NCBI RefSeq assembly: GCF_008831285.2
Contig: NC_045146.1
Coordinates: 184,001 to 248,000 of the forward strand
From: Nymphaea colorata
Taxonomy: Eukaryota; Streptophyta; Magnoliopsida; Nymphaeales; Nymphaeaceae
Length of the DNA: 64,000 nucleotides
Reading direction: 5' to 3'
Shown: positions 1-64,000 of the stretch, one piece after another
Layout of the letters: each line of letters starts with the position of its first letter
Numbering within the stretch: position 1 is the stretch's first letter
Program-made: the position numbers and the translations under genes
Notes under the pieces: generated by a model
What the model saw: the letters and a program-made list of their open reading frames with translations, nothing else
Databases searched by the model: none
Told to the model about the DNA's origin: nothing

Positions 1-2150
1 CCAGGGAAAAAAAAAAAAAGATGATATACTTTAATGATTCAAAAGCTCAGGCCTTTTAATTAAACAACCTTGATGCATCAAATTTGAAAAGCTGTGATCT
101 GATTTTGACGTACTTTGGTCCTTTCCATTGGAGAACGTGCTGAAGGGTCCAACGGTTGTGACCCTTCGTTCGAGCACCTCTTTACCATGCACCTTTCTTC
201 TTCACACCCAACCAAAGGTGACTCGTGATTGTTTACTAGCTATAGTGCATGATGAGAGCGGTTTCAGTGGTTGGAAAATTTTCTAGGATCAGTCCTTACT
301 CACCTTCGGCATTCTGCGCCTGTGCTCATCGATGGTAGCCGTTGGCTGAGGAGATTGTCTGTCCTCATTCTTCTCATGGTGCATCATGGCAGAAACCTGT
401 AAGTGTCCTATCTGTTTATTTCTATGCATGAACTTGAGCATGTTATGTCTGGTTTTTACTCCAAAAGTCCAACAGTTTCTTCATTCATATTTGAATTTAG
501 ACATTTGAACATCCGAAAAATTAGATATAATTAAGAGTACATTCGATTAGAAATCAATCTATTAGAAATCAATAAAAGTTGCATAAAGGGGCTGAAGGCA
601 TGTTTTTGCAGTAGGAGCTCTTAGTGAAGAATAGACAACCAACAACTTATGGTGGGAGTATATGTGGGAATCGAAAGAAATTGTTCCCCACTAGCTACCC
701 ACCAATTTCTTGGCCCAATAGCCATTTTGGCTGCTACTTTAAAGTTTAAACCAATGTGCTTTCCATTTTCTTCTTTTTCTGCCACTCTTTTTAATAGAAT
801 CAGTTGCAAGAATATTTTGGAGTGGTTAGAAAATGGAATTCATAATGTCCAATGAACTTGCTATTATCTTAAAGTCAAAGGTACTTTTGTTCAAGATCTC
901 GCATTTGATTGCTTTAACAATTGAATACCTAAAGGAATGAAAGTATCTGCTGCACTTTGGAACCCATCAGCAGTGAGATTTTTTCCATTTTACAAAAAAG
1001 TGGAAGCAATGATGTCATCTCCTCAAAGTTAAGAATAACATGTAGGATGCAGGCTAAAAGGTGTGGTACAACTGGTTGGGCAAGAGGCTGGTAGGCAGCA
1101 AGCAGGTGGTTCAAAACTCAGAGGTGCCTGCTCCTTTCCAAAGCAGATGCCAGCCAGGATTGAGGGGCTGTGGGGGTTTCGTGCTTCCAGCATGCGACAA
1201 AGTTTATCTTTCTCCCCAAGGGGGAGGAGGCTGATAGGTGTCTATATATAACTAAGATTGTATGAAGACTTTAAAGGAAAAAAATGGCTTACCAAAATTT
1301 TACTTGTTTAAAATTTTAGATGTCTTTTCAGGCCTACTTTTGCCCATAACTTATCCTAAAAAATGCATCACTTTTCATGAAGCCGAAACCATAAAAGTTT
1401 GAGGCTTTGATAGGAGAATCACAAAAGAATATTTCGTTTTTCTGATTATAAGAAAACTGAAAACTTTCCTTAAGATTTATGTGTTGCATACTAGAAATGC
1501 GTTATTGATGCGACAGAATTTTAGATAATTCAGTGCGGCAGATGACATTCGTATAAGCACTAGGCATGAATTTCAACTTAAAGCTAAGATCCGTTTTTTC
1601 TTAAAAAAGTGCATCAGAATTATGCAGTTCCTACTTGACAACAAGACCTTTATTCAAATGGAAGAGCTGAAGAGTTAAGTATACGCAGCTTTATAATATA
1701 CCATACCAACCAGACTTCCAACTTTCTCATGGTATTGTCCTTGTAAAGGCATTTAATTCGGACTCAGTCCGGATCTACCTCTTAGGAGCAGACCCAATGG
1801 CGGATTTATCTTGTCATTAAAATATATATTAGAAGAAATACAGACTTTTCGTTTTCAAATTTTTCCTTAGTATGTCTATACTTAGCTTTCCAAGTCCAGA
1901 TTAAAATCCCAAAGCACTCACTTCACAAATTCATCGAATAAGAATGTTCAAAAGGTGGAACCTTGAACAGAAAACAAACGGCTGATCAAACGAATTATAT
2001 TAAATTAGAAATTACTAGGTTCTTTCTTTGTGGGAATCTACTTTTCACTAGATTCGGCATATGTGTGGTGTCTCCATACATTGCACGAGAAGATATGGGG
2101 AGCAATAGCAATCTCTCTAATATCTCTTTTATTATTCGTCAGATTTCTAA
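1..2150. other. Intergenic region, no gene recognised
   Basis: AT-rich DNA. The open frames here are under 70 codons, lack family motifs and lie on both strands. The only structured element I can support is the SINE-like copy at 1056-1262. No coding exon with convincing splice sites was seen. Confidence 0.6.
1056..1262 (+). repeat. Possible tRNA-derived SINE
   Basis: An RNA polymerase III type internal promoter is visible. An A-box-like TGGTACAACTGG lies at 1064-1075 and a B-box-like GGTTCAAAACTC at 1108-1119, about 32 bases apart, as in tRNA genes. The rest of the tRNA does not fold as a canonical cloverleaf, so this is not a functional tRNA. A GC-richer body follows, ending in an AT-rich tail near 1255. 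I could not find a clean target-site duplication, so the borders are approximate. Confidence 0.4.
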
Positions 2151-2162
2151 AATTTAACAGTC

Positions 2163-2170
2163 TATATATA
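2163..2170 (+). promoter_or_regulatory. TATA box of the Bet v 1-like gene
   Basis: TATATATA lies 81 bases upstream of the start codon at 2251. With the usual 25-35 base spacing, transcription would start near 2195-2200 and give a 5' leader of about 50 bases. There is no ATG between the predicted start of transcription and the chosen ATG except a short one near 2182 that is quickly closed. Confidence 0.5.
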
Positions 2171-2250
2171 CAGGTTACTGCAATGTGTGCAACAGACTTC
2201 AGTTCTAAAACAAGAGCTTCTCAACAAGAGATATAGAGAAAAGCGGAAGA

Positions 2251-3458
2251 ATGAGAAGCCTCAGTGGGGAGGTCATACTGAATGTTCCTGCACATACTGC
2301 ATGGGAAATGTATAGGGACAATGATACTGTTAGCAAGATAAGCCCTGACATGCTTGCTGCAGCTGAGTATCTGCAAGGAGATGGATCTCCTGGAAGCCTG
2401 CGTCTCTTCAAGCTGGGTCCTGGTAATCCTTCTCGAATTCTATTAGCTATTACTAACCATGTCCGGCCGCCTGGCTACGGGTTTGGGCTTGAGACCTTCG
2501 AGTTGAAGGAGGTCAAGAGTTTGAAACCGAGCGTCTGCATGCATAATCTCCTGGTAAGAGTTCTCTATGATGTGAGGAAGCCCAGTCTCTTTGAAGACAT
2601 CCGATAGAAGTGGAATGATGTGAGGAAGACCACATAATTGGTAGTTACATATTGAGGCTGCTGACATATGTGAATCACTTGCAAATATGTAGGTGCCAAG
2701 TTCATGCAGGCCCTTCAATGGCTTTCTTAGAACCATATGCACAGTTTTATGCATACAGTTAGACATATTTGGGAGATTAATGTACAAGATACTTCTAAAT
2801 ATTGACACAATATAAACATATGTGCTTATGCTTCATAGATAGATAAATTTATTTATAAGAAGCGCGGTGCATAGATAGTCTATCTTATTCATGCTCTGTT
2901 CTGGTTGTGCTTCCTTTGTCCTCTAATAGTTATAATTACTCTTACCTTAAGAGTTGTTGAACTCTAGAACTTCCTCAGACGCTTTAAGCTAAAACCATGC
3001 AGGCAGAGGCATCCTGAGCCTTTATGAGGGACGCAGTAACCATCTTTTGTATGTACTCTTTTGTTGCATAACGTGGTGCACAGAAGGATGCATGTGTGAT
3101 ATCAGTCCTGAACGCACTCTGTAAATGGGCAGGAAGGCCTAAAAGAACTGTCTGCTTTTATGGTGAATTAGCTGTGCAGGACTATGTCAAGGAGTCGACG
3201 GAACGGATAGACGAGGTCGAGGTTGGCCGCTCGGTGACCTACAGCGTCCTTGCTGGTTGCCTCAGGGAGATGTACAACCCATACAAGGTCACATTTTCTT
3301 TCTGCCCTGTGCCTGGCTTTGAGAAAGAAAAGTGCGTCGCAGGGTGGAAGGCAGAATTTGAGCCCCTGAATTCCACTGTGCCTGCACCAGAGAGGGCAAA
3401 AGAAGCTGCTCTTGGGTTCCTCTGCTTGTTTGAGAAGTTCTACTGTTCAATGAAGTGA
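2251..3458 (+). CDS. Bet v 1 / PR-10-like (START-type, SRPBCC) protein, 2 exons
   Basis: Exons 2251-2422 and 3172-3458 join in phase 1 to give 152 residues, the normal length for Bet v 1-like proteins. The donor is gtaatc. The acceptor is the ttag before CTGTGCAG, not the later gtgcag, because only the first keeps the frame and yields the expected FKLGPAV...YVKESTERID junction. Family hallmarks are the N-terminal GEVILNVPAHTAWEMY strand and helix, a glycine-rich loop GDGSPGS (about residues 43-49), the central IDEVEVG strand, and a C-terminal helix ending LFEKFYCS. The family folds into a seven-stranded sheet with a long helix around a hydrophobic cavity that binds small ligands such as phytohormones, flavonoids or alkaloid precursors. 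The ligand of this member cannot be read from sequence. The intron of about 750 bases contains an overlapping open frame that is a read-through artefact. A TATA box precedes the gene. Confidence 0.87.
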
Positions 3459-5199
3459 TTGGTGCAGCTTCAGTGAGATACTTCTGCTAGACAGTGACTT
3501 TCCAAAGGGTTGACACGTATCCTGTTGGAAGACTAATGGGAGTAACTTACGTGCATATGGGCGTATGCATGTAAATAGACATAATATTGTTTACCGTCAA
3601 GATATTCTGTATACCAGACTGTATTAAAACTCCTTTTGGCTACTCTGTACATGTTTATTGTCATCATCATCACTAATATACTCCTGATGATGAGGAAGAT
3701 GATAATTGCTGAAAAGTGGTATACAGTGTAATCGCACTATATAATATAAAGAAACGATGTAATGGAAAACATTATGTCTATTCAAATGAATTATCTACAT
3801 AACAAGGGAATAGGAGAAGGAATATATTTTTCTGAAGAATGCAAGAAAAGAATTGCTGAAAGGACCTCAAGCAAGCAATGATCATAAAAGAAGAGGGGAT
3901 TGATAGAAGAACCATTTGCGACGAACCGCTTTTAATCTCCTCCCTCATAAATGATCTTAGAGATGAAACCGATGGTTATTTTCGATAATATTGAAAGGCC
4001 CCTGTTTGTTATTTGAAACGATCCTTCGTATTGTCACTAGACAGAGAAGAGATAGAAGCAGATCTAAAGTTACCAATATATAAGTGGATAAGGAAAGCGC
4101 TGGGAGACGCAAAGGGAAGAAACGGATCTCCGAATTGCTAAGTGGGATTGGAGCCATGTAGACAGAACAATTATATACAGAAAAATATGCGTGAAAAAAT
4201 AACAAGTACGAAAAAATTAAATTAATTAGAAAAATAAGAAAAGAAAATAAAAGCTGATGGGGAATTAATTGTATACTCATGGAAAAATAATAATGTCATA
4301 TTATAAAGAAACGAAAAGTACATTAAAAAAAAGTAGGAATAAAAGAATGATGCAATGAAATGAACTCCGAAAGAAATTATTCTGAGAAGCGAATCTCCCG
4401 TTCTAAATAAAACGAATCTCCTATAAACGAGCTCCCAGTCTCCACCACTTTGAGGGAAGACTATAGTTTCCGGTTTAACAAGCAGGTTTTCTCGTGAAGC
4501 GAGATCTGAAATGCACGCGACTGTTTCTGGAGTTCAGCAACCAGGCCAGGTTAGGGCGTCTCTTCCTATGCTACCTTCGGATTCGACCGGTTGCTGGAGT
4601 TCAGCAACCAAAAGTTGCAGACTACATACATACATCGGTTTCTCCAGAAAATACAGAGACAAAAAAAATCATGGGTGCTGTTTTATTTGGGGAGATTCGT
4701 CTGTCCAATAGTGGACCATTGGTTTCCCTCAACCATCTTTCAGTAAATTTTCAGAATTTTTTAAGCTGGGGTTAACTAGAAATCTACCTTTGAAGAGAAG
4801 AGGCACGGGTTTCTTAGGCGCTGTTTTCCTTAATTTTAGGGCGAGATTTGATTAATTCCTGTGGATGATTATTTCAAAAGTGACAAATTTTTGAATCAAT
4901 CCAGCCATCTTGCTGACAAATTTTCGAGTCAATCGAGCCTGAGAATGCTTGATTTGGTTCAGAATAGAGATCGGAATCACCTTTTGAAGATCACCAGTAT
5001 TTTCTGCATTTTCCAGCTGTCGACGAAGAACTCGGGCGTGTTTGAAATTCCCGTCGCCTTGTTCCTGTAAACGAGAAATATCATTTTTTTACCCAAATAT
5101 CATTTTTTTAATTTTTATATAAGATACATGAAAGTGCCCCTTTGATTGCCAAGGAGAAAATTGTGAAAAATATCGTGAAAAATATGTACAGGCAGCAGT

Positions 5200-5279
5200 G
5201 AAATTTCACCCGCCCGTCTCACGACAAACGGCATTAAATTCTTCTCTCATTTTTCATTAAAACGAGCGGGTGAAATTTC
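5200..5279. repeat. Inverted repeat (18-bp arms)
   Basis: The left arm GAAATTTCACCCGCCCGT at 5200-5217 is the reverse complement of 5262-5279 with a single mismatch, leaving a loop of 44 bases. Each arm also holds the palindrome GAAATTTC. It could be the core of a small hairpin-type MITE. No target duplication was found. Confidence 0.6.
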
Positions 5280-5677
5280 ACCCGCTCATTTGAGCTGTAA
5301 AATAGGGGTGAGCAGGGGCGTCACTCCAACACACGAGCATAAATAGTTGGGGGCACACGTGTGCTCCACGGATTTTATTCTACCAAAGTTTAAATTAGTG
5401 GAAAGTTTAAATTAGTGGTTGAACTTAAAAAAATATGAGTCAAGTTATATAGAATAGGCAATTGAAAATTTGTTAGCCATGTGCTTAGTGACAAAAAAAA
5501 ATATATCTTCGCACCTGCACTACTGCACTGAAAGCAGTTCTGATCAGCCGGCTGGTGGGGTTTCTTTCCGCTCTCCCGAAACTGCTGAAGCACTTGGCAG
5601 CTCCTCGTTGATCTCCCACATTCCACGCTTATGAGTTGCGAAAAATATTACAAGAAAAAGAAGGGAATTTAACTTAA

Positions 5678-5890
5678 ATGGCATTGTCCAAGGGCGTGCC
5701 ACAAAACATCGTTCCACGACAAGTCCGTGAGATAATGAAACAGCTGGAATGTAAAGAAGAGGAGACCACTGGTAATCATCTCCCATTCCCAAGCCGCTGT
5801 AAGTCTTGCGGCGAAGCAGAGGAGACCCTGGATCATCCTTTTCCACAATGTAATGAAGTCAGGGTGGTAGGATTGGTGTGTGCGAAAGAG
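5678..5890 (+). pseudogene. Possible relic of a non-LTR retrotransposon (zf-RVT-like zinc motif)
   Basis: The frame contains CKSCGEAEETLDHPFPQC, a C-x2-C-x7-H-x4-C arrangement that resembles the zinc-binding domain (zf-RVT) found after the reverse transcriptase of plant LINEs. There, a motif like C..C....ET..HLF..C is typical. No reverse transcriptase or endonuclease motif is nearby, so this could only be a fragment, or a chance match in a low-information frame. It could also be a fragment of another gene I do not recognise. Confidence 0.25.
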
Positions 5891-7045
5891 TATGCACTTG
5901 GTGATAGTGTGCGTCATACATTTAAATTCAGGTGTGATCAAAACCTACCCAAAATAAAAAATTCAAACAAGTTTGAAAAAGTTAGTTTAACTGTCCTTTT
6001 TGTCCAGTTCAACTGCCTATTGGAAAGCATGACAGCATTTTTCTTCTTGATTCAAAACATAAGCGGGGGTTTTTGGAAAATACTTGGTTAGATGTGCGGA
6101 TTTCTTCCGAATGTGAGAAATCATAATTTGAGTCGTTGAAAGAAAGGTTCTTCTTTCCAAAATTCGATCCTAACTTTATACACGTAATTGACCAACTACC
6201 CTGACCTTTTTCTCGAGTGTTTTAAATTGGTCCATGAGGTTAAAGCAACACTCAAAATTATTCATTTTCAGCAAAAAAACACATATTACCCCTGACAAAT
6301 TAAGAAAGAAATGAGCTAATAATAGAAATATAGAATGACAAGCATTTCTCAAACGACACAAACCCATCATTTTGAGTACATGAGTGCGGAGTAAGTTACC
6401 GACTACTGTAAAAAGCAAAAACTAACTCGTCTTAAAATGTCATGGTTGGATTCCTGATTCAGAATAAGCCAGAGATGACTTTAGGGAAAAATGAGCAAAT
6501 CACACTTATTAAAGTTGGTGACAACGTCCCGAATGATCTGTAAATAGAAAGCTCAAGTCAGGTAAGCAATTATGGACACATTTCTACGGTTGGCATTCAT
6601 GACAAGAACAATTTGTTCTACCTTCATTCAAGAATTCATAGAGTCATTAATGAGCTCATTTTGAGTATGCTAAATGAACAGCTTCGCTGTGAAGGTGGGA
6701 AAATTCAGAAGCTTTTTAATCATTCTGCAGTTTACATCATAAGGAGAGAGAGAAGAAAAAAAGGAACGCTGTAATATTAGGTTTGAAACAAGAGGTATGC
6801 TATGGCAGCTAAAGATGTTACCTTCATTTTCATGTCCACTGTGAATGGATCATTACACAAATTTGCTTTTGCAGAAAACTGAAATTACAAACCGCAGTAA
6901 TGATATATGGTCACCAATCAGAGAAATCTTGTTATGCTGAAGCTTCTACATGCTTTCTTTATATATATTGGATATTCAGGGAATGCAGACATTGGGAAGC
7001 TCGTCTATTTCCGTGTACAATAGCAGCAACAATCCCCGGTATGAG

Positions 7046-9787
7046 TCAACTGAGAACAACAGGAACCTTCTCGTATTCGATCCTCTCCCTGAGTTTCCGA
7101 GGGAGGATGCATCTACCCCCAAACCTTTGCTGCAGGTATATCAGAATTGCAAAAACCGTTCCTACTAAAGGAATCATAAAATCCCAAGCAGCAGAATAGA
7201 AATCCCATTCTGGGTCGGCGTAGTAGTAAGACAATCCCTGCCGAGGGATGTTATAGAAAGACCTGTATGCATCATATATGTGGGGAAAGGACCGAACGGC
7301 TGTTAAACCAATAAAAAAAGAAGGTGAAAGTGCCTTCTCTTTCAAGTGTGCAAACAGGTTCAGTAGAACCTGCGGCAAGAGAAACCCATCAAGGACCAGC
7401 CCAACATAAGATTCGAGATCCTCTAAAACAGAAGGCTGCCCAATTTCCAGCTCCCGGATGTATTCTGGTGATTTCCAATGAGCAAAACATGCAAATAAAC
7501 CACCGACAATGTAGAGTAACAAACATAAGCTGAAAGAATTACTCTCTGACACGGATGAGCTTGACCTTGCCGACCATACCAACTGGAGAAGCCGGAACTG
7601 CAAGAGGAAGGCTATCAAGGTGATTACCCTCACGAGAATTTCATCCACTTGCACCCAACTTTCGGTTACATAGAGAGTCTTCCTGTGTCCATTGGCAAAG
7701 GAAGCTTCAAAGTTGAGCACCAAGGGGATCATATACCCAAGTGTAAGCACGGCAGCCATTCCAAGCGACACAAATGGAAGCACCTCAGGATGTTTCTTTA
7801 CATGCAAAAGCTGTAGCAAGACAAAGATGGATACCAAGGTGAGAGATATCAGCACCATAGCTATCTCCGTGTCCATCATAAGGACTGACGTTCTTGTCTG
7901 AACTAAGTATGGAACAGAAGACCAGAGCTTCAGAGACTTAAAATAAAGAGGATCTGCACTCTTTCTGATGCTCTTAATTGTGCCACTGAATTGTTCACCA
8001 ACGGCAAAGTTTTCAGTACTCAGAGGTGGTAACTGAAAATTCATACTGATTTCACAATCCATGACGTTAGTGCCATTGTCCTGGCGAACGTGGCGGCAAC
8101 CAACCATGCAGAGAACCCCAGTCACAGGATCATACACACCTTCAGCAGATATAACCAAGGATGAGATTTTTGGAGAAATCCCATCCAAATGAAATGTGGA
8201 AGGAAGATGAATGTCTACAACGTAGCTTATGTTCATCGGGCTCTGTCCGTTATAAGACTGCACTGGAGAGGCGGCATACATGACTTGACTCACATTGGCA
8301 AATTTATCTGGGTAGACACCTCCATCATTGGCCAATGGAGATAGGGTACCCCAAGTATGCTGTTTTAGTGAGTTTTTCACACTCACCTGAAATACCATCT
8401 CATTGCTCGAGTATCCATCCGGATATAGCTTTCCAGAGTGCTTCTTAGCATCAGCTTTACACATTTTTCTCACTCGTTCATACTGTGTGAATTCATACTT
8501 GAAATTTACTATATCGACTTCAGCAAGATCCATCTCCTGGCCAAAAGAAAGGCGTCTAAAGAACCCGGATTCATTCAATCTTTTGTTACTCCAAATACTA
8601 CCCTCAACAGTCCTTCTGTCCGTAAGTGTTAATCTCGAATGAAAGCTCAAGTTCATACCAATAGTACAATCACCAATCCAGGCACCCGCTAATGAATGCG
8701 AGTGATTCAGAAATCGACAAACTGAAAAGCACAACTGATTGCTTTTCTCATCCCAAATCCCCTCTCCGATCAATGTCCTTTCAAGAGGAACAACACCGGG
8801 AAGGCCACGGTAAAATCGAGATTGATGACCATATGTGACATTCGAAAATCCGAACAATAAGAAAACTTTCCCTTCGCCAGAACAGTCCAGACCAGCGAGC
8901 ACCATGGATGTCGAACGACCTTCATCGCTACTGAAAATACTACAATTCCCAGATTTGCAGTCATGTTCATATTCCAAGTATAAAGAACTGAATGACATCC
9001 GCTGGAGTGAAAAACAGATGTTCCCTTTCCCACTCACTGCACTATGTCCAGCATCTGAAGCAGAACACATGCCTTTGGCTTCCGAATCCAAGCTGTAACT
9101 ATGATTCAGACGAGAAACTCCTAACAGAGACATCGGCTCCACTTTATTCACATCACTGCCGTCATCCTTGCTAGGAAATTCCAATGCCCCAGTAACCAAA
9201 CTACGCTCGATTGTCGAATTCTTTGTAAAATTAAGCTTCAAGACTGCGGAAAGGTCGAAATTAGTACCTTCTCCGGAGACGCCCAAACCGGAACCAACCA
9301 TACAAAGCATCCCCGATGACTCTTCCCAGAAACCACCAAGAGAGAGAGATATGCTGCCTCTGCTACGGAAACGCTTCGGCAGCCGAGGCTGAAACGAGGG
9401 TGAAACCGAAAATGAGGAATTCCCCCACCTCCTCGACCCTTGGATCAACAAATACGCATCGACTCTCAGAATTCCCGGTCGATCCGTGGCGTAGACGCCT
9501 TTCTCTGTGAATTTCGCCAAGCTAAAAGTCGGCAATAAGAGCGACTGACGAACGTTCCGACCGAGAATACTTTCCGCGCCCCGGTAAAGATAGGAATCAG
9601 GGAGGCCGAGCGGCGTGCTCAGGACTTCTCCGTCACGACTTGCCTCTGACACGATCGAGTCGCAGTGGGGCTTGTAGGGGACCTGGGTGGAAGAAGAGAG
9701 GGAACAGAGGAAGAGGGAGACGAAGAAGAAGGAAAAGAGGGTCGGAGAAGGAGGCACCCCAAAACTCCGGCGGGAGAAGGTCGCCAT
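7046..9787 (-). CDS. DUF2921 (SWEET-like domain) multi-pass membrane protein, single exon
   Basis: A single uninterrupted frame of 913 codons from the ATG at 9787. An upstream ATG at 9829 (14 codons more) is in frame, but it sits where transcription should start given the TATAAAA at 9851-9857. The 9787 start also gives a clean signal peptide (MATFSRRSFGV then a run of hydrophobic residues to about residue 33). Residues of about 35-635 form a large predicted luminal or extracellular part with many N-x-S/T sites and paired cysteines. The last 275 residues carry about seven membrane spans and the short tail ending YEKVPVVLS, typical of the DUF2921 family. The family includes the Arabidopsis FLY1/FLY2 E3 ligases, which carry a RING finger after this region. 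No RING is present here, so it belongs to the RING-less subgroup (At1g52780 type). Its biochemical role is not known. Confidence 0.92.
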   Translation of the reverse strand: MATFSRRSFGVPPSPTLFSFFFVSLFLCSLSSSTQVPYKPHCDSIVSEASRDGEVLSTPLGLPDSYLYRGAESILGRNVRQSLLLPTFSLAKFTEKGVYATDRPGILRVDAYLLIQGSRRWGNSSFSVSPSFQPRLPKRFRSRGSISLSLGGFWEESSGMLCMVGSGLGVSGEGTNFDLSAVLKLNFTKNSTIERSLVTGALEFPSKDDGSDVNKVEPMSLLGVSRLNHSYSLDSEAKGMCSASDAGHSAVSGKGNICFSLQRMSFSSLYLEYEHDCKSGNCSIFSSDEGRSTSMVLAGLDCSGEGKVFLLFGFSNVTYGHQSRFYRGLPGVVPLERTLIGEGIWDEKSNQLCFSVCRFLNHSHSLAGAWIGDCTIGMNLSFHSRLTLTDRRTVEGSIWSNKRLNESGFFRRLSFGQEMDLAEVDIVNFKYEFTQYERVRKMCKADAKKHSGKLYPDGYSSNEMVFQVSVKNSLKQHTWGTLSPLANDGGVYPDKFANVSQVMYAASPVQSYNGQSPMNISYVVDIHLPSTFHLDGISPKISSLVISAEGVYDPVTGVLCMVGCRHVRQDNGTNVMDCEISMNFQLPPLSTENFAVGEQFSGTIKSIRKSADPLYFKSLKLWSSVPYLVQTRTSVLMMDTEIAMVLISLTLVSIFVLLQLLHVKKHPEVLPFVSLGMAAVLTLGYMIPLVLNFEASFANGHRKTLYVTESWVQVDEILVRVITLIAFLLQFRLLQLVWSARSSSSVSESNSFSLCLLLYIVGGLFACFAHWKSPEYIRELEIGQPSVLEDLESYVGLVLDGFLLPQVLLNLFAHLKEKALSPSFFIGLTAVRSFPHIYDAYRSFYNIPRQGLSYYYADPEWDFYSAAWDFMIPLVGTVFAILIYLQQRFGGRCILPRKLRERIEYEKVPVVLS

Positions 9788-9850
9788 TTTCGAGAAGGAT
9801 TTCCTCTCGCGTGGATCTCTGGGCTTCATCTCCCCCACTGCGCTCCGCCG

Positions 9851-9857
9851 TTTTATA
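9851..9857 (-). promoter_or_regulatory. TATA box of the DUF2921 gene
   Basis: Read on the minus strand the sequence is CGGTATAAAACGG. It lies 64 bases upstream of the ATG at 9787. The expected start of transcription is near 9825, which argues that the in-frame ATG at 9829 is not used. Confidence 0.6.
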
Positions 9858-10163
9858 CCGGCGACCTGAGGAGGAACACGAAGACCAAGAAATCGTGGTG
9901 GTTGTTTAAACTCTACACTAAAATGCCACTGATTTTGTACTAATTTACATAAATAGCGCAGTTCAGGATCAAGCCGAGAAGTTGACCATCTTTTAGTCAT
10001 TATTCCATATACAACCTTCACATTATTAATTTTCTTAATAAGTCCTTAAATTTTATAATAAATCTTGAAAACAAGCCCAAATTGTAGCATTGCCGTTTAT
10101 TTCCAAGACCGATCCTGATAATGGGCTGCCGACGCACCTATAAATTTTGAGGGAGGGCCTTAA

Positions 10164-10298
10164 GGCACACTTGGTATAAAAAAGTTTATATCTGATTTTA
10201 GACATTTTTTAAGAAAAAAAATTCATCAAAAAAATTGAAAAGGTATGTTTGTTTCTAAAATTTTGAAAAGATATTCTTTTCAAGCAACAAGTGTTCCC
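10164..10298. mobile_element. PIF/Harbinger-type MITE (Tourist-like)
   Basis: A 135-bp element flanked by TAA on both sides (10161-10163 and 10299-10301), the target duplication of the PIF/Harbinger superfamily. Ends are imperfect inverted repeats: GGCACACTTGG on the left and the complement of CAAGTGTTCCC on the right. The interior is AT-rich and non-coding. Confidence 0.6.
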
Positions 10299-10846
10299 TA
10301 AGCAAAACATTTGTTACGTCATTTTCCAAAGAATTCAATCACTCGATAATATTGTGTCATGTGTCCTCACATAATTGAGCTATTGGCCCTCGAAACGCAA
10401 CTTTTTCATTGCCATTTCGCTTTCGTTATTTAAAAAACAGTCCTCACCCTTTCACTAGATAAGTTTATGTGTTGACAATAAGAAGGGAAGACGTGAAAGC
10501 TCGTCTCCCATATGAACATGTATTACGTGAAAAATGTTCTAACTTTGTTCTTATTAAATGCAAAATATTTGTTTTGTTCGCATTTTGGTTTTTCATCTCT
10601 AAACTAAGGAGGAAAAAACCCATCAACTCCATAATCAAGGTGAATGAATCTATTAAAAATGTGACAAGATTTGCTTTATTTCAGAAAACGGTAGCGTTAA
10701 AAAATTTGATCTGTAGTCATTGTCTTAAAACCACTTTTAACTTTTCCTTTCCACCCTCTCTTCACTCAACTGAACTCAAATTAGAATTTCTTTGGAACAA
10801 AACTTAAGGGGAAAAGAGGGCAAGGGGCTCCGGAAATGCTTCCACA

Positions 10847-11085
10847 TAGGGCCGTTCAATGAACCAAGTTTATGTTTTTTGAGATTCGAGCCCAAAATTT
10901 GGTCGTTTTTGTTGATCTTCAAAATAATTTTTTTTTAATAAACGGCTCCGTGAAGCTCAAACAAATCCCATTAAGTGTTCTTAAACTCAAGCAGAGGAAA
11001 GTTGAGTTATGTTTTTTGAGACTCAGATCTGAGTTCAAGATGGCTCGGCTCGACTCGACTCGAATTCGGCTTGTGAACGACCCCA
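10847..11085. mobile_element. hAT-type MITE, 239 bp
   Basis: The left end TAGGGCCGTTCAATGAACC and the complement of the right end, TGGGGTCGTTCACAAGCC, form imperfect terminal inverted repeats of the Ac/hAT kind. The flanks CTTCCACA (10839-10846) and CTTTCATA (11086-11093) are an 8-bp target duplication with two mismatches. The right subterminal part carries the GGCTCGGCTCGACTCGACTCG motif array shared with the larger hAT element at 13033-16406. Confidence 0.65.
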
Positions 11086-13024
11086 CTTTCATATTGCCGT
11101 TCAAAAAATACTATTAATATAAACATCATATAGTTGTAAATACATGCCAACAAAACAATGTCATGTCATATACGGAAAAAATTAATCTCTTCCTTAGCCA
11201 CATTTTTTTACTTATGGCACCAAATTCCAAGTCAATGCTTGATATTGAGTTGTTTCTCTCTTTCTCTTAGCTCAGTTGGTATGTTGTTTTACTATACATT
11301 ATATTGTATATTTTATTTTTTTTTGCTTATGTTTTGCGTTTGTTTGTTATGGTAACTGAGGGGCTTCTTGTTCCCAAAGTTTGGTATTGATTACCATTTT
11401 ATCGACTCTATTTCTACTGTTTTTTTGTATTTAAGCGTTACGTGTTGATCAAGGAACCACTGATAGGTCTACCTTGACGAGGCTATCAAACATAGTTTAA
11501 ATACACCAAGCAATCCGATGCTCCAAGCCAGAGCTCGGGCCCGGCTTTTAAATATAAAATAATTTTTTTGAATATAAAGTATATTTTAATAATAAATATA
11601 TATTAATTAGTAAAATAAAAATAATTTTAAAAACCTATCGGGCCAACTCAAGCCGATTTTTTCGAGGCCGAACCCAAATTGAAAGTATAAAGAAACTTTT
11701 CACTGCTAATTGAATGAAGGATGAGAAAATTTGTTGGAAGCCATAAGTACAGACCCACATATTTATATAGTAGTTCTTACATACAACATAATTTATTATA
11801 TAAATCGATTATAAATTAGTGCCCCTTAAATTTAGAAAGTAAAAAATAGATTTGCTTCTAACAAGTCAATCTGGATGATACCCATATTGAGTTTTATCAT
11901 AAAACTTATTTAAAAAACTAATTTTTTACAAAACTAGTTTCCACAAAACCAAAATTGTGGCAATTTTTTTCTTGATGATGTCGCATTTAAGCTGATCGAT
12001 ATCATGAAGAACTCCACAAATCTCCTCTAATTATCAACATTTTAAATCATTTAAATTAGGTTTAGGCAGCATATTCGTGATTTACGTGTTTGATTTAAGT
12101 CTGCCTTATAGAAAAGACGTAGTTTGAGGTAGAAAAATCATGGTCGAGAGATTGACAATGTCAAAGGAAATATGCAAGTCACATTTATATGGTTACATAT
12201 ATGTCGTGAAGACAAAGACTTATGCAAGTCTTTCAAAAAGACTTTCATGAATAGAATTCTTAGTGGGCCCTTCTCTACAAACACGGGATTGGACAAAGAA
12301 AGTAGGAATTGAATATGAGGTGCATGAATTGGGTCTTACTTTAATAATTAGTGGTAGGTTTCAAAGAAGCGGTCCTCCCAAACTTGAGGGCGACTTGCGA
12401 CTTATGCCCTTTTACCCGTTTCAGGGGCGAAGGCAGGTGTAGGCACTGTGTGGGCAATTGCTTATACAAACCCATAAAAAATTCATATTTGTTTTTCATA
12501 TTTGATACTATTTGTTTTTCATATTTGATACTTTAGAGAAATTTTCTTTATTTATATTCTCATGCTTTTTAAAAATTTAAAATTTTATAACCAGTGCCCC
12601 TTAACAAAAAATTTTCTGAATAATCTGGTGGCCCAAACTTAGTTTGCTTTGGAGTTGCCAAAATGGGTCTGAATCAAGCTATTCAAATAGATTTGATATA
12701 CCATCTGATTGGCATATTTGTTTATTTGTTATATTTTGTATTTTATTATTTTTAATTGGATTTTTCTTAGTTAAACCGGATAAATTCTAAAATTTGAATT
12801 GATTCACAGGAACTCATGTTTCAAGCCAATTTCAGCTGATTCTTAGAATCTTTCTAGCTGACTTGCTTGACTCACAAATCGATTTTAATAGCATTGGGTT
12901 ACTTTGATCGGAAATCAACTTGCAGTCGTCGGGGCCCATGAAATTGACAAATTAATGAGGAAACTTTACCATTTCCATAGCAGATGAATGATCACAGGTC
13001 AGTGGGTTTCTCGGAAACTTCTTG

Positions 13025-13032
13025 CCTGTTGT
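13025..13032. repeat. Target-site duplication (left), CCTGTTGT
   Basis: Identical to the eight bases at 16407-16414. Eight base pairs is the diagnostic target duplication length of the hAT superfamily. Confidence 0.85.
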
Positions 13033-15150
13033 TCGGGCTGCACAACGAGTCGAGCTACTCGAACTCGACTCGTTTAAGCTCGACTCATTTGTTAAACGAG
13101 CTGCTTCATTAGTTAAACGAGTTGAGCTCGAGTTCACGAGTCAACTCGTTTAACTAATCGAGTAGAGCTCGAGTTCAGTTCACTCTAGTGGACTCGTTAA
13201 AGCTCGACTCGGCTCGATTAACATACCGATTTTAAAAAACCGGTTCAGGTTCAGCTGTCTCACTTTTTCTGAGGCGGGAAACAAGTTTAGGTTTTTAATT
13301 TCTTTTTTCGTTCTAAGCCTTCTAGCCCTAGGGTTTCTTTTTTTTGTTCCCCTTCGGCCTTCTCTCCGACTCCGACTCTCCCTCTCTCGCCTCTCGGTCT
13401 CTCCGACTCCGACTTCTCCTTCTCTTCTCCGGCGAATCCCCCCCTGTGCTCTGCCCCTCTGTGCTCCTGCCGCCCTACGTCAGTGTGCTCTCCGCCTCTC
13501 CGCCTGTAGCTGTTCCGGGCTCCTCTCAAGTTTCGATAGGTCTTTCAGCGGGTGCTTGGGCAGCTGACGACGAATGGCGGTTGAGGATGGACGGCAGCTG
13601 GCAACTAGTGACGACGACGACTGGAGACGGACTGCGAGTGGGCGACGCCGATGGCAGGTTTTTCTTTTGTTAGTTTGTTTGTTCCCTTTTGATTTTAGGG
13701 TTCCCATCTCCTTTATTGTTGCAGGATTTCTTCTTCTCTCTAGTTTCCCAAAATTGATGGCGCATTCTGGCGGAATTTCCTGCTCCCTGTTCATGTTGTA
13801 CTGTCGTGTTTTGAGCTTTTTCCCTTTTCTTGATACATTCAGTTCTCAACTTTGATTTCCTGCTCCCTGGTATGTTCGTTTTCTTTTTTCTCTGAAAACT
13901 GTAACTTGCAATGCTTGAAATAGACTACCTGCTCCCTATTGATGCCATGTTCTGTTATGTGTGCCTTTTTGTTAGGCTTCATTCCCCTGTGCTTCATACA
14001 TGTTCCCTTGTCTGCTTCCATTTGATTTCATGTGTGGCTTTCTGTTAGATTCTCTTCCATTTGCTTCATATGCGGAACACATGTGGTTTTGCATATGCCC
14101 TTGTCGAGTTTTCAGACATGTTCATTAATTTGATTATAACTTATAAGTTATGCACTATGTAGCTTACGATTGTTGTTGACTTGTTGTTATATCAATGTTG
14201 TTTTATGTTTTTCAAGTACATTTAAGTCACTTGCTTGTTTAATTATTATTGTTATGTTATAGTATGGCTGCCTCAAGTAAAGGGAAGGGAAGTACCTTTA
14301 CACCTACAAGTTCAAGTTGTGCATTGAGAGCTTCATTACAGTCACAAGAGGACCAGCCACATAGCTAATTGACTGCCGTTCATCCTAATTTTCTCAGTCT
14401 GAGGTACTTAGCTTTCTATCTGATCGACTATTTTGGCAGAAAACTTATTGATGATGACTAAGGGTTTTGGGTCTAACGACTAACAATGTCATGCAGCATG
14501 TTGTTAGCATATGTATCAGAAAAGGAGGTGTAGATACTGGCCAAGGACACAATGAATGGTTGGCTACAATTCCACGCACTCCAGATGTAATTTCAATATC
14601 CTTTGTGCCTATTTAATACGTAAGTGATTAATCTTCTACTTATTGAAGTTTCTTGCTGGTTTTACCAAAATCTGTAACCACTTATATTCACTAATTACAT
14701 GCGGCAGCAATAGTGAGTTTCCTTTACTCCAAGAAATGCCTTTATTTCTGCTAATCGGTAGCCTATCTTTTTAATGAGACAGTAACCTTTTACTTTATTG
14801 TTTCTAATATTTTCAAAATAAGCCACAGCTAAATTGGTCTTGTATATACAATCAACACCACTTTTTATGGTATGTACAATTAGATTTGTTGAACGGGTAC
14901 CATTTTCCAAGTGTCTACATCTTATTTTCGGGTCTGGCAAAATGTAAATGACTCTTTAAGGTATTCCTGGAGGTTGACATCTTTCTTACTTCATTTTAGC
15001 TATATCATCGATCTTCCAAACACATTTTCTTACATTTCATTGCCCAAGGCAACACATACAAATGGAACATTGTGAATTGATTTTGACCAGTTTTATTACC
15101 TTTTACTGTTGAAAGTTGATATCCTTCTTATGGTGTTCGTTTTTCTGCAG

Positions 15151-15383
15151 TTGTTTGAGTTCTTTCTCACTATTGTTGGTGATAGGAAGCTGAGTAAGGT
15201 AATGGTTTGTATTCTTTTGCTATTTTTGTACAAATGATCAGTTATCACTAAGCCATGCTGAATCATGTCTAAAATTGTAAGTGTCTTTTGTTTTTGGGTC
15301 ATTGTTTTCTCTAGGTTGTTCAGGGAAATGTTAAGGAGCTGCTGTATTATGCTGTTGCTTTTCTGCAAATGACTGAAGAGCAT
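15151..15383 (+). pseudogene. Captured importin-9-like gene fragment (2 exons with intron)
   Basis: Two exon-like blocks in the same phase. 15151-15198 encodes LFEFFLTIVGDRKLSK, bordered by ctgcag and gtaatg. 15315-15383 encodes VVQGNVKELLYYAVAFLQMT followed by EEH, bordered by ctctag and gtaggt. The wording matches the importin-9 family (karyopherin, nuclear import HEAT repeats), where a stretch like VQ.N..ELVYYT.AFLQMTEEQ is conserved. The intron is kept, so capture was from genomic DNA rather than from mRNA. The fragment has no start and no continuation. The family call is from memory of the motif and should be tested by a protein search. Confidence 0.55.
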
Positions 15384-15443
15384 GTAGGTTTTGATCTCAC
15401 AAGTGCATCCATATTCTATACTTTACTCAAAGATCCAGTAAGA

Positions 15444-15585
15444 GATGACAAGACTATCAAGGTTGGTTGAATATATAAGTGTTTGATATTACCTAAAGAT
15501 GGTTGCTAATCTCTTGTGTGGGTAGGTGTGGGATGCGGTTACTGGTGCTAAACAATATACGTTTGAGTCATGAAGCTCCTGTTTA
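15444..15585 (+). pseudogene. Captured TOPLESS-family WD40 fragment (2 exons with intron, frameshifted)
   Basis: 15444-15461 encodes DDKTIK followed by a gt donor. 15526-15585 resumes after gggtag with VWDAVTGAKQYTFE. Together they match the TOPLESS/TPR corepressor WD40 segment DDKTIKVWD..TG.KQYTFEGHEAPVY. After TFE two bases are missing, so HEAPV is read out of frame and a stop appears. The intron between the blocks is retained. This is a different gene from the importin-9-like piece 60 bases upstream, so the element joins fragments of two genes. Confidence 0.7.
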
Positions 15586-16406
15586 GGCACTTGCTTCAAA
15601 AGGGTATGTTAATCGACATACCCTCAAAAGGGTGCTGAAAGGGTATGGCACATGCGTGCTTCAGGTATGTTTTTTGGAATCGTGAGATGCAGATTGTGCC
15701 ATAAATTTTGCTTTTTCATATTAAATGCTCATAATACCTTTGGAATGTTTTTTCTCCCCCCATAATGCTTTTTTTTTTTAATTTTGTTTCAGGTTGATTG
15801 CTTCCATGCTCTACGAAGAAGTGATCCACCATTTGTCTCTTCGGCATCTTTCCTGCAGCAAGGATTATTTTCATTTGTACGATAACAATAGCTTGGTTAA
15901 TTATGTTGTTACAAGTTGATTATGATATCTTCACATTCTTTATTTTCATATTATATGGCTTGAAGATGATTCTATTATTTATATTTTATTAAGCTCAGTC
16001 ATATTGTGCGTCTGGTTTAATAATTTCTATTTCTATCAGATGGAAGAAATAAAAAATATTCCAAATGTAGTTTCATCGAAAGGGTATGTTAATCGAGCCT
16101 TAAACGAGCTCGATAAGGATATGAGTAATAATCGAGCTCACGAGCCTTAGTCGAGCTTCACGTATTTGAGCCTTAGTCGAGCTCACGGTCGAGCTCGAGC
16201 TCAACAAGTATGGATGACTCAAGTAAACGAGCTTATCGAGCTTAATCGAGCCGAGCTCGAGTTCGACAATTGACTATCGAGTCAAGTTCGAGCTAGGATA
16301 GTCGAGCTATAATCGAGTTCGAGCCGAGTCGAGCTCATGTCTTACTTAGTCGAGTCGAGTTCGAGCTGACCGAGCTCGGGCTCGACTCGACTCGTGTTCA
16401 GCCCTA

Positions 16407-16414
16407 CCTGTTGT
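16407..16414. repeat. Target-site duplication (right), CCTGTTGT
   Basis: Perfect copy of 13025-13032 on the other side of the hAT element. Confidence 0.85.
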
Positions 16415-19400
16415 CCTACTTGAAAGAAAGAACTTTTTCCTTTTGGGGGACAACTTAATCCTTGTCAACAATCTCGTTTAGTATCAAAATTAGTTTAAGT
16501 AAACTTTGAAAATTGGATTTGTGATGTGGTTTTATCCAGTCAGGCAATGCATTTTTTTTTTAATGCGATAAATTAACTAGCCGTTTAAAACTTAAAAGAA
16601 AACATGTTTTTTTTTATGTTAAAAACGAAAAAAACGAGTTTTTAACCTGTTTTTTCACGTTTTTTCAGTTTTATTCAGTTTTTTAAATGTCAAACAGTTT
16701 TTTTTTTTCATTTTTTTGTTGTAAATATACTGATCTTTTGATGTTTGTGTTATTAGTTTCTCACTTATTTTATTTTCCCCTTATTTCTAGTTTTTTAAAA
16801 AATTTTAAATATTTACCATACTTGTTTTGTTTTTTCAAGTTCACCGCATTATAGCCGAGAAAAATCTCGCCGTTTTAAAACTCTGAGATGTTATTTGTGA
16901 CTATGGTTTTAACATCAACTGAATTGACATCCAAGGAGTTAGGAGACTATCTTTTGATCTTCAATCTAAACGAAGGCTTCGATTTTTGTTTTTCCGCATA
17001 GAAAAGCGGTTTACAGTATTCAAAAGGAACAAGGTTATCACTGCCGTTTTATTCAATTCAATTGAGCTTTTCATCCAACAGACAAGCCTATCATTTGGCA
17101 GCTGCAACAAAAGTATGGCTCCTACAACAAACTCAGGAATGTGAGCGCGAAAGGACAGAAAATTTTGCAGAGGAAAGGGGTGGCTACAAGAAATGGTAGC
17201 AAGAATTTGTGGACAAGTTAAGATGTTGATCCATGCTTCTATTCTGTTAGCTTATAATTGTCCTGGTTCTTAGTCTTTTTCAAAAGAGAATGAAACCGGT
17301 AATGAGACACATTAAGATCTGCCAAACTGAATACTCTGGTCAATTTCGAGTCCGGCCATTGCAATGGCTTCATGTATCATGAATCTTACTAAGAAGAAAT
17401 TGTCAGACAAGGGGCAGAGGCAGTGTGTGGACAATCGCCCCCCAAAAACCTTTTTTGTTTCTATATTGATATTTCTAAGATTTTTTTTTCATTTATATAT
17501 TGTCGCCTCTTAAAATTTTTAAATTTTATGCCTAATGCCCTTTAGCCAGAATGTTCTTGGAAGGTTTTATGAAAGATTGAAAGTGGGAGTGAAAATAGGA
17601 GGCCTTCACGTTAGGGATGCCAATCGAATGAATTTGGATTGGACATATAGATGACATGACCTTTTAAGGTTTTGCTTAACTTGATTTAGAATGGGATTCA
17701 GATTCAACTATAGGAATAGAAAATCATATCATAATTTTTGCATATTAAGGGATTCCAACATATACAGATAATTTGTCAGATATGGTATGTGTGTTCGATT
17801 GTTAATCAGATGTGGATTTCTTACTGCATCAAGTTCCTTGAAGTTGGATTTGGGTCAATTATCAAATCGAGAATCAGTGGCGTAATTATTTCCTGACACT
17901 ATTGGCCTCCTTTGAAGAGCTGAAATTATTATAAAATCAACCTTTCTTGGACCATGATGCCAAATTCCAATAGAGAAGCCATGTATTTGGTATGCTGTCA
18001 AGGATGAAGAAGGCAATTTTATTGCCTGTAGTCTTGAAAGAAGTTCAAGAGATGTGATATTCCTTGAATCCAAGGGTGGAGTCACATATACGCATATAAA
18101 GATGCCTTTAGTGCGCTTCTTTAGACTTGCTTATAGCTTCAATTGTCACAAATATTGTTTGTGGGTTTCAAATATATATGGTGTAAGTTCCCTTTTCGTC
18201 AACGCGTTCTACTTGGGCGTCAATCACGTCAGTAATAAATGTTTTACATACGCAGTAAATCATGTGAAGAAAACAACATGAAAGTGTCTTTTCCAGTTTT
18301 TTTTTGGCTTTTTTTTTGTTTTGTTTTGGCGTCCTTTTCAAAGAATGGGTCTTTTGCAGTTCTTTTTTTGTTGACACGTTTTTTATGTACACAAAAGTTT
18401 TTTACGCAAGAAGACCAGTTTTCTGTGATAATGCTTCGTACTGGACTTGTTGGCAAAATGAAAATCACGTCTTTCGCAAATCTAACCATATGGAAGTCCC
18501 CATATTTAAAAGCTAGAAATTAATGATATGCATAAAGTTTGGATTTTACACTGTTTTTCCAAACCTCCACAGAAAGCAATCTGGAAAAACAAATGAGTTT
18601 TAGCTCAGCTCATTACACCGATCAAACAATGTGCGAGCCAAGCTTGAACTAATCATGTCGATTATCTAAATGAAGTAAGACATCCTTTTCTACCCTTAGC
18701 TATCAATGGAGCAAAGAAATCTGGACAGCTCTGTATGTTCCATACTAGCATCTAAACAAATCTGCTACTATTGTTCTGTTTCTGCAATCAAACAACCTAT
18801 TAGAAATTCCATCATTGCAGCTTATTTAAATTATTACTACTGTAATAGTGAGGTTTTGCAGAAACAGATATAAAACCCAAATCACTGGCTAAGGAAGCAA
18901 TCAAGTTTAGATTGCGAGCACAAGTTGATAAACCAGGTCTACCATTCTTCAAGCCAAATAATAGAAACTAGATTGGACTGTACGGGGAACAATGCATGAT
19001 GTACATAAGCTTGGACCCCTATTAGTTGGCTCTTTTCAATTTCAATCTCAAGCTGATTGCCGTTGTCATGATGAGGTAAGACATTTGATAACTATTTTCT
19101 CAAAAACAACTTGTATCCACATGGTTCAGTTGAAGCCCCAATATTGGTCAAGCATAAGGACGATATATCACACAATGCCCTCTTAAAGACAGAGCTGGTC
19201 TGCCAAAGAAGCATCAGAAGATGTTGGTAGGCCTGGATATTCCACGATTTGCTTAATGCTACATCAGGAATAGTAAAAGATTGATACCTGAATATAAGAG
19301 TTCTTAGGCATACCTGATTAGGATCCATAACAAGTTTCTTCAAGGTTTATTCAAGCTGGACCTAGTATTCGGTCAATGGACAAACATGCTCTCCATCTTG

Positions 19401-20296
19401 AAATGCTAAATCAAGATCATGTTTGAACTGAATTCAGTGCATCGATGGTTACAAAAGAACAAGAGATAAACTGCCAACCAAAACAAGAACATGCAGGGGA
19501 CATTTGATGTGCATATGTCAAATCAGATATGGTTGGTTACAATATAGCCTGAACAACGGTCTTTAAGTAGATATGCTCGCTTTCTGAAACAACAACATGT
19601 GGAGGAAAGGGCCTCAACATGCTGCTTTGAATCCTACCGTAATTTACGTTGTGTGCCCATGTCTAAAGGAGAGACAATTTGAATAACTTGCCTAACGTTC
19701 TAAAACTAATAGGGAGCAAATTCATAGTTCAATACCAAGAACTAAAGACATAAAGAGCATGAATATTATGGAGTCCTGAAAGTCATCCGGCGACTCGGGA
19801 AAAGGTTTCGCTGCAATCATTTTTTATAATTTAAGTAAATGAACCATGGTTATGCACCAACAAGGGCAACCTGCATGTAGCTACTTGTCCTCTACCATAA
19901 TTGCAGATGAGAGCTAAAAATTAAAATTTTTAGAATGCCACATTTATAAGAAAACTTGTGTGGTAACAACTTGCCTTAAGCAAATGTTTGTACAGAATGA
20001 ACAAATGAAAACGAAATGAGCTTATTTGATAAATAATGCATCCAATGGTTCATTAACCATGTAACTACAGAATTAGCATTGGTTAAGCCATTTTACTGCT
20101 AAAAAGGGACTACCTAGAAGTAAGCAGTTAGTAGAAGCCTCAGGACCACTATCTACAAGCTATTCACAGTATAATAATTTGAAAATTGGAAGTACCACCA
20201 GCACTTGTATTTAGTGGAGATGATGAAGATAATGGATGGTGAATCCGTGATTTAGCAATGCAATTATTGTATCCGCAGATGACCAATCCATTGAAC
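16415..20296. other. Intergenic region, no gene recognised
   Basis: Holds one copy of an AT-rich repeat (16560-16886) and a degenerate repeat near 17410-17545. A TAGGGATG-type hAT end at about 17613 has no matching right end. An ATG-less open stretch at about 17960-18110 (+) reads as protein-like but is not recognised. The last 1-2 kb should contain the 3' end of the E2 gene transcript. Confidence 0.5.
16560..16886 (+). repeat. AT-rich dispersed repeat, copy A
   Basis: A block with the order GCCGTTTAAAACTTAAAA, then runs of AAAAACGAAAAAAACG / TTTTTTCACGTTTTTTC, an anchor AATGTCAAACAGTTTTTT, a TTAGTTTCTCACTTATTTTA segment, and GCCGTTTTAAAACTC at the end. The same order recurs at about 37284-37720 on the other strand and about 55757-56087 on this strand. 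It has no coding capacity and its class is unknown. Confidence 0.65.
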
Positions 20297-23200
20297 TCAG
20301 TTCCAAACTTTAACCAAGAGTTTTCGTGGCCGAGATTCTTTTGGCTTTGGGACAAATTTCTGGCAGTCAGCACCATTGTCCGTAAATGCTGTGACCAACT
20401 GTGGGAAGAGATGAGATAAGGAATCCTTGAAACTTTTGGAGCAATGCCCATGTCCCTGGTTCACATCCTGAACTCCATCAGCCAGATGGCCAACCTGAGC
20501 ACCCTCCATGTACGCTTTACATGCTTCCAGAATACATGGTGCTTTATCACGGAAATATCCGGCAACAAATGATTCAAAATGCTGAAAGTTCACAATGAAG
20601 CAAAGGAAGAAGAAATGGCCTGAGAAATTCAATCTGAGCTCCGATTTTAATTAATAAAGAAAAGCTCCAGAAATCAGTACACCAACAAAAAAATGGTTTA
20701 AACTTTAAACTACAATATTGAGAAGAGAAACCACCAAAGAAAGATTGACGTATGAGTGATTTATTGAGTTGCAGAGATTGGACTGCATGCTGGTCAATAT
20801 TTGTGCTCATTGACCATAATCTCCTTAAGAGCTACTCAATTACGCAGTTACTAAGGATCAACCAGAGAGGTGATCCAAAATCAGTAAACAAAAACTCCTC
20901 AAACAAAACCATTTTCCAAGGTTGTTAAAGCTTCAAAGTACGGGGATATCTTAGAGAGGAAATAGAGTAGAGCCTACCTTTGGTGGTTTCCGTAGCAGGT
21001 GCAACATGGACTTCAGGCATAAAATGAAGGTGTTTTCATTGTAGGCCCTTGCATGTCTCTCACCGTCTTCTTTACCTGCCGATGCTTCATATCCTGGCTC
21101 ATTGAAATAAGGCTTCTCATTTAGTACTAGAGCTTGGATAGAAACCAAAACTTGAAGAATAGTAGACCGTTTTGGTATCCATGTCTCATGGTTGACACGG
21201 CTTCCAGGCCAAGTATTCAAAAGGCTAAGGCAGACTCTGCCACAAGCATACAAATTTGGATTCACTCTGTAGCCAAAAGAGTGGTAATGGACCATCTGCA
21301 TAAACGCCAATAAAATGTTACCTTTTGTTACAAATTCAATAATTAAAGAAGAAATGAAGATGAAGTCTGATTATCAAACTCCAACCGGTGGGGTATGTGG
21401 ATACTCTTGTGGCAGGCAGATGTCAAAGAAGAAAAGACCATCGTGGTATGGAGTTCCAGCTGCCCCAACAATGACAGCCCTTAAAAGATCCATCCTTTCT
21501 TCATAAGCTCTAACATATACTGTGTCTGTTGAATTAAAGAAATATAAACACAGAAAAAGAGTGCTCATTGAAGAATATGAAAAGAATAAAATCATCAGTA
21601 AAGCGTTTACAGGCACCAATGAACTTTGAGACTTCAAGCTCAAGTGCATTAAAAAAATTCAATGACATTATTCTATGTTCTTGTGTTATGACATACAGTG
21701 CGAAAATTAATTTGAAGTAGATCTCTGAAAGTTGATGAGTGTCCTAATTTACTTAAGTAAATACTAAATACTAATTCGGCAAAGTTGATATCGATTAGCA
21801 AACCATAAATAGTCAGCTTCCACTAGATTATTGTTGAATTCTTTAACTTTAGAACTAATAAGGCATATGAACATGGGATAATGAACGCCAGACCTGTCAG
21901 ATGAAGTTAGGGCAGTCTTTTGCAATTTTTCTTCCAAAAAGTAATTTTACAAAAGGCATAAAAAAGTTTTTGATTACATGTTAATTAAATATGTGATGGA
22001 CCATTGTGACAAAGATCATGGATATTTGTCAAAATATCACATTGAAATTTGAAAATGAAAAAATAAGGAAAATAAAAAACATGAAGTTTTGAAAATACTG
22101 AAAAATGGAGAAATGGGGACGGTCATGATATTTTGAAAAAAAAAAGTTGCCAATTTTTTTTTTTTTTTGGTTGCTTCATTCTTTTTTCAAAAAATATTGT
22201 TTAATATACTTATGTTTGTTGGGTTTCTTTCAAAATTTAAGAAGTGTTTTGATTTTCTACAAATAAAAAACCTTACCATCGCCAATAAGAACTTGAGAAC
22301 AATATTTGTGATAATGATTTGGACAACGAATCTAAGTGCTTGCTAGATCACAAGGCATAGGTAGACTATCCTTTTCCAAGATTTGACACCAAGTGCATCA
22401 ACCAAATTATTTTTTTTATGACGACACTTGGTAGAGTAATTATCTATTCTAAGAAGCAAACACTTAACATATGTTCCTTGTTAGTTCCCTTACTAAATCA
22501 AGTCCCCCCAAATTTTTCTCCAGAAAAGGTTTTTTTCTAAAGGAAAAAATAGCATGTGTCATCAAGAACAGGAAAAAGAAGTACTCAAAAAATTGCTTAT
22601 AATGCAGATTACCCTCTTCCCTTAATGATGCCAACATAACATGAACAAAAAATGTACCTGGCAAATCCTTCTCCAAGATGCTCCATTCATGCTGTACCTG
22701 TTTTGTCCATTCCTTCAATGCCAGTTGTTTCATCTGAAAATAGGTGAATTTTTAGATTATCAAACATCTCTAGGAGAAGGAGATCCTAAAATCGTTTCCT
22801 GCTTACCTCAGGAGGTGACTTCTGTCTAGAAGGAATTATATGAAAAATTTTGCCTGGCTGATGTATTTTGACAAAGTGATGATCTGAATGATCAATAACA
22901 GTGTCAAAGGGCTTAAAATCTTTGAATAGTTCAGTGGTCTTCTCAATCTCCTCAATCAAAGGAATGCTTTGGCTTGGCCCCGCTGAAGAGCTTGGCTCTG
23001 GCTCATGAGCAAAAATATCCTCTGTCCAAGGTGAGAAAGAATTATCCTCCACATCATCATCTTCTTCTCCAGTTTTCATATTTTCAGAATAACAATCAAA
23101 ATTATTTGAGATTGTGCTTGTTGGTGAAGTGCCCATGGGACCAGGACCATCATTTAGCCCAAGATATGAAAGATCATCAGGATTAAGAAGAAGTGCAGCT

Positions 23201-26200
23201 TCAAATTCTAAAGATGAACCATCAGATTGTTGCATGGAATTGCTCGGCACAGCCAGGTCATCAGGATTAAAGGGAAGAGCTTCAGCTTCTCCTGAAGAGA
23301 CCTCAGATTGATCTGCAGATTGGTTCTGCAAGGCCAACATAATGATATCGAGACCTGTTTGTGATAGCACATGCAAAACCTATTGAATGGAGCAGGTAGC
23401 ATACCTTCTCTTCACCATCAACAAGCATAGCATGTCCATCATTTCCCAGGGTTGTTGAATCATTGCTATGTTCGTCAATGATAGCTTCATTTTGAGAAAT
23501 ATCATGTTTACCAACCTCAACAACATTCTCCAGAGGATCATTGAAGAATCCAGTTACACCCTACAAAGGATTACACTCAAATTACTCTCGAAGAATTTTC
23601 TTGATGGAGAAGCAGCACTATCGCTTGTGATGTTCTTCAGTCAGCTCAGAGCAACATAATTACAAATGTAACTGTCATCTAAGAAAAATAAAGTTACAAA
23701 TCGCATAGAACTTTCTTATACAAGGTCTGCTTTGCACTTTCTGACCGACAATGTGGATACTAATGCAACCGAGACATGCAACACATCAATATGTAATTGC
23801 TAGTAGCCTAGGATATCTTTACAATGAAACTTCTTGCACATCTTTGAGCATAACATCAGAAATCTAAGCATAATATTGAACTGTATTTGTATGTTTTGAC
23901 TTGTATTATTATACAGTGCATGCACACAAATAGCAAAATTCATGAGAATATTAGTTAAACACTTCATGAATAGCAAAAAATGCATTTTTCCAGAACTGTC
24001 ATTGTCTCAAATTCAATTTTTTTCGTTTACCATCCTTCAAAGAAATTTCTGCTTGTTCTGCAAATCATTGCTGATTTAGTAATGATTTTCTGCTATCTCG
24101 TCAATTGGATACTTTACAGCCCAGTCTTGATCCAGAAAGGTAGTGCATGAGCAACTGCTACCATGAAATTCTCAACCTACTACTCTACATCGACTTCAAT
24201 CTCAATTTTCTACCACCAAGGCAACAAACAATTGGTTCCGTCAATTGTCATTTTGGTTTGTTATGAAGTATTCTTCCATGTTTTGCTGCACTTCCTTTCA
24301 CTTTGAATTTTTTATTATTTGCTTATGGCCATTAGGCTCTTGACTTGAACTAGAAGCATGATCATGGAATTCAAATGTAACCACAAGTTTACAAATAAAA
24401 AACAACTTCATCTGAAATCTATAATAATAAAGTTGGCATAAAAATCTTTCAAAGATGTTGTTTTCATGGTCCATCCTGCACCTTCCCATTTTTTATAATT
24501 TTAACTTTACCACAGGTCAAATTTCACACCGTAATGGCACTTAAGACCACTAAAAAGAATTGCATATCCCATGCACTTGCTGCAATGTAAGTTTGACGAA
24601 ACCAACAGATCAGATTGGTCCCAAAAATAAAGATCTTGGGAAATTAGTACAAAGTATTTCCATAAAATTAGCAATGAAATCAGAAAATGGTTTTTTCCCT
24701 AACAATTGGAAGGATCGGCAACCTCCATATAGCCAAAAACAAATGTCTCTTCAAAACAGTGAGTCAAGACAAAAATCTTTTCCTCGTAGTATCCTCAAAT
24801 ACCAAAAGCAGAACCAAGACCAAATGCTAGCATAAAATACAACAACCAAAACAAGGTGAAAACAGAACCATATTAACTTTGAAACTTAAATGCAAGCAGT
24901 ATTCATATTAAATCAGAGCTATTAAGAAGAATGTACAAAGCCTAATCAAATACACAGCTGCAGAATCTAGATAAAAGAAAGGAAAAAGGAATCAACAAAA
25001 TTGAAAGCTAGTGATAGGACAATACCAGCCACAAAAGAAATGTCACTAAATCAACTTAGAGATTAAATATCAAAATATGCAAGAAAAGTCAACCCAGTTA
25101 CCAAATACAGTGATAATAAACCAAGAAATTAACAATTTAATGCTAAATTGAAACTCAGAAAGAGGCTAAAACAGGTAACTCACTGCGCACATACTAAAAT
25201 CAGATGATACACAGTTACACACAGTTCATTCCAAAAAAAGGAAACAGCCAATAAAGGGAGATAAAATCCATGAATTTCTTTTTCGCTCCAGACTTCTCGC
25301 AAGACTCTCTAGTCCTTCCTTTTTCAGTTTGTCTTTCTTTTTTAGTGAATAAATTAAGAAGAATCACGACAAAATACAGATAAAGAAAAATATGAAGGAG
25401 GACCTGCACCAGCAAGGAATAAATTGGTGTTTTCTCTTTCAGCAAGTTATGGAGCCCCTGAGTCTTTTTCGGTGACAGTTGATTAGAAAGTATAAAATAT
25501 TTTTTTTTGTGTGTGTATATACACTTCTTGGTTCCTAATTTAAGCCCTTCGAATTGACATAAAAGGCATGATTTATTCGACACGAACCATTAGATGTGTG
25601 CTTTTTATTATCTGTTAACAGACGAAATTAACTGCATTAAAAGCTACTTTATTCTTTGTGCAGTCTATTCGTTAGTTTTTCACCTCTTTGAGAACCATTT
25701 ATTGTTGCATGCTAACTGATAAGTAATGAACGATAAAAACAGCTAGCAGATTAAATCGCTTAAGCAACACCAGCGACTCCGATCGACATAGGTTTTTGCA
25801 AGGTACTAATGAAAATGCCGTTTCTTTAAGAACCATTTATTGGCGCATGCTAACTAATAAGCAGTCGGCGACAAAAACAGCTATCGGTTAAACATCTTCG
25901 CAGTCCAACTTTTGCAGGCTCTCTCTCTTTTAGTATATGTTGATCTTCAATATACAAAAGGTGAATCACAATTACGGAGTTAATTTGATCATATGAAGCG
26001 CATCACGCTTTGAGTCTTGTACTAAATAGCATTGCGCAGTCGAATGTAGGCAACATTTTTCAAAAATTTAAACAATAAAAAAGAAACGAGAAGAAAACAA
26101 AAAAACACTTCTAGCAAGAAGCCGAATGAACAGGGATAGATTCAGCCGATGGTTGACAAAAATGGAGGCATCCCCAACAACGAAGAAGCAGAAGTCGATC

Positions 26201-26648
26201 GAAGGACCAATATGGAAATGAAGGAAGCATGCAGCTGCACAGAAGAAACACGGCCGGCGTAACTCACTGGCATTTTCTTCGGGTTCTGGTGATCGGCGCC
26301 ATCGATGACTAAGGCGTTGGTCGAAGCAGAGAGGCCGCGTGACGAGGATGAAGAAGAGGACGTGCCAATGAAGCAACTACTGCGATAAGAAAGTACGCAA
26401 GGAAGTCTCAGAAAAAGAGAAAAGGAAACAAAGATTGCCAGAATAAGCTACAACGAGAAAGACCAACGGCGGAAATTTTGGAGAAACGGAAAACGATACG
26501 AAAAAGGAGATCGGAGCGTCAGAACTGAGAAAACAGAGCATGTATAAATTTCAGGAGATAAAAAAGAAACAATGAACAGAAGATCGATGGGAGCGTCAGT
26601 GTACGCCAACTTCGAGAAGGCGGACTTGGAGGCGCGCTTGTAGTTCAT
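20297..26648 (-). CDS. UBC25/26-type ubiquitin-conjugating enzyme E2, 8 exons
   Basis: Exons on the minus strand: 26648-26605, 26379-26268, 23560-23405, 23325-22807, 22733-22658, 21525-21386, 21295-20978, 20581-20297. All junctions are GT-AG and the phases agree, giving 549 residues. Residues 1-277 are a low-complexity acidic and Ser-rich extension with DDDVEDNSFSPWTEDIF. The segment FKPFDTVIDHSDHHFVK precedes the catalytic domain. The E2 fold runs from about residue 283 (KEWTKQVQHEWSIL) through RMDLLRAVIVGAAGTPYHDG. The active-site Cys371 sits in CGRVCLSLLNTW, and NPN (361-363) stands where classical E2s have HPN, as is usual in this large-E2 subgroup. The C-terminal FVAGYFRDKA...ACKAYMEGAQVG block is also diagnostic of the group, which is related to UBC24/PHO2 and animal UBE2O/BIRC6-type E2s. 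It accepts ubiquitin from E1 as a thioester. Targets are unknown. Exons 1-2 are the least certain, since they rest on splice phase alone. Confidence 0.88.
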
Positions 26649-29538
26649 GGCGAGCCGGCTCCAACGAAGGACGAAGACGACAAAACCAAGAGAGGGAGAG
26701 GGAGAATGGCGCCGGCGTTCCGCGTTCGGCTTATCGAGGGACGAGCCGGCTTCGAGTTAAAGGCGACGACAAGTGGTTGATGCTTAGAGACGAAAGAATG
26801 TAACAAGAAAAACAGCGAAGGCTAAAGAGAGAGATCCCCCAAATGAACTGAATTAAGAGAGAGAGGGGGGAGATAAGCTTCACTGCCTCCTTAGTTTAAG
26901 GAAGAGTGGAAAAGTGCAGCTTCCTCGAATTTTTCGTGGAATTTTCATTGTTTTGGTTCAAGGAAAAAAAAAAAAGTTACGATCTGGCCCTCTCTTTAAT
27001 CCGAAAATGTTGGCAAGGGCCTCACCTGCCTCGTAATATCTAATCTTCCCTCGGGGTCTGATCAATTTTTCTAAACCCATAGATGCACAATATTCGACAT
27101 AAAAGTCTGATGGGTACCTCTATATATATAATGTCCGGAAACAAAGATAGATAGATAAAAAGTAAAGCAAGTTAATGTATTCCTTGAGGGCGTTTGATAG
27201 CATGGGCATTGAATTCTTTGGAACTGAGTTTCATAAATATGTAGGACATATTCTTCTAACACACTAGATGCAATCTTAGCCAAATATCTAATCTTACTAT
27301 CGCCTTAGAATGAAATATACATGAAAGTCACCGATCTTTTACGTGTATTTTGTTTTTGGGACCCAAAAAAAGTAAAGGCTCTTATGTACCCCAAAGTTGC
27401 ATGTAAAAATCTATATTTTTAGAAATCAACAAGAACCAAGAAACCGCGTTTCCTTATTAGTAGCGCTGAGCATGTGAGGATGTTTATACAGTTTGATGTT
27501 TGCAAGTTTCGACACTGATGTGTTGCCTTGAATGCATCATTCTTTTCTTTTTCTTATAGAGTTATTTGGGTTGTCTTGCTTCAAGGCTAGCTTTCGATGA
27601 TGAGAAGATGAATGAAACTTTCCGAGTTGTACTTAGCAAAAACAATTATTTCTTGTGCATGTTATTAAATAATGATTTGTTTAACAACAGTGAAATTAAT
27701 TTTTATATCTCAACGGGCACCTCTATCGTTAAAGTGCAACCCACGTGACGTGGGGATGGAGTTGAATAATGCAGGCGGTTTAGTAACACTTTTTATGGAA
27801 AAAACTAACACAGCTTTTCCCCCCTCAATTAATGAGTGTTGCATGTTAAAAAAGATTGGTCTCAACTTCCATGAATTCAAATCATGTGGTAGCTGCTATC
27901 ACGTCCTAGTGCGCTTCTTTTCTGGACCGTAAGAAGTCTTGAAACAAGACTCTATGAAGTTTAGCGGCCAGACTCTATGAACTTTAGCGGCCTCTCTTAG
28001 AGATGGTAGAAAGAATATAACTCATAGAAAAAAACAAACTCCCCTTTCCACAACAACTTTGGCATGGAAAATTGGGAATAAGTAGTATACTACGATTTCA
28101 TGTTTAAAGTTGTTCATCTAAATATGATCCGATTGTTTTTTAAGAGATATTAGTTATTGGATCCAATCCTAGTTTCTAACATAAAAAGAATGTAAGCTAA
28201 TAGAATGCTGTTCAATCACATAGAAATTATATCTAATACAAATTTTAATATAAAGAAGTACGTTTTGAATAGTTAAAAGATACAGCTGTCTATATACACA
28301 CACATATATACAATCATTAATGTTTTTTCTTCTTCTTACATGTTAGCACTGAATCGCAGAGGAAAGTATTTTATGTGTTCATTTTTTCGATCATACAGTG
28401 TGCAAATGACTTAGGTTAAAGAAAAATCTTTTGAAGGATGTGTATTTTAAGCAGATGAGGTTCACACTTAGAGAAAATGCTTTAGATGACTAAGGGAGTG
28501 TTTGGCTGATGCTGTAGTCCAACCTAGTTTTGTGAAAACTTGGTTTATAAAACCCAACACTTTTTTTCACTCACTTTTACAAAATCATGCTAAAAACACA
28601 ACTTAGTTGCATCCAAACACTCTAAAAAACCTCGTTTCTAAGGCAAAACTAGGTTTTCATAGTTTTGTAGTGTCATTCAAACACCCCTAATTTTGGACGA
28701 TGAAAGCACATCAACGGGCTACCGACTTCTATAAGAGAACCTTAATTATGTCATAAGTGCGCGCATTATTTCCCTTTGGAGTAAACAATGCAAGTAAGAA
28801 AATGGAAAAAACTATTGTATTTTTAGAAATGTTCTCACACTACACTGCTTTCAATACTTACGCTACTTATTTGAAATTATGAGGATTTACTATTGATATA
28901 AAACAAAATAATTAAGTTATTTTTTAGCTCAAAGCTAGGATTTGCTACAGTGCATTAAACTTTCAAATCTTATGGATGCGATTCTCCCCACAAATTTAAT
29001 GTGGCACCACGTATGAGAACACAAGCGGCAAGATAATGTTACCATGAAGTGATCGAAGTTTGGTTTCATTATATTTTAAAACAAAGGAAAGCCAAAATAA
29101 TATCTAAGTTGGAATTCCTCGTGTTGAAAGTTAGAGGAGATCAAATTCATATATTAATTCGATATTTGTTGATCTTGAAAGTGAAGAAAAAGAAATTTTC
29201 GTTTTACGTACATGACAGTAGCTAGATAAATAAGCCAGGCAAGGTGGGACTCGTTCAGATATTTGAAACAATTCAGGGCATAAAATAGGAAAATGGATAA
29301 ACAATGGGGGCCTATAGTGATATTTCGTTTCCTTCGTCCCGCGGAAACCGACCCATCCCAACAATAGTTCGTTTATCGACGAAAAAGTCTCGCTCGAGTT
29401 TCCTTCAATCTCTCTCTCTTCCCTCCATCCTCCATTTTTCTCTCTCTGTCTCTGTCTCCATCTGTTTCTCTAGCGGAGGAAGAAGGTAGAAGGAGAGGCG
29501 AGGTTGTTGGGCTCGAAGGGGAGTCAGATCGGTCGGCA
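26649..29538. other. Divergent intergenic region between E2 and NSF genes
   Basis: The two genes start head to head 2.9 kb apart. The E2 side (26650-26900) has AGAGAG-rich and GC-richer sequence, and the NSF side (29390-29480) a CT-rich tract typical of plant TATA-less leaders. A PIF/Harbinger MITE lies at 28494-28687. The open frames seen here are short and without motifs. Confidence 0.55.
28494..28687. mobile_element. PIF/Harbinger-type MITE (Tourist-like), 194 bp
   Basis: Flanked by TAA at 28491-28493 and 28688-28690. Terminal inverted repeats are GGGAGTGTTTGGCTGA on the left and, inward from the right, GGGGTGTTTGAATGA. Internal sub-repeats of the CCTAGTTTTGTGAAAAC / CTAGGTTTTCATAG kind allow a hairpin. 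GGGNGTGTTTGG ends with a TAA duplication are typical for this superfamily. Confidence 0.75.
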
Positions 29539-31452
29539 ATGGCGATGAGATCGGGATCCGGTCATGGGGCCAACATGATCGTCACCAACACGCCCTCCCC
29601 GGACCTGGCTCTGACGAATCTCGCCTACTGCTCGGCCCATGATGTCCGGAAGTTCGCCGTACACGCTGCCGGCTCGGCCCTTGCTCTCGTCGGGGATATC
29701 GTCGTTCTTACGCTTCAATATCCTTTGGATCTTCTTCTTCTTCTTCTGGTTCTTTTTCCTGCCGTTCTTGGTGATTTAGGTGGTAGTGCTTTTGAATTTG
29801 CGGTTTAATGTACTATCCGTCGATTAGCGTGGGGATAATGGGCGGGGTCGTAATTGCTGTTTTATTAGGTTCAGCCGTCGATTGGTGCTTCAAGTGAGTA
29901 CTGAAAGATGATCACGGGTTTGTTAAAATATGGAGCAAATACTGAGCATTGGCTATTTTTCAATTCGAGTTGGTTAAGTGGAGTTTAACGTGATATTTGA
30001 CATTGATATCTCTTCTTTTTGTATGAATTGGTAGTTCTTTTAAGCGGTAATGTTAACTTTCACAAGTCGAAATGCTGCTATGAGTCCATGTTTCTGAACT
30101 GGTTCCTTATGAAAAGGATTTGTGGCGCGACTAATTCGAAGTATAATCGCCTTGTTGAGTTGGTAGTCGGTTTTAGACGTTAGTGTAAGTGTTCCGTTGA
30201 TTGGATAATTCCATCTCTTTTTTGGGTTGAGATTCATACCCATCCTCTACCGTGTGGGAATTGGAGCTAGTCATGGTTGTTTTGTCACCTATACTGATCT
30301 TCTTGTTCATCTAGTTTCCTTTTGTGGTACTAATTTCGATACACTGATTTTTTTTGTTTCGCCATGGGATTCTCATAACTCGTATTCAGGGTTACATGGT
30401 TCCGTGTTGGTGTTTCATGTTTTTTGTCCTCCTACCGACAAGATGTAGTGTTTCATGTTTTTTGTTCTCCTACCGACAAGATGTAGGTCCCTTGCTTCTT
30501 AATTCTGTTTCGTCTTGCGGGTGCGAACTTCTACATTAAGTTTATGAAAAAGAAGGGGGACAGTCTTCTCTATGTTTGTGCGCTACTGCATCTTTAAAAT
30601 TCGTCTTTTAATTTTAATTTATCTCCATTAACTGTTTTTGTACAAATCGGTTCGTAACATTTCCTTTCCTGCTAGATATTCGTTTGCATAGCTGATATAG
30701 GTAGGCTTTTGAACATCATTTGAGCTTCTACATCATGCAAAAAAAAGAACAGATACGCCTAGAATTTATCCGTTGCTTTTTAATATATTGGATCAGATCC
30801 AGTAGCGCAGGCTTTTGGTTTGCAGCCTTCCTTAATGATTCTCTACAGCTCATGATACCATACGTGAAGGTTATATTGCTCTAAATGCCATCCAACGAAG
30901 ACATACAAAAGTTTCCACTGGAGATTCCGTATCTGTTGTTAGGTCTGATTATTCACCTCCTTGACAAATTTCTTTTAAACAGAAACTAATTTCCATGCCT
31001 TTCCGAAGCGCACACACACATATACACATGAGAAATGCATTAATCTGTCTTGACCTCTTTGGTTAGGCTCCACTAGGAAACACGACAGATTATCTTTTTT
31101 TTGTCTAATCTTCTACTTTTTTTATGTTTATTTACTAAGGAACATGCTTTAAAGTTTAAAACAAATAACCCAGTTACAAAATTTGAGTTTGCATCATCAC
31201 ATTTTTTGAACCTTTGATTTTTGACCTCTTAAAAAACTGTGAAAAATAACTTATATAGCAGATGTTCTCTACCAAACAATACATGCTGACCATTTTTAGA
31301 AGCTTAAACTGGAATAAAGACACCATCTATCTTGATTTTTGACCTCTTAAAAGAACTGTGAAAAATAACTTATATTGCACATGTTCTCTACTAAACAATA
31401 CATGTTGACCACATCTAGAAACTTAAGCCGAATAGGGACTCCATCTATCATG

Positions 31453-31498
<46 letters not shown>

Positions 31499-34400
31499 CA
31501 CGGAATGAAATATGTATATTAAGTAAATGTAAAGGTCATGTCGACTGATTGTGAGGCATTGATCTAACTTGATTGATGGTTTACAGGGTGTCACTGTCAT
31601 ATGTAGCGGTTACTTTTTTCGAAAAGGTAGTTCATGACTAATGCTTTGAAAAGTAATTTGACAAGTGCATGTTATGAACCATCAATCTAGTTAATTAGAT
31701 AATTCATAAATAGTTAGCATAATCCTTGTATTTATTTGGTCTACATATTGCATGAACCATATATTTATGCATGTGTGCATGTTATATTTATCTATAAGAA
31801 AAAATAAATATAGAAGTAGAAATTCGTCAAACAAAGTGCACTCCTTCACTATGTATGCGTCTATGTACTTTTAATATGCTGAACAGAGGATTTGATTTGA
31901 CATGATTAAACTTTTGGATTTAATATATTCAGGTTTGTGCCTCCTGATAATTTCAAGTTGGCATTGCTTACCCTTGATTTGGAGTTTATCAAAGCCAAGG
32001 GTAGACATGAGGAGGTACCTTTTCATTGTTTTGTTTTTGTTAATGGAATCAGTTCTGAGGTGCATGTTTTTCAGTTTTGTTATGATTTTCTTCCTTTTTT
32101 GTTCACGTATTTAGATTTTCTAGAAAGATACCTGTGTTACCTTGTTACTTTATGGTTGTTTGATGATTCTGATCCCTCACATTTGCATATAAATCTTTAG
32201 ATAGATGCTGTGGTATTATCTCAACAGATCAGGAAAAGGTTTATTGATCAGGTGAGGATCTCTTCCGTTTTACGAGAGCATTTGAATGCATTTCTTTTGG
32301 TTACTTTTCATTTGTTGCGTTAGTTGTGTCTGTTTGATGATTTCTTTGCCTAAGACATTCAGGAAGTCCCTTCTTTACATATTTTGCACTTGTACCTGTC
32401 TCATTTTATATTCTCCTTTTTTCACTATTGAAATTTTCAGCAATAAATTAGAAAGATATTTTTTCTTTCTGTTACCTTTGGACAGTATTGTTCTTAAACT
32501 TTCCTGCTCAAATTCATTATGTTGTTTGATATTCAATTGTATGAGCACCCTCATTGGAATGGCTGATATATGGCGCTGGGAGTTTCCTATAGTAGCAACA
32601 ATTTTACTCATTGAAATCAGTTTTTTAGATAGAATTTAGCTTTAGAGAAGAAAGAGCTAGATAAGAAATGTTCGATTATTTGGAAAAGGAGAATATGTTG
32701 AAATTATCATTTTAAAGAGTTAGCTCAGGTGGTCAATTGGTTAACTTCTGGAGAAGGCAATAACTAAACATAACTTTGGCATAAGGCTAAATTGATGCCT
32801 AATCTCTGGAGAGGTGAATTCTGCTGTGGTCCAGTTTCTTCAAAAGGGTTTGCTTCCAGGTTTGATCTCGTTCTTATCCTGGCAATTGGGAAACTTGTCC
32901 ACATTGTTTTGTTGTCTCCCCCCCCAAAAAAAAAAAGAAGCCACATTCTGAAAGATGCATATAGTTATGATTCTTCTTTAGAACTATAAGCTTGTTTAGT
33001 GGCTACATAACTTTTGCAAGTATTGATGTTTATAAGCAACACTCTGTGAAGCTTCTTTTGATCTTAGGCTTAAAGAAGGAGGAAAAGTGGGAAGGGCTGG
33101 GGACTCCTTTGTCTAGAAAGTGGTGGGTATAGGAGGAGGATTAGAGTCTTGTTACGAGGAATGTAAGGAATTGGTTTGCTGTAGAAATTATGATGTTCTG
33201 ATATTGTAGGGCACGATGGTAGTTTAGACTTAGACGTTATTGTAGCCTTAAAATTTTGTTTACGTTGGTATAGCTGAATGTGTTGGAAACTTGGAAGTGG
33301 AATAAAGCTCTAGTATTGCTCCACGACAGCGTTCAAGTTCTAGCGTTAGAGTTGATTGGATCTGCTTCGATCAAAGTTTAAGGAAAAAAATTCTAAGGAC
33401 CTTTTTAGAAGTTATATCGCTTCTTGAATTTCTTTCTTGTTGGAGCTTTTGAATTTTTTTCCTCCTTTCTGACTCACATTCAATGCAGGTCATGACAATG
33501 GGGCAGAGGGTCTCCTTTGAATTCTGTGGTACAAACTATATATTTACAGTCAATCAGGCTGCAGTAGAAGGCAGGGAAGATCCTAATGGCGTAGAAAGAG
33601 GAATTATTTCTTCAGAAACATATATTATTTTTGAAACTTCTCCAAACTCAGGAATCAAGGTACCCTAATGCCTTTTGTAGTTGTGTAAAGTAGCTTATGC
33701 TTTAAGAGGTTCCTTTTCTGTATGGGTCTTGTTTCCAAATTATCATATGGTTAGCAGCATCTTGAATCATGACCTTTTTCTTTATGCTAAAATTTAAATT
33801 TCTTGTGCAGATTGTCAATCAGCGTGAAGCTGCTAGCAGTAATATATTTAAACAGAAAGAGTTTGATCTTCTGAAGCTTGGCATAGGAGGATTGAGTGCT
33901 GAATTTACTGACATATTTCGAAGAGCATTTGCTTCTCGTGTTTTCCCACCACATGTAACAAACAAGTAAATTGTTCTTCCAAAACTATAAAGCGCATTTG
34001 CTTGTTATGTTCACTGTTTCATTATACACAAGCCTGAAAGAGCAACTATCCAGCTTTCTGCTTGGTTTTAGTTAATGAAAAGGGTTTAAGCATAAAATAC
34101 CCAGGTTACCAGGAATTTTTAAGATGTGTCATTGTGTCTATCTTCTTTTGTTTGTCATATTTAATAATTAATTTATTATAGATAACATCATATAGTTAAT
34201 GTTTGTTGACCGCCATTCTAGTTGATCTACTGTTCACAAAGCTGGCTCCCAAAGTCACTTGCTTTACATGTCCCAGATAGAAATGTAGCAATATGATTTG
34301 ACTACTGAATATACTTTATCCTTGTTGCATTGCAGGTTAGGCATCAAGCATGTCAAAGGTATGTTGCTCCATGGTCCTCCTGGGACAGGAAAGACGCTTA

Positions 34401-37400
34401 TGGCCCGCCAGATTGGAAAAATGTTGAATGGAAGAGAACCAAAGGTATCTATTCTTATCTCATGCCATGACTGTTTCAGAAGCTCAATGCTCAACCTGCT
34501 GAGTGATAGATTTTCCTTTTGTCGTAGTATTAGAAATGGGAGTGAAGCACTCGGTGTAGTGTATGTACTTTGTAGCCTATTTTAGGTTGTAATATGGCTT
34601 ATGAGGAATTATTCACAGTGCTTGGTGCCTTTGCTTCTCTAAGGTGCCTCCACATAAACTAACTACAAAATTTTGCTAATTTTAACTTTATTCTTTTTAA
34701 CCTGAGTCTATGAATTTCATGCTCTGGTAACAGTGGTTTACGTAATCATTTATTTTGGAGTTCCTCGTCATCTTCTCAACGTGTGACTATGACTGCAGTT
34801 GCTGTAGGCCCTAACCTCCAGTAGCTAAATGTTTGTATGGTGCAGTTTTGCCATGGTTTGCATTTAAAGTTCAGGAATGCTTGAGCAGTTTCATAAATGT
34901 TCAGTTCTTTTTTCTTATTTGTTTTTCAGATGTAAGAAAAAAAAAGTACAATATAAATAATATTTCCTGAAGAATTTTGTGATGAAGATATACTGCCAAA
35001 AGATAGCATTGCTGGTAAGAGGAAGTCAATATTCCATTCCCTGTGTCATCAGTACCTAACCTTGTGTCTTTATTGGTTCATGTGATGTTATGTTTGTCAA
35101 ACAGTATAAATCATTTTAAATTATTTTGACTCTGCGAAAACATGTTTCACTGTTCACAAAGCAAATCAGCATAACTGCTTTTGGCAACATGCATTTATGT
35201 GTGCAAGGAGGACTGGAAACTCTACTTGCTTTTAGCCAGCTGCCTATTGTTAGTATTTAGTAATTTTTAGGAGGGAGGCACCATTGGCTTCCATGCTGAA
35301 AATGCAATTTCTGCTCTGATGGAAATTCATGGTCTGAGTATGAGAGTGAAATACACGAGAACCTGAACGTACAGTTTATGTGGAATCTATCTTGGTGTCC
35401 ACCATGAACACCTATTTCAGGCGTGGGGACTGGCGAACCGCACACTAGCTAACCTTTCAATTAGAGGGACAGCTTCATGCTTGAAACCTAAGTTCTATTT
35501 CTGGAAGAAGATTATGTTGTTTTAGTTTGGGTATGCTTCTTGCAGTTGACACACTTGTCTTTCTTCTGACACTCTTGTCATGAATTTTAGATTGTCAATG
35601 GCCCTGAAGTGTTGAGCAAGTTTGTTGGAGAAACTGAAAAGAATGTTAGGGACCTGTTTGCAGATGCAGAAAATGATCAAAGAACGAGAGGTTTGTAGTT
35701 CGAATCTAAACATTCATGCCTTATAGGTCCACGGTGGCTTTATCTATGAAATAGCCGGTTGTAACCTGAAAGTACATTTTCTTGTACAGGTGATCAAAGT
35801 GACTTGCATGTTATTATCTTTGATGAAATTGATGCTATCTGCAAGGTATGTTAGTGAACTGAGTCTTTGAGTTATTAATGAAATACAGTGAAAATCGATT
35901 TGCACATGTGAGTGATACTGGAGGAATGAACTAAACAAATGGATGAATAATAGTGCTAATATATAATGTTGTGCACCACAGCACAATGTGTTGTTCTTAG
36001 TTGAAGCAGTTTCTTCTTTAAAAATCAAGAATATACATGCCACAAGAAAAAATCACAGTATATAGTTAAGCCGGTGACAGCATTAAAATCAAAGCACTTA
36101 CCCCCTCTTGTAGTCTGCTATTAACTATTGTGGATACAGACAGGTTCAGGAATTGCTAGCCTAATCCTTGCCATATAGCTAAAGTAGTAATGGTTGTTGT
36201 TTCTCATTGTAGGGGTACGTGTTAGTATAATTTACATGGCTATGTCATTTTTTTAGTATGCTTACATTACTAAAATCCTCAAGTTTTTGGATGGTCTTTC
36301 CATCTTGTCAACTTATTTCCACGGTGAGTGGGTTAGCCCTGGCTGAAGTTTGCAAACTATGAACATAAGATTTCATCTTTTCTGAAAGAAATGTTTAACT
36401 TGTGTATGATTGTTGCAAGGAAAGTTCATCATCTATGTAAAATCATAAAGCCAAGGTAATAGAATATGCTTTTCGAGCAACCTTCTCTTTTATCATAGTT
36501 GATTTCAACAGCAAGATAGTGCCTTAGTCCACGTTCCTTATGTTATTATTAATTATTTTTCTTTAACGCAAATCAATGTTTAGTTGTCATTTTATGTATG
36601 CTTGCTATGTACCTTTTGTGCAGCAGTTTGTAGCTTGCCCACATGTCTGTGAAGTTTCTTTTTCATTTTTTTTTTTATCTGTGGGCTTATTTATTTTGTT
36701 GCCTTAATTCGGGGAGATGATTGATGTGTTTCTTCTCTTAATTACATAGTCAAGAGGATCCACTAGAGATGGAACTGGTGTACATGATAGCATTGTCAAT
36801 CAGCTACTCACCAAGGTGAGATTGGTTTTAAGGCATAGATCCATTTTTCTTGCCTAATCATTTGAGAGCACTAAATCAGCCATTTTTTGCTATTTAGATA
36901 GATGGTGTTGAGTCCCTGAATAATGTGTTGCTGATTGGAATGACAAACAGAAAAGATTTACTTGATGAGGCACTTCTAAGGTAAACTTCTAAAATAAGCT
37001 TCTTGTAATGTGAGTTTTTTTATTTCACAAGAATTAGCCAACTAGTCATCTTATGAAGAGAAAGGGACAGGTGTCACATGTTTAGGTCTGTTGGTTTAGT
37101 TGATACGTACCATTACACACAAATAGTTTGTTCAGTCAGACCAATTTTTTTTTTTATTAGGCTGCTTTTTCAGGGATTATTTGATTTGTTGTCCATTTGT
37201 GGTTGCTTTCCAAGTCTCACCTGTATAAGTGCCTGGTGATAAATGGCATTTATGTTAGAAGCATAGTCACAAATAACGTCTTGGAGTTTTAAACGACAAG
37301 GTTTTTCTCGGATATAATACAGTGAGCTTGAAAAATACAGGAAAAAAAGAGGAAAATACAGTAAATTTTTTAGAAATTTTAAAAAACTAAAAATGAAAAA

Positions 37401-38267
37401 AAATAAAATAAGTGAGAAACTAATAACAAAAATATCAAAAGATAAGTAGATTTGCAACAAATAAAAAATAGAAAATAAAAAAAAAACTGTTTGGCATTAA
37501 AAAAATGATAAAGGTGAAAAAACGTATTTTTTTGCGTTTTTAATGTTTTTTTTTTAAAAAAAGCGTTTTTTTAAGTTTTAATTTTTTAAAGATTTGATGG
37601 AAAGGAAAGGTTCAATTGCAATTAGTTGCCATTAGTGCTGACCATACAAGAAATTGTATGCTATAAGCCATTTAATTTATCGCATTTTTTTCGAGTTTTT
37701 TTTTTAAAAAAACACGTTTTCTGTGGCTATGGTAGAAGCAATGGCGGCCCACAACTCAGAAATTTTCCTTAGGATAGTTTCTTTTAAAACATGTCATATT
37801 TTCAAGTGCATTCATTGTAACCTGGTATTCTATTATATTGCTTTACATTGTTCTGAAAATCCATCAGGTTCTCTCCTAAATCTTGCTCGTATGATGCTTT
37901 AGCCATTCCCTTTATGTTGTGGTTCTGTTTGCAAGTTTTGATAATTTTTTAACAGAAATATCTGCTTATGAGAGCAGAAGTGTATTGCTTGACCTTTTGT
38001 TTTGAACTTGTATCACTTGGCTACTGATTGTTGACCTATTTGTGGCATCTTGAATGTATACTTTTTACCGATTCTTAAACTGTCAGCCTGGTATCTTTGT
38101 GCAATTGCACTTTGCAGACCTGGACGTCTTGAAGTACAAGTCGAGATCAGCCTTCCTGATGAAAATGGTCGTTTGCAAATTCTTCAAATACATACTAGTA
38201 AAATGAAAGAAAATTCTTTTCTTGCTGCAGATGTAAACCTGCAAGAACTTGGTATTTCTCTCTCTAT

Positions 38268-38303
<36 letters not shown>

Positions 38304-41300
38304 ATATATAGTTTCTCCTCTTCCTTATCTATGCATTCGGAGAGTAAGGCGATTCAGGTAGATATGTCTTTGTGTTATATTGATGATATGCATTCATGCT
38401 TGTGTATGGATGTGCACATAGCTGATTAGCTTGAGTTTAGCATCTTCAAGAAATGCAGGTCAAGTTGGCTAATTTCTTGGCAAGACCTTTTTGTTGCTGT
38501 AAACATGGTTCTCAAATCCAGTGAGCCTGCTCATAATTAAAGCCAACTAGGATCATTCCCCAATTAGGTTATGCCTTTTCTCCATTGTTACCAATATCAT
38601 CGGGGTTCTAAAGTATCTTTGGAATACCATTTCTTGGAACCTGAGGAGAATATCGGGAAAGAGTGGTACCTTTTATATATGAGAAAACAATTAATGCCAT
38701 GACATCAAGATAATGTCATCTTGACTCCTTTTGTATAACTTTTTATTGTGATTTTTTTATTCTTTTGATTCTTTTCCTTTGTTCTTGACAAAAATAAAAT
38801 ACAACATCTATTGTTTCGCAGTCCCTTATATTTAATCTGTATTTATTCTTCTAAAATATGGGTGAGATGATGGTAGAATCTGAACCTTTTAGACAAGACT
38901 GTGACTAATGATGACCATGGCTGGTGCAGCTGCACGAACAAAGAACTACAGTGGTGCTGAGCTTGAAGGTGTCGTTAAAAGTGCAGTTTCATTTGCCTTG
39001 AATCGCCAAATAAGCTTAGATGACCTTACTAAGCCATTGGATGAGGAGAATATAAAGGTGACCATGGATGATTTTCTCTATGCACTTCAAGAAGTCAGAC
39101 CTGCATTTGGAGCCTCCACAGATGACCTTGAACGATGCAGGTTATATGGATCTACAATTATAAATTCATGTGTTTATCAACTGCCAGATGAGTTTAAATT
39201 CTTGCATTTTATATGCTTAGCCACCAGCAATGCCGTTTTGTTCTGGTTTGCTTTCATAATTGTGACTAAATAGATGTGCTTTTCTGTATAAGATAATCTT
39301 TTGCAATATCATTGAACCTTTGTGGCTTCTGCTAGTATTGCTTAAGCAAATGATGCCTCTCTGCTTGTTCATGGTGAGAGAATACTGGTCCTTCATGGGG
39401 AACCTATTGTAGTGTAATGGAAAGATCTATGCTGAATAGACATTCGCAAACACACTATGCAACATGCATGCTGGCGTGGAAATTAGTAGCATAAAATGTG
39501 TGGAATATATTTATTTATATGGTTGAAGTATTCTGAAAGGTTGTTTATAAATTACTCATGCTTGAAATAGTATTTGCTGTGACTAAAGAAAATATTCTAG
39601 TTATTGAGGTTTATTTGGAATGGCCTAAATAGGGACCATGGGTTGGTGAACTTTCCTTGCATGCTTTCAGTGAGATATCTGTTGTGCATGTGCAACTATA
39701 TTATGTGTGTGCGCGAGAGAAAGAGAAAGAGAGGTGGAAGGGCAAGATGGTCTTCACTCCTCTGCTGAACATAGGTTTCCCTCCATAGCTGGTATATTTT
39801 AATCCGTGGATGTTTGAGATTCACCTGCACAGTTCTCAGTGATACAGTTTACCACAAACATTCTGTTCCCAGGAATGCCAACCAGATAATATCTATGCCA
39901 AGCCAGGACAGGTGCTATTATTCTAGAATAGGGTTATGAAGGGCACAATGTGAAAATTTCTAAAGTATGCCTGTATAGGCTTTATTGTATAAGTGCACAT
40001 GCAGAAGAAAGATGCTACATTTTACATTCTACAGATGGAAACTTTGAGGTTGTTGATTATGAACCGATTAAACTCAATTTATTAACAAACATTGCATGTC
40101 CTACAGTTGACACCTATAGCTTTCAAGGGCAAGCTACATTCTAACTAAAATCATATTTTGGGTAGAATAAGTTGGATATAGTTTGAAAGCTGGACAACTC
40201 ATTTCCAGGCGTGCCTAGTACTGTAATGGTGTATGACTCTATTAAGGAGGTTACTGAAGTAGCCTTGTTATAAATTATAATTAATAATAGGTTTTGCATT
40301 TTTCACTAGTATTGCAAATTATTTTAATATTTTTGGTATATCCACATATATCTTTATCTGTATAGTCAAATGTGTTACTGTGTAAGGCTTCACATTGTTA
40401 TTAGTACTTCTGACATAAACTAAGCTGGAAATATTTGTTCCTCTTAATTGGATGTGGCTTCCTTCAACAGGATTAATGGCATAGTAGATTGTGGAGAAAG
40501 ACATAAGCACATATATGAGAGGGCTATGTTACTGGTAGAACAAGTGAAAATAAGCAGGGGAAGTCCACTGGTTACTTGCCTTCTAGAAGGTCCAAGTGGC
40601 AGGTGCGCATTCGTTGGTGACAAAATTAAATTCTTAAAATTTCAGTTTAGTCCTTGATGTATATGCATTTTCTTTTCCAGTGGTAAGACTGCACTGGCAG
40701 CAACTGTTGGCTTTGACAGTGACTACCCATTTGTCAAGATAGTAAGTGGTTGTACTGTTCTCTTCACATTTACCTTCCTTTATTCTAGTTCTAAATGCTG
40801 AAATATTTACTTTGTGCTACAGATTTCTGCTGAGACAATGATTGGCCTTAGCGAGGCTACTAAGTGTGCACAAATTGCAAAGGTGTGGTCAAATGGTGTC
40901 CTCAATTGCTTTGTCTTATCTTTGGGGCACTCTAAGTGTCTTAAGAAAAACATGATTTCATATATCTTTTTCAGGTTTGAATACCTTCACGTAGGATGTC
41001 CATTCTGGTCAGGAAAGCATATGAGACCTGTTGACAGAAAGTGCTATTGATCTTATGGATATCTTGGTCTTAGGTGTTGGTCCACTTATCTATTGGTCTT
41101 GTCCAGTGGTTATAACTTATAAATGTAATATCTCTTACATTTGAATGCTTAACATGATTTAATAGACTAGATCAAATCCATTTTGTACTGATTGATCCTT
41201 TGGATCCTTTGAAACATCGAACAACCAATTTCACAAAGGGTTTTAGCTATATCTAAGCAAGGGTAAATCTCACAATACTGAAGGCATAATTGATGAATAT

Positions 41301-44300
41301 TGGGAAAGCCTCAACATTGAAAATTTCAATGAATTGTAGTAAATATGAAAGCCAGGTGTTCAGAAGAAATGTCAAAAAGAGAAAACGTATCTAAAATTTT
41401 ACAGAAAGGTTTAAATGCAAAAGCTGTCCTAAACCTCAGTGGTATTGTTACAATAACAGAGACACGTAACTGGGAATCGTCTAATGTTGTTTTTGTGATT
41501 TAAAGCTTTTAAGGCATGCAATTTAAAAGTTGACCTAAAATTAGATGCCTTTTTTGGATGAAGGCTGTGCTATTCTGATTAGTCTGCCCAATAAAAGGTG
41601 CCTTATTGAATATCAGATGTGTTGGTTCCTTGAGCTGACACGGTCCTCAATGCTTCTCTTGAGGATGCTTGGTCTGGTTCCTTTAAGTACTGACAGCTCT
41701 CCAGTCCACAAATACTGGAGTTGACTTCATATCTCAACTCAGGGCTTAGGTAACTCGAGGTTGTTATGTGTGCTTGATGAGTTGAACTGTGTTCAATATC
41801 CTTTGATGAGTTGAACTGTGTTCAATGTCCTTTGCTGAGTTGAACTGTATCCCATGTCCTTGAAATGCTTTGTATAACATGCGGCTTCAATACTTGCACT
41901 TTTCTATGTTGACATGGGTCCTTATAGATTCATAGTTGGGAAATAGCAAATCTAAGCCAAACTTATCACCGTTTAAATGGAAGTCATTGTCATCATGATC
42001 ATCCTAATCATGAAACTTTATGCCAACTGTGCAGAATGTGGAGTCAGTTTTGTGGACCCATTTCTTGGTTTTTTCCTGTTATGGAATGATGGTTCAGTCA
42101 CTTAGCAATTCCTATGTCATGTCATATTGTTTTAGTAGGTCTTCGTTATTTTCCTCTTTTTGACATTTGTTCTAACTAGCTCATTCCAGTCTTTCTTTTT
42201 GTGACACTAGCATGCTTCTATTGAGCATATCCAGATCAGCGTAAGTTGCATAATTCTTTTTTTTTTGGTGTTGGGGTTGGTTTTGGGGGCGGGGGGGGGG
42301 GGGGGGGGGGTTGTTAGTAGAACACTTACATCACAAGCATATTCTTTTTCAATCTTATTAGTTCTTCAGGCACCTACCTTAGCATATCTCTGAGACATGA
42401 CTTACTCTTGTTTTGCCTAAACCAAAGATACCATGATGATGACATGCATGGGGGTCAGCTGAAAGCCACTTTCCTGTTCCTTCATTGGTTGCTTTTTTAC
42501 TTTTCACTGATTCCTTCCATGTCTTCAGTGGTCTTTGCCTTTCTGCTTCCAGACTATCACTAGTAAATATGTAGATTCTAGATCAATGTCGATTGAGAAA
42601 CTTGAATATTGTCGTTCAAGCTGGAGCATGTTAAGCTTGTACGACATGGATCGGGTCACCTAGACCCAACCCATTTTATCCACACGCCTGGGTGGTGGCA
42701 TACTTGTAATACTTAATGTTGTTTCGTGTATTATATTTGTACCCTAATTTGTGATTAGAATATAATGATATCAAGAGGCAGACGTCAAGGCTGCTGCCCT
42801 CTTTCTTCTCTCTCTCTTTTGCACGAGCAGCCTGTTCTTCTTCTCCTCCTTTTGCATCCAATCATATGGTGGTTTGGTATTAGATATCAAAATCTTACAT
42901 GGTATCAGAGCGGGTTTTGCCATTGAGAATGTCCGGTAAGAATCTTTGATTTCTGCCTTAATCATAAAATTTCTGTTTTCTGCTCTAATCTCTGTTATCT
43001 AGTCCTAATCCCCAAATTCTGCCCTAATTTCTGTTGTCTGCCCTAATTCTCAAATTCTGCTTTAATCCTTGACGTCTGCCTCTAATCCCTGCCATCTGCC
43101 CTAATCCCCAAATTTTCTGTTTTGCCTAATCCCTATCGTCGTCTGTCATAATCCCTGTTTACTCTAATTTCTATCGGCCACTTAACCCTCATCTCAAAAT
43201 TTCTGTTTTCCTTTTGTTTTCTGATTGCTTCAACTATGGATCACAACTGAAATTCCACCATCTTGTCGTCCAATTTTCTCTCTCAACTCATCTCACAAAA
43301 GCTAAACCATACCAACTATTTGACATGGAAACGTCAAATAGTCCCTCATCAAGAGTCATCGTCTCTATGGACATCTCAATGACACAACGCTTGTGCCACT
43401 TGAGTGGATCATGCGAGAGGTGAAGAATGTTGCAGGGCAAGTTCAAGAAACCGTTGCAGAAGTCAATCCTGAATATGAGACGTGGATGACTCATGATCAG
43501 TCTCTTGTTGCATATATCACATCTACACTATCAGAAGAAGTTCTGGCGGGCGATGACGATGATCTTTTAGCACTTCAGTTGTGGAATGTACTCGCTACCA
43601 CGTATTCTCAAGTATCAGAAGTGAGATTTCTACAACTCACGAGGCAATTTCAGGATATCAAGCGAGACACACGTTCATTCTTGGAATACATACATGAAAT
43701 AAAAAATGTCAATGAAACTCGCCATCATAGGGCACCTAGTCAGCGACAAGGACAAGGTACAACTGCCTTTGAGTGGGTGGGGTCAGCATTTGATGTTTTC
43801 TGCACTGCTTTAGAGGTATTACCTGTTTTTCCCTCTTTTGAAGACCTGAAAGCAAAATTGATTCAGCTTGAAGCGAGTCGTGTACAACGACAAGAATCAT
43901 TTCCTTCTGGCAGTCACAATGTGTTGCTAACAGGGACCCATGCTTTGCAAGGAAGTCGTTCCAAAGCTTGAAATTCACAGGTAGGGATGGGGAGAGGCAT
44001 TTTTCCTACATCAAATACAAATGCACAAGCAAATGTATCACGTAAGATACCTACTTGTTTTTATTGCAATAAGAGGGGTCATGTGAAGTCAGAATGTTGG
44101 CATAATCCTCAAAACAAGAGAAAGCAGGTCAGACGTGACAATAACGTAGTAGGGTCGACTGTGCCAAACTCAATTGCATTTGCAGCATCGAACATTTCTC
44201 TTGATGTGCAGTAGATTTTAATGACAGTTTTATCTAAAGTCAATCTCAAGCAAAATGAGGAAGGATAATGGTATGTGGATTCTGGTGCGGCAGCTCATGT

Positions 44301-47300
44301 GACTGGTGATGTAGGTAAGCTTTCTAGTGCTCTCCCTTATTTAGCTAAAGGCTCAGTTGTCACAGGAGATGACTCTCATCACAAAATATCGCATGTTGGA
44401 AATGCCCACATATCCATGCCTCATTCTTCTATACCTTTAAAGAATGTTCTTGTTGTTCTAGATGTCAAGAAAAATATCATTTCTGTCTCAAAACTTATTG
44501 ATGATACTCGTTCATTTGTTGAGTTTACTCCTTCTGTTTATGTCAAGGATGCTCGAACCAAGAAGGCATTCGTTGAGGGTATTCGCAAAGGAGACATGTA
44601 TGTTACTGAAGAAGCTCCAAAGGTGTCCAAATCGTGTGTTTCAGATTCATCTTTTCCCAGTCGTAGTGAAGTCAATGTAACCGAGAATGATCAGCCATCC
44701 ATTTGGCATGGTCATTTAGCACATTGTAGTCGGTCTTTCGTTCAAAGTGTTGTTGCAGATGGAATTACAAAAGTCCAGTCTAAGGCCTGTCAATGAGTCC
44801 AGTATGTGCTCAAACTGTCGTATTTGTAAGAGCCATGCCCTTCCCTTTCAAGTCAATAAACAAGCGAGCTTCGAAGTTATTTGATACCATATATTCTGAT
44901 GGTAAAAATGTGGTGGGCTCAAAATGGGTTTCAAACTCAAGTATAAACCCGATGGAAGCATTGATAGATATAAGGCTCGACTTGTGGCTAGAGGCTTTAC
45001 TCAACTATACGGGAAAGATTATGATGAGACTTTCAGCCTAGTCATCAAGATGTGAACGATCCAGGTTATCATCTCTCTTGCAGTCTCATATGGATGGACT
45101 TTATGTTAGTTGGATGCTAAAAATGCTTTCCTTCATGACTTTCTAAAGGATGAGGCATACATGGAACAACCTCCAGGTTATGCTATCAATGATCCAATCA
45201 AATGGGTGTGTAAATTACAAAAATCGCTGTATGGGCTTAAGCAAGCATCTTGCTCATTGTTCGATAGATTTTCCCTTCATATACAACAGACTGGTTTTTT
45301 CAGAAGCTCACTTGATCATTCCGTATTCATATATCATTCAGGTGAAGTTACCACTTGGCTACTCATATATGTAGACATAATTTTTACTGGAAATTCTTCA
45401 TGTCATATATCTCATGTTAAGGAGGTGTTGAAACAAGAATTCAAGATGACGGATCTTGGCGAACTATGGTATTTCTTGGTTGTTGAGCTTGATAGAAAAG
45501 ACAACACATTAACTCTTACACAACATAAACATACTGTTGATATTTTGGATAGAGTCATACCACAAATTGCAAGTCCATAAATACATCTAGTGTTCTCAAC
45601 ACAAAGTTGAATGCCTCCGATGGAAGTGAAGCATACCCAAATCCTAGTTTCTATTGGAGTATAATTGGCATGTTGCAATATCTCACTTTTACACGCCCAT
45701 ACATAGTATATGCAGTGAATTAAATATCTCAGTTTATGCACCCACCCACAGAAGGGCATATGGATGCTACCAAACACATCTTGCGTTACTTTAAGGCTAC
45801 TCTTGGGGATGAACTCGTCTACACAAGACAATCAACTGTTTTGCATGGACACAACATTTCCACCTATACTGATGCAGATTGGGCAGGTGATCCAGACGAT
45901 AGATGATCAATTTCTGGTTATTGTCTCTTCCTTAATTCCAACCTTATTTGTTGGAGTAGCAGAAAACAACATGCAGTTGCCAGATTTAGCACAGAGGCAG
46001 AATGCAGGGCAATGGCTGCAGACACAGCTGAAGCTTCATGGTTACACCATCTGCTTGGGGAACTCACCCTTCCCATTGCTTAGTCATCTCTATTTTGTGA
46101 CAACCAAAGTGCGATCAAAATTGCCTTCAATGCTGTTCTACATAATTGCACTAAGTATATCGAGATTGATCAACACTTCATTAGTCAAAAGGTTGAGGAA
46201 GCCGAGATTGTTCCCACTCATATAGCCACGTCTCAACAAGTGGCTGATCTTTTTACCAAGGGACTCACAAGGCACCATTTCTGAGAATTGAAGAACAAGT
46301 TGTGCATGATCAAACCTCATGCACAAGAGGGGGACTGTTAAGCTTGTACGGCATGGATTGGGTCACCTAGACCCAACCCATTTTATCCACACGCCTGGGT
46401 GGTGGCATAATTGTAATACTTAATGTTGTTTTGTGTATTTTATTTGTACCCTAATTTGTGATTAGAATATAACGATATCAAGAGGCAGACGTCAAGGCTT
46501 TTGCCCTCTTTCATCTCTCTCTCTCTTGCACGAGTAGCCTATTCTTCTTCTCCTCCTTTTGCATCCAACTTCATATGGTGGTTTGGTATTAGATATCAAA
46601 ATCTTACAAAGCATGATTGAGTTTTGCTGACTATGCTTTTGTGAGGTGTCAAGTAGATTCACTTCAGTGCTCATTTTCAGCGTCTGGTTTCTTGTAGACA
46701 GAAGCTAGAAAAACTACTGACAATCCACTGACCATGTTTTTTGTGAAAGATTTGTTTCACCGATTCTTTCCGTTGTAGAAATGCTCTTTGATGCTAGTGA
46801 ATGGCTGAAATTTTATTCACCTTCTGCTAAAATTGCGATTGGTTTATGTTTTCTTGTTTGTGGACTATATCCATATTATTGGAGTCCTTTCTTTAGTACT
46901 TTTATGTTGAAACCACCATTGCAACTCATAATGGTCTTCTGAAACTATAGGTTTTTGAGGATGCATACAAGTCTCCATTGAGTGTCATTATTCTTGATGA
47001 CATTGAAAGGTATGAGAATTCAGACCCTCTTTGAACTTTTCTTTGCTATAGTTGAGTTGTACGATTACTTTTTTTCAGAATCTAGTGCTAACTTGGACAT
47101 CTCCTTCAGGCTACTGGAATTTGTAGCAATTGGCCCTCGATTTTCAAATGTGATTGCACAGACATTATTGGTTCTACTCAAAAGGGTGCCTCCGAAGGTA
47201 AGTATTTGCATGCACATCTTTCTCATAATCATTCTTCATTTGCAAAATGCAAACTGTAAGTGAAAGTGCATTGTGATTTTGTTCCCAAGATGCAGTTCAG

Positions 47301-49789
47301 GCGGAGATTCTAGATTAGTCATCTTGTGTGCCTTGCTCATCACAATAATAATAGTGTATGCAAATATAATTTTCCATATGCATCATGTTGGGTTGCCCAC
47401 TAGTAAATTATTGGATTGCCAATGGGCTGAGTAACTGTAGAGTGTAGCTAAAATAACTTTATTGGCTTCGCACTGTTCTTGAACTTTCAGCTTAAATTTG
47501 GCAGTCTTGCTGATGGATCTGTTTGTGCTTTAAAGCTAGAACTTTGTGTTTACTTTAAAGTAGTACTATGTATACGTGGTTGAGGACTATGAATAGGAGC
47601 TTTCATCCTGTATCCACTTTTTAGACTGTAGCAGTTGCACAATGCATTTGAACAACCAGAAATAGCATCGACTGTTTCATCATAATTCTCCCTTGTTCTA
47701 TTGGAAGATTTTAGATTCAGAAAAGAGAATGCACTATTTTTATGGGTAAAATCATGTTTATAGGAGGGCAATAAGGAAAAAATTGAGCCTATTGATTTTT
47801 GCATGTTGAAGATTCTGGCTAAAACTGTTACTTTGTATTGAATGTTATATAATATATAAACGTAATTTTCTAGAGTATAACAATTTTCCACATCTGTTTC
47901 TAGGACAAGAACCTGTTGGTGATTGGAACCTCAAGTGAGATGCACTTCTTGGAATCACTTGGTATTTGTGATGCTTTTTCTGTGACATACCATGTGCCAC
48001 TGCTACGTACCGTGGATGCTAAAAAGGTAAGAAAAGATATGTCATGAGTGGAGGATGAAAACTTAGGGCTTGGGGCTTGTTTGTTTCAAAAGGTTAAACT
48101 TAAAACATTCCCTCCCACAAGTTGTCAACATGGAGATGGGGAAAGTAAGTTGATTGTTTTCCTCATCCTTTGTGTTTTAAAAGTGCTATTCAAATGGTTA
48201 GTGGGTCACAAAATTTTGGGTTTCAGATTTTTCTCACTTCACTTTTCTTCAATGAACTTTTTGTGTTTGTCGTGTTGCTTTCACTGCAGCTTCGCCCTTG
48301 TTAATTTTTTATCCACTTTTTGTTTTACCTTGGGGAAAATAGACAGGGTCCCAAACGTTATCAGACTTCATAGTCACCTACCATACTGGTATTATAGAAA
48401 GTTGGCTGAATACGTGGTTCTAAGCTGTGTTTGTAAATATTGTAGGTATTTTGGATTTATCTGTTTTCAGTGGTAAACATACAAGATTGAATCTTTGTTT
48501 ATGTCATAATGAAATATGAAGCTTTGTCTTTCATAAAGATATTATAGCTTAATAAATACGTTTTTTCTTCTATTTATTTATTTTTTATTTTTTCTTTTGA
48601 GCACTTCGATGCTATTTCCTGAAGGGGCAGTGACTTCTTTTCTTAAAAATAAATCTCTATTTCTGATGGGATGCTGTTGACAAGTATTATTATTATCCTA
48701 GTTGGCCTTTTGCAGGCTCATCTTGTCTCAAATGCCATAATGATGCAGTTCTTTGTAAAGAAATTGTGTAATATGGATTTTTGAGCTGGATACACTAACT
48801 ATAGTTCTGTTCTGAACAAAAATGGTCTTCTATTAATTTCCTGCAGGTTCTAGAAGAGTTGAATGTATTCGCTGAGTGTGACATTGATGCGGCAGCCAGT
48901 GCATTGGATAATGTACTCTCTCTCTCTCTCTTTCTCTTTTACATATGTGTGTGTGTGTGTGTGTGTGTGTGAAGCACTTCCTTTTTAAGTTTTCTATGGA
49001 AAAAATAATTATGCAGATGAAATGAGCTTTACAAGACAACAATATTATAAATGTTTTTTTATATATTCATAATATTTGAATGTAAAACACATTTAAGGTA
49101 AAATCGCCCCCAAAATTGGAGCTGGTTAAATGCATGTCTCATGTATATAAATATGTGTATTCGTCTGCTAAAATTGTTTGTGCATCGTCTAGCTTGGATT
49201 TCACAGTCCAAACTATTTTGACCTGCCCCTGTGGCATAGATGTGTTCAGCATGGTCGAAAACCTAGAAATTAACTCTTTTTTTTTTCTTATCAAAACATG
49301 TTTTTTCTACTGATATTGAAACCTTTTCCCATAAGTTTTTGCATTGCTAAAAAACCATTATTACATGTTGCATTCCGACAAGTCAAAAGTCTAGCTCAAG
49401 TAAACCAACCTTACTGGTCACATCTGTTAATTAAGGATTGATTTAGGACAAAAACTGAAAAAATAGATTGCATATACAAACAATGTAGAAAACATATATC
49501 ATACACACAAACACATATACATCTCATGTCCGTGTGTCTGTGTATGCGTCTTATATGCATTATCACCAGCATGGGCATGTGTGAGTGCACATACTAGAAG
49601 TTCTTGGTTTTGTTAAATGGGTGGGTTTGTGTTCAGATGCCAATAAAGAGATTGTACATGCTGGTGGAGATGGCCGCCCAAGGGCAACATGGTGGAGATT
49701 CTGAAGCTGTTTACTCAGGCAAGGCAAAGATTAACATCAACCATTTCTTTGATTGCCTTGGGGATGTCGTATCAACAAGGGACATATAA
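29539..49789 (+). CDS. NSF: N-ethylmaleimide-sensitive factor (vesicle-fusing AAA+ ATPase), 21 exons
   Basis: Exons: 29539-29717, 30847-30942, 31933-32014, 32201-32251, 33489-33659, 33811-33965, 34336-34444, 35591-35690, 35790-35845, 36750-36815, 36898-36980, 38118-38251, 38930-39140, 40471-40602, 40681-40741, 40823-40882, 46951-47009, 47110-47197, 47904-48026, 48847-48912, 49637-49789. They join without a frameshift into 744 residues; the Arabidopsis protein is of nearly the same length. The N-domain (about 1-195, [17 protein letters not shown]) binds SNAP. D1 has Walker A GPPGTGKT (258-265), Walker B IIFDE (323-327) and [17 protein letters not shown] with the arginine-finger region. D2 has GPSGSGKT (538-545) and IILDD (595-599). 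The protein works as a hexamer that uses ATP to take apart SNARE complexes after membrane fusion. Intron 1 is U12-type. Intron 16 (6.1 kb), between the D2 Walker A and B exons, hosts a copia element. Catalytic motifs are intact, so the gene is probably functional. Confidence 0.97.
29718..30846 (+). other. U12-type AT-AC intron (NSF intron 1)
   Basis: The 5' splice site is ATATCCTTT at 29718, an exact match to the minor-spliceosome donor. The branch site TTCCTTAAT at 30828-30836 is also an exact match to the U12 consensus. The intron ends TCTCTAC, so the terminal dinucleotide is AC, 10-11 bases after the branch adenosine, the spacing U12 introns require. Joining CTTCA to AGCTCATGAT gives L-Q-A-H-D-T-I-R, as conserved in NSF. 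No GT-AG pair in this interval restores the frame. Confidence 0.93.
30411..30486. repeat. Tandem duplication, 2 x 38 bp
   Basis: The unit starting TGTTTCATGTTTTTTG and ending CGACAAGATGTAG occurs at 30411-30448 and again at 30449-30486 with one visible mismatch. It lies inside NSF intron 1. Confidence 0.85.
31216..31451. repeat. Tandem duplication, 2 x about 118 bp
   Basis: GATTTTTGACCTCTTAAAA begins at 31216 and again at 31334. Both units continue through ACTGTGAAAAATAACTTATAT, a TGTTCTCTAC block, AACAATACATG and a CCATCTATC end, with scattered differences. It is located in NSF intron 2, just before a TA microsatellite. Confidence 0.85.
31454..31495. repeat. (TA)n microsatellite in NSF intron 2
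   Basis: Uninterrupted TA repeat of about 20 units directly after the 118-bp tandem duplication. Confidence 0.95.
37284..37720 (-). repeat. AT-rich dispersed repeat, copy B (NSF intron 11)
   Basis: Reverse-complement relative of 16560-16886. It starts GAGTTTTAAACGAC, contains ATAAGTGAGAAACTAATAA and AAAAACTGTTTGGCATT, and ends past TAATTTATCGCATT, which matches the complement of copy A near 16560. An extra 80-base stretch around 37593-37672 interrupts the match. Confidence 0.65.
38268..38311. repeat. (TA)n microsatellite at NSF intron 12 start
   Basis: TA repeat beginning only about 17 bases after the 5' splice site of intron 12 (38252). Confidence 0.9.
41776..41862. repeat. Tandem repeat, 3 x 29 bp
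   Basis: Units begin GATGAGTTGAACTGTGTTC at 41776 and 41805, and a diverged GCTGAGTTGAACTGTATCC at 41834. They lie in NSF intron 16, upstream of the copia insertion. There is no spacer between units, so this is not an array of the CRISPR kind. Confidence 0.85.
42289..42310. repeat. Poly-G tract
   Basis: About 22 guanines with one C near the start, preceded by a T-run and GGTTTTGG. It could form G-quadruplexes in the NSF pre-mRNA. Its exact length is a likely sequencing or assembly weak point. Confidence 0.85.
42629..42899 (+). repeat. 5' LTR of the Ty1-copia element (271 bp)
   Basis: Begins TGTTAAGC and ends CTTACA, the standard TG...CA borders. It matches 46336-46608 with roughly a dozen mismatches and two small indels, about 95% identity by eye. 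The flanking bases GAGCA (42624-42628) pair with AAGCA (46609-46613) as a 5-bp target duplication with one mismatch. Confidence 0.95.
42900..42911 (+). other. Primer binding site of the copia element
   Basis: TGGTATCAGAGC directly follows the 5' LTR. It is complementary to the 3' end of initiator methionine tRNA, the primer used by most plant copia elements. Confidence 0.92.
46336..46608 (+). repeat. 3' LTR of the Ty1-copia element (273 bp)
   Basis: Follows the polypurine tract AAGAGGGGGAC and ends CTTACA before the AAGCA duplication. The number of differences from the 5' LTR shows the insertion is not recent. Confidence 0.95.
48914..48972. repeat. Compound (CT)n-(GT)n microsatellite at the start of NSF intron 20
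   Basis: A CT repeat followed by about 13 GT units starts two bases after the donor of intron 20 (gtactctct). Length changes here would sit almost on the splice site. Confidence 0.9.
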
Positions 49790-52700
49790 GGGCGCTCTTT
49801 TCTTTCTTCAGACCCAGAAAGTGATTGCTTTTGAAGGTTAGTTTTGTTGGTTGCATTCCTGACCCAGCCTCAGTTTTGTTGGCTTCTTAAAAATTTTCCT
49901 GATCAAGAATGTTGAGTTGTGATTGCGCCATGCTTATGGGTGGAGAGCATTATTTTTTCTGTTTTTCTCGTGCCCCAGGGACTGGCGGGTGAGCGTCTCT
50001 TTTTCTTCGCTTTTCTGTAGCATGTGCGATGTGCATATATTGGAATCTATTGTATGACTGTGTTTGCTGTTTGCAACATTTTATCCAAGTTAAACTGCAT
50101 CACTTTTGTCAAGTGAAATCATCTGTAAAATCCTCACTTTGCCTGCATTTCTAGTCCGTGTCAGTGGCTCTTGTTTAGTGTCATGAGTTAACCAAGTGAA
50201 AGAACCCTCCCCCCAAGTCCATGATAAATTTACATTGTAAGTTGCATAGCCGCTTCCCTTTGCAAAACAACGTTTTTAGTTCCCCGCTTTCGGTGCCTTT
50301 ACATGCTTTGGTTTTTGGTAGTTAAAAGTTTAGTCATCGCTTCCATCTCTGAGATATTTTTGACTTGTTCTTTGAAAAAATGTTGAATATTTGAGATTTG
50401 TCTTGAAAATATCCCCAACTCAAAAGGACCTAATCGAAACGCTCTTTGTTTGGGTTCATGGATCTGCATGTTTTACATGCTTAAAAGATTGTCATCATCT
50501 AGAGGCCACATTATTTTCGAAACATGACATGACAACGTTACGGTTTTATTTTTTGCTAACCCAATGAAAGCAACTTATCAAATTAAAATTTACAAACCAT
50601 TTATTTATGTCGGACATCTATTGCATTTCTCGGAAAAAAATCCCCAATTTTTTAAATTTTTTGTTTGCTAGTCGATCTCGTGTGATGGGCGTGTCTGGTG
50701 TTTTGTGCCGCTAAGAGCCTCACATCTTGTTTTCTCATGCTACAAACGAAAAAGAAAGAGGAAAGCCTGATGAATGGGCTATATTGCAGCAGGAGAGACA
50801 CGTATAAGAGAGGAGGGCGTATGCTCAACAATTTACATATTAGCACCTCTTTTATCACAGTTTCTAGCTTCATCACTATAGGAATGTTAACTGTTCGGAT
50901 TTGAATTGGATGTACCCTTGATTTTGTTTAATTTATCGAATATTCACATATTCTGGTTTAGATTGGGATTCAAATACGGATGAACATAATTTATATCATT
51001 TTCAGACCCATTTTTATATTTATATTTGAATACAATCTGACTTCAGCTTTTATTTTCATATGTGAATCCAAATCCACCCTGAAAACATGCGACTGAATTC
51101 AAACCACATTATGACTTTTATATATTGATATTAGATATGAGGTATTTGTTGAAACTGAATCTAAACCATATCCAAATATGATCAAATATTGATTTAAAGA
51201 CGAATATGAATTGGCATCAGATAGGATGTCATTTCTTGAATCTCAATCTGGTCTGATTTTTTAACTGTGTTTTAATTTTTAATTTTTAATTTTTTTTAAT
51301 GTTTGAACCTTTTGAAGCAGCCTGGCTGGATATCCAATTTGAACCCAATTCATTTAACATCCCTATTAGACTAAAAGTATCCGAAAAAATGCCATGTACA
51401 CACTTACATTCACTCCCCCCTAATTAAAGAGGTCACAAATATCTTTCCTCTGAGTTTCTTCTACCGAGTTTGGATTTGTTTCTTAACCCTGCTGCCCCTG
51501 CAGTTGACTCAAGTTCACATACAATTTACATACAAATCTTCAGTTGTGAAAATCATTCTCATCAACCTAAATATGAGAAGAAAATGATTAAAAATTTGAA
51601 TGATAATCACAGATAAGCCATGAGAGATTCGAACACTGAGGTTCGTCAATCGCTCTCACATTTGCTAAATCCACAAAGTTGCGCACATGATGAGAGGGCC
51701 CTAGAAAGTGATGACACTGTTTGTGTCCGTGTTTTGGTTTTAAGTTTAACTAAAATTCCTTGTTGGTGCTTCCCATTTGTTGCAGTCCTAAAGTACAAAT
51801 GTTTTATGAGAAAGAATTGTGGAAACTCTAAGAAAAGCTAGAGAAAAGCTTTTCTTCAATTTGATATACCAAACTGGAGATGGCCGGACCTTTATCAGTT
51901 CAAGTAAATACATATCATGTATTGAATCCATTACTTTTTCAACTTGAAGGCCCCAAATCGATCCCCCCCCCAAACCAGTTGAGTGAAGCTCTTTGTTAGC
52001 AATTTTCCTAAGAACTGCATGCTAAACCCTAGATTCTACATGTTAAAACAGTCATATTTTTTCTCAGGTTCCATTTGAATCATTTTTCTTTTCCGAATTT
52101 TCCAACATGTTGGAAAGTAGCCTTTAACATTTTTTTAGAGTCAGGTTCCTTTCTAAAAGCTATTGAAAAGAAATGGGGGGTCACTCAAATTTCTGAAATA
52201 GTGGAAGGGCCACAAACTCTGATCATAACAACACTCCACCTGTCTCTGGATGATCTTATCCTTTATTGTTTGAAAGGGAGAAAAGAGCAAATGGGTTACT
52301 GTCACTATTATCCAAAAACATCTATTTTTGGAGAGAAAAAGAAAAGAAGATCCATAAAGTTAAATAGAACATGACAAATCTTTGTTTATCAGCGACTAAG
52401 TCTCTCTAACCAGGTGCAGTTTCCGCATGTAATAAACCCGAGAAACCGAACCCACCGAGCTAAGTTTAAAGTTCTTAGTTAACAGCTGAGCGTCGCAAGG
52501 CAAGATCTTTTAATTATATTTAAAAAAACTATAAAAGACTAATTAAGGTTTTCCTGAGTTGTAGCGTCAGGTGGTAGACATAAGACATCGAAGCCATGAA
52601 TTTTGCAGGTAAATTCTGATTGTACATTATCTTCAATTATGTTGATCATAAATAAAACTTCTCAACGAGCTTCGTTGAGTAATAAGAATGCCCTCACTTG

Positions 52701-53260
52701 TTCCATCATTTTTTGGCCTTAAAACATATGGGCAGCAGCGTGGGATTCAATTTCAGATTGGAAGTAACGAAATATTGCTTCAGTGAACTATGGGTCTGAT
52801 TTGGATTCAAATATACAGCACAACCTGATTTGTTTTGCATGTGAACTTATGAGGGATCTTCTGAGATGGATTTATGTGTGCTCGGGAAAGATGAGGGAGC
52901 GTCTTCGGAGGCCCTCCTAAATGCCACGTGCCCCCACCCATCCGGTGCCAAGCTGGTTATATGCACAGGCACCCAATGGGGCCAGCAGGGCGCGTGGCGA
53001 AAAAGGTTAGGCTCGCCGGCGGACAATCCCTTGTTTTTGCCAGAGTTCTATAACCTATTCTGGATCGGCAAAAGGCAAATGCTTTCATCGTTTCCGTTGA
53101 TAGCATGAACTGTTTTCGATGAGCACACCAGAATCACACCACCCAATAGAGAGCTAAATCTCAGTCTCTACCTTTACCCTTACCCTCGGAGTCCACGGCT
53201 GCATTGGTGCCTTAGAAATGTACCCGCACTGCACAAATGGATGCAGCAATCAACTGTCTA
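49790..53260. other. Downstream of NSF; intergenic
   Basis: The first several hundred bases should be the NSF 3' UTR; no single AATAAA stands out close to the stop. Further on lies an Ac-like element at 50879-51365. The frame at 52866-53108 is fairly GC-rich but shows no motif, so I do not call it a gene. Confidence 0.5.
50879..51365. mobile_element. Probable hAT/Ac-like non-autonomous element, 487 bp
   Basis: The ends are inverted repeats: TAGGAATGTTAACTGTTCGG on the left and, inward from the right, TAGGGATGTTAAATGAATTG, continuing with matching TTTGAATTGGAT/TTCAAATTGGAT. TAGGGATG ends are typical for Ac-like hAT elements. The interior is non-coding and full of GGATTTGGATTC-type repeats. 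The expected 8-bp flanks (CATCACTA and TTAGACTA) agree in only four positions, so the borders are not proven. A diverged relative may lie at 59355-59885. Confidence 0.55.
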
Positions 53261-53268
53261 TTGGCCAC

Positions 53269-53667
53269 TAGGAATGTTCAATGAGTCGAGTCAACTCAGA
53301 TTTGACTTGAACTCGCTCCGTTAAGCTCGACTTGTAAGTTAAATGAGTTGTGACCGAGCTTAGTTGATAACTCAAGTTTGTAAACATGTCGAGTTCGAGT
53401 TGGATGAACTCGAGTCAATTAGACTCGTTTAACACTGATAGTTATTTTTTGTAACTTCAAAATGGCTTAAATAAAAATGTAAAAATTTTAACCATAAAAT
53501 ATTAAGGGACACAAGCTTAAATAAGCTCGAGCTCGAGCTCGAACTAGGACTTGGTTAAGTGAATTGAGCTCGAGCTCACCTTATAAAACTTGAGTAAAGC
53601 TCGAAGTGAGCCAAGTCGAAGTTGAACTGGGCGAGCTTGAGCTCGGCTCACTGGTTGTACATCCGTA
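53269..53667. mobile_element. hAT-type MITE, 399 bp
   Basis: Flanked by TTGGCCAC (53261-53268) and CTGGCCAC (53668-53675), an 8-bp duplication with one mismatch. Ends: TAGGAATGTTCAATGAGTCG on the left and, inward from the right, TACGGATGTACAACCAGTGA. Subterminal regions carry the GAGCTCGAGCTCGAGCTCG arrays shared with the 3.4-kb hAT element, with an AT-rich core between. It looks like an internally deleted relative. Confidence 0.75.
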
Positions 53668-53675
53668 CTGGCCAC

Positions 53676-54725
53676 AGTAGTGCATCATCAGTTCAAACAT
53701 TTCACCTAACCAACAAACAACTCCCGGATAAAATTGCAGAAAGGATTTTTTTTTTCCCCCAAAGTAGGTGGGTTCTCTTCGACCTTCTTGCCATGATTGG
53801 TGTGAAATTTAAACTTCTAAAACCAGTGATATAAAAATGAAGTCCTGAACCCAATCAGTCAGGCTGTTAATTCCCTGAACTGGTCAATTCAGTTGAATTG
53901 GTAAAAAAAATCCCATTTTTCAGAGAAAATAAATAAAAAAATCGTTAAAAATAATTAAAAATAATAAGTCTTAAAATATTTAGAAATTGACAGGTGTCAG
54001 TGTGGAACTGGGCACCAAATCAAAATCGTCCGATTATGATAACATTGTTTGAAACTTCATGGACTATACATCCCGTTTGTTGTCTATTATGGTTAAAACT
54101 AAGAAACAAACACTTAAGGTAAGTAAAAGAATGAAACAATAATGCAACGCAAAAATGAAATGGATAGAACACAAGTTGATTGGTCAAAGATAGCATGCCC
54201 CCACGAAAGAATATGGTTTTTGCGGTCACCAATATTTGATAAAAAGGTGTGGAGAGTGCAATCTCACACGTACACACACACACAAACACACTTATATATC
54301 TATATTTCTCAGAGTTCGGGGACCGAGAAATCCTTTGAATTCTTACAACATATCGTCTGGTGCATTGTATTCAATCACACCCATTTGATGCAATGTATGA
54401 GGTGATTATGGTTGCACGGAATACAATGACAAGAGGAATTCAATTCATATTTATATACATAGAAGTTGGTAACTAAACACTTAGGTCAAGGATAAAAGCG
54501 AGACCCATTGATTTTTTGTTCAAAAATTATTTTAAATACAATATAAGCATCTTAATATATTTGTAAAGGCCATTTTGATATAAAACATGCTTTGATTCAA
54601 GTTGTTTTAATAAATAATATTGATTTTTTTTATTATGGGGGCTGTTTATTTTTTTATTATAAAAACATTATTAAAGTTTAACAAGTGATCCGCCAACCCA
54701 TTGTCAAGACCATATCAATAAAGTT

Positions 54726-54756
<31 letters not shown>

Positions 54757-56575
54757 GATTGAAGATGTTGAGCGGTTGCCTTTTTTTTTGACGGAGAATG
54801 ACTGCAGGCAATAAAGCAGGACCGGTGTCGCCTGTCCTAACGTGCAGCGTGTCCTGATCATGATGTGTCCAGTTGTTTGTTTCTTGCTCCTGTCTGCTTT
54901 TCATTCAGCATTTTCTTTCCCTATCTTTCTTACAAAGTTGCCTTCTTTGATGTCATCTCAACATTGATATGACATCACTTTGCTTGGTTACATTGTAAAG
55001 GAGAAAAGAAAACGATGGCGCTTGATTAATTGAAAGGTTGTGTTTGTTTTATGCAGATTTAAAATCCGAGGTGATTGATTTCATATCTATGAATATGAAT
55101 TTTAGGAATGGACTCTTTTCCTTCCAATCAGACTTTGAATCTATGGTTTTTAACATGTAGCAAAATTCATGTTACTGAGATCCGTCTCCCTAAACACATC
55201 TTTCAATCAAGATTGAAATCTTAAGTCCCAGACTATCAAACACGACCTGGAAGGAGCAGCAAACAGTATTAAGTATTAATCAGAATGTGTAATGGCCATC
55301 AAACACGACCTGGAGGAATCTCTCTGCTGTATAATAGAGACTTGTGTCCATTGTCCACATTTCCTCTCCATCTTAATATTGGTAAGAAGGAGAAACCTTA
55401 GAAACCAATCTCAGAATGCTAAATTAATCAAGAAGTTTCAATTATGCCAGGACAGTTTATTTTTGACAAATTAATGAAGAGTTCATTATGCCATATAAAA
55501 AATAAGAGTAAAAAAGTAAGAGACGTAAAATCAAATGTCCCATATGATTTCTTTTAATATCATAAAAAGGCGGTTCTAGAGAGGGAGGCAAAATTTGAAA
55601 CTATTGCAAAATCTAGTGGGAGAGAGAGAGAGAGAGAGAGAGAATTGAACTTCAAAATTATTTTTTTAATTTATTACAAATGAATAAATATAATTTTTAG
55701 CTATGATTGTTTTTCCAACCATGTGCTTCAACTGACTTGTATATGTTGAATCCATAGTAAAAAAACGTGTTTTTAATAAAAAAGCGACAAAAAATAAGTC
55801 AGCCGAACAAAATGAAAAAAATATCAGGAAGAAAAAAATGTGTTTTTCATTCTTTTCTCATTTTCTTTTATTTTAAAGGTCTTTTTTTTACGTTTTTTAA
55901 TGTCAAACTGCTTGTTTCTGTTGTCCAATATTTATTTGTTGCTTACTACTTATTTTTTTGACGTTCTCTTATCAGTTTTTCGTTTATATTTTTTAATGTT
56001 TTAATATTTTTAAAATTTGACCATATTTTTTTCATTGCTCATCGTTTTATACCTGAACAAAACCTCTATCCGTTTAAAACTTAAAAACAATATTGAATCA
56101 CATGATCATGAACTCATTTTTTAGTAAACTCTATACTAAGACCTCTTGGAGGGTAGGCCTCCGTTCCTTTAATTTATTTAGTAAATAAATTTTAAGTATA
56201 TATATATCACGAAAAATGCACCGGATGATGGATCCGAAAATAAGAACATGCATTCGCGTCTTCATCTTGGAGACGTTCACGAATTGGATGGCGTCTGGAA
56301 TTTTCCAAGTGCAATGCATTGTCTTACCTGCGCGGAAGATGTTCAAAGATCAAGAACAGCCAAACGGAGACGAAGCACTATTACACGCAAAGTTTGTGAT
56401 ATTTCGCGCATGATGATGACATGAGAGGCTGCCAGTCCTCCACACCATTGCCTCTTCTCCCTCTGAAAGGATAATTGGGATTCCATTTGGGTGGTGCCCT
56501 CTAGAAGCGCGTGCCTCACACAGGAAAGCAAGAGCAAGCAAGGGTTCAGTCCACACAAAGGCCCGCTCTAACATC
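53676..56575. other. Intergenic region upstream of the metallothionein gene
   Basis: Contains a (TA)n tract (54730-54756), an (AG)n tract (55619-55643) and AT-rich repeat copy C (55757-56087). No gene was recognised. The last few hundred bases before 56575 are the probable metallothionein promoter. Confidence 0.55.
55757..56087 (+). repeat. AT-rich dispersed repeat, copy C
   Basis: Same orientation as copy A. Shares AATGTCAAACTG, a TTGTTGCTTACTACTTATTTT segment corresponding to TTAGTTTCTCACTTATTTT, ATTTGACCATA, and the closing CCGTTTAAAACTTAAAA (56070-56087 region). Confidence 0.6.
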
Positions 56576-56582
56576 TATAAGT
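56576..56582 (+). promoter_or_regulatory. TATA box of the metallothionein gene
   Basis: TATAAGT in the context CATCTATAAGTACCTCACC, 106 bases upstream of the ATG. Transcription should start near 56605-56612, leaving a pyrimidine-rich leader of about 75 bases, typical of highly expressed plant genes. Confidence 0.65.
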
Positions 56583-56681
56583 ACCTCACCTTCTTCACCC
56601 TTGCTCATTGCATCCAAGTCTCCTTTGTTATTCCTCCACCCACCTCTGTTCATTCTCTTCTCCATTACCATCTTCATCACC

Positions 56682-58429
56682 ATGTCCACCTGTGGCAACT
56701 GCGACTGTGCTGACAAGAGCCAGTGCGTGTAAGTATCTCAATTTCTTTCCTGCACACCAGTGGCCGAGATGTATGAGGCGGCTCTCATAGACTCGAGCGC
56801 TCCTCAGCAAAAAAATCCTGGTTCTGCTGCCACTGTTGTATACCAGTAATTAGCGTACTCGTTGAGCATAATCACAGACTTGTTCTTAAGTTTAATCCTT
56901 GTTTATTTGATTGCAGGAAGAAAGGAAACTCTTACGGGATCGACATCGTTGAGACCGAGAAGAGGTGAATGAAAGATTTTAATGCCAAATTTTGGCTTAG
57001 ATATCTATTGATCTACAAAACTATTTGATGCCACTAACTTGCAAAATCTTTACATGTTTTCTTCTTCTAATTAGGCACCGAGTTTTTAGCATAGTCTCCA
57101 TGGAACTTGAAATTTTTGGGTGAACAGAAGAAAAGTATTTTATCCTCGTACTCAAGAAGAGAGCTAAACTTTCCCATCTAATCCTTTTCTTTTTAGGGTA
57201 CATGGGGGATGCTGCTCAAAGGATGGAGCTATGAATTTTTTGTTGCAGGGACCAAATTATTAATTCAAAATTTTAACCTTTTCAATTGTTTTAATATATG
57301 CTAAATTAAAATATTCAAAATTTAAATCTTAAAAGAAGGTCATGGCCCTTGTCACGTTTCCACTCACAAGTTTGTGACCTCCCTCTTTACAGCACAGGGA
57401 ATTGATTCTTTGGAGATTCAAAACAGGAACTGGCTTCCTGCGTTTCAAGAACAGTTTCAAATGGACGGAGATTAAGAAGATCTTAATTAGAATTCAACTT
57501 TTCTAGGCCTGTAGGTTTATAATTCATCGGTGAAGTCATCGTGGATAACTGATCTTTGAATCTAGCAAGGTACTCGCAAACCGGTTCACGACTGTCTTCC
57601 TGCTGGTTTTAACAGATCCAACCATGGGGGAAGAAGAGATAGATGCAGATGAAATATTCAAGCTATTTGTCAAATAAATACATGAAATCTGATGCATAGA
57701 ACAGACTTTCAGATTAACAATCTTAACTTTCAAACTCGATCATTTAGATAACAGATTTTCACAATTTTTCTTGTGATTTGTTTCAACATTCTGCATTTAT
57801 TTTGTGCCAGTCAGGTTTTTGAAAAAAAAAAAAAGCTTCAAAGTGATAGATGATACGAACAGCGAGCGAACACAACCAAAACTCTCTGAATGATCTTTGT
57901 TAACCCTTTACTAAGGGTACTAATACATAAGAAATCCAAATTTTTCAGAAAAATATTAATCCCTTGAAATACATACTAAAATATTGTGGGAAAATAGTAT
58001 GTAATAAATCAATTTATGTGGGTCTGTGTAGGCAACTGCCCACACTAGCAACATGGTGCTCTGCCACTATGTGGGGCTGATTTATTTGACTCACTAGGGA
58101 TATATTGATGCTATAAAAGCCTTTCTTTTGAATGGAGTTTGATATTGGGAAGCAGTTAGGGTTAAAGTTATGCTGCAACATCAATTAGGGTTTGGTCCTA
58201 GTGAGCTCCTGACATGAAGAGAAGAAAAGAACTTGATTAAGCTTATAAATCACAGTATCTTAAGATTAAGGCCCTCCTTTTATAATCAAGCTAATTACAA
58301 TTTGATTTTACTGCTTACTGCAGCTACTTTGATGAAGTGGTGGAGGTGCCAATGGCGGCCGAGAGCGGCGGCAAGTGCAAGTGTGGTGCAAGCTGCAAAT
58401 GTGTGAATTGTACCTGCGGAACCCATTAA
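56682..58429 (+). CDS. MT3: Type 3 plant metallothionein, 3 exons
   Basis: Exons 56682-56728, 56917-56964 and 58324-58429 join through GT-AG introns into 66 residues. The N-terminal domain starts MSTCGNCDCADKSQCVKKGN with four cysteines (C-x2-C-x-C-x5-C), the type 3 pattern. A cysteine-free linker of about 32 residues (SYGIDIVETEKSYFDEVVEV) follows. The C-terminal domain KCKCGASCKCVNCTCGTH has six cysteines as C-x-C, C-x-C and C-x2-C-x-C. Type 3 metallothioneins bind Cu, Zn and Cd in thiolate clusters, buffer metals and scavenge radicals in the cytosol. Many are strongly expressed in fruit and leaves. The splice sites fall within codons 16 and 32, the conserved positions for this type. Intron 2 (1359 bases) is long for such a small gene. 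Confidence 0.96.
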
Positions 58430-58443
58430 GCACTCCATATCTA

Positions 58444-58449
58444 AATAAA
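58444..58449 (+). promoter_or_regulatory. Possible polyadenylation signal of MT3
   Basis: AATAAA 15 bases after the stop codon. A second AATAAA at 58720-58725 lies about 290 bases after the stop and is the better candidate for the main site, since a 3' UTR of only 30-40 bases would be unusual. Confidence 0.4.
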
Positions 58450-58719
58450 GAGAAGCAAGTGGTGGTAGTGCATTGTGTGTGCGAAAGCGTGTGAGCTTTC
58501 TGAGTGTTTACGTATGTATATGTGTATGTATGTATGTATGTATGCGTTCATGGATATGTACCGAATACCTGTTTGTGCTCGGTATATACATACATGATTA
58601 TGTGTACTGTAGGAGTCTGTTAGGATAAATGGAGTAAAAGTGCTAGCAGCTCATGGATAGTTTCTTTTTACTGTGTTATGAGTGCTTCTCTTGTTTATCT
58701 ACATGGTCTTTCCTTAATT

Positions 58720-58725
58720 AATAAA
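58720..58725 (+). promoter_or_regulatory. Likely polyadenylation signal of MT3
   Basis: AATAAA followed by a T-rich stretch and preceded by TTTTTACTGTGTTATG. It would give a 3' UTR of about 310 bases containing a (GTAT)n repeat at 58524-58544. Confidence 0.5.
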
Positions 58726-58853
58726 CATAGCTACCATATTTGTTAGTATAAATGGGTTATAATGCAAGCTAACCTAAAGTTCCTCCGATGTATAAATATG
58801 AATATGAACCAACCCAGTTGACAATTACTGACGGTCCCACCATACAATATGAG

Positions 58854-59245
58854 GAAGGCTGCACACGAGTTGAGTTGAGCTCAACTTGACTAACAAAAAC
58901 TCGAGCTCAAACTTGATTCAAGCTCCACAGAATAGGCTTGAGCTCAACTCGACTATATAGCATGGAGCTCGGGCTCAAGCTCGACTCGATAAAACTCATT
59001 TAACTTGTTTCCATTAACTTGTCACATTTCTTTTTAACTCATCAACTCGTTTAACTTGTTAACCCGTTTGACTAATTCAACTATGATGAACTGGTTTTAC
59101 ACAGTCGAACTAGCCCTAGTTTATACGGGTCGAGTTCTTACAACTTGAACTCGAATAATTTAACATTTCGAGTAACGCCAAGTTGAGCTGGAGACAATTT
59201 TTTTTCGAGAGAGTTCGAGGCAAAACCAGTCGTTGTGCAGCCCTA
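58854..59245. mobile_element. hAT-type MITE, 392 bp
   Basis: Flanked by a perfect 8-bp duplication AATATGAG (58846-58853 and 59246-59253). Ends: GAAGGCTGCACACGAGTTGA on the left and, inward from the right, TAGGGCTGCACAACGAC, nearly the same as the ends of the 13033-16406 element. The interior consists of GAGCTCAACTCGACT and AACTCGTTTAAC motif arrays. It appears to be a deletion derivative of the same family. Confidence 0.88.
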
Positions 59246-60605
59246 AATATGAGCAATCAAACATGCTCTCATGTATGTAGTTTAAAAATAATAACCAATG
59301 AGGTGGTATACTCTAAAGAATTGAGTTATTTTAGCTGAAAATCAAACTGATTTTTGGATGTGAGCTATGGGTTGTGAAAATTGGATCCAACCCGGACTAC
59401 CTAACGGCCCGATATTTTCATGTAAACTATGTTGTCAAATTGCGTACACTGATTTGGAGTGATACAAAGTTTGCGTATTGGATCCGAGTCGATTAGCAGC
59501 TCCTAGTTTCTTTACTGCAGCTGACTGAATGGATCCCTAATTTAACCCGACTCGTATACTGTATCCGATTCATGGGATGTTCACATAGAGGAAAAATCTA
59601 TATTACATCTGAACCCTCACCCAAATCTGACTTTTAAATGCACTTAAGAACCGACTCACAAAGTGTATGAATATTAAACTGCCTCCGAATTTGAATTTGA
59701 ATCTGGATCTGATTGTATATTGATTAAAAACTGAATTTGATCGGGTGTTGCTTCTTAAATCTAAATCCAATCCGATTTTCAATTGGGCTTTTTTTTTTTT
59801 TTTCCTATGCATGATACATGATATATATTTTGGAGCAGTTTGGTTGAATATCCAATCAAAATCTAGTTCCTTAACAACTCACATAAGCCTTTCTCTAACT
59901 TGCCAAAACACTTCATATGAATAGATGGAAATTACCATTTTGCTCACCCAATTTGCCTCTACCAGGAGAGTCCTATTAAGTTTCTTGTCTTAGGGGTTTT
60001 TTTGTTATTGAAAAACAAGGTCTAAGTTTTCATACCACTGCATATTAGGTGCTACAAGCAAAGTTTGAAGGCCATGAACTTGAAGACCCTTCATTAATCA
60101 AAGTCTCAACTTTGCCATTGGATTATCTAAGCTTTTCTTTGGGGTGAGCGGGGTTTGACCAATCGACCACTCATCCCTCAGGTACAAGACCTGGGTCGGT
60201 GCCTCGAGATGTTGGCCCCACCACCCTTCAACTTGCATGTCGATGGCCTCTTGTTCGCAACACAAAGAATTAAACCTCAGGAAATTGAAGTGAAGACTGG
60301 TCGCCTGCTAGCCTTATTCAACCCCGTTGGACCAACCCCCTTGGGATGCTGAGCTTTTCTCTAGTGCTCACCTCTTCATGCTTGATGGTCAAAGCTCACC
60401 TAGGGTTTATTTCTTACGCTCAGTGCGTGATCTTGCATATTCAAACAAACTAAGTTGTTATACAAACATGCATCATGAAAACAAGATTTACATGAGGTTC
60501 AATTTAGTTGTGTCCAATGTAATGAAGCCTAGTTTTTACCTCAAAGATACCGTACACAAACTTCTTGGTGGTCTAGCTATATGGAGTCCTCCTCCTACTG
60601 TACTG

Positions 60606-60607
<2 letters not shown>

Positions 60608-60697
<90 letters not shown>
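60608..60697. repeat. (TA)n microsatellite, about 45 units
   Basis: Uninterrupted TA repeat of about 90 bases. Confidence 0.95.
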
Positions 60698-60700
<3 letters not shown>

Positions 60701-61439
60701 AAAATGCTTATTTTTTTATATTGATAGTTACTGGTAATTTTTCTCATTTTACATATTAGTGCCCTTTAGAAATGTAAAATTTTATAACTAGTACCTTTAA
60801 TTAAATGATTCGCGCTCCGCCCCACCTTGGTCGAGTAGCTGAGTACTCTCTTTCGATATACAGTGCGTAGCTATGTGTTGCCAAAGGGTATTAGGTCCCA
60901 TTATCTCCTATAAACATAGATATTGTGTCTCCTAACCGTGGAAATTCACATCAGTTCCTCGCCCTAAGTAGCGGATCTTGTCTCTTCACTGCTGGCTGAT
61001 CTTCTGAGGCCCTACCAACTTGTGCTGTTTGATTAGATGCAGAAACAATTTATCTCTGCAAAATGTCGTTGCAGTAGAACTGCAACCTCTCTCTTCGTTC
61101 CTGTTATTCTTCGAGTCCTCCCGTTCAAATGCTCCTCTTAATTTATGCCACAGTTTTCTCAAAAGTTGCTCGTGAGTTATGGTCCATTGTCTGATCGTTT
61201 TTCATGAAAATGTACAAGAAAGTAGAGTCTCTGTCATGTCCTTTTAACTCTCTCGATGAGACAAAAGCACAATAGTTCACCACCAAAAATGTTATTTGGA
61301 TTTCCAAGATGCCTACGATGGGCCGGATCTCACTTATTGTATCCATGTATCATATGTATTTTATTTTGAATGACCTCTAGGGCTTACAACTTGCTTCGCT
61401 TTTTAATAAAAATAAAAGAATAAAATGCACTGGGTTAGG

Positions 61440-61640
61440 GGGCGTAGCACAGCTAGATGGCAAAGTGGCTTCCACTCAAGGGGTCTGATATTCGAATCCT
61501 ATAGTCGTTCTCAATTGTGGTTGATAAACACGACAGATGAGTTAAAGGATATACCATAGGTTTACTTCATACGCTACATACTTTCGGGTATGGTTTCGGG
61601 GATTTTACACTGAAAACCATTTCCCCAAAGTAAATACATG
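61440..61640 (+). repeat. Probable tRNA-derived SINE
   Basis: The A box TGGCAAAGTGG at 61458-61468 and the B-box core TTCGAATCC at 61491-61499 match the polymerase III promoter consensus with tRNA-like spacing. The stems of a tRNA do not form, so it is not a tRNA gene. The body continues into AT-rich sequence to about 61640. No clear target duplication or A-tail was found. Confidence 0.5.
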
Positions 61641-61820
61641 GCAAAGTTTTATTCACCATATCAGCTAGCTCGAGACTCTTTAATTTCATGGCATTATTAA
61701 CTCTCCTTGGAAGAGCAACATGCCATTGACTGGAAAGAAGCACTAGTCTTCCTAGATTATCTCTATAAGTGGATGAATTAGATTAGATGACGAATTTTTC
61801 TTCAAGTGGGTTGACTGTAG

Positions 61821-61823
<3 letters not shown>

Positions 61824-61894
<71 letters not shown>

Positions 61895-61904
61895 GTATAT
61901 ATAG
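61824..61904. repeat. (TA)n microsatellite
   Basis: About 30 TA units followed by interrupted TATGTATA units. Confidence 0.95.
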
Positions 61905-62104
61905 TATACGACACGCAAATGCAACAAAATAATGTATTGCACGTGAGAGGGGTAACGTAAGAAGAATACAAAACAAAGGTATCAATAGTAGTCGACCAAT
62001 TTTGTTCAAGTACACTTATAGCCTTTAAAACAATCACCCGCGTAGCGTTGTCCGTTTGGGGAGACAAAGTTTCAATCCCACAAAAAAAACTTAATTAAAT
62101 TTAA

Positions 62105-62226
<122 letters not shown>

Positions 62227-64000
62227 TAGTAAATGACTAAGAACCTATCTTCTTTTTCTCATTATTTTTCTGTGAATACAGAGATCATTCCTGATAAATC
62301 TACCACTTAAGAATTTAGCATGTGTGTATGTTGTGTTTGCCTATATATATATATAAAGAAAAAGAAAGAGAGAGAAATTGGTGGTAACCCGACAGTTAGG
62401 ACCGTAGGACATGGACAAAAACTAGACTTTAATATTTTGCTAAAAATTTATTTTAAATATAATATATTTATAAAAAACTATAATGATATAAAACATGCTT
62501 TGATTGAAGTTATTTTTATGATAAATGGCGATTTTTTATTATCAAAGTATTGATGGTAGGGGTGCCATCCATTTTTGCTTATCAATTGAAGTTCAAGAAA
62601 TGATCAACTTAGATATATGTTTTACATTAGCTTATACTTATGATCATACCTATAAAGTTAGATTGGAAAAAACATACCTTACACATCACATTCAAACGAA
62701 CTGGTTTTTGTCACTGACCTACAGGTCTGGTTTCTACTAATTTCCACACACACACACACAAATTTATTTTCTTCTTCTTCTTTGGTTCAAATGCTTCTTT
62801 TTTTATAACTTGGATAAATCAATATTTGAAGCTAACAAACATACTTAAAGATGAATTCTAACCAAATTGTCAAATTTAACTACAAGAAAAATTTTACCCT
62901 TAATGGGTTTAGGGATTCTAAACATTTAAGAATGATGTTAATCAACATAAACAATAAAAAGTTAGTTCTTCCGGTGAAAACTTGTTGAGGGATAGGCCCT
63001 CGTCCATTTTATTAGACAAAAAAGAGATATATACAACAAAAATTCAAATCTTTCTCAAGATGATTACATTACCAAAAGGATAGTTGACTCGGATACCAGA
63101 CCACTTGTCATATAACACATTCTTTATATCCCCTATCACTGAAACATAAAAGTAACATACTGCAAACTTCTACTGATGGCAGTTGGTATGACAACTGCAA
63201 TCTACTAAGATGACTCTGCATGTGCAAAAGGTGCCTGCCTAGCCCTTTCTGTGGTACCTTTGATGGCTTTGTTTAATTCATCTTTTCAAGTCTCATTGTT
63301 GGCTTGTATGACAATTGTATGCTTGTTGGTATTAATCTTACCTAGACATTTGTTCAAAACCCAGTTCTCAGATAATACTCTCCCTTCTTTAGACCAAGAA
63401 CAGACTCTGAACTTGTATCCTCCATTGTTGCTTCTAATCAATCCTGCAATGTGGTTCAAACCTTCTTCATGCTAAGATGCAATATGGATTTTGTAACATA
63501 CTCATTCTCGAAAGCTCCAATCTGCTGACATGATACTTTGGCGTAGCTGGATTTCCACTCTTTGATTGTCCATTATATTTCAGTTTACTTTTCTGTATTG
63601 TTCTATGCAAGATTTCCAAAATCTAGAACAACAAATACCAACTACTTGTTCCTTATCATATTTCACCTTGTTCCTCAACTGCCATATGAACCATGTGGAA
63701 AGTTGTTTTTCATATGCTTATGAATGTTCTTCGCAAAACTGTTTGGAAGAATTTGAAAATCCTTTTGCCCAGATTTTTAGTTTATATTTTTTTTTTCATA
63801 AAACTGCGCACTGGGTGAAAAACTAAGTTTCTAGACCCAGGGCTAGGTGACATTTTATCGTCGATCTAATAACTCAAAATAGGAAGTCAAATGTTTTGGT
63901 TGGAGGGAAAGAAAGAGAGGGAAAAGAAAGGAAAGGGAAGAGAAAAGAAAGGGAAATGAAATGAATGAAATGAAAAGGAAAGATGTGATTTAAAAACTTG

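Follow-up and report, generated by a model that had tools for sequence, protein, structure and literature searches.

A very probable Pack-hAT element of Nymphaea colorata with captured fragments of apparently three, probably four, genes

The window analyzed here is the whole stretch of 64,000 nucleotides of Nymphaea colorata DNA, and the feature under study is an element of 3,374 bp at 13033-16406, which we read as a non-autonomous hAT element. Its neighbors, both on the minus strand, are a DUF2921 gene (7046-10045, identified by Pfam) and a match to a ubiquitin-conjugating enzyme (approximately 21209-21514). A six-frame Pfam search at E 0.01 detected only the DUF2921 gene in 9000-13024 and nothing in 16407-21200, so the insertion site appears to be intergenic, with the caveat that small exons could be missed by these scans. 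One copy of a dispersed repeat, present as an inverted pair (16657-16918 and 37249-37525, 79% identical), begins some 250 bp beyond the right end of the element. Elsewhere, the window contains a tandem duplication of about 120 bp at 31214-31452 (87% identical), a Copia-type LTR retrotransposon at 42629-46608 (LTRs at 42629-42899 and 46336-46608, 94.9% alike) with gag, Pol_BBD, and RVT_2 matches over two frames, and a TA-type simple repeat at approximately 60600-60698, which appears as a long Ile-Tyr run ending an open frame. Rfam returned nothing at gathering scores in the window.

The element is flanked by an 8-bp target site duplication (TSD), CCTGTTGT, whose left copy (13025-13032) and right copy (16407-16414) are identical at 8/8 bases; a perfect duplication had been reported in an earlier note on this DNA. 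Members of the hAT superfamily have short terminal inverted repeats (TIRs) of the TAGGGNTG type. The left TIR (13033-13054, plus strand) reads TCGGGCTGCACAACGAGTCGAG, and the right terminus, reverse-complemented, reads TAGGGCTGAACACGAGTCGAG; relative to the consensus, the left end is TCGGGCTG, with one change, and the right end is TAGGGCTG. Two subterminal zones rich in TCGAG/CTCGA lie at the ends on the plus strand, the left at 13033-13227 and the right, which includes the right TIR ending in CAGCCCTA, at 16083-16406. There are 11 such sites at 13050-13213 and 23 at 16093-16386, with 1 elsewhere in the element, and the clusters within the element are confined to these two intervals. The inner edge of the left zone (13211-13227) forms a perfect 17-nt inverted repeat with 16083-16099. 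With the 8-bp TSD, the TIRs, and the subterminal motifs all present, the hAT identity given in the earlier note was borne out, as was its description of inverted ends and motif-rich subterminal zones. The left zone also contains a near-palindrome at 13101-13165 (25-nt arms, 88% complementary, 15 nt between), and a three-site TCGAG/CTCGA cluster at 11049-11059 lies outside all three elements described here.

The 64 kb were scanned for paired ends with up to 3/11 mismatches to two starts modelled on the element, a TSD matching at 7/8 bases or more, and a length of 80-6000. Two pairs were found in the window, the element itself and 58854-59245, and in 20 control windows, shuffled by 50-base blocks, the mean was 0.2 pairs and the maximum 1. 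Because the scan starts came from the element at 13033-16406, 58854-59245 is the independent match; it is a short sibling element of 392 bp with similar ends and a perfect TSD, AATATGAG. A further 399-bp element at 53269-53667 is a probable diverged sibling, based on its TCGAG clusters and termini, and has a TSD of 7/8. It is graded as probable only, because a looser scan with up to 4 mismatches yielded 18 pairs compared with a shuffle mean of 12.85 and a maximum of 19, so its ends alone fall within the shuffle background. The expectation that the two ends would be paired at other loci, as in Pack-TYPE elements, therefore held for one clear and one weaker sibling, with the 64-kb window as its scope.

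When all six frames of the element were searched with Pfam at E 0.1, with stops written as X, no hAT transposase domain was detected; a short remnant could escape such a scan, and the result fits a non-autonomous hAT member. MACPF was the sole Pfam family above its cut-off in the six-frame scan of the element, and a minus-strand match to WDR72_alpha-sol (15.1 bits, cut-off 20) was taken as chance. A GC-rich, leader-like stretch, recognized by its composition, occupies 13290-14365 on the plus strand and contains a possible intron at approximately 13658-14262, with borders read by eye. Within it lies a 34-aa ORF (MAASSKGKG..., 14264-14365, plus strand) with its stop at 14366. The stretch gave no Pfam match at the curated cut-off, and the score of the ORF for Thiopep_pre (11.2 bits, cut-off 23.5) was regarded as chance. 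Judged by its position, 13290-14365 is possibly what remains of the 5' end of the parent element. The start of the ORF (14261-14281) and a segment of the 3' subterminal zone (16207-16227) are alike at 19/21 bases; the best of 60 two-base-block shuffles gave 18, and none got to 19. Five short peptide strings gave no literature match.

The MACPF match lies in an apparently captured exon fragment of 39 aa on the plus strand (14497-14613), with a CAG acceptor before it and a stop directly after it, where the frame meets TAA at 14614. The piece alone scored 27.3 bits with PF01823, compared with a gathering score of 21.5, and 22.8 bits were obtained for the entire frame, in which stops were written as X. 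Against the PDB, the piece gave 19 matches with E 0.054 to 0.44, none named MACPF; most were RACK1-type WD proteins, and all 19 were considered chance matches.

Further along the plus strand are two importin-9-like exons, A (15151-15198) and B (15315-15383), both with GT-AG borders and with lengths that are multiples of three. A 40-aa query, composed of 39 aa from the exons and one residue past the second donor, was compared with 177,635 PDB sequences and found one match, importin-9 residues 336-375, without gaps, with E-values of 0.094 (sequence) and 0.44 (matching stretch). The reversed peptide also found one match, the unrelated LHD101B4, at E 0.76. The earlier note had placed importin-9 at 15151-15383, and that name was returned as the sole PDB match, but the agreement is supportive and weak on the E-value alone. 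It gains support because the name agrees with an independent prediction and because the match is contiguous across the intron, which suggests an importin-9 origin.

The next fragment is a WD40 segment on the plus strand (15444-15585), consisting of exon pieces at 15444-15461 and 15526-15585 with an intron between them. Its frame breaks after 15567, and a stop is located at 15571-15573. The piece had 374 PDB matches to generic WD40 proteins, whose scores arise from several weak repeats, with single stretches being weak (best i-Evalue 4.8 among the alignments listed); Pfam propeller models remained below their cut-offs. The earlier assignment of this segment to the TOPLESS family was thus supported as to WD40, but the name TOPLESS was absent among the best 60 of the 374 matches. 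We take the piece to be TOPLESS-like, and the source gene is probably TOPLESS.

A candidate fourth captured fragment spans 15629-16078 on the plus strand. It consists of three exon-like pieces, 15629-15664, 15793-15876 (84 nt), and 16040-16078, separated by two GT-AG introns, and its outer borders were set by eye. It showed no Pfam or NCBIfam family, and one of its pieces gave no match in the PDB. The three joined pieces had a lone PDB match, HemD, at E 0.28, which was rejected as chance. We regard 15629-16078 as probably a fourth captured gene fragment. The number of captured genes is then apparently three and probably four, and the count of two in the earlier note, which had missed both the MACPF piece and this fragment, was too low.

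The fourth fragment is flanked by two copies of an exact 18-bp direct repeat, AAAGGGTATGTTAATCGA, which occurs twice on the plus strand of the window. The left copy is at 15599-15616, and the right copy, at 16079-16096, forms the inner edge of the 3' subterminal zone and has an inverted counterpart, GGCTCGATTAACATACC, at 13211. Within 13233-16106, no exact direct repeat is longer than these 18 nt, whereas in 300 dinucleotide shuffles the longest repeat averaged 11.6 nt and never exceeded 16. The left junction of the fragment (15591-15650) has the appearance of a scar, in which pieces of AAAGGGTATG are reiterated at 15599 and 15638 and, at 15617, part of it recurs in inverted form (CATACCCT, read by eye).

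All fragments are arranged in tandem on the plus strand, in the same orientation, as the earlier note had described for its two. Among the nine pieces, GT-AG borders at both ends were found in three (the two importin-like exons and 15793-15876), an acceptor only in three (14497, 15526, and 16040), and a donor only in two (15461 and 15664); the WD40 continuation at 15568-15585 has neither in a meaningful way. The importin-like pair and the WD40 pair each retain the intron between their pieces, so the view that capture took place at the DNA level holds. A blastn search of the window at E 1e-3 returned no other copy of the fragments, inverted ones included.

The interior might instead be a decayed ordinary host locus lying under two unrelated hAT ends placed by chance, since the matches of two fragments are weak and one fragment lacks a family match. 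A perfect TSD located exactly at the ends, the shuffle control of the end-pair scan, and the presence within 1.6 kb of exon-like pieces belonging to three or four unrelated kinds all speak against such a locus, which we consider scarcely credible. In contrast, the TSD, TIRs, subterminal zones, siblings, MACPF, importin-9, and WD40 matches, and the lack of a detected transposase domain indicate that 13033-16406 is very probably a non-autonomous hAT element with captured gene fragments, a Pack-hAT. Gene sequence lies between its TIRs without a recognized transposase, as in other Pack-TYPE elements, with MACPF above its cut-off and importin-9 and WD40 weaker.

The content of the element suggests how it may have formed. 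Breaks inside an earlier form would have been mended with copies of unrelated genomic DNA on at least three and probably four occasions, and the transposase gene would have been replaced by exon-intron scraps of MACPF, importin-9, WD40, and a fourth gene. A transposase supplied from elsewhere would recognize the ends and the subterminal TCGAG repeats, and a cut-and-paste move into the apparently intergenic site would have produced the 8-bp duplication. Because the fourth fragment lies between two 18-bp copies of the inner 3' edge, with scrambled edge repeats at the junction, it was probably added at that edge; it would have been copied in during repair of a break there, with the WD40 piece already in place. 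The reiterated edge pieces point to template-switching break repair, which can leave such traces, and the similarity between 14261-14281 and 16207-16227 may be another trace of the same process. The order of capture is inferred from this one junction.

The same junction bears on a second possible route, which contests how the fragments were captured and leaves the Pack-hAT identity as it is. The fragments may have been gathered by fusion of neighboring hAT elements whose internal ends have since decayed, a tandem-insertion model in which a compatible-ended pair moved together and trapped the DNA between. Such a model has been put forward for Pack-TYPE elements, hAT among them (PMC8903248, from the portion used here), and it would account for the copy of the inner 3' edge inside the element at 15599-15616; siblings are also present in the same window. 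However, no internal TAGGGCTG-type end and no internal TCGAG cluster remain, several rounds would be needed for four fragments, and the internal copy is 18 nt amid scrambled repeats, which is more like a repair scar. We therefore treat element fusion as a serious but rather unlikely alternative, and copying during break repair as the capture route to which we lean.

The arrangement of the fragments could also be taken to mean that the element is a functional unit, whose chimeric transcript would either encode a fusion protein or yield small RNAs directed at the parent genes. All fragments share one strand and follow a GC-rich, leader-like stretch with an ATG, and three pieces, the two importin-like exons and 15793-15876, have splice borders on either side and lengths divisible by three. 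Nevertheless, stops occur at 14614 in the MACPF frame, at 15571-15573 in the WD40 frame, and at 14366 in the leader ORF, and an inverted copy of a fragment was not found in the window (blastn, E 1e-3). A functional unit is thus very improbable. With the MACPF and WD40 frames broken, the chimeric frame suggested in the earlier note is unlikely, and on these stops a chimeric protein was rejected; the element most likely makes no protein. A more far-reaching proposal is that a hAT added four unrelated fragments serially, all oriented alike and following the element's own leader, that the latest is marked by the 18-bp duplication of the inner edge so that the order is readable, and that transcripts could act in trans on the parents. 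Taken in full, this proposal seems distinctly doubtful to us.

Gene capture, which the earlier note had called less well known for hAT elements, was indeed described as rare for hAT by maize authors in 2011 (PMC3260210), but it was reported in grapevine in 2008, in maize in 2011, and in maize in 2022, and hAT gene capture itself is already in print (PMC2528002, PMC3260210, and PMC8903248, each cited from part of its text). In the grapevine Hatvine-6 hAT elements, genic sequence with introns and exons is often found inside, and the variable interior frequently corresponds to host-gene introns and exons, as in the element described here (PMC2528002, in the part considered). Unlike this element, in which none was recognized, Hatvine-6 members have transposase sequence in common, and a table in that paper lists a 9-bp TSD, compared with 8 bp here. 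In maize, the part of PMC3260210 considered reports gene fragments in 2 Ds2 and 9 Ds-l4 elements, some with introns, and mentions a compound element, Ds-l4-483. These resemble our element in the 8-bp TSD, the hAT ends, and the filler with gene fragments and introns, for example in Ds2-22. However, in Ac/Ds the TIRs are 11 bp long and the subterminal hexamers read AAACGG, whereas TAGGGCTG-type ends and TCGAG repeats are present here, and according to the Figure 4 legend Ds2-22 and Ds-l4-354 carry one gene each, compared with three or four here.

Pack-hATs have been described in maize (PMC8903248, 2022), and they likewise have hAT ends and a TSD around captured pieces of host genes; their terminal sequences are different, and the portion of that paper considered describes no hAT with three or four gene pieces. 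For Pack-TIRs of animals, a model of repair with fillers invokes gap filling as well as template switching, and the junctions carry microhomology or short insertions (PMC8277862, in part); this is similar to the repair copying proposed here. Those elements are from animals, and the breakpoints of the present element need the parent genes to be fixed. In a limited literature survey covering parts of PMC2528002, PMC3260210, PMC8903248, and PMC8277862, a hAT with pieces of three or four genes was not met, and we make no claim that such an element is unreported.

The element at 13033-16406 is thus ordinary in kind and a good example in detail. Functional consequences of the captured fragments are speculative. 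Its three or four fragments and legible junction scar would make the element a useful case for weighing break-repair copying against element fusion, if the parent genes can be located.
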